A DNA stretch of 64,000 bases from Limonium bicolor (lineage: Eukaryota; Streptophyta; Magnoliopsida; Caryophyllales; Plumbaginaceae): contig CM041781.1 of the NCBI GenBank assembly GCA_023374045.1, positions 142,902,982-142,966,981 of the forward strand. Reading direction: 5' to 3'. A program made the position numbers and the translations under genes. The notes below the pieces were generated by a model. It saw nothing but the letters and a program-made list of their open reading frames with translations. It was not told the origin of the DNA and did no database searches. Shown one piece after another: positions 1-64,000 of this stretch. Numbering within the stretch: the first letter of the stretch is position 1; every line of letters starts with the position of its first letter.

Positions 1-1457
1 TCTCACACATCCCTCACTATTTACAAACAAACAAAAACAATTAAAACTCTCACTCTCACTTTTTCTACTCTCTCTCCTCCTCTCATTCTATTCTCTCACG
101 TGGAAGCAGCCCCCTCCCTCTCTCTTTTTCCTTCTTCTTCCTCCAAGCCATGCGATTTCCATGGTGAACAAGAAAGACAACACAAAACAAAACCACCACC
201 TTCTCTCCCTTGTAACTCCCTCCATACTTCTCCAAAAATTAAAAAACACCCCATTGTGTTCCTCTCTCCGAGAGCTACACTTTCATCTTTCCAAATCCAA
301 AAACAAGCATTTTCGATTTTGAGGGTATATCCCATTTGAAGTTTCAGCACCACCATTAGAGCCACCTTGGTCTCCTTGTTCTTTCGAGGTAAAGATCTCT
401 TTAAAACTCCATCTTTTTCCAGCTTAAAAAGGCAAAACGAATTTGGTGACTAAACCCTGGTTTGGTCTCTCTTGCTCCAGCCGATTTTGGCATTGTGGTG
501 GTGTGAGAAATCTTGTTCTTGAGCTAACCCAAACAACTCTTGAGCTCTTGGAAGTATAAGTTTTCTACTAACCCTAAGACCTAGATTAAAACTTGATTAT
601 GGTTAGGGTTAGTATTTAGCATTGAATGTGTATTGAAATATGTTTGTGTATGGGTTGTAGTGTTAGATTTGTTGAGTTTGCAAACCGAAGAGAGAAGAAG
701 GAAGAAAGAAAAATCTAGAAGGGAAACAAGGTGAGAACTCTCATTGTGTAGTCTTGAGTATATATGTATGTAACAGATTTTATAATAAGTTTGAATTAAT
801 AGTGAAAATGACAATGTGATAGTAGTGTAATGTGTATAGAGAAAACAAGGTTTTAAACCTTAAAGACATTTAAAAACTTGTAAAACAGATTGGGAAATGA
901 GGGTTGAGTGCAGGAATTTTTATGTTGTTTTGGTATAGTATGGTGTATGGGAGCTTGTGTTTTGATGTTTATTGTAACAGGTGAGTTAAGTGTTGAAATG
1001 TGAGTAAAACATGTGGTGAGTGTATAAAAATACAAGGGAGACTATGGCAAAATTTACCTAGGATTGAACACTTAGTGAATTTAAACTAGGTGAATGAAGA
1101 GTGTTGTAACAGATTTTGTTAAGGAAAATAGAGGGTAAGTGGAGAGAGCTAGGTAATGAATTCTAGATGCATTAGGAGTGTTAGAATGACATTAGAAGAG
1201 GGAGATGTAGAGGAGAAGTGTAAGTGTTAAAATCTGTAGCATAAGGTAACTAGAGAAGAAACTATTGAGTGTTGAGTGAAACTTGGAAATTATGTGAGTA
1301 ATGAGTGTGGAATTGTGTAAGGAGTTAGGAAATGAACTAGGGTGTATTAGGAGGTTTAATTAATGTTATAACATGTGGGAATAAGTGTAGGAACAATGGG
1401 GAAGTAATGGGTAAAAGAGAGGATTGAAAACAGAAATTAAAATGCAAATACTGGGCT

Positions 1458-1848
1458 GGACCGGACTTGCGACCGGACTTGCAAGTCCGGTCGCCCAGAT
1501 TTACAAAGACGGGGAAGCTACTGGAATCGACCGGACTTGCGACCGGACATGCAAGTCCGGTCGGGCAGAAAAATTTCCCGTCAGAAAGCTACTGGAATCG
1601 ACCGGACTTGCGACCGGACATGCAAGTCCGGTCGAGCAGAAAAATTTCCCCTCGGTATGCTACTGGAATCGACCGGACTTGCGACCGGACTTGCAAGTCC
1701 GGTCGGCAGAAAAAATTTTCCGTAAGAATGTTACTGGATCGACCGACTTGCGACCGGACATGCAAGTCCGTCGGACCAAAAATTTTCCCGAAGAAACCTA
1801 CTGGAATGGACCGGACTTGCCAAGGTCGGTCGCAAGTCCGGTCCTGAC
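1458..1848 (+). repeat. Tandem hairpin array in the 5' LTR, six units
   Basis: About 70-bp units, each starting with a palindromic core: gaccggacttgc, a 10-base spacer, then gcaagtccggtc (12-base arms). The spacer itself begins gaccggac, so alternative foldings are possible. Cores are separated by about 35 bases of related sequence (aaaatttccc...ctactggaatc). I count six cores here and five in the 3' LTR. The last core has a different spacer. Confidence 0.9.
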
Positions 1849-2886
1849 AAAAAAAAAAAAAAAAAAAAATTATTTTAATTTAATAATAATTGTATATATA
1901 TATGTATATATGTATACCCATACATATATGTATATGTACATGTATGAAAGCATGCCAAAGTTAAGTAAGGAATAAAACCTAAGTAAAGGAAAAGTAAGTA
2001 AGTAAAGAACAAATGTAAGAAGTATAAGGACATAGTAAGTATGAGTTAAGTAATGATAGTTGGATTAATCATTTAATTGTATGTATATAATAGGACTTGG
2101 TTTGTGACATCGAAGGACGTTTGGAATTACGTACGACGGTGAACGGTATGAATTCCTCATGCCCCGAATGCTATCATGGCTACTCTGATTTGTGTGTTGT
2201 GTGCTAATTGATCACCAATAAAGATAAATGCACGAATCGGAGTTAAATTTGCTACTTGTGATTATGTAGTGTTGTATGATGTTGTATACTCTCTTAATTC
2301 TTAGTTTGTATACTTCATGAAATGTATGGATGATTATGATGCTGTATGAATGTTGTAATGTACTGTGACCGATTGTAATGTGATGGACTTCTAACTTGTT
2401 CCTAACAAGCTAACCATCCTAACTTAAATTGGTAATTAAATTGGAATGAGTAGAAGTCCGATATAGTTTCGGCCACGCGTGAGGATGCGGAGTCACGAGA
2501 GGTTGGCTCCAATTCCTGACTCTTAAACTGGTCCGCGGCCCAAATCCCTTAAGTGGGTAGCATCCCGGATTAGTGAGTCAAGTAAATCCCGGATGTGGGA
2601 CGGAGTAGTCCCCAAGGCCGGAGGTCCCGACGACTTGACTTGAGTATAAGTAAGTAAGTAAGAATGAGTAAGTAAAGTAAAAAGGAAGTAAGTAATTGTA
2701 AGTAAGAAGAAGTAAGTAATGAGTAAAAGAGTAATATGCATTCCGATTAACCCGGATGCACAATTTGGCTAACCTTGTGAAGGTAAGTATTGTGAACTCT
2801 ATTGTATTGTTGCCTTGAAGTGAATGATGTATTGTAATGTATGTATGTTTGTATGTAAAGCATGTATGTATGAGTAATGAACATGT

Positions 2887-2980
2887 TTAGCGGTCGCCAA
2901 TTAGTCGGCGTACCCTTGCTAGCAATCGGTATATGCGGAGTTCATGCGCAGCGTAAGCTGACCCCCTCGGGACCATTTTT
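2887..2980 (+). promoter_or_regulatory. LTR block conserved between the two Tekay elements
   Basis: Contains cggtcgcc, agtcggcgtaccc, gcggagttcatgc and gctga in this order. The same motifs occur in reverse complement in both LTRs of the second element (14860-14950 and 27431-27520) and in the 3' LTR here (13211-13304), although much of the remaining LTR differs. Conservation suggests an RNA or DNA signal of the Tekay LTR; the role is inferred only. Confidence 0.5.
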
Positions 2981-3459
2981 ACTACACGCAGGTACTAGAG
3001 ATTGATGAAGCTGTGAAGATTAGTTTTTTTCTTGTCTTCTTTTTGGGATGTAAACATGAATTTATGATGGGTGTACTAGTAGTACATGGCTGTAACTTTT
3101 GATTAGCCGTGTACCATGTGGTACACCTTTTTGGATATTGATAGAATGGAGCATTGGTATAGATGAGCATAGGAAGACTCATTCTTTTGGTAAACTTGGA
3201 AGGTTGTAATGACTACATTTTGAATACTCGGTAATCCTTGTAGTGAATTATTGTAAATGGTAAGTTTTTTAGTAGCTCGGTATCTATTGGCCATCAGACC
3301 GTTACTGTAAGTATTAGTAGCCTTGCTAGCCGTATGGGCGGTTAGCGGCATTGTTTCACCCGCCGAAGTAAGTAAGTATATTCTTCCGCTGCGAACTCAT
3401 TGAATTAACGGACGATTAGACGGTAAGCATAGGATTAACGGTTGGGGTGTTACAAAAAG

Positions 3460-3471
3460 TGGTATCAGAGC
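3460..3471 (+). other. Primer binding site (tRNA-iMet)
   Basis: tggtatcagagc, complementary to the 3' end of plant initiator tRNA-Met, five bases after the LTR end. This marks the start of minus-strand DNA synthesis and fixes the element's orientation as plus. Confidence 0.95.
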
Positions 3472-4343
3472 GTAGTTACGCTCTGATGTCCTAAAGTACC
3501 GAGCATAGGAGATTACCGAGTTAGGATTTCAACCGTCTTAAGACGGATATCTAGAAACCTAACTAGGACTACCGTTGTTAACACGGACCCTTGACGTTCT
3601 TGGAACGATACTTGTTTAAATTCCAAGACCTTTGAGTCATTTCTTGCGGAGCCTAATGAAACTGTTAAACATTCAGATGTCAGGACGAGGCCGAGGCCGA
3701 CCTAGAGGCGAAGCCTCAGATGGAACCGGCGCGCAGACGATAGCTGAGATCGTCGCCGCCACGGTAGCACAGATGCTACCACAAGTTATACAAGCTGTAC
3801 AACAATCTCAGCAGAACCAAACTCAAACGGGACCAACCCCTCCCCCTCCACCCAGAGAAGCTAACTGGGTAAAAGCTGTAGCGGAACTCCGCCCTCCTTG
3901 CTTTAGGGGCGAGAGTGATCCGGCTAAGCTAGAAGCGTACATCTCCGAAATGGAGACCGCTTTGAGACACTCGAAGCTCCTGCTGGAGTTCGAGTCAGAG
4001 TAGCCGCCTACTACTTGAAGGATGCGGCCATGGATTGGTGGAAATTGGTGAAGCACGAGCATGTAAGCGACCCCACCTTCGATTGGGATTCCTTCGCATC
4101 TCTCCTCCGATCCAAGTACTATCCGGAGCATGTAAAAACGAAGAAAAGGCTAGAGCTAGACGCCTTAAAGATGACAGACAAGATGTCTGTGGATGAGTAC
4201 TACTACGCACTTCACCTCCATCCTCTCCTCCGTCTCCTCCCCGATCTTGGATACACCGGCCAGGTGTTGGTCGATCGCTTCTATGGCGTCTGAGCCATCG
4301 CCTTCGGTACGGTATGGGCTATACCAGATTTACCTCCCTTCAG

Positions 4344-4456
4344 GTAATATCGGTTGACCCTTAGTATCAATTCAATTCATTTCAATTCCTTGAATTCCTT
4401 GAATCTTTTCCTTATTCTTTCTTAAACATCATCCCGGCTAATACCTGAAACTTCAG
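4344..4456 (+). other. Intron-like insert in gag (113 bp, phase 0)
   Basis: Starts cag|gtaatat and ends acttcag|gag, with a ctaat branch-point-like site 17-22 bases before the end. Removing it joins two halves of the gag domain in the same frame at a codon boundary. Read through, it gives an early stop. The exon edge cttcagg is present at both borders (4338-4344 and 4451-4457), like a duplication made on insertion. An intron in an element that copies itself through RNA is unexpected. Confidence 0.65.
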
Positions 4457-4729
4457 GAGTGTTATCACGCGGCCTCCCGCGTTGAGATCACTTGCCAGTT
4501 AAGGGATGAGGAAACCGCGCTGAAGCGCAGGCTAACAACAAAAACACCAGCACCGAGGAGCAGAACCAGGGTAAAAGCTGGAAGAAGAAGAAAGGGAACT
4601 TCTTTTCTCAGAAGAAGTCCCCAAGTGAGAGCAGTGCCCATGCTGAGCAGGGCAAACCAGCTGAGATCCTTCAGCTTGGTTATTCTGCACCGGTGGCAGC
4701 TAAGCCACTGAGATCACACCCTCCTAAGG

Positions 4730-4812
4730 GTAAATTCTACTTCCAATTTGTATTCGTATAAGTATCATTTCTAGTATACCCACGCACACATGTGCTAACC
4801 CTCTAACCTCAG
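4730..4812 (+). other. Intron-like insert in gag linker (83 bp)
   Basis: Donor ctaagg|gtaaat, acceptor taacctcag|gttc, AT-rich inside. Excision rejoins the Lys/Ser-rich linker to the segment before the zinc knuckles. A nearby one-base shift must also be assumed for the knuckles to be in frame, so this call is weaker than the first insert. Confidence 0.5.
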
Positions 4813-5155
4813 GTTCTAGCTCGGGCCGCCAAAACCTTCTCCGACGGCCGCACCTATGTGTGCAGGAAGTGCAACCAGGACCATCCTGGTAAGGATTGCT
4901 ACGGGAGGGAGATCAAGTGTTACAACTGTCAGAAGTTGGGGCACACTGCTAATCGATGCCCGGAGAATGGGAAGCCCAAAGGAAATTTCCAGAACTATAA
5001 GCAGCGAGAGGGCAAGGAGGTGGCATCCGGCGATGCACCGGCCCAGCAGGCACCTCAGGGACAGGGATCCCGGGGCCCTCAGAGAGGCGCACCTCAGAGG
5101 CAGCCTGTTCTGCATGTGATTGACCGCGATGGGCCCGGTTCGAAATCCGGCCAAG

Positions 5156-5313
5156 GTAATCACCTAAACCTTTAATCCTTGAAATAGCATGCCTAGTAGC
5201 AGAGTAATTGTATGATTGAATGCATGAGTAAATGAATGAATTGAAGTGTGTACTGAGCATGAAATGAAGTAGTTGAAACTAGTACTCACCGTAGATGAAA
5301 TTTGTAACCATAG
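5156..5313 (+). other. Intron-like segment between gag and AlkB (158 bp)
   Basis: Donor caag|gtaatc right after the gag linker; acceptor accatag|gaaac. Joining is phase 1 and continues in frame for about 30 codons, without a stop, into the AlkB N-terminal region. The same donor also fits, in the same phase, an acceptor at 6195/6196 just before the protease. Splicing is inferred from sequence only. Confidence 0.5.
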
Positions 5314-6056
5314 GAAACTTTAGTATCTGTTACCCAATACCGGTAACCTTGAATCAAGAAGAGATCGACATCACCACCACGACTACACCAACAAACAGTG
5401 TCAGGTCATCCGCCCAGGTATGATCTTATTAAGGGGATACCTGACACCCGAAGCACAAATCTCAATCATTCGACGATGCAACGAGCTAGGAACGGGTCAA
5501 GGAGGATTTTACACACCCGAATTCCCCGGTGGAGGAAGCGAGATGAAGCTGAAGATGATGTGCTTGGGAAAGGACTGGAATCCTTATACCAAGCATACCA
5601 GAAGACACGACAACATGACGGAGCGACGCCACCGACAATACCACCAGAGTTTCAGACCCTCATCACTCAAGCAGTAGAACTTGCACACACAATGTGAACA
5701 TGAACCAATCCCCGCACTTGAAGCGGACCTTTGTATCGTCAACTTCTATGAAAAAGAAGGACGACTTGGGTTACACCAAGACAAGGACGAGACAGCGGAA
5801 TCTCTTGAACAAGGAGTGCCCGTAGTGTCTTGGTCCATTGGTGATGACGCCGTATTCCTGTATAGCGAGCAGAAGCGTGTGGACCCGCGCAGAGAAATGG
5901 GTATTGAGATCAGGAGATGTCCTAATCATGGGTGGAAACTCTAGGATGCTGTATCACGGGATCAACAAGATCAAGTTGAATACGGCACCGCCGGCAATAA
6001 TCAATGCCACACACATGAAACCAGGACGCCTGAACCTTACCTTTAGAAAATATTAA
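5314..6056 (+). pseudogene. AlkB-like Fe(II)/2-oxoglutarate dioxygenase (ALKBH1-type), captured by the retroelement, frameshifted
   Basis: AlkB enzymes oxidise N-alkyl groups on nucleic acid bases, using Fe(II) and 2-oxoglutarate, to demethylate DNA or RNA. Core motifs are present in order: PGMILLRGYL lead-in and GGFYTPEF (5411-5525), MMCLGKDWNP (about 5557-5586), VNFY with GRLGLHQD (5738-5782; iron-binding His 5774 and Asp 5780), SGDVLIMGG then LYHG (iron-binding His 5955), and the oxoglutarate-binding RLNLTFR (6027-6047) just before a TAA stop at 6054. The pattern is closest to plant ALKBH1-like proteins. Four frame changes (near 5400, 5590, 5690, 5885) break it, yet no core motif is lost. 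It sits between the gag zinc knuckle and the protease, where no Tekay domain normally occurs. Capture from a host gene is inferred; whether it is still expressed is unknown. Confidence 0.88.
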
Positions 6057-6195
6057 ATCCTAGTATCATGTAATCTATTAGTAACGTGTATTAGAGACAC
6101 GACATGTATGATGGTTGGTTTATCAATAAAGAGCAGTGTTGATTTAATTCCACTTGTGTCCACCATCAATACTTATCCAATTGTGAATCCAATAG

Positions 6196-6620
6196 GTTGT
6201 GGACTCGGTACCGAAGGTAACCTGAGCATCCTCACCGAAGCACAAGCCGGCAGAAGCGGCACCATATCTAACGGGAACCTTCCCAGTAAATGGCATTGAT
6301 GCCAATGTGCTATTCGACTCCGGCGCCTCTCACACCTTCGTATCACCATCCTTTGTGAAGAGGTTGAAGCTAGATGCGGATGAGATACCGAATTTCATGG
6401 TTACTCTCCCATCGAAGGAGCGAGTAAAGTGTACCAAATACTACCAATCAGCCACCATCGAAATTAAAAAGGAGGCGTTTCCCATTTCCTTCATCGAATT
6501 CAATGGATTGGGATTCGACCTAATCATTGGAATGAATTGGTTGGAGCGGCACAAGGGTAGAATCCTCTGCGCCGAGCATCGACTGCTGCTCAAGAGTCCT
6601 TCTGGGGTTACCGTATCTTA
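6196..6620 (+). pseudogene. Retropepsin-type aspartic protease (PR) domain of pol
   Basis: Catalytic motif LFDSGASHTFV (Asp codon at 6316) and the later hydrophobic LIIGMNWL, as in Ty3/gypsy proteases, which cleave the gag-pol polyprotein. Upstream, in frame after the AlkB stop, the reading frame stays open from 6057 to 6299; a one-base shift near 6285 leads into the DSG motif. Two possible splice acceptors, aatag|gttg (6195/6196) and cgaag|gtaa (6216/6217), lie 21 bases apart and both keep the frame when joined to the gag donor at 5155. No independent start codon is obvious. Confidence 0.85.
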
Positions 6621-6846
6621 CCGCCAGAGACCGAGAGAGCCTCGACCACCCTTATATCTGCTATGGCTATGTACCGGGAGCTCAGAAAGGGCCACGAAGT
6701 GTATCTGTGTCATGTACAAGACCTGGAGAGAGATCCAGAGTTCAGTGATGATGTACCGATTGTATCTGAGTATCCCGATGTATTCCCTAGGAGCTACCCG
6801 GCATGCCACCACCGAGAGCAGTTGAATTTGAATTGATCTATTGCCA
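6621..6846 (+). other. Linker between protease and reverse transcriptase
   Basis: Low-conservation segment joining PR and RT in the pol polyprotein. Remnants of the usual pre-RT region can be read, but the frames change and no domain is recognisable. Confidence 0.5.
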
Positions 6847-8090
6847 GGTACCGTCCCATTGCTAGGGCACCGTACCGCATGGCACCAGCAGAGATGACCG
6901 AACTGAAAGAACATTGAGAGATCTTCTAGACAAAGGGTTTATACGCCCGAGCGTATCACCCTGGGGAGCACCGGTCTCTTCGTGAAGAAGAAGGACGGTA
7001 GCCTCCGCCTTTGTATTGACTACCGCGAGCTGAATGCGGTCACAGTCAAAAAAATACCCCTGCCAGCGCATCGACGACCTATTTGACCAGTTGAAAGGAG
7101 CATCGGTCTTTTCCAAGATTGACCTCCGTTCTGGGTATCATCAGATTGCAATCAAAGAGCAAGACATCGAGAAAACGGCATTCCGTACCAGATATGGCCA
7201 CTACGAATTCACAGTGATGCCATTCGGTTTGTCAAACGCACCGGCAAAATTCATGGACCTCATGAATCGTTTATTCAGTGAGCAGTTGGACACTTTCGTT
7301 TGTGGTCTTCATCGACGACATCCTTGTATATTCTAAGTCACCAGAGGAACATGAAATTCACACTTGAGGAAAGTGCTTGAGAGAACTGCGCGAGAACCAG
7401 CTTATGCGAAGTTCTCCAAATGCAGTTCCGGCGAGTTTGGCTAGATCAGGTATCATTCCTTGGTCATGTCATCTCGAGCGCAGGTATCTCAGTTGACCCT
7501 TCTAAGATAGAAGCTGTACGATCATGGCCTAGACCTAAGACTGTTACCGACATTAGGAGCTTCTTGGTCTAGCCGGTTACTACCGGAGATTCGTAAAGGA
7601 CTTCAAAAGTCGCTAAGCCCATGACTACATTGATGAAAAAGGATGCACGTTTGTATGGACGGACGAGTGCGAAGTATCATTTCAGAGCCTAAGGACTCAT
7701 TGACCTCAGCGCCCATCCTTACTCTTCCAGAGGGCACAGAGGGATTTGAGGTATACTGTGATGCATCAGGCAAGGAATGGGATGCGTACTCATGCAGCAT
7801 GGCAAGGTTGTTGCTTATGCCTCCCGCCAGCTGAAGAAACATGAGGAGAATTACCCGACTCACGACTTAGAGTTAGGAGCCATTGTCTTCGCCTTGAAGA
7901 TATGGCGACACTATCTCTATGGGGTAAGCACATACCATCTACTCCGATCATAAGAGCTTACAGTATGTATTCACTCAGAAAGAACTCAACTTGAGACAGA
8001 GAAGATGGATGGAATTTCTCTCAGACTATGACATCAATCTGCAGTATAAGGAAGGGAAGGCTAACGTTGTAGCCGACGCCCTGAGCCGTC
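6847..8090 (+). pseudogene. pol: Reverse transcriptase and RNase H domains of pol (frameshifted)
   Basis: Copies element RNA into DNA and degrades the RNA strand. RT motifs in order: ARAPYRM (about 6865), WGAP and [16 protein letters not shown] (about 6962-7035), [11 protein letters not shown] (about 7110), MPFGLSNAP (about 7218) and the catalytic FIDDILVYS (7308-7334). FLGHVIS and the connection region follow. RNase H shows YCDASG (7753), [12 protein letters not shown] (about 7798-7833) and THDLELGA (about 7858). [10 protein letters not shown] (8062-8091) marks the tether to integrase. Several one-base frameshifts and a stop near 7950 make this copy non-functional as written. The motif wording is typical of Tekay chromoviruses. 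Confidence 0.92.
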
Positions 8091-9571
8091 GAGCACACTC
8101 GCTCCATTCGCTACTCGCTTCTTCTAGCTTGGTTGACGAGGTGCGAGATGCTCAGTTGAGCGACCCTTACCTAACCGAAATCAGACAAAAGATCGAAAAT
8201 GGTACATTTGAAAAGAAAAAGTATGACTTCAAACTACACGAAGATGGTTTGATTCGGTTGAATGGCAGGCTATGCGTCCCCGAAGCAATGCAGAGCTAAG
8301 GGATCGCATCCTGCGAGAGTCACATAGTTCTACATTATCAGTCCATCCGGGAGCCTCCAAGATGTACAAAGACATGAAGAGGTACTTCTGGTGGTCTGGA
8401 ATGAAGTCAGATGTGACAGAATTTGTGCTAAGATGCTTAACATGTCAGAAGGTGAAATTTGAACATCGTAGACCGGGCGGAATGGTACAATCAATGCCAA
8501 TTCCGGAGTGGAAATTTCATGATATCTCCATGGATTTTGTTGTAGGACTCCCACCTGCTAGGGGAGGACTCAACATGATCTGGGTCGTAGTTGATCGCCT
8601 TACCAAGGTTGCCGATTCATACCGATGAAGGACACCTGGAAGGTAGTGAAGCTAGCTGAGCTTTTTGATAAGGAGATTATCAGACATCACGGAGTCCCTA
8701 AGACCATAGTATCTGACCGCGACACCAGATTTCTTTCGAGATACTGGAGAGCTACAAGGGAAGCGTGGGTACAGAATTGAAGTTGAGTACCGCCTTCCAT
8801 CCTCAGACCGACGGTCAGACAGAAAGGACCATCCAGACACTGGAGGACATGCTTCGGGCATGTGCCTTGGACTTTCAGGGGAGTTGGTTAGATAAGCTTC
8901 ATCTTATCGAGTTCTCGTATAATAATAGTTATCACGCCTCGATTAAGATGTCGCCTTTCCAAGCTCTATACGGTAGACCTTGCCGTACACCCTTGTGTTG
9001 GGATGAGTCAAGTGAAGCGGTCATAATAGGACCGGAATACCTTGAGCAAGTGCAAGCCGAAGTACAACAGATTAGAGCCAACATGAAGGCAGCCCAAGAT
9101 AGACAGAAATCCTATGCGGATGTGAGACGACGCGACCTTGAGTTCGCCGTGGGCGACCAAGTGTTCTTGCGCGTTTCACCTATGAAGGGTGTCTTCCGTT
9201 TTGGTCAGAAGGGCAAGCTAAGCCCGAAGTTTGTAGGGCCGTACACTATCACCGAAAGAGTTGGTTCAGTAGCCTACAGGTTGGCATTACCTGAGGACTT
9301 GGGGCGTGTCCATGATGTATTTCATGTGTCACAACTCAAGAAGTATATGGCTGATCCTTCTCATGTCTTAGAGCCCGAGAGACTTTCCATTGAGCCGAAC
9401 ATGAGATATGTGGAAACCCCAGTGAGAATCTTGGATAGGAAGACCAGAGACACTCGCCATAAGTCGATACGAATGGTGAAGGTCCTATGGTCTAACCATG
9501 ATGTCGAAGAAGCGACATGGGAGTTGGAAGATGCCATGAAGGCTAAGTATCCACAGTTATTCGTAGACTAG
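8091..9571 (+). pseudogene. pol: Integrase with C-terminal chromodomain (pol 3' part)
   Basis: Inserts the DNA copy into the genome. The HHCC zinc finger lies at about 8318-8450 (HSSTLSVH then CLTC). The DDE core has its first Asp in SMDFVVGLP (about 8530), its second in VSDRDTRF (about 8711) and its Glu in TDGQTERT (about 8808-8830). The last 268 codons (8765-9571) are open and end with the GPY-like region and a chromodomain (about 9406-9568: [22 protein letters not shown]). Chromodomains of this class target insertion toward particular chromatin. Frameshifts occur before 8272 and between 8628 and 8765. Stop TAG at 9569. Confidence 0.93.
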
Positions 9572-9991
9572 TAGTCTAGTATGTAATATACGGGTACGGG
9601 TCGTACCCCTTTTAAGGGGGTAGAGCCCTTTTGCTTTTGCATTGCTTCGGGGTAAGCATTGCATTTTGTATGGCACATGTAGTGCAATGAATTTAGTATG
9701 GGTGTATGTACGTGTAATGTGTAATGAATGAGTATGTGTAATGTATGATGTATGGATGTAATGTGTATTGTGAATGGTAATGAGGTATGTATTGTGTATT
9801 GTGGTATGGTATGAATGAGAATGATGGATTGTGTATATGAACTGTGTATGATGCTTGAGCTGTGTATGCTTGGAATGTGGAATGAAGTAAACACCTCATA
9901 GGTGTAGTAAGACACATTAGGACAATGGTTTGCCTAATGAGTAGAGTAATGAAACTATTAACCTTGAGCAACTTTGAGGGCAAAGTTTCTT
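9572..9991 (+). other. 3' untranslated region of the chromovirus
   Basis: No coding signal. Contains a short inverted repeat (accccttttaagggggt, near 9606) that is also found in the second element (19692-19713, reverse), and a stretch rich in tgtatg/taatg. Ends with ctttgagggcaaagttt, also shared with the second element. Confidence 0.7.
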
Positions 9992-10003
9992 AAGGGGGGT
10001 AGA
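9992..10003 (+). other. Polypurine tract
   Basis: aaggggggtaga immediately before the 3' LTR; primes plus-strand DNA synthesis. The same tract in reverse complement borders the second element's LTR at 18346-18360. Confidence 0.9.
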
Positions 10004-10314
10004 TTGAAAACCCCGTATTTAAAAATAGTGATTAATTAGGCTAAAGTAATTTAGAAGCTTAATTAAGTATAAATAATTATTAGGGAACAAATCCCGAAGA
10101 AAACGGATCCTTAAAATGGATTAAAAACATTACCGAACCTTAAAGCGCGTTTTCGAGGTAACCGGGAAACGTGTCTTTAGGCGGGTCAAATAGACTCGTA
10201 ACAGTTTTAGGCAACTAAATATTCATTAATAAATATTAGTGAGGCTGTAGGACCAATAAAATCAAGAAACGAGAAATTAGAAAAAACTGTCAAAAACGGG
10301 AAATTGTGGGGTAG

Positions 10315-10325
10315 AAATATAAATA
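10315..10325 (+). promoter_or_regulatory. TATA-like element in LTR
   Basis: aatataaataa about 310 bases into the LTR, followed after about 65 bases by a long CT-rich tract as seen near plant transcription starts. A candidate start for element RNA; the matching part of the 5' LTR lies outside the window. Confidence 0.35.
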
Positions 10326-11853
10326 ACACAAACTATTGTGTCCAATAATGTAAAAAGAATTTAAAACCCCTATACTCTTGTGTGTGTCCGATTTTCTCCA
10401 CTCACACACACTCACCCTCTTCTCTTTTACTCACAAACAAAACAAAACAATAAAAGAAACAACTCTCACATTTTTCTCTCTCCTAACCCATCTCTCTTTT
10501 CCTCACGTGGACAGCACCCTCACTCTCTCTTTTTCCTCTCTTCTTCTACCTCCATGCGATTTCCATGGCTGCTTAAGAAAAACAACACAACCAACCACTT
10601 CTCTCCTTTGTAACTCCCTCACACTTCTCCAAAAATTATAAAAATTACACCATTGTAATCCCCTCCTCAAGAGCTACATTTTCATCTTTCCAAAATCCAA
10701 AAATAACACTTTCGATTTTGAGGGTATATCCATTTGGAGTTTCAACACCACCATTAGAAGGCCCTCCTTCTCCTTGTTCTTCTAAGGTAAAAATATTTTG
10801 AAAACTCCATCTTTTCTAGCTCTTGTGGGCAAAACGAAAATCTAGACTAAACCCTTGTTTGGTCTCTTGTGTTCTAGCCGATTTTGGCTTGTTGAAGGAG
10901 TTGGAAACCTTGTTCTTGAACCACTCCAAGCTTCATTTGCACTTTGAGAGGTAATATGAATTCTAAACCCTAGAAATCTACATTGAAAGCTTAAATAATA
11001 TTAAGAGTAGTTTTGGTATTGAATGTGTGTGTATATGGGTGATATGTTAGATTTGTTGAATACCAAAACCGGTAGAGGGAGAAGGAGGAGAAAGAAGAAG
11101 AAAGGAAATCTAGAAGTAAAGCAAGGTAAGGAATGTTCACCTTTGTGTAGCTTTATAAATGTATATGTAACAGATTTTAGAATGGAAATGGGTATTGTAA
11201 AATATAATGTTTAGTAGTATGATGGGTAAGAGAAACTAAGCATTTTGAAACCTTTGAAACATTGTAAAAACTGTTATAAAACAGATTGGGAATTGAGTGT
11301 TGAGTGCAGGGAATTTTAGTGTTGTTTTGGTGTTGATATTTGTATATGGGAGCTTGTATAGTTTTGGTTATTGTAACAGGTGAACAAGTGTTGAAATGTG
11401 AACTAGAATGTGTGGTGAGTGTATAAAAATACAAGAGAGACTATGGCAAAATTTACCTAGGATTAGAACACTTAGTGAATTTTAAACTAGGTGAATGAAA
11501 GTGTTGTAACAGATTTTAAGGAAAATAGAGGGTAAGTGGAGAGAGCTAGGTAATGAATTCTAGATGCATTAGGAGTGTTAGAATGACATTAGAAGAGGGA
11601 GATGTAGAGGAGAGTGTAATGTTAAAATCTGTAGCATAAGGTAACTAGAGAAGAAACTAGTTGAGTGTTGAGTGAAACTTGGAAAATTATGTGAGTAAAT
11701 GAGTGTAGAATTGTGTAAGGAGTTAGGAAATGAACTAGGGGTATTAGGAGGTTTAATTAATGTTATAACATGTGGGAATAAGTGTAGGAACAATGGGGAA
11801 GTAATGGGTAAAAGAGAGGATTGAAAACAGAAATTAAATGCAAATACTGGGCT

Positions 11854-12177
11854 GGACCGGACTTGCGACCGGACTTGCAAGTCCGGTCGTGCCCAGATTT
11901 ACAAAGACGGGAAAGCTACTGGAATCGACCGGACTTGCGACCGGACATGCAAGTCCGGTCGAGTAGAAAAATTTCCCTCGGTATGCTACTGGAATCGACC
12001 GGACTTGCGACCGGACATGCAAGTCCGGTCGAGCAGAAAAATTTCCCGGCAGAATGTTACTGGAAGCGACCGGACTTGCGACCGGACATGCAAGTCCGGT
12101 CGGACCAAAAATTTCCCGAAGAAACCTACTGGAATGGACCGGACTTGCCCAAGGTCGGTCGCAAGTCCGGTCCTGAC
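11854..12177 (+). repeat. Tandem hairpin array in the 3' LTR, five units
   Basis: Same palindromic cores as the 5' LTR array, with one unit fewer. The unit missing relative to the 5' LTR comes from the middle of the array, so copy number changed in one LTR after or during insertion. Confidence 0.9.
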
Positions 12178-13785
12178 AAAAAAAAAAAAAAAAAAAATTA
12201 TTTTAAGTTAAATAGTAATTGTATATATATGCGTATGTATACCATACATATATGTATATGTACATGCATGAAAGCATGCCAAAGTTAAGTAAGGAAGTAA
12301 AACCTAAGTAAAGGAAAAGTAACTAAGTAAAGAGCAATGCAAGAAGTATAAGGACATAGTAAGTATGAGTTAATTAATGATAGTTAAATTAATCATTCAA
12401 TTGTATGTATGTAATAGGACTTGGTTTGTGACATCGAAGGACGTTTGGAATTACGTACGACGGTGAACGGTATGAATTCCTCATGCCCGAATGCTATCAT
12501 GGCTACTCTGATTTGTGTGTTGTGTGCTAATTGATCACCAATAAAGATAAATGCACGAATCGGAGTTAATATGCTTACTTGTGAATATGTAGTGTTGTAT
12601 GATGTGTATATTTTCTTTAATCTTAGTTTGTATACTTCATGAAATGTATGGATGATATGAATGTGTATGTATGATGTATTACACTGTGACCGATTGTGAT
12701 GAGCTGGACTTCTAACTTATTCCTAACAAGCTAACCATCCTAACTTAAATTGGTAATTAAATTGGAATGAGTAGAAGTCCGATATAGTTTCGGCCACGCG
12801 TGAGGATGCGGAGTCACGAGAGGTTGGCTCCAATTCCTGACTCTTAAACTGGTCCGCGGCCCAAATCCCTTAAGTGGGTAGCATCCCGGATTAGTGAGTC
12901 AAGTAAATCCCGGATGTGGGACGGTGTAGTCCCCAAGGCGGAGGTCCCGACGACTTGACTTGAGTATAAGTAAGTAAGTAAGAATGAGTAAGTAAAGTAA
13001 AAAGAGAAGTAAGTAATTGTAAGTGAGAAGAAGTAGTAATGAGTAAAAGAGTAATATGCATTCCGATTAACCCGGATGCACAATTTGGCTAACCTTGTGA
13101 AGGTAAGTATTGTGAACTCTATTGTATTGTTGCCTTGAAGTGAATGATGTATTGTAATGTATGTATGATTGTATGTAAAGCATGTATGCATGAGTAATGA
13201 ACAAGCATGTTTAGCGGTCGCCAATTAGTCGGCGTACCCTTGCTAGCAATCGGTATATGCGGAGTTCATGCGCAGCGTAAGCTGACCCCCGGGGGACCAT
13301 TTTTACTACACGCAGGTACTCGAGATTGATGAAGATGTGAAGATTACTTCATTTCTTTATCTTCTTTTGGATGTAAACATTGAATTTATGATGGGTGTAC
13401 TAAGTAGTACATGGCTGTAGTTTTGAATAGCCGGTGTACCATGGGGTACACCTTTTTGGATATTGATAGAATGGAGTATTGGTATAGATGAGCATAGGAT
13501 AGGAGCTCATTCTTTGGGTAAACTTGGAAGGTTGTATGAATACATTTTGAACACTCGGTAATCCTTTGGTAGCGAATGTATTTGTAATGGTAAGTTGTTT
13601 GGTAGCTCGGTATCTATTGGCCATCAGACCGTCACTGTAAGTATTAGTAGCCTTACTAGCCGTATGGGCGGTTAGCGGCATTGTTTCACCCGCCGTAGTA
13701 AGTAGTAGTATTCTTCCGCTGCGAACTCATTAAATTAACAGGACGATTAGACGGTAAGCATAGGATTAACGGTTGGGGTGTTACA

Positions 13786-13949
13786 TGTAAAATAATGCAA
13801 ATTATTATTATTTGTTAGATTCTTATATAAATTCATACTACTTAACAGTGAATTTCAACAGCAAGCCTGAGCACACCTGTGCGGCACCTAGCAACACAAC
13901 ATTGCATCGCAGTGCACTCACGCGCACACAAGCAGCCCCGGTCATCACC
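13786..13949. other. Short spacer after the chromovirus
   Basis: AT-rich start then a rise in GC toward the minisatellite. No gene or element signal seen. Confidence 0.5.
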
Positions 13950-14283
13950 GCATGCCCAGCGCTCGGGTCATCACCGCGTGCCCCGTGTCGACGCCACACG
14001 TGCACCTGGGTCGAAGTTTGTGCCCCGTGCCCCGCCCTCGGGTGACGTCGCGTGCCCTGCCCCCGGGTCGACGCCGCGCGCCCCACCTAGGTTGACGTCG
14101 TACGCACCACCTTTGGATCGTCACCGCGTGTTGCAGCTGGGTCGACGCCGCGCGCCTCGCCCCTAGGTTGTCACCGCGCGCCCAGCACCTGAATCAATGC
14201 CTTGCGCCTGGATTGACGTTGCATGCCCTGCCCCTCGGGTCGTCACCGCGCGTCCAGCGCCCGAATCAATGCCTCGTGGCCCA
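13950..14283. repeat. GC-rich degenerate minisatellite, left block
   Basis: Repeats built on gggtcgacgccgcgcgccc and gggtcgtcaccgcgcgccc, with an interspersed ccgaatcaatgcc, unit roughly 25-30 bases. Open frames through it are a product of the GC-rich repeats. A related block occurs at 32650-32835, beyond the second retroelement. Confidence 0.75.
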
Positions 14284-14288
14284 TTGTG
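14284..14288. other. Target site duplication, left copy (second Tekay element)
   Basis: ttgtg directly before the LTR start; an exact match to 30890-30894. Confidence 0.9.
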
Positions 14289-17200
14289 TGTAACACCCCT
14301 ACCGCTAAACATAACATTATCTCCAAATTGCCTCGTACATCCTTACCTTCGCAGTGGAAATCCGAATCCAACGGCGGGTGAAACAATGACGTTAGTCTCT
14401 CACGTGACTAATAAGGCCTAATCCAAATACAGTAACGATCTAATGGACCGGAATACCGAGTACTTAAACAATTAAAATCAACACTTCAATTCCAAACCGA
14501 GTATATACAATTCTCTAATCATTACAGTGCCCAACACTTACAATCCAATATACCGAGTCTACTATGGTACAATCCAAAATTCTTCATTTCTCACAAGCCT
14601 ATACATCCATCTATGAGTTCAACATCTCTCTCAAGTCTATCAAGGTCTGCATAACTTCCAAATACTAAGGGGTGTACAACAGGGTACACCGGCTACTCAG
14701 AAGGGCTACAAGCCCGTGTACAACACAGTTCGCTATTCAAAACATCCTAATACAAAAGTGTAACAATCCAGTCTCTGACATCGACTACCCATTCATCAAT
14801 AACAGGATCTACTGTACACGACATCGACCATCGACCATCTCGGGTACCTGAAATAAAAATGGTGCCCCAAGGGGCTCAGCGAATTGCTGGCATGAAATTC
14901 GCATACTCCGCGTGCTAACGGGGGTACGCCGACTACTTGGTCGCCTACATGGAGTTCATTTTATTTCAAGCAAACATGCTATATGAACAACATTATAATC
15001 ATGCATAGACACACTCATACATAAAGCATCACACACGTAATGGAAACAATTCACAAGTCATCCATTCAACACTTACCGAGGCCCCTGAGATTCACTTCTC
15101 AAGTTCTAGCCTCATTACTTGTTAGTCAATTTCTCATTCGGGTTAATCGGATGTTCTCAACTCTTTTACTCTTGATCAATGACTTACACTAGCCATGATC
15201 TTTACTTTACCAATTACTCCTCTTTTCAATAATACTCAAGTCAAGTCGGTATGACCTCCGGGCAGAGACTACTCTATCTCACCACCGGGCTTTAGGTTGG
15301 CTTACTTCCCCGGGTTGCTGCCCATAATGGGATTTGGACCCTGAGGAAGGTTGGGCCAGAACTTGGAAACAACCTCTCGTATTTCCTCATTCTCACGCGT
15401 GGCCGAAACTATATCGGACTTCTTACATACTCCAAGTTACCATTTTTCTCAAGTTAGAAATGTCACAAGGTTAGGGAGTTAATGAGAATCTTTCATTCCA
15501 TACTTCATGGTTAGTACACTTCACATCCAAGCAAGTAAATACTTCATCCAACAATTATTCCTTTCATGAATTATAAAACCTTATTGGATAGTCACCACTC
15601 AACAAGGAATAATACATCACAAGCATAAGGAAATGCAATAAACCATATTCGTGCATTTATCTTGATTAGGTGATTCCATATAACAAACAAACACACAAAT
15701 CGAGGAAACCTCGTTAGCATACAGGACATGAGAAAATCATACCGTTCACCGTAATTCTCGGGTTGCCGACTCACCTTTGGAGTCCAACTATTCAATTCCT
15801 ATAACATACATGGAATCGGGCGGTTAATTATCTATAATTAACCTAACCCATTTCATATTTAGTGTTTCTCGATTTACAATTACTAACTCCTTACATTTGA
15901 AACTCATTCACATAAGTTACATACTTCTCATTACTTCTCAAGTTTGTTTATACCACTAATGACCATTACATATCATTAATTAAGTCTTAACAATAATATA
16001 ATATCAATACCATTCAAATTCCCATCTTAAAGTTCCATTTATACACATCTTAAAGCACTTTTGGGTTGGTCCGGGACCTTGTACGGGTCCCAAGTCCCGG
16101 ACCCAACCTTAGGCAAACTCTCGGCATTTTTAATGGCTGGTCCGGGTCCTAGTACTGGACTCAAGTCCCGGACCAGGTGATGAAGAAAGTCTCGGCCATT
16201 TTAAATGGGGAGGTCCGGGTCCTTGTATGGGACCTAAATCCCGGACCACTCCCTGACTACACTCACGGCCGTTTTTACATGCTGGCCCGGACCCTGCTAC
16301 ATTTTGACATATTTTACATTTTCAGTTTTTGTTCTAACTCCATTCTTTTGCCCATTTCTTCCCCAATATTCCCACATATTTTCTAGCATGTTTTAGCACT
16401 AATTTGACACTCTAAACCTCCCTAATTCCTTCACTAAACTCATTACTCATTTCTTGGTTTCCTTACACAATTTTCCCACTCTTATTTTTCCTAAAAACTC
16501 TTTAAGTGCAGTTTCTGTTCTCTTTCTTTTCACTAACCCAATGGCCCTTCTACTAATGTCATCTAGTTATGCAACTTGCATTATTTACATCCCATGTTCT
16601 ACTCGACTACACAATTCTCTTCTAATCCAAAACCAAGGTGATTAACTACTCAAATTGAACTCTAGAACACACCTAGACCAACCTAGGTTATTTCTCCTCA
16701 TTAAACACCTAAGTCATCTAGTTTGCTACAGAAATTTCGACAGAGTTTCCCCACAATTTTAAAATTCCCAAAGCATTATTTTCATTCACCTAAATATACT
16801 CAACTAGCCATATACTCAAGGGATACTAACAACACATAATTTCCTGCACAATCTCAATAATAATCCCAATGTGCATAAGTCTTAAATACTTGGCTCTAAG
16901 GCCCTTAAACATTACATAGATAATACTAGAATACCTCCATTACTTGCTTACCATTGCAGTAGCTTACACAATACTAAGACAATGTAATTTCCCATACTAC
17001 AAGACATTAAAATTCATTCAAAGGTAAGTCCATTACCTTGTGATTTCTAGTTTTCCTTTCCTCCTTTCTTTCTCCTGTCTTCTTGCTCTTCCTTCCTTTG
17101 TTTCTCATTTACAATTTGGCCAAGCTACAGCCCGTGTTCGAGGGTATACATAACAACACTAGTAAATACTTAACTCTAGAATTAAACCCTAGAATTCAAG

Positions 17201-18345
17201 AAAAGGTTTGAAGCTCAAAAATGAGGGATTACCTTCAAATCTCAAGATGAAGTGTTTGGCTAGCAAGACAACAAGATTCTAGCTCCTAACTTGAAGCCAA
17301 AACCGGCTGGAACAAGAAGAGAATGGAGTTCAAGACCTGGGAATTTTTGGTTGTCAAAATAAGCTAGAAAAGAAAGATTTTTGAACTTCTTTTTACCTTA
17401 AACCAACCAGGGGATGATGTTCACAATGCTCTTCTTCAAACTTCAAAAGGAGCTCAAACCATAGTGACAAACTTCACCATTTTTGGATTTCGAAAAGAGG
17501 GGAATGATCTCCAAGAAGAGGGGAGTTTAGTTGTGTAATTTTTGTAGAGTTTCAACCTTGTTTAAGGCATGAAAGATGAAGAAGAAGAGAGGGCTGAGTG
17601 GAGCTCTACAAAATCGCCATTGCTGGCTGGGAGGAAGAATATGGAGTTCAGAATGGGGGAGGGAATACGTGAGAGAAGAGAGAAATGAGGAGGAGAGAGA
17701 TTAAGATTTGCTTTTGTACTTTCTTTCTTTTTACTCTATGGTTTTGTCCTCTAGTAACCAATAGAGAGTGTAGGAATCAATTAATTGGATAAGAGGAGTG
17801 CTGACTCACTCTCAAAAACCGGCCCACTATATTAATGCCCCGGGAGGGCGTTTTCGTCTTTTCGAAATAAACGCTACAATTCTCCCGGTTTTGTCACTAT
17901 TCACTAATCGGGCCCGTTTTCCGGAATTTTCTCGTTTCTTTAATTTTAATGGCTCTAGACCTTCATTAGTGTTTAATTATAGATATTTGATTGACTATAA
18001 TTTTTACGAGTCCATTAAACCCGCTTAAAGTCACGTTTCCCCGGTTTATTCGAAAAACGTGCTTTAAGGCGCGTTTGCGTTTTTAACCCATTTTATGGAT
18101 CCGTTTTATTTGGGAATTGTTCCCGCATGTTCATTTAGGCGTAATTAAGCCCTAGGAATCCATCTAGGATCCTAATCGAGGACACATACCTCCTATGGTT
18201 GTGTAACTCTCATTTTTACGTTTTACTTTTTAAGCGTTTTCTCTTTTTTGGTTTTTTTCTTCACCAATATTCTTTAGGCACTATTAGGCCCTTAAATACC
18301 ATATTAGAATGATTTAATCACCATAGTTAAGTTCATGGTATTTCA
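14289..18345 (-). repeat. 3' LTR of the second Tekay element (4057 bp)
   Basis: Plus-strand text runs tgtaacacccc ... ggtatttca, the reverse complement of TG...CA. Direct repeat of 26905-30889. It holds two extra segments of about 45-50 bases (near 14785 and 15760), and lost part of the last hairpin unit near 16285, compared with the other LTR. Confidence 0.93.
16058..16302. repeat. Hairpin repeat array in the LTR (second element, 3' LTR)
   Basis: Units of about 73 bases with cores of the form ggtccggg ... cccggacc, separated by ctcggccatttttaatgg-like spacers. Same architecture as the first element's LTR array but a different sequence. The fourth unit is shortened here. Confidence 0.8.
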
Positions 18346-18360
18346 ATCTACCCCCCTTAA
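18346..18360 (-). other. Polypurine tract (second element)
   Basis: Plus-strand atctaccccccttaa, i.e. ttaaggggggtagat on the element strand, right beside the 3' LTR. Nearly identical to the PPT of the first element. Confidence 0.88.
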
Positions 18361-21271
18361 AAAACTTTGCCCTCAAAGTTGGTCAAAGTTGGTGAATTGC
18401 TATCTTTACTCATTTGACATCTCAATTGTCAAAATCATACATTTATACATCCTTATAGATTCTCAGTTCCGTTACCCAAGGTATTTACATACAATACCAT
18501 GCAAGCACAATACAATGCAAGCACCATACAATCACTACATTCAGCATTACAGCCACCCATCTGGTTTTGCAATACAAAATATATGCATACATACAATGTA
18601 AAGCTATGCCGAAGCAATGAAAAAATACTCTTTCGTATTCTCCCCATGGGATCGGTCGGAAGACTACAAGGCATATCACTCCTCGAATCCCATGGCGAGT
18701 AGTACACACTATGATCCCGCAGGCACTCAGGTCATCTAGACACAGGACTCTCCAGGTCCTGCAGCCCTTGGAAAAATATAAAACAATACACTACCACCGT
18801 TCTCCCGGTCATCAGACAAAGGACCGCAACCCTCGGTTAAGTGGTAGAGGTTTCAAAACTCGTCCTCATTCTAAGGTTTGAAGGAAAATCCTTTTTCAAA
18901 TATTAGTTAAAAATCCTTTTTGAAAACACAATCAGCTCCAAATCCAATTTATGCTCATTACATCTATCATAAGCATGTTTACTTGTGGCCACTTGAAGGG
19001 AGCTTCAAGAATTATTCGACCCTGATGTGATCAGCATCAGTGTTGAACTATCTTTCCACCCCAATTTGTGTTCGGTTTCCCTTGATCTGATTAGGATCAA
19101 GTTCGACTTCCCACTTCCATTTCGAACAATAAAATAATTCAACTATTTCCATTTTCTATCTTGTTAATATTTCTAGTCATAATCACCAAGTAGTACATTT
19201 TCAATATGGAACTCAATTCCTCAATCATCACAATTTGATCTTCAAGTACTTTACCTAGGGACTTCAATGCTTATGGAACTCATCCATCAATCGTTATCAA
19301 ATCAAGTCAAATCCAATTCACCTAGGGAATTCAATTCCTAGTAGGTTCTACATCGGTTTCATACCGATTTCATATTTTATACACATCGGTTTCATACTGA
19401 TTCATACATCATAATACTATGTCTAATCTCAAGTAGACATATGTCATCGGAATTTTAATTCCCCCGGAGTTTCTCGACTCCTTTTTCACTTATAATCTCA
19501 CACCGGAGTTGCAAGATAGTCAAGTTTATATCAATGGTATTCGCATCTCCAGTGCGTAATAACCATAATTACACTATGAATGAATACATATATTTATGTA
19601 ACAAAAGTACCAATCATCAAGACAAGTTCCTTTGTGCTATGCACACTTTAGTTTATGTACTTAATGCGTGAAACATACACTAAGCGGTTTTTCGCTCTAC
19701 CCCCTTAAAAGGGATTACACCCACGTAATCTACCCTATGTTATCATTGAACATTGGTTCACTAAATTCAGGCGTCCTGAAGTGTTTAGCTTCCATGCAGT
19801 CTACTGTACAATGTATTATGGTCAAAGTGTCTTAACCATATTGACGGTTTAGTCCCTACACCAAGAATTCTCATTGTAGTTTATTTAACTCATAACCGGT
19901 TCGGTTCTAGCCTATCAGGCTTCAAGGCATTGATAATTAGCCATTCTCTCCTACTCACTCGGTATATTAAACCTGAGCTAGGGCCCACTAGCTTTGCTGC
20001 GCGACCCTGATAACTTTAGAGCTTAATTCACCCTTTTCGTTATTCTAAATGTATTACACATCTACTTTTATCCCTTTTATCTTGGGATATACGGTTTCTC
20101 AACCGGCGCGTGGTATCTCTTACCGTACGCGAACTCATTGTGTTATAGATTTTCTATCCAGTTTCCTGGAAATCTATTGTGCATACTGATGTATACTTCT
20201 GTGGTTACTCACTTTGTTCCTCCGACTTGTTGTCGGTTGAGGTCGAGCTACTACGCGTATGTAGTGCTTCCTCTGTTGCTACTGGCTCGTGATCATTCCT
20301 TCTGAATTACGCTCATCTACTTGGTTCTTGTACGAGTATTCTCTCATTGTAAGGCCGATGCATTTCATATGCATCGGTCCTTATAGCATTCATAAGCTTC
20401 TTTCCGCTTTTATTCCGGTGGAATCTATGTATTGTGATTGTTGGTCTGTCCAACGATCTTCGTGCTTCTTCGGTCCCAGACCGCACGATTTTGTTCCTAA
20501 GTTTTCGCTTAACTGGCTTGCGCCATAATGATTGTTGCGCTCGCAAGTCTTCGTATTTAGTACGGTTGGTTGTCTAGCAATTGGGTGTTCTCGTCCCAAT
20601 CTATTATTCCTCTTATCAAGTTGATCCGCTAGGAATACGCTTTCAGTTCCTTATGCAATTGTAATAGGAATGAACATGTGTTCCCTGTGAGATCCTTGTC
20701 ATATGGTTCAGACTAGAGGCCTCCATGCCCAGTCTATCTACCAATTCTTGCTTTACATCTACACTAAGTCTAGCTCATGGGTCCGCGTGTTTCCCATATC
20801 ATTGTCTAGTTATATTCACATGGTGATCGCTTGCTGCACACCATGTTCTCATTCATTATACAAGTATTGTTTTCGCGGCCTCTGCTACTGTGGTAGCTTG
20901 CCTTTATTCTTTGCCCATTATTGGCGCAATTCCTCAAGCGTTCACTCCAACGTCTCCTCTTATTTTTAATCCCTTCACGGTGTAAACACACTGGGAGTTC
21001 TCTAGGTTCGTGTGTATGGTGGTCACCGTATCACGCCGTAAGATCATTATCTTTTTAGTGTGAAGATGTTTTACTTCATATTCGGTTCATGTGTAGGTTA
21101 GTCTCCTTCACATTCTTTCATCACTTATGACATTGTTTCCAAGTAACTTGGCTGACCACGGAAGAAGTAATCCATTGGATCACAAGCTCTTTTAAGCGTT
21201 GGTCATTCGATGTGTCAAGATACGCACTCACGTTGCTTGTTGTTGACATTTACTGCCTTCTAAATACTAGG
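18361..21271 (-). other. Decayed internal region of the second element, pol side
   Basis: The first kilobase corresponds to the 3' UTR of the first element, with the shared inverted repeat at 19692-19713. Beyond 19740 pol should follow. Only a weak chromodomain-like tail (minus strand, about 19788-19836) can be matched, with several sense codons turned into stops. No domain is otherwise readable. Confidence 0.55.
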
Positions 21272-21276
21272 CATTG
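21272..21276. other. Target site duplication, left copy (nested element)
   Basis: cattg, matching 23771-23775 exactly. Confidence 0.9.
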
Positions 21277-21972
21277 TGTTAGGATTTCGGGCCCATTTCC
21301 CTAGGATCGTGGTGAGATCGACATGGTTACCGAAGAAGAAAAAACCACAAGATAATGTAAAGATAAAATAGTGACACAAGGATATATGGTTCGGTCCAAA
21401 CATGACCTACGTCCACGGAGGAGATAGAACAACTTTATTAAGAAGATGAGGATTACAAGTTTACATGAGGATTACCCAACCAACCCATCAACCCGTGTTT
21501 CCCTTGGTGTTTTTACCTGAGTCCCTTTGAGTTCCCATAGAACCACCCTTGACTCCCTTGGATGTGATCCCCACAAGTTGGGATGATCCAAAGCTACGGG
21601 TTACTAGATCTATTTATAGTGCTAGATCTAAACCCTTCACTTATCCCAACGTTAACCTTGTAACAACCATATAATAATGGCTCACAAGTTACAACGGTTA
21701 CAACTTAATTAACACCTAAGAACAATTAACACTAGGGTATCTGGAAAGCCAGAAGTCTAAACTTCTTATTTTAAGGATTTACCTTCCTCATAACTCTCCT
21801 CATAATGTTAGAAAACCAAATGCTTTAGACGCCATTAATTTGCACCACATAAATGCTCCCACTAATGCATCTTCAACTTCCGTGAAACTCTTCGTGAATA
21901 CGACATTAATTGGAAGACGAAACCAATTAACTTCACAAGAGTAACTCAACAGATTTAGCATTAATTCTAACA
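21277..21972 (-). repeat. 3' LTR of nested element (696 bp)
   Basis: Starts tgttaggatttcggg and ends ttaattctaaca. A purine-rich aagaggaag tract (element strand) lies just inside. Lacks an 11-base segment (near 21710) that the other LTR has. Confidence 0.92.
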
Positions 21973-23061
21973 ATTCTTCCTCTTAATGCTCAATCCGGTC
22001 AATCACATACCACCATTGATGCCAAACTCCCTCTTGAAGAATAATCCCAAAAACAGCCCACACAAGGACTAAACCGGATAACTTCATCTGGACTGTTTGC
22101 ATTCCAACTTCGGTAAATTGACCACTCCTCCTCGAGCCTTCAAAGACTCATCTGGTCCAAATCTCCATGGACCCGCCACAAACACGAAGTAAGTAGCAAC
22201 TCAGGAAACAACTACGCAACCAAAGACAATAGTGATCTCTTCCGTCTTTATCCGGTTCTCGCAAAGTCTCCAAACATGACCTAACAGCAGCTTCACAGTT
22301 GATCACCACGAAGTTCTGTTTGTTGTTATATGCGTGCTACCACAACCCTAGTCCTTCACTTGCTAGATGATCTCCAGTGCTCCATGGAAGTCCACGATCC
22401 GTCACGTGACCTGAGAAAAATATTTTTCTCGTTTTCTACACCAATCCCCCACCATTGAAGCTTCACTCGATCTTACCATTCTTTATTATCCTTACTCCCC
22501 ACAAAAGGGTTTGTAAAATAAAGAACTAGATCTAGCTTCAAATTCTGAAAGATGCACCGGATTATTCAAGATCCAAGATCTCCAACTTGATCTCCTTCCA
22601 ACAACACATCATCATCTCCAAGTACATCCCCACACCGAAACACACATGTAGTTGACGATTTTTTTACGAGCTCTTCCTCTTTACCAAAATCCAAACTTCT
22701 TCTTAAGAGCACGCCACCTCTCTCATGAAAACACCTTACCATCACCGTACTTGATACAACATTAGTCACAAAACTCTCATCATTGCTCAATGAAGAATAA
22801 AACCACTTTTACTCTTCAGTGGATTTACATCTTCATTAGCAAGAATTGAGTGCCCAGACTTCAAAAATATCACGAACACGGTGTTCCAATCAAGGCAAGG
22901 AAATGCATGAGCTTCAAGGCACAACGATTTTCTTTCTCCAACACCTTCTTCCACTTTTCACTTTTATCAAAAGCCACATCATCATGAATCACCATTCTCT
23001 CTTCCCAATGACATCTCCACCAGCACGAACATCCCAAAAAACCATGAGCTCTGATACCACT
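21973..23061 (-). other. Internal region of nested element
   Basis: 1089 bases with no recognisable coding domain; short ORFs on both strands look like chance. Carries the PBS at its right end. Confidence 0.7.
23042..23059 (-). other. Primer binding site (nested element)
   Basis: On the element strand tggtatcagagctcatgg, whose first 12 bases match the 3' end of initiator tRNA-Met, two bases from the right LTR. Confidence 0.9.
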
Positions 23062-23770
23062 TGTTAGGATTTCGGGCCCATTTCCCCAGGATCGTGGTGA
23101 GATCGACATGGTTATCGAAGAAGAAAAAACCACAAGATAATGTAAAGATAAAATAGTGACACAAGGATATACGTGGTTTGGTCCAAACATGACCTACATC
23201 CACGGAGGAGATAGAACAACTTTCATTAAGAAGATGAGGATTACAAGTTTACATGAGGATTACCTAACCAACCCATCAACCCGTGTTTCCCTTGGTGTTT
23301 TTACCTGAGTCCCTTTGAGTTCCCATAGAACCACCCTTGACTCCCTTGGATGTGATCCCCACAAGTTGGGATGATCCAAAGCTACGGGTTACTAGATTTA
23401 TTTATAGTGCTAGATCTAAACCCTTCACTTATCCCAACGTTAACCTTGTAACAACCATATAATAATGGCTCACAAGTTACAACGGTTACAACTTAATTAA
23501 CACCATCCATTAACACCTAAGAACAATTAACACTCAGGTATCTGGAAAGCCAGAAGTCTAAACTTCTTATTTTAAGGATTTACCTTCCTCATAACTCTCC
23601 TCATAATGTTAGAAAACCAAATGCTTTAGACGCCATTAATTTGCACCACATAAATGCTCCCACTAATGCATCTTCAACTTCGTGAAACTCTTCGTGAATA
23701 CGACATTAATTGGAAGACGAAACCAATTAACTTCACAAGAGTAACTCAACGGATTTAGAATTAATTTACA
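23062..23770 (-). repeat. 5' LTR of nested element (709 bp)
   Basis: Direct repeat of 21277-21972 with a few substitutions and small indels; ends ttaatttaca before the cattg duplication. Confidence 0.92.
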
Positions 23771-23775
23771 CATTG
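23771..23775. other. Target site duplication, right copy (nested element)
   Basis: cattg directly after the right LTR. Confidence 0.9.
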
Positions 23776-26700
23776 GATAGAAGGTCTGGTTGTGCATTCT
23801 TACTTCTCTATGCACATCATTGGGACATCCCAAGGAAACTTCAAGGGTGTTCTGGTCTCATTCTCTAACAGAAGAGTATTCTATCACTGATAAGTGAAAG
23901 TTCTTGTTGAGGGGTTTATTTCCACTCACAATCCTCACGACAAGGTTTACTGTGTTAGCCTCTGCTTATGTACTTCCACCATTCATACAATGGTTCGTCG
24001 TTTGCTTTGTTGACTACAGAGTATACTACTCTTTTAAGTCTTTATGCTCTTTAAGCGTTATCACTCTATAATCCACATTGTGCACATTCGGTGTTTGCTT
24101 ATAACCCGACTACTCTTTCGGTGTTCAACCACTGTTATCAAAGTTCTCTCATTCATACTATTCTTGGAATTTTCCTTTTCTCGTTCAAGTTGTTCCTTGA
24201 CAATAATCATATGCTCAAGCTTGATGTTTTAATGGGTGAAAGCTTTTTCTGAAGGATTCACCTAATCGCCGCATAGCGGCCTCATGATAATGAAAGGTAT
24301 CCCCACTCCACTAAGTTCTCATAGTTCCCGAGCGTGGGTCGAATCAGTGGTGTCGTCGCTAGATTCTTATGTCTCTGTACTACTGTTACTATAGAGAGCA
24401 GTAAGGGCAACTAAAGCCTTGTCAACTGTATACTAGGCTGATGCTCTAGTGACAGTGACACTAACGTAGTCTTACTCTAAGCTGCTCATTACACTGAATT
24501 CAAATTGAGTGGTTCGATTGCCTCTCTATTCATTGTATGAAATAATATCTCTTCTCTTACTGGTGCAATTCTCTACAATTCTTCTTATTGTTTAACGTGG
24601 GTTTTGTAACCGTTTAAATCTACATAACGTAGTTGGTTCATGGCTTTTAAGCCACATTGCTTCGAGCTATGCTCCTTGCAGGCTGTTTATACATATTTCT
24701 ACTTCTCCGTATACCATCATATGGTTGGAGGTATTACTAGGCTCCATGGCAAGGTCGTTGCATTACGCTTCCGTTCATGGGAGGCCCTCAGGCAATATCA
24801 GGTATTAATCAGTGCCTCTTAGCAATTTAGGGTATTTCCTGTTAAGTGGAATTCCTTCGGTGTTCTAACCGAGTGTTCGTTTTAGCTCCCGTGTTCTTAT
24901 CACGACGCTTCGTTCAACCGTTGTTGACTCAGACACCCTTCAAGGATTGCTTATAGGTGTTGTTAGGTTACGCCATTACATCTGGCTAATAAATATGAGT
25001 ATGTCTGGTCGACTATACCGCCTTGCAGCACCGTATCCCGAACTATCCCGTTTAGGGTTATAATGTCACCCATTCTTGGGTAGACCATTAATGTTTTCTC
25101 CTTGTGTTCTTGACCGGGTTCAACATCCTCTTCAATGAAGTATGATATTTCCCATTAGTCTTGGTGATTGCCTTACTGTACTTAAGCTGGGTATTCATTC
25201 CAACTTCCATGTATTTCTTTTGAGATTCTCGAGACATATCCAATGTTTATATTAAATAATCTGTGCTCCTTGCACTTCTTGACTTCCAATCATTTCCTTG
25301 GAACGGGTTCCTTGATTCCTTTAAACTTGCTAGCTTAACTAAATTCTTTCTCTCGGTCGTTCGTGGTATCCAACTGTTCTGGCTTGCACTTACTTCGCTA
25401 ACCGTAGAACGGAGTCGACTACTCCTCGTGTTCTGTACACCACTTGTATACATATGTGGGGTACCTTACTGATACATTGCTACTTGCCCGACTAACCTAT
25501 AAGTAGGTCTGTCAGGCCCGCAAGCTCCTCTGGAGTGCGGTCGTCCCACATCTCGTTTTGTACACTCGTAGCGTTCGTCACACACCTAAGTGAAGTATTC
25601 TGTTGTCAACCCCTCTCATATCGTCCTATGGTATCTTATTGTGAATCTTCTTGTTTGGTTTTAAAAATTTGGGGGTTTTAAAAGAAATATTTTACGTTTT
25701 GAAAGAAAATTTGAGTTGAAATTAAAATCTTCATGGCATTTCCATGCGGGGGGTAGTCTGACCGAGTCTAGCTTCTCGCTGACTGGTATATTATATTAAT
25801 GCAATGGTCAGGCCATTAGGCCCTTCCAAGGTTTCATTATTCAAGTTATTTGGATTGTGATCCTATAATTTCCTCATTCGCCATTGTGGTACTTTACTAA
25901 GTACTTGTTGGTAGTTAAAAGTTTCTCCGATCAGCCCTGTCATTACGGCACTTGCCATAGCAAGTGCACCAAGCAGGTTGGTTTTCGGTTTAACATACAC
26001 CAGTTACGGTATTGTTTCCATCCGCATTCGGTAGCCTTGTTGGCTCTCCCTTTGATCTTCTAATCTTGATAGTCAATCTTCTGAGTAGCTTCTCAATGTT
26101 CTTGACATGGTTGTCATTATTCAGGGTGCTTCTCCACTCTCGGAGATCCCTACGTACCTAGTCCTGTGTCTTCCCTCGTTGCTCATTCCCACGCGTTTAC
26201 CGTGGTTACCGAGGCTTATCTCTTCCTTATGAACTACATCTGTAGTCCTATTGGAGTGTATTCCGTAAATGTTCTCGTAGCTGTATGAGCTATGTCGGCC
26301 AGGTATTGTAACCTCTTTGGCGTTGTAGTTTTAAAGTTAACCACTCTTAACTATTTCCTTAGTCGGTTAGTGTACTGTTGGTGGTATTATCAACTGTTAC
26401 AGTCTCGTAGACATGTGTCTCGGATTCGTTACTTCTCCTTTTCCGCGTCGCACGGTTGGTGCTTTCCTTCTTGCTGATCAAGAGGGGTTCTCGCGACTGC
26501 TAAGCATGTCGCCCCATGCTGTTGTAAATTTCAATCTCTTTATGGTTAGGATTCTCAATCTTCCGCTATTAAGTGCGGGTATTGTCGTTCAAACGGGAAC
26601 TGTCTCCGGGATTCCGGTTCTTGGAATCTACCGTATGACAGGTTCTTTTCTCTTATAGGAATATTTCACAACTGCCAGATCGGGTTTTCCCGAGTATGAG

Positions 26701-26888
26701 AGGATTTTCCTTCTCTCTGGCGCTCTTTCCCGAGTTATACATTGGGGGATGTGGAGGGCGGGTATAGATATTGTAGGTTTCCAGTTCACACTAGGGTTCC
26801 TATCTAGCGTATCTCTCACGCTATCACTCAACCCTTAGCCCTAAATCTCTAATTCCTAACTCCGTATTTCCTAAACTAGGTATTTCCA
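23776..26888 (-). other. Decayed internal region of the second element, gag side
   Basis: About 3.1 kb where gag, protease and RT would be expected on the minus strand. I found no zinc knuckle, DSG or DD motif. Short ORFs on both strands have no family features. Confidence 0.55.
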
Positions 26889-26899
26889 GTCTGATACCA
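26889..26899 (-). other. Primer binding site (second element)
   Basis: Element strand tggtatcagac; the first ten bases match initiator tRNA-Met. Separated from the LTR by five bases, as in the first element. Confidence 0.88.
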
Positions 26900-26904
26900 C
26901 TTTT

Positions 26905-29900
26905 TGTAACATCCCTACCGCTAAACATAATATTATCTCCTAATTTCCTCGTACATCCTTACCTTCACAGCGGAAATCCGAATCCAACGGTGGGTGAAAC
27001 AATGCCGTTAGTCTCCCACGTGACTAACAAGGCCTAATCCAAATACAGTCACGGTATGATGGACCGGAATACCCGAGTACTTCAACAATTACAATCAACA
27101 TTTCAATTCCAAACCGAGTATATACAATTCTGCAATCAATACAGTGCCCAACACTTACAATCCAATATACCTAGTCTACTAAGGTACAATCCAAAATTCT
27201 TCATTTCTCACAAGCCTATACATCCATCTATGAGTTCAACATCTCCCTCAAGTCTATCAAGGTCTGCATAACTTCCAAATACCAAGGGGTGTACAACAGG
27301 GTACATCGGCTACTCAGAAGGGCTACAAGCCCGTGTACAACACAATAGGCTATTCAAAACAATCCTAACTACCAGAAGTGTAACAATCCGGTCTCTGACA
27401 TCGACCATCTCGGGTACCTGAAATAAAAACGGTGCCCCAAGGGGCTCAGCAAATTGCTGGCATGAAATCCGCATACCCCGCGTGCTAACGGGGGTACGCC
27501 GACTACTTGGTCGCCTACATGGGGTTCATTTTAATTCAAGCAAACATGCTATATGAACAACATTATAATCATGCATAGGCACACTCATACATAAAGCATC
27601 AACACGTAATGGAAACAATTCACAAGTCATCCATTCAACACTTACGAGGCCCCTGAGATTCACTTCTCAAGTTCTAGCCTCATCACTTGTTAGTCAATTT
27701 CTTATCCGGGTTAATCGGATGTTCTCAACTCTTTTACTCTTGATCAATGACTTACACTAGCCATGATCTTTACTTTACCAATTAATCCTCTTTTCAATAA
27801 TACTCAAGTCAAGTCGGTATGACCTCCGAGCAGAGACTACTCTATCTCACCACCGGGCTTTAGGTTGGCTTACTTCCCCGGGTTGCTGCCCATAAAGGGA
27901 TTTGGACCCTGAGGAAGGTTGGACCAGAACTCGGAAACAACCTCTCATATTTCCTCATTCTCACGCGTGGCCGAAACTATAGCGGACTTCTTACATACTA
28001 CAAGTTACCATTTTTCTCAAGTTAGAAATGTCACAAGGTTAGGGAGTTAGTGAAAATCTTTCATTCCATACCTCATGGTTAGTACACTTCACATCCAAGC
28101 AAGTAAATACTTCATCCAACAATTATTCCTTTCATGAATTATACAACCTTATAGGATAGTCACCACTCAACAAGGAATAATACATCACAAGCATAAGGAA
28201 ATGCAATAAACCATATTCGTGCATTTATCTTGATTAGGTGATTGCATATAACACACAAACACACAAATCAAGGAAACCTCGTTAGCATACAGGGCATGAG
28301 AAAATCATACCGTTCACCGTAGTTCTTGGATTGCCGATTACATATCTATAATTAACCTAACCCATTTCATCTTTAGTGTTTCCGATTTACAATTACTAAC
28401 TCCTTACATTTCAAACTCATTCACATAAGTTACTTACTTCTCATTACTTCTCAAGCTTGTTTATACCACTAATGACCATTACATATCATTAATTAAGTCT
28501 TAACAATCATATAATATCAATACCATTCAAATCCCCATCTTAAAATTCCATTTATACACATCTTAAAGCACTTTTGGGTTGGTCCGGGACCTTGCCCGGG
28601 TCCAAGTCCCGGACCCAACCTTAGGCAAACTCTCGACAATTTTTAATGGCTGGTCCGGGTCCTAGTACTCGACTCAAGTCCCGGACCAGGTGATGAAGAA
28701 AGTCTCGGCCATTTTAAATGGGGTGGTCCGGGTCCTTGTATGGGACCTAAGTCCCGGACCACTCCCTGACTACACTCACGACCGTTTTTACATGTTGGTC
28801 CGGGACTTGGTCCTGGACCTAAGTCCCAGACCCTGGTACATTTTGACAGATTTTACATTTTCAGTTTTTGTTCTAACTCCATTCTTTTGCCCATTTCTTC
28901 CCCAATATTCCCACATATTTTCTAGCATGTTTTAGCACTAATTTGACACTCTAAACCTCCCTAATTCCTTCACTAAACTCATTACTCATTTCTTGGTTTC
29001 CTTACACAATTTTCCCAGTCTTATTTTTCCTAAAAACTCTTAAGTACAGTTTTTGTTCTCTTTCTTTTCACTAACCAAATGGTCCTTCTACTAATGTCAT
29101 CTAGTTATGAAACTTGCATTATTTACATCCCATGTTCTACTCGACTACACAATTCTCTTCTAATCCAAAACCATGATGATTAACTACTCAAATTGAACTC
29201 TAGAACACACCTAGACCAACCTAGGTTATTTCTCCTCATTAAACACCTAAGTCATCTAGTTTGCTACAGAAATTTCGACAGAGTTTCCCCACAATTTTAA
29301 CATTCCCAAAGCATTATTTTCATTCACCTAAATATACTCAACTAGCCATATCCACAAGGGATACTAACAACACATAATTTCGTGCACAATCTCAATAATA
29401 ATCCCAATGTGCATAAGTCTTAAATACTTGGCTCTAAGGCCCTTAAACATTACATAGATAATACTAGAATACCTCTATTACTTGCTTACCATTGCAGTAG
29501 CTTACACAATACTAAGACAATGTAATTTCCCATACTACAAGACATTAAAGTTCATTCAAAGGTAAGTCCATTACCTTGTGATTTCTAGTTTTCCTTTCCT
29601 TCTTTTTTTCTCCTTTCTTCTTGCTTCCTTCCTTTGTTTCTCGTTTACAATTTGGCCAAGCTACAGCCCACGTTCGAGGGTATACATAACAACACTAGTA
29701 AATACTTAACTCTAGAATTAAACCCTAGAATTCAAGAGAAGGTTTGAAGCTCAAAAATGAGAGATTACCTTCAAATCTCTAGATGAAGTGTTTGGCTAGC
29801 AAGACAACAAGATTCCAGCTCCTAACTTGAAGCCAAAACCGGCTGGAACAAGAGGAGAATGGAGTTCAAGAGCTGGGAATTTTTGGTTGTCAAAATAAGC

Positions 29901-30889
29901 TAGAAAAGAAGGATTTTTGAACTTCTTTTTACCTTAAACCAACCAGGGGATGATGTAGTTCACAATGGTATTATTCAAACTTCAAAAGGAGCTCCAACTA
30001 TGGTGAGCAACTTCACCATTTTCAGATTTTGAAAAGAGGGGAATGATCTCCAAGAAGAGGGGAGTTTGGTGGTGTAATTTTTGTAGAGTTTCAACCTTGT
30101 TTAAGGCATGAAAGATGAAGAAGAAGTGAGGGCTGAGTGGAGCTCTACAAAATCGCCATTGTTGGATGGGAGGAAGAAGATGGAGTTCAGAATGGGGGAG
30201 GGAATACGTGAGAGAAAAGGGAATGAGGAGGAGAGAGATTAAGATTTGCTTTTGTACTTTCTTTCTTTTTACTTTATGGTTTTGTCCTCTAGTAACCAAT
30301 AGAGAGTGTAGGAATTAATTAATTGGACAAGAGGAATGCTGACTCACTCTCAAAAACCGGGCCACTATATTATTGCCACGAAAGGGCATTTTCGTCTTTT
30401 GGAAATAAATGCTACAATTCTCCCGGTTTCATCACTATTCACTAACCGGGTCTGTTTTCTGGAATTTTCTCGTTTCTTTAATTTTAATGGCTCTAGACCT
30501 TCATTAGTGTTTAATTATAGATATTTGATTGACTATAATTTTTACGAGTCCATAAAACCCGCTTAAAGTCACGTTTCCCCTATTTCCTCGAAAAACGTGC
30601 TTTAAGGCTCGTTTGCATTTTAAACCCATTTTATGGATCCGTTTTCTTCGGGAATTACTCCCACATGTTCATTTAGGCATAATTAAGCCCTAAGAATCCA
30701 TTTAGGATCCTAATCGAGGTCACATACCTCCTATGGTTGTGTAACGCTCATTTTTACGTTTTACGCTTTTTAAGCGTTTTCTCTTTTCTTTTGGTTTTAT
30801 TTTCTTCACTAATATTCTTTAGGCACTATTAGGCCCTTAAATACCATATTAGAATGATTAATCACCATAGTTAAGTTCGGGGTATTTCA
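26905..30889 (-). repeat. 5' LTR of the second Tekay element (3985 bp)
   Basis: Plus-strand tgtaacatccc ... ggggtatttca. Direct repeat of 14289-18345. Contains a complete four-unit hairpin array (about 28576-28842) and the conserved LTR block at 27431-27520. Confidence 0.93.
28576..28842. repeat. Hairpin repeat array in the LTR (second element, 5' LTR)
   Basis: Four cores of ggtccggg ... cccggacc type at about 73-base spacing; the last is complete here and shortened in the other LTR. Confidence 0.8.
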
Positions 30890-30894
30890 TTGTG
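30890..30894. other. Target site duplication, right copy (second Tekay element)
   Basis: ttgtg directly after the LTR end. Confidence 0.9.
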
Positions 30895-32649
30895 AGCCTC
30901 GATTTTCAAACCACTATCCTATGTTGATTCATATCTAATTGAGTTCTAGCTCCACTTATAACATACAGTTAATAACTATGTACAAAAACATTAATTATTA
31001 AACCCCAAGCAAGCTCACTGGAACCTATTACGAGTCGCCAGCCAATTTTAACCTACGACAAATTCGGAAAGGTAGAGTTCGGGTTCAGGGGCTAGGTATT
31101 CAACTTTTTGGGTTCAAATTACTTTCACTACCCTTCTAAGTCGTTTTTCCTCTACTTATGTCGTTTACGGTTTTTTACGAAGTCAGTTTAACTAAAGTGC
31201 ACGAGTTTCTAATTTTTTTGTGTTTTTTAACATTTTTTAACTGAAAATTAAAGTGAAAATTAAAATTAACCAAACTAGGTTATGAAGGCCGAATTAGGTC
31301 AAATTTTACTTCTGTCCGTGGCCACTGACCTAATGTACGAACTAACAGACCCTAGTTAACCTAATTGATTAGAAAAGTCGAATTTGTAATAAAACAAAAT
31401 TTTGAAAAGTCTGGGGTCACGGACAGGCGTCAGTGGGCCCGGAAATGTGTTTAGAAAACCTAAGAATTTGAAAATTTAAAACCCGCCACTGTCCGAGGCT
31501 GTCCCTGGTCGTGGACGGGCCGTTCGGGACCCCGGACAGGCCGTCTGATGGCACGGACTAGCCACGGACGGTGGCTTTCGTGCACTTCCCGATGGTGTTT
31601 TCGGCTCAAATTTTATGAAGATGTAGCCTGAAAGATTTCCAGTATATTAGTGCTTGAAAGAATTCAAACTTTGAATTAATACCGAAACTTAACGAACAAG
31701 TTATTAAGCAGAAACAGAAACAACCAACAACTCAGAAGCCGGAAAAGGTCGGTTCAAACCCAAATTTTAACTGAGGGTTAATTAAGTCGAATTGAGTTCA
31801 AAAAATCTGAATTTCTACTATTTTACATTTAGATTCAAGATGATCCTTCATGTCGGGATTCCTCAAAAGCCTCGTTGATGCCGCTTCCGGATTGAATTCT
31901 ACCCGAACCTCTGACTACTGGTGGTTGGCAGTGTTCTTCACATTTTCATAGTGATTTTGTGGCTACTTGATGATTGTGGTAGCAATGGGAGTTGGAAAAC
32001 AAGTTTATGTGGTGATTTCGGTGAATTTTTGGTGAGATTTCGGTGCTCAAGAGTTGAAAAACGTGAGAGGTTTGAGATGACTGGGTATTATAATTGTTTA
32101 GGGTTCTTGAGGTTCTGATTTTATGGAGAGAAAATGTCTCTTATATAGACAACACTAAAGATAGAGTAAACTCAGTAAAAATTGAAGTTTACTGGGATTT
32201 GGTCGGGGGACCTCTGAAAGGAATCTGGCTATAAATTTTATCAGCATGTAAAGGGAGATATTCTGATTTTTATAAGGAAAATTTGGAATTTTTTATAAAG
32301 GAACATTTTTAAATTCATTTTCTCGTCAAATATGTTCAAAATTACTAGGAAATTATTGGAAATTCGAAAATTCAAAATTCCAATGCCATTATGCTCTAAA
32401 TGTCATCCTTTATCATGTGTTAAAATTTTAAAGCATTCCAAGTTGATTTTTTCATTTTTGGAGGAGAGAGAAAGTCTACGAGATGGCTTAGGAGCCCTGC
32501 AAATTATAAAAACACCACTCGTGATGACCAAGCTGTCACCAATGTCCTGAAACATGCTAATCAATCTGAGATTATGCGCCCTTTGACCAAATTATCCTTT
32601 ATAGCACTTGTGTCTTGAAGTACCCTTTTCTGGGGGTCAAATTTTAGGT
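30895..32649. other. Unassigned repeat-like DNA with GC-rich inverted repeats
   Basis: No coding domain. 31420-31590 has cacggacagg, ggacgggcc and similar inverted motifs, reminiscent of the hairpin arrays in the Tekay LTRs and possibly a fragment of a third such LTR. The rest is AT-rich and unassigned. Confidence 0.4.
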
Positions 32650-32835
32650 ATAACACCCACGCCTAGGTCAACGTCGTGCGCCCTGCCCTTCGGGTCGTCA
32701 TCGCACATCAAGCGCACCGATCGATGTCGTGTGCCCCGCCTTCATGTCGTTGCCACCTGTCCCGCACTCATACCTTCGCATGACACCTGCGCCTGCTCGT
32801 TACTGCGCGTGCCTCGTTGCCTTACACGTCTTTCC
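32650..32835. repeat. GC-rich degenerate minisatellite, right block
   Basis: Same type of unit as 13950-14283 (gtcgtgcgccctgccc, gggtcgtcatcgc). Probably part of one repeat family that existed before the retroelements inserted. Confidence 0.6.
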
Positions 32836-34424
32836 TGAATAAATTGAAAAGGATTTCATGAGTTTGATGGAATCAAATTGCAAGCAAACTCATTTGTTGA
32901 CCCAAATGCAATTAATAGATTAAGCATGTTTTAGCAAAGAAACACAACAAAATAAGGAATATGATAAACAAGTGTGATATTCATTGGATTTCAGATGATG
33001 TATACTTAAAACCTCGCTTAACCTCATGGTAGTGTCGGCCTAACCTAATACAAGTTATTGAGATTGATTGAAGTCAACTTTTGCATATCATGATTATGAA
33101 GTTGTTTGATTCAGTAATGTCAACCTAGAATAATTAACATGAATTAGACCTATGATCCGAATAAACCGAGCAATTCAGAGGCTAACCTGAACCAAAAGTT
33201 ACCCAAACCAAAGTCATTCAAGCCGAAAGTCACCATACTGATTCAAATCGACCCAAAATTTCAATAAACAAAAGTTAACCTGAACAAACCGAATTCACCC
33301 GACCTGATCCAACCCAAACCAAATACTGACCGATTAAAAATTAACGCAAACTGAACTGAACCGAATCCAACCCAACCCAACCCAAACCGATTGACTCGAA
33401 TTGCCACCTCGATATAATAGTGGGGAGCTTAAACGTAAATAGTTGAACTGATTTTGTGAAATAGTTTGTTTGGTTGAATGGAAAAGTCTAGTGCTATATT
33501 TGTTTAGTTCAATATAACATATATAGAAATAATGCTCAAATAGCCGTCAAACTATTATGCACACATCAGTTTCAATACTACCAAAGCTACTTTATAATAG
33601 CATACAAAGCTAAAAGCTGAAATTGGGACAGCATAATATAAAAATATATTATTAAGAATACACACAAAACTTAATTATAATAGTTAAGCAAATATTATTA
33701 ATTAAAAAAATGAAGTCTAATATTAGATTAAGAAAATATTATTATGTCTAAAGAGACTAAACAAAAGACTCTAATAAATTATATAAAATTCTTTTTGATC
33801 AAAATTATTAATTATTAATTATAAATATTTAATTTGTAAAATTAAATTATTTGAAAATTATTAAGAAATGCCAAAGTAAATCTACTATGAATTAATTTAA
33901 CATATATACTTTTGTGAAATGTAACTTTCTCTTTGAAATACTATGAATTATATGTTAATTTAAATTTAATTTAGTTGGTTTTTATTAGATACTAATAGTA
34001 TTTATATTTTCAACAAGCATATTAAAAATAACTTCTAATATATTCTACATTCTAAAATGTGAGTACTGTAGTAAAAGGTGTATTATATATTTCTGGATAT
34101 TGATTTGGATAATATAGAGTACATTAATTAACTACTTCCACATATTTTTAGATACCATACACGGCATCTCTAATTTGTAAGCAACTTGGTTTCTTCATTG
34201 TTTACAAAATCCATTTACGTTTTAACTGTCCCGTTTTTGTAGTGACAGTTATGTCATCAAATGGCAGTGTTCAATTCCGATACATCAACTCAGTTCAAGA
34301 CAAAACCCAATCAACATATAAAGTGCACATGCTTTTCTTTCTTAATCATCAATTTGGATCACATCTCACGTCCATCCCTGAATCATCAATACATAACATT
34401 GGATCTTCTGGATCCCATCGTATG
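32836..34424. other. AT-rich intergenic DNA with a degenerate hAT-like patch
   Basis: About 33140-33410 is rich in aacccaaacc/accgaa motifs and starts tagacctatgatcc, like decayed hAT MITEs, but I found no target duplication. The remainder is very AT-rich with no gene signal. Confidence 0.4.
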
Positions 34425-34590
34425 GGGCGGAGTCAGAAATAGAAGTTGAGGGGTAAAGACAGAATTATAAAAAGTTAGTGGTTTTTTATTAAATTTTTCT
34501 AAAAATAATTTCTATTACCTTATAATTTTGTGTAATTTAACAAAATTAGGGGTATTTTACTCCCGCAAGAATACCCTTGGCTCCGCCACT
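34425..34590. repeat. Inverted-repeat MITE candidate
   Basis: Left end gggcggagtcagaa and right end ttggctccgccac are inverted copies of a motif common in plant MITEs. No convincing target duplication. Confidence 0.4.
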
Positions 34591-35219
34591 ATGCACGAGG
34601 CTTGTTATCACTTGTCCACATGGAGTTGTCAAGGGTCAACATCCAATAAGGGTGGCGATCATCATTCTATCATTTTTTTTTTGTTTTTAACTCAATAAGG
34701 TTCAAGTGCCTTTTCAGCTGTTGACGTCACGAGACACGGGGGGCACCTCAGTGATGGAGTTAAATATACTAATAATATAGTACCTCGCTCTGAATATCAT
34801 TAGATATGTGTTTTAAATGTTAGTAGATCGGGTTGAAGTGGGACGAGCAATCCAATCTATTACTATTAGGTTGGATTATCTATTATCATCAGTCATGTGA
34901 TTTATCTATTATGCATTCATTCATTACTAGTAAGTGATTCAGTCAGGTGATAATTAGTACAAAATGTCTCTTATAAAAAAATTTATTTAAATTGATTATA
35001 TAAAAGTTTCTTATACATCAAAAATATAAATTGTAATGATAGTATATAACCATTTCAAATTCAAGTACTTTATCAATAGAAAAATGAAAAAAATAAGTAT
35101 ATAAATGTAATAGTATCAAGAATAAGTAAAATAAATTATTATCCACTTATAAAAATTACCCAACACAAAATTGTGTTAAATTAGCTTGATATTTTTTAGA
35201 AGCCACACATCTATGCAAG
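34591..35219. other. AT-rich spacer
   Basis: No gene or element boundary seen. Confidence 0.5.
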
Positions 35220-35227
35220 TTGACATA

Positions 35228-35519
35228 CAGGACGGTCTCGGAGGGTGGCGCATTCCGCTCAACAGAACAGGGCCCCCAAAATAATGGGGCCCCAAATTTT
35301 TTCCGTCAGGTATAATAGTAATTAAATAAATATAGTAAATTGAAATACTTATGATTAAGATATTCACAAATCTTCAAAATATTTATTTTAATTTATTTAT
35401 TTATGAAGTAAAGTGACATTAAATAATGTAGTAATTTTTATATATATACATAATTTAATTTTATAAAAGGTTTCTTTAAATTTAAACACAGGGCCCCCAA
35501 AATCGTTAAGACTGCCCAG
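35228..35519. mobile_element. hAT-type MITE, 292 bp
   Basis: Flanked by an exact 8-bp duplication ttgacata (35220-35227 and 35520-35527). Ends caggacggtct and agactgcccag form an imperfect inverted repeat. Contains agggcccccaaaat near both ends. Confidence 0.8.
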
Positions 35520-35527
35520 TTGACATA

Positions 35528-36610
35528 TAATCATTTATTAGGAAAAAAGACTACAAGTCCATATTAAATAGGATGCGTCTTTAAATAGATGAGGAGTTAG
35601 ATAATAAATAGGTGATTGGCTAGTTAGTGGATGAAAAATTGTTACGCAAATCCATTAGTGACTTGTTTTCCAATTTATTTCAGATTTCCATGTGAATCAA
35701 ATTAATCATAACGTTATTTCATGGTCATCGTCACAAGTTATTCAAACAACATATATACCAATGCGTGCACGGTTTAGCCAGGCTAATTGTGATGATCAAG
35801 GCATGAACGTAGGACTTCTTTTGTTTGAAGCTAAGTAGAACTTGATAACATCTTCGGTCTAATTCTGTGTTTCATTTTCGAACATTGTTAGGGCGACTAA
35901 GTTTATAATAGCTAGAATTATGACTGAAGGTGACAACTTCACACAGTAAGCATTTACAATTGTAGGACCACCAAACAATATTGTGGCTTGAATTGAGCCA
36001 AGGTTAGTGGGCGATGCTCGCAACCCTACATTTATACGAGGACCGTTACCTTCCACTCGATCAAAGAGATTGAAGATTCTTGGAGTGTTATAGGAGCTCA
36101 ATTTTGTTCAGAAATATTAGATGTTTTTGGTATTTTTTATTATAATTTTTTTGTTGAGTGGCTATATTTTGGCAAGTATAAAACAACTCCAATTTTTTAC
36201 CTGTTTTTTTATTCTTTTAGCTATAGTAGTTTTGGATGGTAGAAAAAACTGTAGCCTGAACAAAACATCAGTAATAATACGATTATAAAATATATCGTGG
36301 TTATGACCCTTGTTAGATGAACTAAAATGTCAAATATTCAAAACAGAGGAAGTATTATTCAATAAGTAGAAACCGTAGGTGTAATGATTTAGTTAGGACA
36401 TCAGTCACCTATCGCTCGTGTCATATTGTCAAAATAGTGCACTCCTGTTCTGACGATCTGAATTAGGATTCACAACAGCTGCGAGCTTGAATTCATGGAA
36501 TTATCTTATTCCATTCTAAGGCAAAAACAAAAAACAAAATATATGGGTATTTCTCCCACCAGTGTCCACGGAGCGAGCATTTCGCCGAGAGGGGTGAACG
36601 GGCTATTTGT
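35528..36610. other. Intergenic DNA, no gene recognised
   Basis: One 80-codon minus-strand ORF (35859-36101) has no recognisable motif and is probably chance. Nothing else supported. Confidence 0.45.
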
Positions 36611-36829
36611 GTGGCAGTTCAAACTTTTGGAACTAACAATTTCATATCATTAAATACAAATTTGGAAACTCATAATAGTGTTACAAATGTAAAGAGTATG
36701 GGGAGAGTAGAAAACGGCAGGGTTTTATTATTACTAGATAAGTGTGTACAATAGCCTCTATTTATAGAAAAATAGGAAGTAAAGAGATAACCCTAATAAC
36801 CGGGGTAATATGGACATTCACTATTTACA
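36611..36829 (-). repeat. 3' LTR remnant of a Ty1/copia element
   Basis: On the minus strand, a PPT-like tcaagggagag is followed by tgtaaatagtgaatgtcc and a TATA-like tataaata (near 36760). The right edge at 36829 is well placed; the left edge is a guess. Confidence 0.55.
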
Positions 36830-36865
36830 ATACTCTCCCTTGAATGTCCGATATTGATTGTCTGG

Positions 36866-37860
36866 TTAAAAACCTTGATTGGAAAATTCCAGTGAAATAA
36901 AAACCAAGACTAAGGGAAAAAGAGTGCAATCATACATCCCCCCCCCCCCCCTCCCCCCGAACAAAACATGACTTCCATGAGTAATTACATAACCTGTTTG
37001 TGGCCATGCGTTGTGGGGATCAGACAGGTAGCCAGCATCATCATAACCTACTAAATCAGACTCAGGTGTCTTTAGAAAGAATAACCCCATATCCTCACAC
37101 CTCGTAGATAACGAAGTACATGCTTAACGTCATTCCAATGCCTTTTTGTGGGAGCAGAGCTATATATTGCTAATAGATTTATTGAGAATGCTATATCAGG
37201 TCGAGTATAACACGCCAAGTACATTAATGCTCCAATAACACTTAGATATGAGACTTCACGATCAAGTAACTCTTCGTCACTTTCACGGGGTCTAAATGGG
37301 TCCTTGTTTACATCTAGGGACCTAACAACCATTGGGGTGCTTAATGGATGAGCATGATCCTTATAATCAGAACTCAAGATTTTGTCGGATCACCAAACTA
37401 ATCAAGTATCTAAAACTTGTGGCATTCATAACTGGGGAATAAGTTTCTTTATAGTCAATACCAAGTCTTTAACTAAAACCTTGTACAAATAGTTCATATC
37501 TAACAATTTCATTTTGCTCGTTTCACTTTCGCATAACCACTCATTTATAACCAACAGGTTTTACATTACTGGATGTATGGACCACTAGTCGAAAAACCTC
37601 ATATTTTTAAGTGAGTTTAATTATACTTCAATATCATCTTTCCATTTTGGCCAGTCATTTCTTTGTTTAATTCTTCAACAGACTTTGGTTCATGATCCTC
37701 TTCCTCAGTAGAGCTACATTATATGCAAAGGTTTCATCGACGTCAATTTCACGTCGATTCCATCGTATTACAGTCATGACATAGTTGATTGAGATCTCTT
37801 CATTATCAATATTCATTTCAGGTACCTGATTTTTCTGTATTTCTGCAACTATCATGTCTA
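36866..37860 (-). pseudogene. Ty1/copia pol relic (RT and start of RNase H), internally deleted
   Basis: Read on the minus strand from about 37860 down: EISINYV, a WPKWK-like stretch, KPVGYK, VQGFS, GIDYKETYSPV and SFRYLISL, all typical of copia RT. The reading then jumps to SDYKDHAHPLSTPM (37377), so the RT core with the YVDD site is missing. Next come YLSVIGALMYLACYTRPDIA and HVLRYLRG, then DLVGYDDAGYLSDPHNA, the start of RNase H. After TGYVITHG the rest of RNase H is gone and the 3' LTR follows. Frameshifts and stops throughout; clearly dead. Confidence 0.88.
36936..36959. repeat. Poly-C tract
   Basis: Run of C with a single T, at the point where the copia relic has its 3' deletion. Confidence 0.85.
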
Positions 37861-38240
37861 CAGACTCTGTAAGAGTCTCACCCTTCTCAATTGGACCATC
37901 TTTAATGCACGCTCCCTTTAGTTTTCGAGGGTTTTTGTCTTTGGAACCGGCTGGTCTACTACGATTTATATGTGTGTTAGACTCATTTGTAACCCGTCCT
38001 CTCTAGACATCAATTCTAGCGGGAGCATTTTCAGTATAATTTTTTATTGTACTGGTTTTCCTTTTTCATTGTACATGGTTTCATTGTTGGTTGTACAGTA
38101 AATGTAGCTATCTTTGGCTACATATATATAGCCAAGAATTTGCCAAATACCATTGCTTGAGTGTGCCCTAACTCATGCATCACGTAACCATTACTTGCTA
38201 AGCCGTGATGGAGCCTTCCTTAGCGCAACCATCCCACCAA
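37861..38240. other. Copia flank and MITE fragment
   Basis: Upstream part of the copia relic, no longer readable. 38085-38140 (gtagctatctttggctac...gccaag) resembles the end of the MITE at 54191-54439. Confidence 0.4.
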
Positions 38241-38246
38241 CTAGTT

Positions 38247-39011
38247 TTATCTCCTTCCTCTCTCTCTGTTTCTATTTGACACCATAGGAGGAAAACAAGA
38301 TGAAGATGCCACCCTCTTGCCCTTGTGATCCATTTTCGACAGGCGGAGGTCTAGGAGCTCCTCCCTCGATGCCTTCAAGATTTGGTGATGAAAGGGCCTT
38401 TTACCTAACAAACATGGCTGAGTAGGGCAATCAAGTTGCATGACCTCCAAGTGATCTGCAAGGCGGCATGATGGGTTCTTAGTAGGCTCGGTGGCGGGCA
38501 TAAGAAAAGACCAAGCTTAGTGGAGACAGAAGGGTTTCCTTGTCCCAGTAGGTTAGATATTTCCCATACCGTCAGCAAGGACTAAGCCATTACAACCTTA
38601 GAGCGAGCTTATAAAACTTTTGTGGAAAGCCAAATCCTGTATGGCGCCTCTTCCTCCTCATCACCCAACGATGCACTCGGGCAATCCTTTGAGCGATGCA
38701 TGAAAGTCCCACATTTGCAACTGACCTTCGGCATGCTATCATAAGTTACTGTAAAAACAAAATACTATTTGTCACATGCACCTAAGGATTGGGAGGTTAA
38801 TGTTCAGTAGGACCTTGAATCGAATGAATTTAAGCCTCGAAGAGGCAAGGTCTTCCATAACTCCAGTGAAGCGTCCCACTTTAGCTGCCACACACTCGGC
38901 AAAAGCAATGTTACAGAAATGTCTTGGAACATCATAGATACGTACCCAACATAATATCCACCTAAACTCCTGGTTGGCAATAGCCACTCTTGGCTTTAAG
39001 CGCTGGACCAT
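38247..39011 (-). pseudogene. LINE-type ORF1 relic: DUF4283 and zinc-knuckle protein
   Basis: On the minus strand 39011-38772 encodes FRWILCWVRIYDVPRHF, AAKVGRF and later LNINLPILR, typical of the DUF4283 domain of plant L1-type ORF1 proteins. Downstream, about 38740-38660 in another frame, is a zinc knuckle (CKCGTFMHRSKDC). The 84-codon ORF 38501-38247 is the variable tail. Such proteins bind the element RNA. No reverse transcriptase partner is visible, so this is a fragment. Confidence 0.75.
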
Positions 39012-40371
39012 GAATAAGGTGCTATTGATAAGCTATGGTCCTTGTACAAGGACTGCATGCATGGCTTGGATTAGTTTGAATTGATCACGAAACAAAGAGG
39101 TGCAACTTTGCATAAACGAAACTCCCCGAAAAATCTTCAAAGGTCCGTGAGGATGGAGTAGGGTGAAAAAACACTAAGGTCATCATGGGCAAAGAGCTTG
39201 CCTACAAGGCACCACTCAAAAGCCAAGTAGGGGCCAATTGTTTCCTTGATCATCATTGAGACAAAAATTGAGTTGAAGATTGTTTTCGGGAAAGACGGGA
39301 GCGAGGTGAGGGAAAAAGAAAGCGAGAGGTAAAACTATAGGGGAAGGACATGCAAGGGGGTGAAAGTGAGGATCGAGAAATGGAAAAATTTGAATGTGGG
39401 TGTGCGGCTTGATATTGAAAAGGACATGAGAGTAAGAGACAATCTCATGATGGCAACGAGATTAGTGAGGAGAAAACGGGAGTGAGGGGAGGTAGAAAGG
39501 CAGATGTTGGGCAAAAAAACACATGACTATACTCATTGCATGACATTCCCGATGGCAGTTTGATCGCCGACACAAGGCAAAATGGAAGAGGAAAGGGCAG
39601 ACAGAGGGAATTGTGCTCCCGCCGAACGGTGAAGGATGCATGTCTAGTTCTCTATCACATCACCTGAACGCACTAAATTTTTTAGTGGCTAGACCACTCT
39701 ATGGCACACTACTTTCAAATGTCGTGGAGTATGATTAATTACAATGATTTCGAGCCCTACCCAAAAAAAATCCCGACATTCCCGACCTGGAAGAATTTTC
39801 AAACAGGGCCTAGGCAGAAAATTTAGGGCTTAATAAAAAACTGGTCGGGTTGCGTCAAACCATTAATCCTACATGAAAGTCTAACTTGAATGAGCTTATT
39901 AATAAATGTTGTTATAATATACATAATTTAATTTTAGCATATTTATATATTTAATTATATTCTTATATAATAAATTTTACAAATTTTTATGTTATAAATT
40001 TGCATATATAAAAATAACAAAAAAATAAGATTGGATAGACAAACTCTAACAATATTATGGAATACTTTACTTAACTCAACTCACACTTGATAAATAAAGC
40101 TAGACCTTAAACATTTTAGGTCAGTTAATTAAACATAAAAATTATTATAAGTTTGGTTCAAACATTTTAGGGTAATTTCAAATATATGACTATTATGATT
40201 GGTAACATTATGTAATTATTTTTTAAAAGTAAAAAAATATGTATAATCTTATTATCAATGGTAGATTAGATTTTAATAAAAAATGCAGAAAATAAATAAT
40301 TAAATGATTTAATTTATCGGTAAAAAAACTATTTTTATTTCGATAGAAGTATCTCAATAAATAATGATTTT
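39012..40371. other. Flank of the LINE relic and AT-rich DNA
   Basis: 39012-39270 may hold the N-terminal part of DUF4283 on the minus strand. 39270-39660 is purine-rich without an ORF. 39700-40370 is AT-rich and empty. Confidence 0.4.
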
Positions 40372-40749
40372 TTAAATAACTAATATGTTTGTTGTTGTTT
40401 TTTTTAAGAAACACCAGCTTTTTATATATATTATATTTAGAGGATTACATGCAAGTGGATACTTGTACAAAAGATACACCCAACTATTAACATGTGTCCT
40501 AAGAGTAAAGAGACTTTCATGAAAGCCTTCATCCTCAAAGTGAGCAACCACCATGGCCAGCCCTAGCGCCACCGCCACCATCGCCGCCGTTCGCGGCTTT
40601 ACAAACGTTGTGGATCCATACTCTGCTGTCAACAGCAATTGGCTAGTAAGGCCGAGTGGCATCCAATGGCTCGACTGAGCAGGGATAAGTCTCATAAACA
40701 CATGTAGCAACACATTCGGTGGAACTCCTAGAACCCAACCCATACCCAA
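40372..40749 (-). other. Unassigned 125-codon ORF
   Basis: No recognised domain. A GC-richer stretch (40550-40680) also has a 41-codon plus-strand frame. Both may be parts of an old retroelement or chance. Confidence 0.2.
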
Positions 40750-40889
40750 AACTCACAAGACCTAAATACCAAAAACAAGCTGGATAAAATGGAAAAAAAT
40801 AAAAACTTCTCTCGCTAGAGAGGAAGCTAAGAACTAAGTAGAATAATGAACCAAAACAACTACTAGTCCATAGGTGGAAAAGTACAAAG

Positions 40890-40980
40890 CATAAGAGAAG
40901 AAGAAAAAAGTAGGAAGAAGAAGGAGGAAAGATGAGAAGAAAAAGATGACGAGAAGAAGAGGGAGGAGAGAGAAGAATGT
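40890..40980 (+). repeat. Purine-rich (GA) tract
   Basis: Nearly pure A/G (agaagaag, gaggagag) just before the hAT element. Confidence 0.7.
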
Positions 40981-40993
40981 TGTCTCTCTTAAG

Positions 40994-41422
40994 CAGGGCT
41001 GTCCAAACGGTTCGGTTATTTCCGTTATAACCGAAAATTGAATTTTTTTCAGTTTTTTAACCGTTTTTTTATTTCAGTTTTCGGTTAACCGAATTTTATT
41101 TCGGTTCGGTTTTTGGTTATTGAAGAGAATATTTTGGTTAACCGAATAACCAAAATATTTTTTTAAATAAAATTAAATTTAAAAATATTAATGAAAATTA
41201 AAATTTTCTTTTAAAAATTTCGGTTAACCGAATTTATTACGGTTAGCCGCAACTAATTCAATTTTCGGTTCAATTTACGGTTATTAAATAGAAAAAATTT
41301 TGGTTTTCAGTTAATTCAGTTATTGAATTAAATTTCGGTTAATTCGGTTATAACCGAAATAATCGAAAAAAATTTCAAAATTCGGTTTTCGGTTAACCGA
41401 ATTAACCAAATGGACATCCCTA
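40994..41422. mobile_element. hAT-type MITE, 429 bp
   Basis: Exact 8-bp duplication ctcttaag (40986-40993 and 41423-41430). Terminal inverted repeat cagggctgtcca / tggacatcccta. The interior is packed with ggttaaccg and related motifs in both directions. No transposase. Confidence 0.88.
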
Positions 41423-41914
41423 CTCTTAAGAAGTATATTGTTTCAATCTAAAATTATAAAATTGTGACATAAGTGAATTAAAATTTGTTGTTTTATTTTA
41501 AATTTTACTTTATACAGGACCACAAACCTAGACGTGTCAAACGGGTTACCCGTTCGGGTTTTGGGTCATATTTTTTTGAGTCAATAACCGTTCGGGTCAT
41601 TTAACTTTCGGGTCATTTTGGGTTCGGGTCAAATCGGGTGCGGGTTGTAATAGTGTCACATAGAATCGGGTTTTGGTTATTTCGGGTCATAGTTAATATT
41701 TTTTGACAAAACTTTTAAATAAATATATACCTAATTTCTATAAGAATATACTACATATAAATTATAGAAAAGTCAATACAATGCCTTTTTTTAATTTCAT
41801 TCGGATATAATAAGTTTGAATCAAGTTTTTTGTCATATTTATTTGGATCATTAAGGTTTGGGACAATTTATGATCACCATTATTTTATGTTATTCGAGTT
41901 TGGCAAATTTTTGA

Positions 41915-42209
41915 GGGAAATTCACAAAATACCACTGTTGAGTTTCTAATTCATAAAATACCACTGTTCTTTTTCGTAATTCAGCTTTAAACATGCTTAA
42001 ACGTTGTCCAAAATTGATGAAACTTTACATGGACGATGCTAAAGTGTTATATTTTGGTCCAATAACAAATTTAAAGTTTTTTAAGCTCATATGTAACATG
42101 TGGGACCCAATGAACATGCCGTTTAAGCATGTTTAAATCTAAATTACGAAAAAAACTGTGGTATTTTGTGAATTAGAAATTGAAACAGTGGTATTTTGTG
42201 AATTTTCCC
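41915..42209. mobile_element. Long-TIR MITE (Mutator-like), nested
   Basis: Inverted arms of about 70 bases: gggaaattcacaaaatacca at the left and its inverse at the right. Each arm holds two copies of aaaataccactgtt. The flanking 9-mers aatttttga and tatttttaa match at 7 of 9 positions, suggesting a decayed 9-bp duplication. Confidence 0.7.
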
Positions 42210-42224
42210 TATTTTTAATTACTA

Positions 42225-42460
42225 CTCCCTCCGCCCCTTATTGACCTTCTGGTTTACTATTTGGATATGTCGTTTGACTTCACTATTTAACATATAAGAT
42301 AACATAATTTTACAATCTAATTTTTGTAATAAAATCCTTATGTCAAAAACTATATATTGTTGAAATTTGTTTTATAAAATTATTTTATCTTAAATATTAA
42401 TATTGAAGTGGAAAAACGTGTCAAAAAGCAAACAAGAAGATCAAAGTGGGACAAAGGTAG
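42225..42460. mobile_element. Stowaway-like MITE
   Basis: Left ctccctccgcccc, right gggacaaaggtag, flanked by TA. Related inside to the element at 44606. Confidence 0.75.
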
Positions 42461-42650
42461 TATTATTTCGAGTCATTTCAGGTTCGGGTCAGATTTTTCG
42501 GATCATTTCAGGTTCGGGTCATTTGGGTTTTACCCAATCACGTTTCAGATTTATTATATTTAAATATTTTTAGATTTCAATCGGATTTCGAGTTCAGATA
42601 AAACAGAGAAATTTTCAGATTGGGTCAAATTTTGATAGCTCCGCCATACA

Positions 42651-44082
42651 ACATGTGACTAAGTCCGAGTGTGCTACTCTCTAGTGACGCGGCAGCCGGC
42701 GGAAGTGCAACTTTCAACTGTTGTCCAGCCAGTGGGTGCGGAAAAACAACAAGGCGTTCAATAATTCATTTTTTTGGTAAACTAATGCTCTGAACTACTA
42801 TTATTATTTTTTAGTTTGGTGCATAAGAAAACATACATAAGGCGTTTCAATCAGCCTCTTCCAGCACCTTACTTTCTTGCCCATTCCCGCTTGTATTTTC
42901 TTTTCGTCCCTTAAACAATGAAAATAATGTAGTATCTTCCATTCTATCGTGTTAAAATTTCATATATTATTAAAGTCAGCGTGATGATGAGTTTATATTA
43001 TCAAAATAGAGAGAACACGTGAGAGGAGATGTCAATTTCATTTCATAAATAATGCATTGAAATCTTTAGTCAACCATCAGCTTTGCTTACTTCGACGGAC
43101 TCAGATAGAGGTAGAGCATATGGCACGAGCAAGTGCTTAACAAAGCGAAAGAAGCTACAAATTGACCCGTTTTATTAGCGTTTTGATCAAAGTGGAATCA
43201 CAGTAATTGCAGTCAAAGGGGGTATTTGCAATCAGAGGAGCCATGATAACTCACGTCCCTAATAAGTACCATCCCTTTGCCAAGATGATCCCTTCTTTCA
43301 TTAGAATCAGTGTCATTGAAGAGTAAATATAGAGTCATTGATGATTCAATAAATGGACCAGTTACACAGACCAATGATTGCATTGTGTAAAACATATAGG
43401 AGTATCTTTTAATAAACACAAGTATATATGTATCATTTAAAGCGTATGTGATATATCAATCACACAAATTAAATTCACATCCACCTAAACACTGCTAATT
43501 AGTTAAATATATTTTTTTTTGATAATTATAGGCACATGGCTTAGGGTGCCACAAATCAAATAACACCGACTCAACTCTTACATAACCTTTCTAGTCCTAC
43601 CTTACACAGACATTACACGGGACATCTTACTAGAGATATTATCCTATGGACCTTTCTTGACCTCTTCTTACAACCTTTCTCTTGCTTCTCTGACGAAATA
43701 TGGCAGACATTCTCGTCTTGGGACCGTCCTACACGCCATCCATTCCTCTTCCAGGCTGGGTAATCGGAGAGTAAAGCTGAGCCGATTATTGCCTCTCCTT
43801 AATCAGAAAAACATGACTAAGATACCATGTTTCATGCATGCAGTACTTGAAACCATAGAATACTATGGGACAAACACCATAAGATATTCCTTTAATTAAA
43901 CTAGCTATATGATGCGAATAGCTAGCTAGTACTTTATTACTCGTCCAATACTTTTCCACTCAATATTTAATATCTAAGATAAAATGATTTTATAAATCTA
44001 ATTTTTATAATAGATTTCTTATTAGATTAACTATATATTAGTAAATTTAAATTTATAAAATTATTTCATCTTATAAATTAAA
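42651..44082. other. Intergenic DNA
   Basis: No gene recognised. 43946-44082 resembles the interior of the Stowaway elements (atctaagataaaatgattttataaa) and is probably a fragment. Confidence 0.4.
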
Positions 44083-44091
44083 TATTAAAAT

Positions 44092-44375
44092 GGGTTCATT
44101 TGGGGACAGCTGTTCGGGGCTGCTGTTGGGTCCTGCTGCTGGAAATTGAGAAATGTTAGTTGTTGATTTTGGTGTTTGGTGGAACGTCTGCTGATGGTTT
44201 TAAAAAGCAGAGACAGTTGTTAGGTTTTGCTGCTGAAAATTGAGAAGCTGTCTGCTGATGATTTTGCAGAAGCTGTTAGCTATTAGCTGTTGGTTTTGGG
44301 TGTTTGATGGAAACCTACTGATTTTAGAAATTGAGAAGTTGTCTGCTGCTGGAAGCTGTTCCCTAAACGAGCTCA
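44092..44375. mobile_element. Inverted-repeat MITE with internal repeats
   Basis: Ends gggttcatttggggacagct and its rough inverse agctgttccctaaacgagctc. The interior repeats ctgctgctgg and aaattgagaag. Flanks tattaaaat and tagtaaaat match at 8 of 9 positions. Confidence 0.65.
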
Positions 44376-44605
44376 TAGTAAAATGAACACATATGCAGTT
44401 TAACCAAAATCATGAACAGCATGACTACTTTAATTTCATATTAAATGACCAATAATAGTGTTATATAGTGCGGAGGACTTGGCTAGTGACACATATACGT
44501 GACGTGGAGGACGAAGTAGTGGGAATGCCTTTTTTTCAATAGACAATAATATGGCAGCTTTTTGGGTGTCCATTTGCAAGAGTCAGCCCTTTTCGTAATC
44601 ATATA

Positions 44606-44843
44606 CTCCCTCCGTCCTGAATTGACCGTCATGTTTGCTTTATGACACGTTTTTCCACTTCAATATTAAACATATAAGATAAAATAATTTTATAAAATTA
44701 AATTTTATAACATATAGTTTATCATGTAAGGAATCATATGCAAAACTTAAATTTTCAAAATTAATTTATCTTATATGTTAAAAATTGAAGTCAAACGACA
44801 TTTCCAAATAGTAAACAAGACGGTCAATTCAGGACGGAGGGAG
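44606..44843. mobile_element. Stowaway MITE, 238 bp
   Basis: Perfect terminal inverted repeat ctccctccgtcctgaattga (over 20 bases in full) with TA duplications at 44604-44605 and 44844-44845. Tc1/mariner-derived. Confidence 0.92.
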
Positions 44844-44845
44844 TA

Positions 44846-45732
44846 CATCAATACGTACGTACATTGTAATATAAGTGCGCGATATCATCTAGAAATTCCT
44901 TTTGTAAAAAATCACAAATAGTTTGTGTGAATGAAATTGACTAGCTAGTGGTGCTTAGTTCAGTTTCACTGTGACCAATAGCCAACTCCTAAGGTCACAT
45001 CCCCTAATATTATATAATATATGATGATCGTGTCGCGGGGTAATTAACTGAACTTATCAAACTTGCCTTATATGCATGCACACGCGTGGTTAGTGATAAC
45101 AATAATAATAGGAATTAGTCTTCTTTATGTGTATAAAATTAATTAATTCCTGATAATGTTGTGTTTTTAAACTTCTAATTAACTGTCAGCTTGATATCTT
45201 GGTGTATATTATATATAAATCGATTTAAATCACCTCAATCTGATATGTTTATGCGGCGACAACTGTAGTAGCAGGAAAGAATATGCCAGACAGAAGATAT
45301 ATTAATAAAGAGACAGAGCTAGCTAGGGATGGTGGTTATTGGGCTCATAATAATGTCCTTTGACAATATGTAAACCTACCAAATCAAACAACCAGCCGAT
45401 TAATTAGAGTTTCTCTGTCTTTAAGATTTATGCGTGTACCTCGCCCAGTCAGTGTAGTGTGAATCATGAATCACACATAATATAGTTTTTCTATGTTTTT
45501 CAACTCCAAACCGCTAGATTAAGACCGTTCTCTAAATAAACTAGGCGTCATGCATGACTGCCATGGTTCATAGTAGCAAGAATATGTGCTACAAATATGT
45601 CTAATAAAATAAGTATATATGGAGGTAAACTTTAAAAGATTCAGTCAAGAAGTGATTATATAAATCATAAAGGGTTAACCGATCCAAATTCATTCAGTCC
45701 GGATTGGATCTAACATTAAATGTGTATAATGG
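44846..45732. other. Intergenic DNA
   Basis: AT-rich, no gene or element boundary seen. Confidence 0.5.
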
Positions 45733-45740
45733 GTTGGGAT

Positions 45741-46299
45741 TAGAGCCGATCATAACCAGGATAGCCCAACCACCCAGCCCGGCCCGACCCGTATATTAGA
45801 CCAATGGGTATGGGTAGAAAAATAATTGGGCGGGTTTGGACAAAAAAAGTAGGTCGAATTTTTTTTCGGGCCGGGTTATGGCTAAATATTTTGCCCATTT
45901 GATGGTCCGGCCCGGCCCGAATGTCATAATACATCTTACATTAGTATATGTTATTGTAAATATATAACAAAAGTAATAAAATACTTACAATAGTAATTAT
46001 TCAACTGAATGGACCGCATACTCTTCGTCTTATAAAATTTGTTTTGTACCGTGCACACTCTTCAAAATCTATACTACGTATCTATACTTTAAAATCTATG
46101 TTGCTAAATAGAGAAATTTGAGTTAAAAGCGGGCTGGTCGGGCCAGGCTATGGCATGAGCATTTTTTTAGGTGGGCGGGTTGGGTTCAGGTGATTAGCCA
46201 GATTGGGCGGGTTCGGACTAAACACTTGGTCCGATTGGGCTGAAAATTTATGTCTAGCCCGGTCCGAACTCAGCCCGTCCGCCCAGTTGATCAGGTCTA
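45741..46299. mobile_element. hAT-type MITE, 559 bp
   Basis: Exact 8-bp duplication gttgggat (45733-45740 and 46300-46307). Ends tagagccgatcat and ttgatcaggtcta are an imperfect inverted repeat. Subterminal regions are rich in gcccg/cgggc. Short minus-strand ORFs over the ends are repeat-derived. Confidence 0.85.
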
Positions 46300-46307
46300 G
46301 TTGGGAT

Positions 46308-47470
46308 AGAGTTGGGTAGGTTCGGTTCAAACTTTTCTAGTGTTTAAATAGGTTGAATAATTAAATGGGGAAACTTTACTTGACAACAACTTGACAAAAA
46401 AAAAATAGATATCTAACATAACTCTGATTTAAAAGGTAGACTCAAACCTACTAAAAATAGATGATACTAACCTAATTAAACCTACTAATAACATTAATGA
46501 AAAGTCTGGTTATAAACAAAATATATGATTAACTGATAAAATTAAACTGAATTAACGGTTAACTGGTTTAAACGAAATAGTAATAAAATTCGATTTTAGA
46601 AAACCGAATCAACGGTTAATAGTTAACCAATCTAGATGGAATGATAATAAAATTAAATTTGAGAAAATCAAAACCAATTAACCAAATAAAAATGTTAACC
46701 TACCATAAACAACCCCAACTGAAACTGCCTAGAAATACTTCCCGACAACTTCAATGCTCAAAACAAGGCAAGGGCACATGTGAAATTGACAAGTTTTAGT
46801 ATCATTACAACCATAATAAATCAACAACTATGATGAAGAAAAGAATTGACTTTTGGGAAAAAAAATACTACTATATTATCAATTAATACTTCCGAAGTCT
46901 CTTGATAAATACTACATAACACTTTCCCGAAGAGTGCAAAATGACATATCAAACTTGGAAAGAGTGTTATTGGAACAAAGTCAACTCTCGGTAGCTCATT
47001 TTAATTACTACCTCCGTACTATTAGGATACAAATAAGATTGAAAGAGTTCTAAATTCCATTAAGTTTCCCCTACTTGATCGAATAACTTAAAATTCAGTT
47101 ATTTCAACTATATTTAATGATTTTTCAAATTGGTCAAAGACTCACTAGTTTATGGCCTCTTCTCTATGATACCAATTGTTGTTTCATGAGTTTGCTTCAT
47201 TAATGGACTCGTGATTCGATTTTGATCAGTATGAACTGGTACCAAGATCGACCCTTAGACAAGCAAAACTAATTTTAACAATCAGTACAATAACAATGAA
47301 AATGGCCCCGTCTTTAGTGAAATTATATGAGCAAATGCCCGAACCATAATATGTTATTGCTATGGGAGCCTGTACAATTACAGAGGGGATGTTCAATACG
47401 GATTCTTATAGTACTGTTTGGAGGGTCGATAAACTAATTCCTGTGGATGTCCATTTGTCAGGTTCTTTAC
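46308..47470. other. Intergenic DNA with a decayed hAT-like patch
   Basis: 46540-46715 contains ggttaaccg/accgaa motifs like the elements at 40994 and 56044 but without clear ends. No gene signal in the rest. Confidence 0.4.
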
Positions 47471-47472
47471 TA

Positions 47473-47745
47473 CTCCCTCCTTTCAAATTATTTGTTGTTT
47501 TAGAAATCTTCACACTTTTTAAGAAAAAGTTTTAAAAGACTAGTTTATCCTTACTTTTTGTATGAGAAGACTAAAAAAGTATGTACATTTTCTTGATAAG
47601 ACAAAAAAGTAGAGTGCAATAACAATAATAATTAAAAAAATAAAAATGGCAAAAGTAGAAAGAATGATACTAAAAGTCTAAAACAACATATAATTTGAAC
47701 ATAAATCTCAAGCCTAAAACGATAATAATTTTGAACATGAGGGAG
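47473..47745. mobile_element. Stowaway-like MITE, 273 bp
   Basis: Ends ctccctcctttcaaattatt and aataattttgaacatgaggg(ag), with flanking TA on both sides (47471-47472, 47746-47747). Confidence 0.85.
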
Positions 47746-47747
47746 TA

Positions 47748-48059
47748 TTTAAGCATGTTATTTGACTTCAATATGTAACATATAAGATAAAGTAATTTTA
47801 TAAATTTAAGCTATGCAATTGATCCTTTATTTGAGAGACTATATCTGACAACTCTAGTTTTATAAACTTACTTCATCTTATATGTTAAATATTGAAATAG
47901 AAAAATGAGTCAAAAAGCAAAAAGATGTAATACAAAAAAAAGAGAATTGGAGTTCCAAAAATCAATGAGCACTGTCAAAATTCATGGACCCTGATGACTA
48001 GAATACCTATATCTATCAAGTCTCTTGGCATATCATTGAAGAGGACATAATGAGGGGTG
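47748..48059. other. MITE fragment and spacer
   Basis: 47755-47935 resembles the interior of the Stowaway family (acatataagataaagtaatt ... gagtcaaaaagc). No gene. Confidence 0.45.
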
Positions 48060-50709
48060 TTTGTTTTGGGGTAATTAATGCGTAAAATGTGAATGAATAT
48101 ATCTTGCTCACTTATGGGCAGTGAACCCAGTCGTTGTAGTCCAACAAGATTGTATCCACAGGGACTTCACAACTATCTAACTAATTACAAGTTAAATAAA
48201 TGTGCATAAATATAAACAAAAGTGCATAATGTAAATTGTTTGGGTTTTTGTGGTTTTGGTTTGACAAACAGAAAATAAAGAGTAGTGAAACTACACTAAC
48301 TAACTAAGATAGAGGTACCTTGGGATGGATCTTTGCACCCATCATCCCTTTACTACTGGTTGTCAACTTTTGAACTTATAGCTATACAACGGGAACACTT
48401 AATTAACTAGCAACCAAACTAAGGTATACTAATCCTAACTAAATTGACGGGAATCGTCAAATCGTTCAAGTACCCGATTCCATTAGTAGCACTAAGAGCA
48501 AGTTCCCCTAAGTTGCAATGGAAATCTCATCTCAAAAACCTGTTGAAAATCGACTAACATTGATTTAGTTCCCAAAGATATAGATCTCTACTTTCGAACA
48601 ACCATCCATAAAAACCCACATTAATGTTAAACTAATCGGCAATGTTAAACCAACCAATTTAACATAATGATGATTAATTGAGCAAACCCTAAGCAAATCC
48701 CCAAATCCAATGTAGACAAGCGTAAAATTCATAAACACTCAATAATCATCTTCATTAAGCACAAGAACTAAAATAAAGCATTAAAGCGGGTTCAAGATTC
48801 AATAATAGAGTTTTAGGGATTTGGGGGCGAAATCCCCATCCCAAGGTACAAGGAGGTTGAGTCTTCATTAGAGCACAAATAAGAGAAAAGGGTAAAGAAA
48901 TAGTCATAGGAGGTAGAAGAAGGGCTTTGGTGGAGGTACAGTTTCTTCTTCTTTCCTTCCTTTCTCTTCTTCTTTTTTTATGTTTTTGGCGCCTGGATCG
49001 AATGCCCTCTTTCTTCTCTTATTTTCCTCTTTAAATCCAGTGAATCTACTGCATTTTTTGGTCTGTCTCGACTTTTGTCCGGACTTATATGTGCGGACAT
49101 AAGTCAAATATCTCTCGGCATGTGTCCGGGCATATAAGGTCGGACGCATGTCCGGACACAACTTGTACAAGTCTCGGATTCTTTGTTATAACTCCAATTT
49201 GAGATTTGTTTATGCCTACGCGTTGCTCTTTTCGTCTACTTTGCTCCTAGCTAGATTTTCTCATGTTTAAAAAAGTAATGTGTAAGAACACTACTAAAAC
49301 ACAAAACTAGAGGAAAACTAACTAAAGTGAAGAAATGAGCATGAAAAGTATTGATAAAACATATGAAATACATCCCGATAACATGCTCATTTGAACACTC
49401 ATCACCCCCCCCCCCCCTCCCACACTTACATTTTGTTTGTTCTCAAGCAAAATCAAGCACCCAAGCAAATAAAGAATGATCAAGACTAACAAATACTATC
49501 ATGAAGTGTAGGATTAGAGAAGAAGCAAAAGGTGATTAAAACCTTTGACAAGTGTGAACCATCACCTACTGGTGGCATGGGTGTGCTTAGGGTAAAATAG
49601 AATATAAATTTTTGGTGTATGATCCAGAGTGGTTGAAAGATTTACGGTTTAGGTAACTTAAAGAGCTTTTACCATGGCCAGCTTCTTTAAAGAATTGGCA
49701 TAGAGAAGAAAACATAATGAAAAATAGATTTATGCATTTGTTTCATTTTTGCATAATATATGAGGAGACAAATTTGGGCATTTAGCCTTTGCCTTGAAGA
49801 ACACACAACTCTCATTATGTTGGTTACTAATGGCATCTCACAAGTCTCTTAAAGAATTTCATAAAGAAGTACCTTTTAGCAATCCCTAAAAGAGAAGACA
49901 GAAAGAACCCAGAGCAATAAAAATTCAACCATTTCAGATCATTTGGTCACACCACATGAAAAATGCTCCTCAAAAGCAATCAAGCAGAACATTTTTGAGC
50001 ATTTATCCCATGATTCATAAGAGTATTTGTTCTAAAGAGAACTGCCCACATCACTAGGATCCAAGTTTTTGCTTTGGACAAACGTAAGATAAGTATAAGA
50101 CATAAACATTTAAGCATACATTCAATAAAAAGGTCAATCCTCCACACTTAGTTTAAACAATGTCCTCATCGTTCACCAGAAACACCGGGGATGGTTCTAG
50201 AAGACCTTTTCGGGAAACAGACACAAGAGAAACAAAAGGAACACAAACAAGTAATTCAGTGCAAGAGCTATCCATAGAGGCAGATTGAGTAGAAACAAAA
50301 TGAAAGAAGATAAATGAGAGTTACAAATAAAACTCCTCTGAGATTTTTGTTGCTTGTAGTGTAAAAACTCCCCCACACTTGAGTTTTAGCCTCAAAACAG
50401 CGTGGCTTGGTTGCGGTATAGACATGTAGTTGCTAAGACACTAGAAGTAACCAAACTACACACGGGGTTAAGAGTTAGAAAAAAATAAAATCAAAGTAGA
50501 ACTTATAAATAAAAGAAAATAAAAGCAACTGAAAGAAATTTCATATGGGTTGCCTCCCGGGAAGCTGCCCATGGTTAAGGCCTTTGGCTAGACCATACCA
50601 CCTATATGAACGTTGAAGTGGGCTTCAACAGGTGGGTAGGGCTGGCATAATTTGTTAGTGAAGAACGGTCTGGATGTTGGTGTTGATGCTCCTCGGTGCG
50701 AGGATCATA
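48060..50709. other. Large non-autonomous retroelement-like sequence
   Basis: No coding domain. Phrases such as gattgtatccacagggactt (48150), a poly-C tract followed by cacacttacattttgtttgt and tctcaagcaa (49405-49450), and gggttgcctcccgggaagc (50550) are the kind found in large plant LTR elements. 49070-49160 has ccggac...gtccgg inverted motifs like the Tekay LTR arrays. No second LTR was found, so this is a truncated piece and the class is uncertain. Confidence 0.4.
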
Positions 50710-51394
50710 CTATGGTGGATTCTTCTTTTCAAATTTAAGGATGTAGGCATCCTTATTTTCATTGAGTGGTGCAAGGAGAACTCTGGGGTGGACTTTGTCT
50801 TCTAGCACTTGTCCCGGATCAAATGGGAACATAGCCTCCACACTTAGCGGGTTAACTTTGAGCTTCCACCTTTCATCCTTCTTGTGAAAATGAAAGTTTG
50901 ATGGCTCATCTTCCTCGGTTTCGAGGATGTAGTAATCCTCATCTTTGGGGTGAGGCTCATAGGAAAAGCTTTGATAGACATCAACTTCAGAGGGAGATGG
51001 CTCCTTGAATTTAATTGTGGCACTCTCCTCTGATGCCTCGGCGATGACTCCTCATTCTCAAAGTTGAGGATGTAAGCATCCTCATCTTTGAAGAGGGAGA
51101 CGTAATGGTAGTTTATTTCAGGGGGAGGAAACTATAAGAGGTCAAAGTAGAAACTCTCATCTGATGACTCATTTCAAAATCAAGCTGATGGTTGAGTGGT
51201 GGTGTACTCTCTAGATCATACAAGGGAGGAGAGGGGGAGCGACTCGAGTCTTTAGAAGGCTGCTCTAGAACTATTTTTCTCTCAAATTCTTCAACTATTT
51301 GATCTAGACGAGCTTGAACGTTCCTGTTGAAGGTGTCTTGTTTAGCAACAATAAGGTATTCCACTGGTAATGTAAGTGGTTTAAAAGGATGCAT
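50710..51394 (-). pseudogene. Degenerate ORF with three acidic repeats, function unknown
   Basis: Not a family I recognise. Minus-strand frame from about 51394 to a TAG at 50710, about 228 codons, with at least two frameshifts (near 51170 and 51045). The N-terminal part has a helix-like stretch (ARLDQIVEEFERKIV) followed by a Ser/Pro-rich linker. The C-terminal part holds three copies of a motif of the form K-D-E-D-x-Y-I-L-x-F-E: KDEDAYILNFENEE, KDEDYYILETEEDE and NKDAYILKFEKK. Codons look real because acidic residues are maintained across frames. It lies in retroelement-like DNA and may be an accessory ORF of a non-autonomous element; a decayed host gene is the alternative. Confidence 0.5.
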
Positions 51395-53170
51395 ATAGGT
51401 TAACTACAACAACAAGGTCTTCCGCTTTTAAGCCCTAGTGTATTGACCCTAAAACAGCCCTAATTATAAAGTCGATACACACCGTACACTTATTACCTAA
51501 GATACGCAAGGCTACTAAACCGATACCCAAATCCAAAATTTATAACTCATATATATACAAGCAATGCTTACAAGGCCCAATTTAACTGTTTACAATAAAC
51601 ACTAGCAAAACAGAAGATAAGCTCCAAGGCTTCAAAATACATTCTGACCACTAGGTCGATAGATACAAATACAACAAAAGCTAAAAAGAAGAGAAAATAA
51701 AAGATCTTCAGTTGGTCGGCTAACCAATATGCAAAATAGTGAATATATATATAGGGGTGAGCAACCACGGCTCTGTAAGCGATAAACTTCATCAGCATGG
51801 GCATGCTCAAAATACTTTTACAGAACATAGCTTATATAGATATAAGTTTCACAAATCAGAATCGGACTCGAAACAAAATGCACTTCAAAACACTCAAAAT
51901 CAGATACAAAGTTTAACGGAACAAAAGTCACGAAAGTAACTCATTAACGAAATAACCTTTACAGAAATCCTAAAGCCTTTCAAGACCAGAAGTCATTTGT
52001 CAAAACTATCAGATGAACGAAAAGCAGAACAGAAGTAGAGTTTTCATATCAAAGAATTTTTACAATTCAGATCAGTCTTTGCAAAATGGAAGCTGTAAAC
52101 CAAAACTGTCAAAACACAAAAGCAGAAGCCACACTTCTAGAATGAAACAGAGCACAAAACAAAGCTCATGTCAAAAGCTGCGAAAGCTCAAAACTGAGCA
52201 GAAGCAAAGTCGGAATATTAGAGTGGACACTAGCTTTAAGCATAATACGCAGAAGGTTCGGAGATAAGCACACACACAGAAAGAGTCGGAGACCCTTGGA
52301 TTAGAAGATTCCACCTAATAGAAATGGTTGAGACCATTGATTGAACCCGTTGGTCGTAGAACAGAACGGGAAACCCGTGAAACAGAAACAGAAGGACGTC
52401 ATGTGCAGCATGCTAGGGGATAGCTAGACCCAGCCATCCATGGCTCAGAAGACAAAGAAACTAGGTCCCAAAATAGAAGCTTTACCTTTAAATAAAATGT
52501 GTTGAAACGAGCAAACAACACAACAAAGAATGATATCTTTACAAACCGAAGCCAAAGACTTCGCAAAACACAAGCCTTATGCCAAGACTATCAAAACGCC
52601 GAAGACAGAGTGAAAGCGGAAGTCAAGAGAACACTTATCAAAGCAATTCAGAGTCCACAATAGAAAGGGATACTTGCATAATAGAGATGCGTGCAAACAC
52701 ATACTAAACATGTCAAAATAGTTTATAAACATTTGGGGGATCGTAATCTCGCAAACAGGATACAAAATGGAAGTCAAACGAACATTTTAGCCAAAATTAG
52801 AAAGGTGTCCAGACATATGTCCGGACTTGGAAGTCCGTGTTTCTCGCTGAGGAGAGCTTCCAAATGATACTACACTTGCGGTAGGGAATGACCGACTGGT
52901 CCAATAAATCATCATTGTTCCAAAAGGAACTTTCTTCTTTAGTTAGAGACAAATCCGCACAACGATGCGCTATTTCCTTAACGCTTTCCGGGTTGCTAGC
53001 TTCAGCCATTGTTTGTTTCAAGAGAAAAGAGAAAGAGAGAGGAGTGGGATGAAAAAAAATTCTGAGGAAGAGAAAAGAAGTAGAGTTTTCAGGGAGAAAG
53101 GCAAATCAAATGAGAGAATTCTCTGGCTCTCCCAAGTAGTGGGAGAAAGTTTCACGAGTTTCAATGAAAG
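51395..53170. other. Retroelement-like DNA, unassigned
   Basis: Several short ORFs without features. 52800-52840 carries a gtccggacttgg inverted motif similar to that at 49080. No domain or element boundary could be defined. Confidence 0.35.
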
Positions 53171-54190
53171 GATCCTGTGTTAATTAAATGAGAATTTTGC
53201 ATTGTCTTCTAACCATAAACATATACAAAAAATGGATAAGAATATCATAACCGTTGAACGTCATTCGATTAATCCCACGATTAGTATGAAGAGTGGCATG
53301 ATTGGTGCAAAATGTTATCACATATATTAATATCATATGTACAGGATGGTAAATTGTACATGTCATTCATGTAGATATTTTCCACACTTTTAGCTAGTAC
53401 TCTCTTGTACTGTTGTTTAGGAAAAGTATATATGCAACCACTTTTTATCTAAAAAGCATTTGTATTGCAATATTGGAGAATCATTCATCGGCAATGAAGA
53501 TAGAGTGAGACCAAGCTTTGCACCGTCATAGAACTTACTGACAACGATAGGCAAGAATTCAATTCGACATATTAATTCTTTGATTGTCAATCAACATCTA
53601 ACAACAGTGCGTGCATGTATGTACGGTCGAAGAGACTTTTCCATTGAACTTGAAAAGATAGATGAATATTTTATATAGTGGTGGTGGTGGTAGGAGAGGG
53701 AGGGGAGGGGAGGGGACCCATAATCCAAATTCTAGTGGGTGTGATGTGAGTGAAAGACTCATGCATACACTTGTCTGGATATAAACTAGAGAGAGATCAC
53801 CGTTTAATGTACTCTCTTGCAACATTATTTTGCCACAATCTCTGAAGATAAATGTTCGGGGTCATCATATCTTTGCTATGTATCATCAATCCTGCAATCT
53901 CAATCACTTCACTACTAACTGTATAGTTTTAGAAAGAATATTGTACTTGAACAGTGCATATATAATTAAAGTCTCTTAACCGCTGCACTTGTTGCGGCTC
54001 TAAAAATTTCTATTTTTTCACTTTAGGGTTTAAATATTTGTTTGAAGACACATTGACGATCACGGAATTTGAGGTTGAAATTAAACTGAGACCACTGAAT
54101 TAGCATCTTCTATCTGCCGCTGACAGTGCGAAAAGATTCTTCAAAATAATGCGGTCCAAATCCGTATTACCAATATAAGTAACAATGAGT
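53171..54190. other. Intergenic DNA with a (gtg)n and a G-rich tract
   Basis: No gene. (gtg)n at about 53678-53691; G-rich tract at 53698-53715. Confidence 0.5.
53698..53715 (+). other. Possible G-quadruplex
   Basis: Four G-runs of 3-4 bases separated by single A, the shortest possible loops. Confidence 0.6.
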
Positions 54191-54439
54191 CTTAGCTACA
54201 ATTATATGTAGTCATCTTTGGCTATATTTTTCATGGTACAGTTTGTGTAGAGTAAATATACATATTTTATAAGTTTGTTGTACAGTTTATAAAGTTAGTA
54301 TGTACATTTAGTATAAATTCAGAATATCACAATTCACTGTATACGTGTACATATACATTAGTACAGTTTTGAATGATCAAATGTACAGTTTTCAATGACT
54401 GAATGTACATGTATGTAGCTACATGTAGTTGTAGCCAAG
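54191..54439. mobile_element. MITE with 20-bp inverted repeats
   Basis: Ends cttagctacaattatatgta and tacatgtagttgtagccaag match in inverted form at 17 of 20 positions. The interior repeats gtacagtt five or so times. Related fragment at 38085-38140. Target duplication unclear. Confidence 0.7.
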
Positions 54440-55869
54440 AAATTGGGTAAATCTAAAGAGAATAGATAGTTAAATAGACTAAACCGTTTATTTAATAAGT
54501 TTGGTACTTGATGATTTTCATTCCTTAATTAGGAAATTCAGAAAGAAAATGAGGCTTTAAATAAGAAATCAAAAGATACATTAATTGTATTAAATAAAAA
54601 GGACCAATTCAAATAAGTGTATGAGAGGACGAAGGAGAGAAGCACGCGTGCATGTTCATGACCACATGGTGACAAAGAAGATGAGCATCATTAATCATGC
54701 CGTCGACCAAATAATAAGAAAGATACCAATTTTTCGATAGCGAAAGGGCAATCATACATAGCAGAGAGAGTTCCGCATCTGCATTCTCCTAAAAGGACTG
54801 ATTACATTACAAGTAGCCGTTAAATATCTTTTCTCTTCATTTGGTATGAGAGGTGATGAGGTTAAACTATAAATTACATTACAACTTTAATGGATGAAAA
54901 AGAGCGCCTATATATCAATTAGAACCAAAAGAAAGAGAACTGTAACAGTGTATTGTTTCCAAAAAACGGTTTATTGAATTGGCTTGTGAGGTATAGTTAA
55001 TTGAACCATTAATATTATGTGGTTTTGGTTACGGTAGGTTATAATTGTTTATATCTGTATTATACTATGTATATTCCGGTACAGTAATCATTTTGACAAT
55101 TGAATAATGTTAGTCTAGGAGTCAAAAAATGAGTAATCCTGATCTGGGATATTATATTTTAGACAGAATAGAGTACACGGTACTACGTACAAAATTATGT
55201 TTTAAACCTCGTTTGATATGTACTTTTAATTTGTTAGCAATTAGCTGAGAAGTGGACGTAGGAGATGTTCCATGAATCTAAAAGGATTGATCATTGAGTC
55301 GTATCCTCTCCCCCATTGTCAAAATGATGTTCAGGTTCATATTCTTATAATGTTTTTGGTGGATGAGTTTTGGTATTAGTGTTATGTGACATGTGGGTTA
55401 ATCATGAAAAAGATGTAACCCAAATTAATTATAGTTAACTGAAAAAACCGTACTAATCATAAGGTTAATCGTGTTTGACCATGGCTAGACTAACCCAAAT
55501 GACTACTCAAATTCAGTTTCTCTCTTGGTCATGGATGTTTTAGAATTGTCTCTATGTTTATTAGATAATAATCTGCAACTTATACTCTATTTGGAAGTCC
55601 CGTTAATCATGAAGATAAGTGATGTCATGCATACATATTGGATGATTCAAATTGTATCGTACATGCATGAGGTCAAAATGTACCTTTGTGGGTCCAAATC
55701 TCATTGAAAAGTTTGTAATCCTTTCAAAAAAATTAGTGAAAGTGTCATATCCCGGTTGGTGTTGAACTTGTACATGTATCATTATGTCTATCTTGGGCTC
55801 TTTACTTGCAGGCAATAAAAAGCCCTGGATGACCCTAACAATCTGTAATGAACTGGCATTAAAAATATA
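54440..55869. other. Intergenic DNA
   Basis: No gene recognised. A 70-codon minus-strand ORF (55603-55815) is unassigned. Confidence 0.4.
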
Positions 55870-56780
55870 CTGATTACTTACTGAAAGGAAGAGCTGAATT
55901 CAAGATAGGTACGGAAATGGGATTGAGGTTACTCTACCCACACAGTTTCCACACTGAGATTTATAGTGGTTCGATCAATAATACGGCCTACATCCACTTC
56001 TAGACAGAGCTTTTATTCATTCTCTGGGTTACAATGCTAGAGATAGGGCTGTCCAAAAAATCTGAAACCGCGGTACCGTATCTGAAACCGAAGTGAACTG
56101 TACCTGTATTCAGGTTAACCGTACTGCTTCTTACGGTATGGTTAACCGAACCGTGTAAATTGACGACCGGTTTTGGTTTCGGTAATGATATTGAATTTTC
56201 TAGAACGGTTAACCGTGGTTAACCGATTATACAAACAATCAAAATATTCAAATATTAATGTTCATCTTATATAATAATTAATGTTAGCTATTGAGGGAAT
56301 ATGCACAATATTATATTTTTCGTCACATGTGTTTGATTTGTCACTCATGATTTAGGTGAATGATCAATGTTGTACTATAATATTAATGGTATGGTTCTCA
56401 TCAATATGAAAAAACTTACGGCTACAAGGTTAACCGAAAAAACCGAACCGAACTTAAGATTAACCGGTCTAAACGGAATGGTAATGGAATCAGATTTTAG
56501 AAAACCAAATTAAACGTTAATCGAATCCGGTTAACCGATCTAAATGGAATGATAATGGAATTAGATTTTAGAAAACCGAAGACTCGGTTAACCGAAAGCG
56601 GTTAACCTACCATGGGCAACCTTAGCTAAAGAGCTTTTTGGAATAAGCCCTCAACTTCTTCTAACATTTCCCAACAAATGAGCCCCCATCTTCTATTTAG
56701 ACTTTCGATAGCTGAGTTTTACTTTTAAGCCTCTATACATGTGATACTATTATATAAATACAATTATTAGTCCTTTTGTG
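55870..56780. repeat. Copia-style LTR fragment split by a hAT element
   Basis: 55870-56043 (gtggttcgatcaataatacggcctacatcc in spirit, read in pieces) and 56633-56780 (aataagccctcaacttc, atttcccaacaaatg) resemble the two halves of one LTR of the type seen at 21277. No partner LTR found. Confidence 0.4.
56044..56624. mobile_element. hAT-type MITE, 581 bp
   Basis: Ends tagggctgtccaa and catgggcaacctta are an imperfect inverted repeat. Flanks gctagaga (56036-56043) and gctaaaga (56625-56632) match at 7 of 8 positions. Interior rich in ggttaaccg, as in the element at 40994. Confidence 0.75.
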
Positions 56781-58551
56781 GATAACTCCTGATGTTTACA
56801 GTTTTGGGTTCGAGCTTTCTCTTTCGTGGTGTAGTACCTCAGATCGAGTCATTGCTTTCGGCTAGACCTTCACTTCCGGACGGGACTATTTCCTCATATA
56901 ACAATCCTACCAGTAGAGATCCTTCAGGTAGTAGTCTACCAGTAGCAATCTTCAGGTGGTAGTTCTCCGATAGTTGCTGCGGCCTTTTAGCCATGATATA
57001 TTCTATACCATTACAGGTACGCCGGGAAGAAAGAAGGTATTGAAAAAGCTTTTCTACCGAGAAGCTTGTTATTTTTGCCTAAAGTCCAACTCAATTAAAA
57101 GGATTACTTCTCTCTTAAACGGGAATTAGCTCTCTGCGTGTGATGCATCAAGAGAAGTGAGGAGAGGCGCAATCTATGAGCAAGATGGCGTACCTAACGA
57201 AGCATGTAGATATAAGATGGACCCATGTTGAAGCGCAACCGACTCTGCAGTGGTTTTTGGTTTCAAAAAAAAAAAGACTAAGTGTTTTTAATGGTGTACT
57301 TCTTGTGACTGATGATATAATGGATAAAGATAGTGATTCGTGATGTGGGATCTTGAATTTCAGTTTGATGTTGGGTCCAATCACTTGTGCTAACAGGCCT
57401 GAATTTTAGTTGCAGATATTTGCCAACTTGGACTTCCCAACCCAAAAAGAGGGGGCAAACTCTCTTTCTCCAAAGACATTGAGACATCACGGTGTATTCT
57501 CTCATTGACCTTGCAGAAATAAAGATGCTCTATATTAGAGCGGCACTTACATATATCTTGGGAAAGAGAAGCATCTTATCTAGAGTTAAGAAAGAGAGGA
57601 TTCCATTCCATATAGATTGGCACCAAATGTTCCACTTTTCTTCCTTCTTTTCTAACTAGGTCTCTTTTTCTTTTCTGAATCAATTCTTCTCTGTATAATC
57701 AAAATAAAGCATACTATGATGATGACTTATATGCTCCGTACATAGAAGCCCGTGCTTCCGCTTCTTTAAATCTACGGAACCTCTGTTAAAGAAGATAAAA
57801 GGATTCCATCCACAAAGTTAAACCGACTCTTTATTCCCAGACAAATGTTATCTCCCCTCCAATCTATTACCATCTCAAATCTCCCCAACAAAAAATATCC
57901 TAAAAACCCTAGATTCTTACTTCATCTCATAAGCGTCAAGCCACAAATATGGACTATGATTCATTAAGTACCAATTAGGCCTCTTTTGTCACTCCACATG
58001 ATGCTAACTAAGAGAAGGGAAGATGTACAGTGCTTGGACAGTAAATAAAAGAGCTTCTTCTTACTACCAAGTACCAACCCAAAAGTATTTTAGCTCTCTC
58101 AATAACGTGCACTCTTTGGCATTCCAAAAGAGGTCAATAACCAAAAGTGGGCTTTCAAGTATTTGGTCTGACAGAGAGAAAATTATAAGATCTACTCAGC
58201 AATTTTGGGTTCATGCGGCTGCCAACATATCTGAATGCCTAAAAAATGAGACGACAGTCCCATCATCAAAAATGGCAAGAATTAGGCTAGCTAGATTTAC
58301 TACCACAAGCTAACAATAAACTCGAAAAAGAAGCAACCCCACCACTGACTAGTACTAGACTAATGCATAACTATCACAACCCACCCCCAACCGCCTACGT
58401 CTTCTCTAAAAACACTACATTACAACAGATTTGTAATCCATCTCCAAAAAGAGGCAGAAGGATTTACAAGTCTCATATCCAATAATCATCTCTCAGCTAC
58501 ATAAATTTTCAGTAGAGGCCATCTCCATATACTGAGATAGAGCAGAGCGGT
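56781..58551. other. Unassigned DNA, possibly including a 3' UTR on the right
   Basis: No domain found on either strand. The last few hundred bases before 58552 may be 3' UTR of the minus-strand exon. A 96-codon plus-strand ORF (58023-58313) has no recognised motif. Confidence 0.35.
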
Positions 58552-58761
58552 TTAAGAAAGAAGTGATACCAGAGAAACAAACTCCGATGTCATATGACCC
58601 TTAGACCTTGTGTTGATCACAAAGTGTTCCGGGTACTTCCTGAGCAGCGTTAGCAAGCCATACCATGGTTTGCCCCTCGATTCAGGGATGGCCCGGTCCT
58701 CTGAAGTCAGATATCTCCTAACTCGGTTGTGGTGCCACACATTACCAAATTGTTCCATTAA
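58552..58761 (-). CDS. Terminal exon of a host gene, LOTUS/OST-HTH-like winged-helix region (partial)
   Basis: About 69 codons ending in TAA at 58552-58554. The exon begins after a clear acceptor on the minus strand (atcaagtgcag|ttaatgg, edge at 58761). The peptide has the look of a conserved domain: QFGNVWHHNRVRRYL, GKPWYGLLTLLRKYPEHFVI, then EFVSLVSLL. The pattern of a buried aromatic and LLxxYPxxF resembles the winged-helix LOTUS/OST-HTH fold found at the C-terminus of some plant NYN-type putative nucleases; this is an impression, not a proven match. Upstream exons would lie to the right, but I could not find them before 64000, so the intron is long or this is a lone fragment. Confidence 0.55.
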   Translation of the reverse strand, partial: LMEQFGNVWHHNRVRRYLTSEDRAIPESRGKPWYGLLTLLRKYPEHFVINTRSKGHMTSEFVSLVSLLS

Positions 58762-60252
58762 CTGCACTTGATAATTTGGCATGTTATTACACAAAAACAT
58801 AAAACTCTCTGGTACTCAAACAGAATGTCAAAATTTTCAAAACCTATAGCAACAACTCCCACGTTTAGTTCAAATTTCACATCTAACAATGAACTCCCAC
58901 GTTTTCATTATCTATATCAAATACAGTTCATGTCATATTGAATACAAAGATTGCATCATATATTCAGATGCTTTCGTAATTCAACATTTTTCAAACTGAT
59001 ATTGCAAATTCACGATTCTCCCAATCTATTTGGATAATATTCCAATATTGCAGAGATACTGACCTTCTGATCAAAACACTACCACATGAATGTGTGTATA
59101 ATATAGGACAGTGACATCACACATAAATCAGAAAATTAATGCATGAGATACTAAAGTAGAGACAAATAGGGATTGAGTAACCCATACTCTTCAGGCCACA
59201 AGATTCTGTTAATATCCTTTCTTTTTTTTAACCAGTAATTTCCTACTTTCTACAGGCTTTTTCACCATCATGATATCTTTTGCATAGACCTGCAACTACT
59301 AGGAAACACATGTTATAGGAAAAAAGGCCATGTTGGGAGACCTGAACACTTCTCTATCCATTTATTATTGGTTGGATCTAGGTCGAGTCATACCCACAAA
59401 TAATGGACTGTGTAGGCGGGCCTAATCTAAGTTATTAGGCATCACCACATATTTCTGATAAATAAAGGGCATGATATGGCAACCCGTTCAAAGAATGACC
59501 ACGCAAGTCGCAGAAATAGCACCACAGCACATCGCTAGGCATCCTATAACCCTAGGTCCCATTTTGAGTGTCCCGTGAGGTTGATTTTATCCTTTAGTTT
59601 TGGAATACAATCTCTATAACAAAACAAGGATTGACAGAAGTTAGTTATATGTTGAATAATGAAAAAAAAAAAGTGTCTAGTTGAGCAGCAGCATGACACT
59701 CAAAAAATTAGGGCAGAGGGAGTAACTCAAAATGGGACAGTGAGTAAATACTACGACCTATTACCACACAAGACAAATTAAATGGACAACAAAGGTTGAG
59801 CAGAAATACATAACGTCAAATCTACAAACAGAAATTTTGATGTAAAATTGAGTCAGAAAATATCAAAGAAAGCAACAGTATCATCCGTTCAACATCCCTT
59901 TCTTTGTCATAATCTAGTATGCAGTATGTCCCAAATCAAGCTAGTCATAATCAAGATAAGCAAATGCCATATCAAGTATTAATAAGAAAAGCAACTACAG
60001 AACACTGGTTGATAATAAAATATCAAGTACCTTTCTCAGCCTTTTGGCTAAGATCAAGTGTAGTAACTAAAGTTTCTGATTTAATACTTCGCTACAACCA
60101 GAAAATTTTCAAAATGAAATATGTGTTAGGGGGACAAGCAAAACCATTTTCTACACACAGATCTACATCTTCCACGTAGGGCCAGAAGCATGCTTATGCA
60201 AAACTGTCCGCAAGAAAAATTCTCTTAGTGAACAATAGCAAATAGGTGAGAC
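58762..60252. other. Probable intron or flank of the minus-strand gene
   Basis: No further exon recognised. Contains the U2 snRNA fragment at 60028-60065. Confidence 0.4.
60028..60065 (+). pseudogene. U2 snRNA 5' fragment
   Basis: tacctttctcagcc followed by ttttggctaagatcaagtgt and agta match the first 38 bases of plant U2 snRNA with one change, including the branch-site-pairing lead region. Similarity then drops, and the upstream USE promoter motif of plant snRNA genes is missing. Most likely a 3'-truncated retro-pseudogene. Confidence 0.8.
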
Positions 60253-61597
60253 TAGACCTGGCAATTTGGGTCGTTGGGTCGGGTTGATATCAACCCTAAC
60301 CCAACCCATTTAAAATATCATCAACCCCAACCCAACCCAAAAATAGATGGGTCAGAAAATCATGACCCTAACCCAACCCGTTTGAAATCCTTTAACCCTA
60401 ACCCAACCCGTTTGAAATCCTTTAACCCTAACCCAACCCACCCAACCCATTTTTTCAAGCATACAATAATTTAGATGGATTAGGAATAGAAATTAAAAAA
60501 AAAATCCAAAACATCAAATGCTAGCTGGCACACTAATTAGGATGAAACAAAAGGGAGAGAAGTAATGTTGCTTGATCAACCAAACTTTAACGAATTCCAT
60601 GTTATGCAAAGAATGTAAAAGTACGGCACCAATTTCCCATGAATAGAATAACACGTACTTTTTTCATAAGTTTATATTTATCAATCTTAGCCTAAAGCTC
60701 TACCACTGTTGGGGAGGAATCATATCTAGATATGCACATGTTCCTAGTGCCCTAATAAAAAGAGGAATGAAAATGAAAATCTTCATTATGCATTAGAGAA
60801 ATATACTAAAGACAAATCTTCTAAACTTAGAAATAATTTATAAACTAAGAGCTCAAAGCCTCAAACTATGACTGATAGTTTCAAAATAATTACACCTGTT
60901 TAAACTGAGTGGTCATGCCTGAGAAAAGTACAATCACAATCACTTAATCGTTACCAACAGCTGAAGAACTTGTATGCAGCACACTATCCACATTGTTGGC
61001 TTCAGAATTCACTAAGTGGTCTATAATCAAGATTCTACTTACAAAAAATACATATCACCTTTTTGTTCACCCTTCTAGATTATCTGAACATATCTGTTCT
61101 AAAGAACAACTGTGACAGTGAGAATAAGAAAAACAAACATTGGACAGAGATGAAGAGCGACATAGACATAAACAACGACGTAGAGAAGACAAATGGGTGT
61201 GAGTATGCAAGACGAGAGCATTTGGGTTTTCAACATTATGTTAAGGTATGGTTGTGCCTTGTTTGATATGCAGCTGGTTGGGCTTTGTTTAGTTAAGATT
61301 ATGTGATATTATTATAGGTGGGAAAGCCCAATTACACTTGAGCTTAAGGCTAAGGTATAGTTTGATATGAAAATAATATATATATATATGTGAATTAATA
61401 TTTTTATTTTTTATTACTAACAAATATATTTCGGGTTTCGGGGTTGGGTCATGGTTAAGATCTACCTACCCAACCCACAAAATTAGTTATTACCTAACCC
61501 AACCCAAAAAATAGATGAGTCAATAATCAAGACCTAACCGCAAAATTAGGGTGGGGTTCGGGTTGGGTTTTGGGTTGGGTCATAATTGCCGGGTCTA
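60253..61597. mobile_element. hAT-type non-autonomous element, 1345 bp
   Basis: Exact 8-bp duplication ggtgagac (60245-60252 and 61598-61605). Ends tagacctggcaattt and aattgccgggtcta are inverted repeats. Both subterminal regions are packed with gggttgggt/aacccaaccc. The central part (60480-61380) has no transposase. The duplication is unmutated, so the insertion is probably not old. Confidence 0.9.
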
Positions 61598-61605
61598 GGT
61601 GAGAC

Positions 61606-62020
61606 TATAAACTTCTGCAACAGCAAGGGAAACCTAGCGTATCATCTGGTTGACTGTTCAACTAGGTTCCAGTGTGGATTGTTCAATCTCTCAGATAGAT
61701 CCTCAACGTACCCTCATAGCTCAGTAACTCAAGTAGAAGAATGTTTGAAGTGTACACACACCAGCCAACACATAAAAATAGTAGGCTCAATGATGTATGC
61801 TCAAATATGTTGACTTGGCAGAATATGATGTAGACAAATTGTTCTTTTCTTTGATAGACAGGCACGAATCCATCTTCACATAACACTATTTATCAGGGAC
61901 ATAAAGACACAGAAATTGGAACCCATGAGTGGACTTTTGTTCTGAAGGGTTCAGTGATGAGACCACCAATTGGGCTAAGGGCAGTAAGGGGCATGGGACA
62001 GTTCGGGATTAAAGCTTTGA
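61606..62020. other. Spacer
   Basis: No gene or repeat boundary seen. Confidence 0.5.
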
Positions 62021-62338
62021 GAGTATGTATCTTTTAAGGGTGCAAAAGGGCCATCAAGAGTCAAAATAGCCCGCAGTTTTGTAGGTGATCAGGCACCTTT
62101 TGCTTTTGCGGTTGCGCCTTGTTTGGGAGTACGTATCTTTTAAGGGTGCAAAAGGTCCATCAACAGTCAAAATAGCCAGCAGTTCTGTAGGTGATCAGAT
62201 GCCCTTTGCTTTTGCGGTTGCGCCCTGTTTGGGAGTACGTATCTTTTAAGGGTGCTAAAGGTCCATCAACAGTCAAAATAGCCCGCAGTTCTGTAGGTGA
62301 TCAGATGCCTTTTGCTCTTGCGCAAGCCACTGCACTCC
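62021..62338 (+). repeat. 106-bp tandem repeat, three copies
   Basis: Units start gagtatgtatcttttaaggg at 62021, 62127 and 62233. Copies 2 and 3 are closer to each other than to copy 1; copy 3 departs near its end. No ORF across units. Confidence 0.92.
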
Positions 62339-63303
62339 TAAACTAGCTATATTAGAAAAGATGACAGGAGTTTTGAGTTTTATCCAGATGAATATACACA
62401 TTGCCCACCTAGTGGAAATAATCAGAGCCATACTCTGATTGGCAGGAAATCTTTCCTGATTTAAGCAGCACCTTCAGCCGATTTTCAATTGTTACAGTTT
62501 ATCAGTTCTTCTCCTGTATTAACCTTTCTATGACCTTGAGCGAGGTTTACAGTTAGTATTTACAGAATAATAGATAGTAAGACCATTGGTGTTATTGGTT
62601 CTTTATCAATATAACAGCAACTTGGCAGGGATGTTCACCTATATGCTTGTTGAGTTCTATCATTATTCTGACGGGCTCAATCTTTTTCAACCTTCACCTT
62701 AGCCAGTAATCTGAGGTTAGCTTGAGTAAGGCTTCCGAAGCATAGTTCCAATATTATCAAGAATCTAGTTGAACAGTGGCTAAAGTAATAAACTTTAGTC
62801 CTAAGAAAGGAAAACCAAGTGGATGCATATGATGATGAGCATTGAATTTAGTTACGGCGTAGCAACATGTTGGTTTTAAAAGGCACAAAATGGATCCTAA
62901 GCCTAGGTTTGAGGCAAAGGCATCCAATTCGCGCTTTAGCCACCATGCACGATAACAGAAAATAAATATAAAAGTGACCGAAAAAGGAAAAATTCCATTA
63001 AAACCTAAAGTGCATGCTCGAGGTGTGCCTTAGCAAAGCAAAACGAATGTGTCCACAGAAGTATGCCACAGTAGCACCAGGAATGTGTTTTCTGAAACTA
63101 AGAGCAACAGAAAGCTCATAGTTGCAGATACATGTCGGATGAGCTAAGAGAAAGATTTGAGAAATTTGTTTGATAAAAAGAATCAGGAAGTGGATAATGA
63201 TTTAACTTATCAAATTTTGACACTGCAAAATAGTCAGTTATGAGCTACATTTCAAGAATTTTCCTCTTTATTATTCAGGTATTATCATTCATATTTCCAA
63301 TAC
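62339..63303. other. Probable intron or intergenic DNA
   Basis: No coding signal recognised. Confidence 0.4.
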
Positions 63304-63731
63304 TTTGTTCCCTTGATTATGTTTGTATGAAGAACTATGGTGGGTGGCTTTCACCATCTATAAATTCACGTAAGCCAAAAGGATGATATGTTTCCAAAAT
63401 AATCTCTCTTAGATTAAAAAGGGCATGTCTGCCTACAATGAAAGCCTCAGGACCCTAACTACAGCACTGTAGACTAGATATCAACCTATAATTTTCCTAG
63501 CCTCGGTTAAGCCTTGCTTTGTTCCCTTGATTATGTTTGTATGAAGAACTACGGTGGGTGGCTTTCACCATCTATAAATTCACTTAAGCCAAAAGGATGA
63601 TATGCTTCCAAATTAATCTCTATTAGATTAAAAAGGGCATGTCTGCCTACAATGAAAGCCTCAGGACCCTAACTACAGCACTGTATACTAGATATCAACC
63701 TATAGTTTTCCTAGCCTCGGTTAAGCCTTAC
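63304..63731 (+). repeat. 214-bp tandem duplication
   Basis: tttgttcccttgattatgtt starts copies at 63304 and 63518; they differ at only about ten positions. A recent local duplication. Confidence 0.93.
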
Positions 63732-63883
63732 CTCAAACATTAACTTCCATACAAATGAGAATGGGACAATGCAAACAGTTGGTAAAGATTCAAGACCTGT
63801 AACAGAATGAGGCCGAATGGATAGAAGCGCACGCTGAAAATGTTGTATCCACTACGTCGTGCAAGGCACGGATTTAATTCTTT

Positions 63884-63941
63884 TGTTTTTTTTTTACTCC
63901 TACTCCTACTCCTACTCCTATTACTATTACTATTACTATTC
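63884..63941. repeat. Compound microsatellite
   Basis: T-run followed by (actcct)n and (actatt)n. The minus-strand ORF across it encodes a Ser/Arg/Asn repeat and is probably not a real gene. Confidence 0.85.
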
Positions 63942-64000
63942 AGACTCACTACCAAATTCTTGTTCAATCCCAAACAAAGAGTTTCAATATTCTCACTGTA

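What the first reader, a model, noticed from the sequence alone, without database searches (positions are those of the whole stretch)
5314..6056. AlkB-type nucleic-acid demethylase inside a Tekay chromovirus
Seen: between the gag zinc knuckle and the protease is a segment with the full AlkB set (N-F-Y, H-x-D, distal H, R-x-N-x-T-x-R). Known: AlkB proteins remove alkyl marks from DNA or RNA; Tekay elements normally carry only gag, PR, RT, RH, IN and chromodomain. Inferred: the element captured a host ALKBH1-like gene. An element-encoded eraser could strip adenine or other base methylation from its own RNA or DNA copy, to escape host marking or aid reverse transcription. I do not know of this arrangement being described, but I cannot search.
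Basis: partly seen in the sequence, partly recalled or inferred. Interest (0 to 1): 0.93.

Follow-up and report, generated by a model that had tools for sequence, protein, structure and literature searches.

The report
Methyl-erasing enzyme inside a plant retrotransposon
A decayed plant retrotransposon carries, between its gag and protease genes, a broken copy of the catalytic domain of an ALKBH1-like enzyme, from a family that strips methyl marks off nucleic acids; it was likely captured from a host gene and is predicted to have been joined to the element's own Gag protein by splicing.

Summary
Window 5314-6053 encodes an AlkB catalytic domain between the gag zinc knuckle and the protease of a chromodomain-bearing Ty3/Gypsy element. 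All ten signature residues checked are present, but this copy is dead: the domain runs through at least four frame changes. The best solved match is rice OsALKBH1. The nearest proteins are six unnamed database ORFs that form one clade with it (95/100), apart from 30 other plant-side rows. Compared with the nearest full-length ORF, it keeps 58 of 59 family-conserved sites but only 44 of 87 variable ones, so it evolved under selection before it broke. New here: the 1,061-bp insert (5156-6216) starts with GT, ends with AG and is flanked by AAGGTAAYC. An internal acceptor at 5313 would join AlkB to Gag in frame; removing the whole insert would lead back towards Gag-Pol. Splicing, copy number and activity are untested; the own-genome search did not complete. 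The idea has a precedent: a Phalaenopsis Ogre-like Gypsy family with an active ALKBH5-like m6A eraser (2022). This would be an independent second case, differing in element lineage, AlkB type and gene position.

The parts
1..3454 (+). 5' LTR of the element; its start lies left of the window
   Evidence: aligns to the 3' LTR; ends ...TGTTACA
3460..3471 (+). primer binding site TGGTATCAGAGC, initiator tRNA-Met type
   Evidence: read in the sequence; tRNA assignment recalled
3632..5172 (+). gag with CCHC zinc knuckle, broken (open pieces 3632-4003 and 4858-5172)
   Evidence: ORFs; PF00098 on 4858-5172; no Pfam hit on 3632-4000
5153..5161 (+). AAGGTAATC: left copy of the direct repeat flanking the insert; predicted splice donor AAG|GT at 5156
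   Evidence: one of 4 tied best of 363 GT sites in the interior against a recalled consensus; AAGGTAA occurs only here and at 6214 in the interior
5156..5313 (+). predicted intron, GT...AG, 158 bp, AT-rich (GC 0.342); would join gag to AlkB in frame (phase 1)
   Evidence: not tested on RNA
5295..5297 (+). ATG in frame with the AlkB start: alternative start of a separate AlkB ORF
5314..6056 (+). AlkB (ALKBH1-like 2OG-Fe(II) dioxygenase) domain with its own stop 6054-6056; at least four frame changes
6057..6216 (+). AT-rich stretch (GC 0.369) with AATAAA at 6125: captured 3' UTR and/or distal part of the predicted intron; second predicted acceptor AG at 6215-6216
6214..6222 (+). AAGGTAACC: right copy of the flanking direct repeat
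6217..6627 (+). gag-protease linker (frame 0) and protease DSGASHTFVS (frame 1)
   Evidence: PF08284 E 4.1e-26 on 6241-6627; no hit for the frame-0 piece 6057-6296
7034..7993 (+). reverse transcriptase and RNase H pieces
   Evidence: PF00078, PF17917, PF17919
8272..9571 (+). integrase (H2C2 zinc binding, SH3-like) with C-terminal chromodomain
   Evidence: PF17921; PF24626 and PF00385, the latter E 1.1e-4 at 22.5 bits against cut-off 25.1
9993..10004 (+). purine-rich tract AGGGGGGTAGAT next to the 3' LTR (putative PPT)
   Evidence: read in the sequence
10005..13785 (+). 3' LTR, 3,781 bp, TGAAAACC...TGTTACA

Best explanation
The chromovirus copy at window 1-13785 carries a broken ALKBH1-like AlkB domain between gag and protease, which was likely captured from a plant ALKBH1-type gene and is predicted to have been spliced onto Gag, so that the enzyme would travel in the particle and would demethylate the element's own RNA or single-stranded cDNA. 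Predicted expression: the insert 5156-6216 is used as an optional intron. Unspliced RNA gives Gag, ending GQGNHLNL-stop. Use of the 5313 acceptor gives Gag-AlkB, ending at 6054. Use of the 6216 acceptor removes the cargo and leads to Gag-Pol. Shown: the domain, its residues, its position, the splice-like signals and their phases, and the constraint on its sequence history. Inferred: capture from a host gene, splicing, packaging, substrate and benefit. The copy in the window can no longer do this.
For: AlkB domain by Pfam and by PDB sequence search. The intact relative P0001 is predicted as an AlkB fold (mean pLDDT 94.4) with OsALKBH1 (5xoi, 5xeg) as the top two structural matches, TM 0.94 and 0.92. 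Catalytic residues 10 of 10; relative to P0001, 58 of 59 conserved columns are kept, 41 of 55 intermediate and 44 of 87 variable ones, Fisher p 1.8e-11 between first and last. One clade with six unnamed ORFs, 95/100, with 30 other plant-side rows outside. The domain is 71% identical to P0001, while P0001 is 52-58% identical to the plant rows outside its clade in a 34-row alignment; the LTR pair is 90% identical. A one-off recent capture from a host gene of the sampled kind should look more host-like. Splice anatomy: donor 5156 among the 4 best of 363 GT sites; acceptors at 5313 and 6216 both in phase with it; AAGGTAA occurs exactly twice in the interior, at the two insert edges; 154 of the 155 AT-rich (GC 0.37 or less) 158-nt windows in 3677-9580 start in the two flanks of the AlkB exon. 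ALKBH1 is reported to act on 6mA in single-stranded or unpaired DNA (PMC10469495, abstract and passages).
Against: One copy only, and it is broken. No DNA context is known for the six related ORFs, so they could be host genes of plants related to the window's host. No RNA evidence for splicing; the donor consensus used is recalled; two or more AAGGTAA copies anywhere arise in 5.7% of 300 randomised interiors. Other AG sites are in phase too (e.g. 6253, by reading), and the protease frame needs one more frame change after the 6216 acceptor. The ATG at 5295 allows a separate ORF without splicing. A search for AlkB inside long proteins (length range set by a 1,199-residue carrier) gave 3 hits from 182 candidates, none with a retroelement domain. 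Scans for AlkB in viral contigs gave three loci with AlkB at 33-37% identity but no match to this element's zinc knuckle, protease, RT, RNase H or integrase pieces.
Confidence: 0.5

Rival explanations
1. AlkB is element-encoded cargo but is expressed as its own ORF, from the ATG at 5295 to the stop at 6054 with its own 3' end (AATAAA at 6125), like ORF2 of the orchid element; no splicing is involved.
For: In-frame ATG at 5295, stop at 6054 and AATAAA at 6125. The published orchid AlkB is a separate ORF (PMC9289625).
Against: Pol would lie behind gag's stop and the AlkB ORF unless the insert is removed. The in-phase donor and two in-phase acceptors would be coincidence. Relatives P0003 and P0027 have, by eye, other N-termini before the shared G-(P/T)-(F/Y)-D-I-C-Y-P start.
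Confidence: 0.22
2. One-off capture: this single copy picked up a piece of a host ALKBH1-like gene (intron end, last coding stretch, 3' UTR) by template switching, and the piece decayed with no role for the element.
For: Only one copy seen; it is broken; AT-rich flanks and AATAAA would be host intron and 3' UTR. Short direct repeats at both edges fit a switch at microhomology.
Against: The protein is far from the sampled host genes and forms a clade with other database ORFs. Its evolution before the break was under constraint, which could however have happened in a host gene. This rival survives if the unnamed host has an unsampled, divergent ALKBH1 gene.
Confidence: 0.25
3. The AlkB segment was brought in by another mobile element nested inside the chromovirus.
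For: A 9-bp direct repeat with one mismatch flanks the insert, the size of a target-site duplication of some DNA transposons (size recalled).
Against: No inverted repeat pairs the two insert ends; the repeat is also the predicted splice-site sequence.
Confidence: 0.03

Closest known systems
Gypsy_Pa_2799 family, Phalaenopsis AlkB-encoding Ty3/Gypsy elements (PMC9289625; abstract, Results parts 1-2 of 3, Discussion and passages seen)
   Same: LTR retrotransposon carrying an AlkB/2-ODD domain with complete Fe(II) and 2-oxoglutarate residues
   Different: Tat lineage sister to Ogre with a tRNA-Arg primer site, 25.5 kb; AlkB is ALKBH5-like and in a separate ORF2 of 565 aa, with demethylase activity shown in vitro. 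Here: chromovirus, tRNA-Met site, ALKBH1-like, between gag and protease, activity untested, one broken copy
Plant ALKBH1-type proteins (OsALKBH1, 5xoi/5xeg; ALKBH1C/1D-like)
   Same: Same catalytic domain; best sequence and fold match
   Different: Separate clade from 30 plant-side rows; sits inside a retroelement; no long N-terminal part as in many host proteins
Ogre elements with a putative intron between Gag and Pol (mentioned in PMC9289625; splicing details recalled)
   Same: Predicted intron after gag, so that splicing decides between products
   Different: Here the intron would hold a protein-coding cargo exon; splicing not shown
Tekay elements with 5' additional ORFs (PMC11728184, passages)
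   Same: Chromoviruses with an extra protein
   Different: Those ORFs lie 5' of gag-pol and no AlkB is named for them in the passages seen

Membership tests
AlkB / 2OG-Fe(II) dioxygenase superfamily | PF13532 domain with H-x-D...H iron triad and R-x-N-x-T-x-R | tested here: met
   10 of 10 residues; two of three pieces above the curated cut-off
AlkB / 2OG-Fe(II) dioxygenase superfamily | AlkB fold | tested here: met
   predicted on the relative P0001, not on the window copy:
Plant ALKBH1 subfamily | groups with plant ALKBH1 rather than other AlkB types | tested here: inconclusive
   OsALKBH1 is the best PDB match by sequence and fold, but by fold E. coli AlkB (TM 0.80-0.82) comes before animal ALKBH1 (0.58-0.61), and the tree held only ALKBH1-type, algal and bacterial rows; ALKBH2, 5, 8 and 9 were not included. 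Nesting with monocot-side rows not rejected, p-AU 0.46
Chromovirus (Ty3/Gypsy) | PR-RT-RH-IN order with chromodomain at the integrase C-terminus | tested here: met
   Chromo at E 1.1e-4 but 22.5 bits against cut-off 25.1
Chromovirus (Ty3/Gypsy) | tRNA-Met primer site (found in most chromoviruses, PMC6317226 passages) | tested here: met
   TGGTATCAGAGC at 3460; its match to tRNA-Met is recalled
Tekay clade | placement in an RT/RH/INT tree of reference elements | not testable with these tools
   no reference element set at hand
Phalaenopsis AlkB-Gypsy family | Tat/Ogre lineage with tRNA-Arg primer site | tested here: not met
   chromodomain and tRNA-Met site
Phalaenopsis AlkB-Gypsy family | ALKBH5-like AlkB | tested here: not met
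   the 21 PDB sequence matches of P0001 are OsALKBH1, bacterial AlkB and animal ALKBH1; ALKBH5 first appears at rank 40 by fold with TM 0.59
Active nucleic-acid demethylase | removes methyl groups from DNA or RNA in vitro | not testable with these tools
   needs an assay on an intact relative

The most novel reading that the evidence does not exclude
A lineage of plant chromoviruses makes a Gag-AlkB fusion by alternative splicing and packages its own ALKBH1-type eraser, which cleans adenine methyl marks off the genomic RNA or the single-stranded cDNA inside the particle; the cargo sits in an intron flanked by a duplicated AAGGTAA so that removing it restores Gag-Pol. It is a second, independent invention of retrotransposon-encoded demethylation after the orchid case.
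Probability: 0.3. Interest if true: 0.85.

Novelty: new variant of a known kind. Interest (0 to 1): 0.62.

Why it matters
If the family carries AlkB, two unrelated plant retrotransposon lineages have independently acquired two different AlkB subfamilies. That would suggest host methyl marks on element RNA or cDNA are a real barrier. The ALKBH1 type points to DNA 6mA on single strands as a possible target, beside the RNA m6A that the orchid enzyme removes in vitro. The intron-held cargo would also show how an element can add a protein without losing Gag-Pol.

Tried and rejected
Nested transposon as carrier: no inverted repeat pairs the insert ends. Second AlkB copy in the window: none at E 1e-3. 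The neighbouring minus-strand element (14281-30889): no match to this element's zinc knuckle, protease, RT, RNase H, integrase or AlkB pieces. AlkB inside long proteins: 3 hits among 182 candidates, an RNase-II-type fusion (domain name recalled) and two algal proteins. Viral contigs: nothing for the AlkB piece or the protease; three AlkB loci without this element's other pieces; one integrase match, L004. Prokaryote contigs: one distant protease match (27%) in a MAG. Close origin from monocot hosts: neither shown nor rejected; that group was named after seeing the tree. dN/dS and copy number: not possible without DNA of other copies. Host plant: not identified; ten further ORFs gave one Pfam hit, DUF4283.

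Full report
Observation. The finding is real. Three pieces of window 5342-6053 match Pfam PF13532 (E 1e-4, 5.2e-14 and 3.3e-13; the first is below the curated cut-off). The relative P0001 aligns over window 5420-6053 by tblastn. The N-F-Y, H-x-D, distal H and R-x-N-x-T-x-R residues are all there, 10 of 10 checked. The zinc knuckle lies before it (4858-5172) and the protease after it (6241-6627, RVP_2 E 4.1e-26).

State of the copy. The AlkB reading frame changes at least four times, and gag and pol are in pieces too. The 3' LTR is 10005-13785. The 5' LTR ends at 3454 and begins left of the window, so the element is not complete in the window and its target-site duplication cannot be checked. 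The LTR pair is 90.1% identical over 3,316 aligned bases, but unevenly: 72-88% in the first 1.2 kb of the alignment and 93-99.5% after that.

Element type. RT, RNase H, integrase and a C-terminal chromodomain follow in order. The primer site is of the tRNA-Met type (recalled), which PMC6317226 gives for most chromoviruses (passages seen). The chromodomain hit is E 1.1e-4 but 22.5 bits against a cut-off of 25.1. I therefore accept 'chromovirus'. 'Tekay' could not be tested.

AlkB type. The best solved structure by sequence is 5xeg (E 1.2e-19 for 5678-5941; 2.5e-71 for P0001). A model of P0001 (mean pLDDT 94.4, 34-row alignment) has OsALKBH1 entries 5xoi and 5xeg as top two matches, TM 0.94 and 0.92. 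E. coli AlkB follows at TM 0.80-0.82, animal ALKBH1 from rank 26 at 0.58-0.61, and ALKBH5 first at rank 40 at 0.59. So the enzyme is like plant ALKBH1; the fold match does not tie it to animal ALKBH1 more than to ALKBH5.

Relatives. A protein search gave 99 hits at E 0.001 or better. The top two, P0001 and P0002, are 61% identical (one frame of the broken domain as query) and come from unannotated ENA contigs of 26.6 and 10.0 kb; the 40 hits that bear a plant name are 34-47% identical. With the frames followed, identity to P0001 is 71%. A tree of 45 rows puts the window with P0001, P0002, P0003, P0026, P0027 and P0063 in one clade (95/100), and with P0001 and P0002 within it (98/95). The 30 other plant-side rows, 7 of them unnamed, lie outside that clade. 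Nesting with eight monocot-side rows is not rejected (p-AU 0.46), so the donor gene is open. A profile search with five of the six ORFs gave 4,486 hits at E 1e-20 or better, of which the best 120 were listed; those after the clade members were plant proteins of ALKBH1 type or unnamed ones.

Constraint. Against P0001, 201 of 210 columns align with 71% identity. At columns where at least 90% of the other rows agree with P0001, the window keeps 58 of 59; at 50-90%, 41 of 55; below 50%, 44 of 87 (Fisher p 1.8e-11 between first and last). Free drift since the split would not do this. It shows selection before this copy died, not where the gene then lived.

Splice anatomy. The gag frame reaches ...SKSGQ. 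At 5153-5161 lies AAGGTAATC. A GT at 5156 and an AG at 5312-5313 would remove 158 bp and give ...SKSGQ-GNFSICYPIP..., about where P0003 and P0027 read ...LG-PFDICYP and ...LG-TYDICYP. The same GT with the AG at 6215-6216 would give ...SKSGQ-GNLSILTEAQA, the reading that leads to the protease, which in this copy also needs one more frame change. AAGGTAA occurs only at 5153 and 6214 in the interior; 5.7% of 300 randomised interiors hold two or more copies anywhere. GC is 0.342 in 5156-5313 and 0.369 in 6057-6216, against 0.47-0.53 in gag, AlkB, protease and pol. Of 155 windows of 158 nt with GC 0.37 or less in 3677-9580, 154 start at 5139-5220 or 5989-6064. The donor scores 7 of 9 to a recalled consensus, as do 4 of 363 GT sites and none scores more. 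These are predictions; no RNA was seen.

Against the splice reading. An ATG at 5295 is in frame with AlkB, and AATAAA lies at 6125, so a separate ORF with its own 3' end, or a captured intron end, exon and 3' UTR, would look much the same. AG sites are many (18 in 5174-5401 and 14 in 6057-6261), so an in-phase one alone means little; the weight lies on its place at the start of homology.

Mechanism. ALKBH1 is reported to demethylate 6mA preferentially in single-stranded or unpaired DNA (PMC10469495, abstract and passages). Fused to Gag, such an enzyme would sit where the RNA is copied into single-stranded cDNA. An alternative target is m6A on element RNA: PMC12786077 (passages) summarises that m6A holds plant LTR element RNA in stress granules and that AtALKBH9B releases ONSEN RNA. 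Substrate and benefit are inference.

Literature. PMC9289625 (Results parts 1-2 of 3 and Discussion read; passages) describes Phalaenopsis elements of the Tat lineage, sister to Ogre, 25.5 kb, with AlkB in a separate ORF2, ALKBH5-like and active on m6A RNA in vitro; the authors detected the domain in no other of the plant genomes in their screen of 121. Searches for AlkB or ALKBH with chromovirus, Tekay, LTR retrotransposon, gag and transposable element, for citations of that paper and for Tekay extra ORFs (15 of 75 papers listed) showed no ALKBH1-type or chromovirus case; most listed papers were seen as listings only. Subscription papers and preprints are not in that library.

Verdict. A dead copy of a chromovirus with an ALKBH1-like cargo domain: a new variant of a known kind. 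Whether it is a family trait is the open question, and the genome search that would answer it was not available.

Noticed in passing
window 1459-1820 and 11855-12148: The LTRs hold 71-bp tandem units with internal inverted repeats (GACCGGACTTGC...GCAAGTCCGGTC); the 5' LTR array folds as RNA at -174.5 kcal/mol, z -11.2 against 100 shuffles.
   Followed up: partly
window 14281-30889, minus strand: A second, related element: about 4-kb LTRs 92% identical to each other, with stretches about 67-69% identical to the LTRs of element 1 and 71-73-bp palindromic tandem units of another sequence; no match to element 1's zinc knuckle, protease, RT, RNase H, integrase or AlkB pieces; internal ~700-bp duplication 21277-21966 / 23062-23766.
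   Followed up: partly
window 1-3454 against 10406-13785: The LTR pair of element 1 is mosaic: 72-88% identity in the first 1.2 kb, 99.5% in the next 400 columns, 93-97% after that, as if recombination or conversion had mixed copies.
   Followed up: no
window 38775-39032, minus strand: DUF4283 domain fragment, E 6.2e-10.
   Followed up: no
window 62016-62322 and 63303-63729: Tandem repeats of 106 bp (2.9 copies) and 214 bp (2 copies, 96%).
   Followed up: no
P0103 (database protein, Artemisia annua, 478 aa): A plant AlkB-type protein with the AlkB region partly duplicated in tandem, seen by eye.
   Followed up: no
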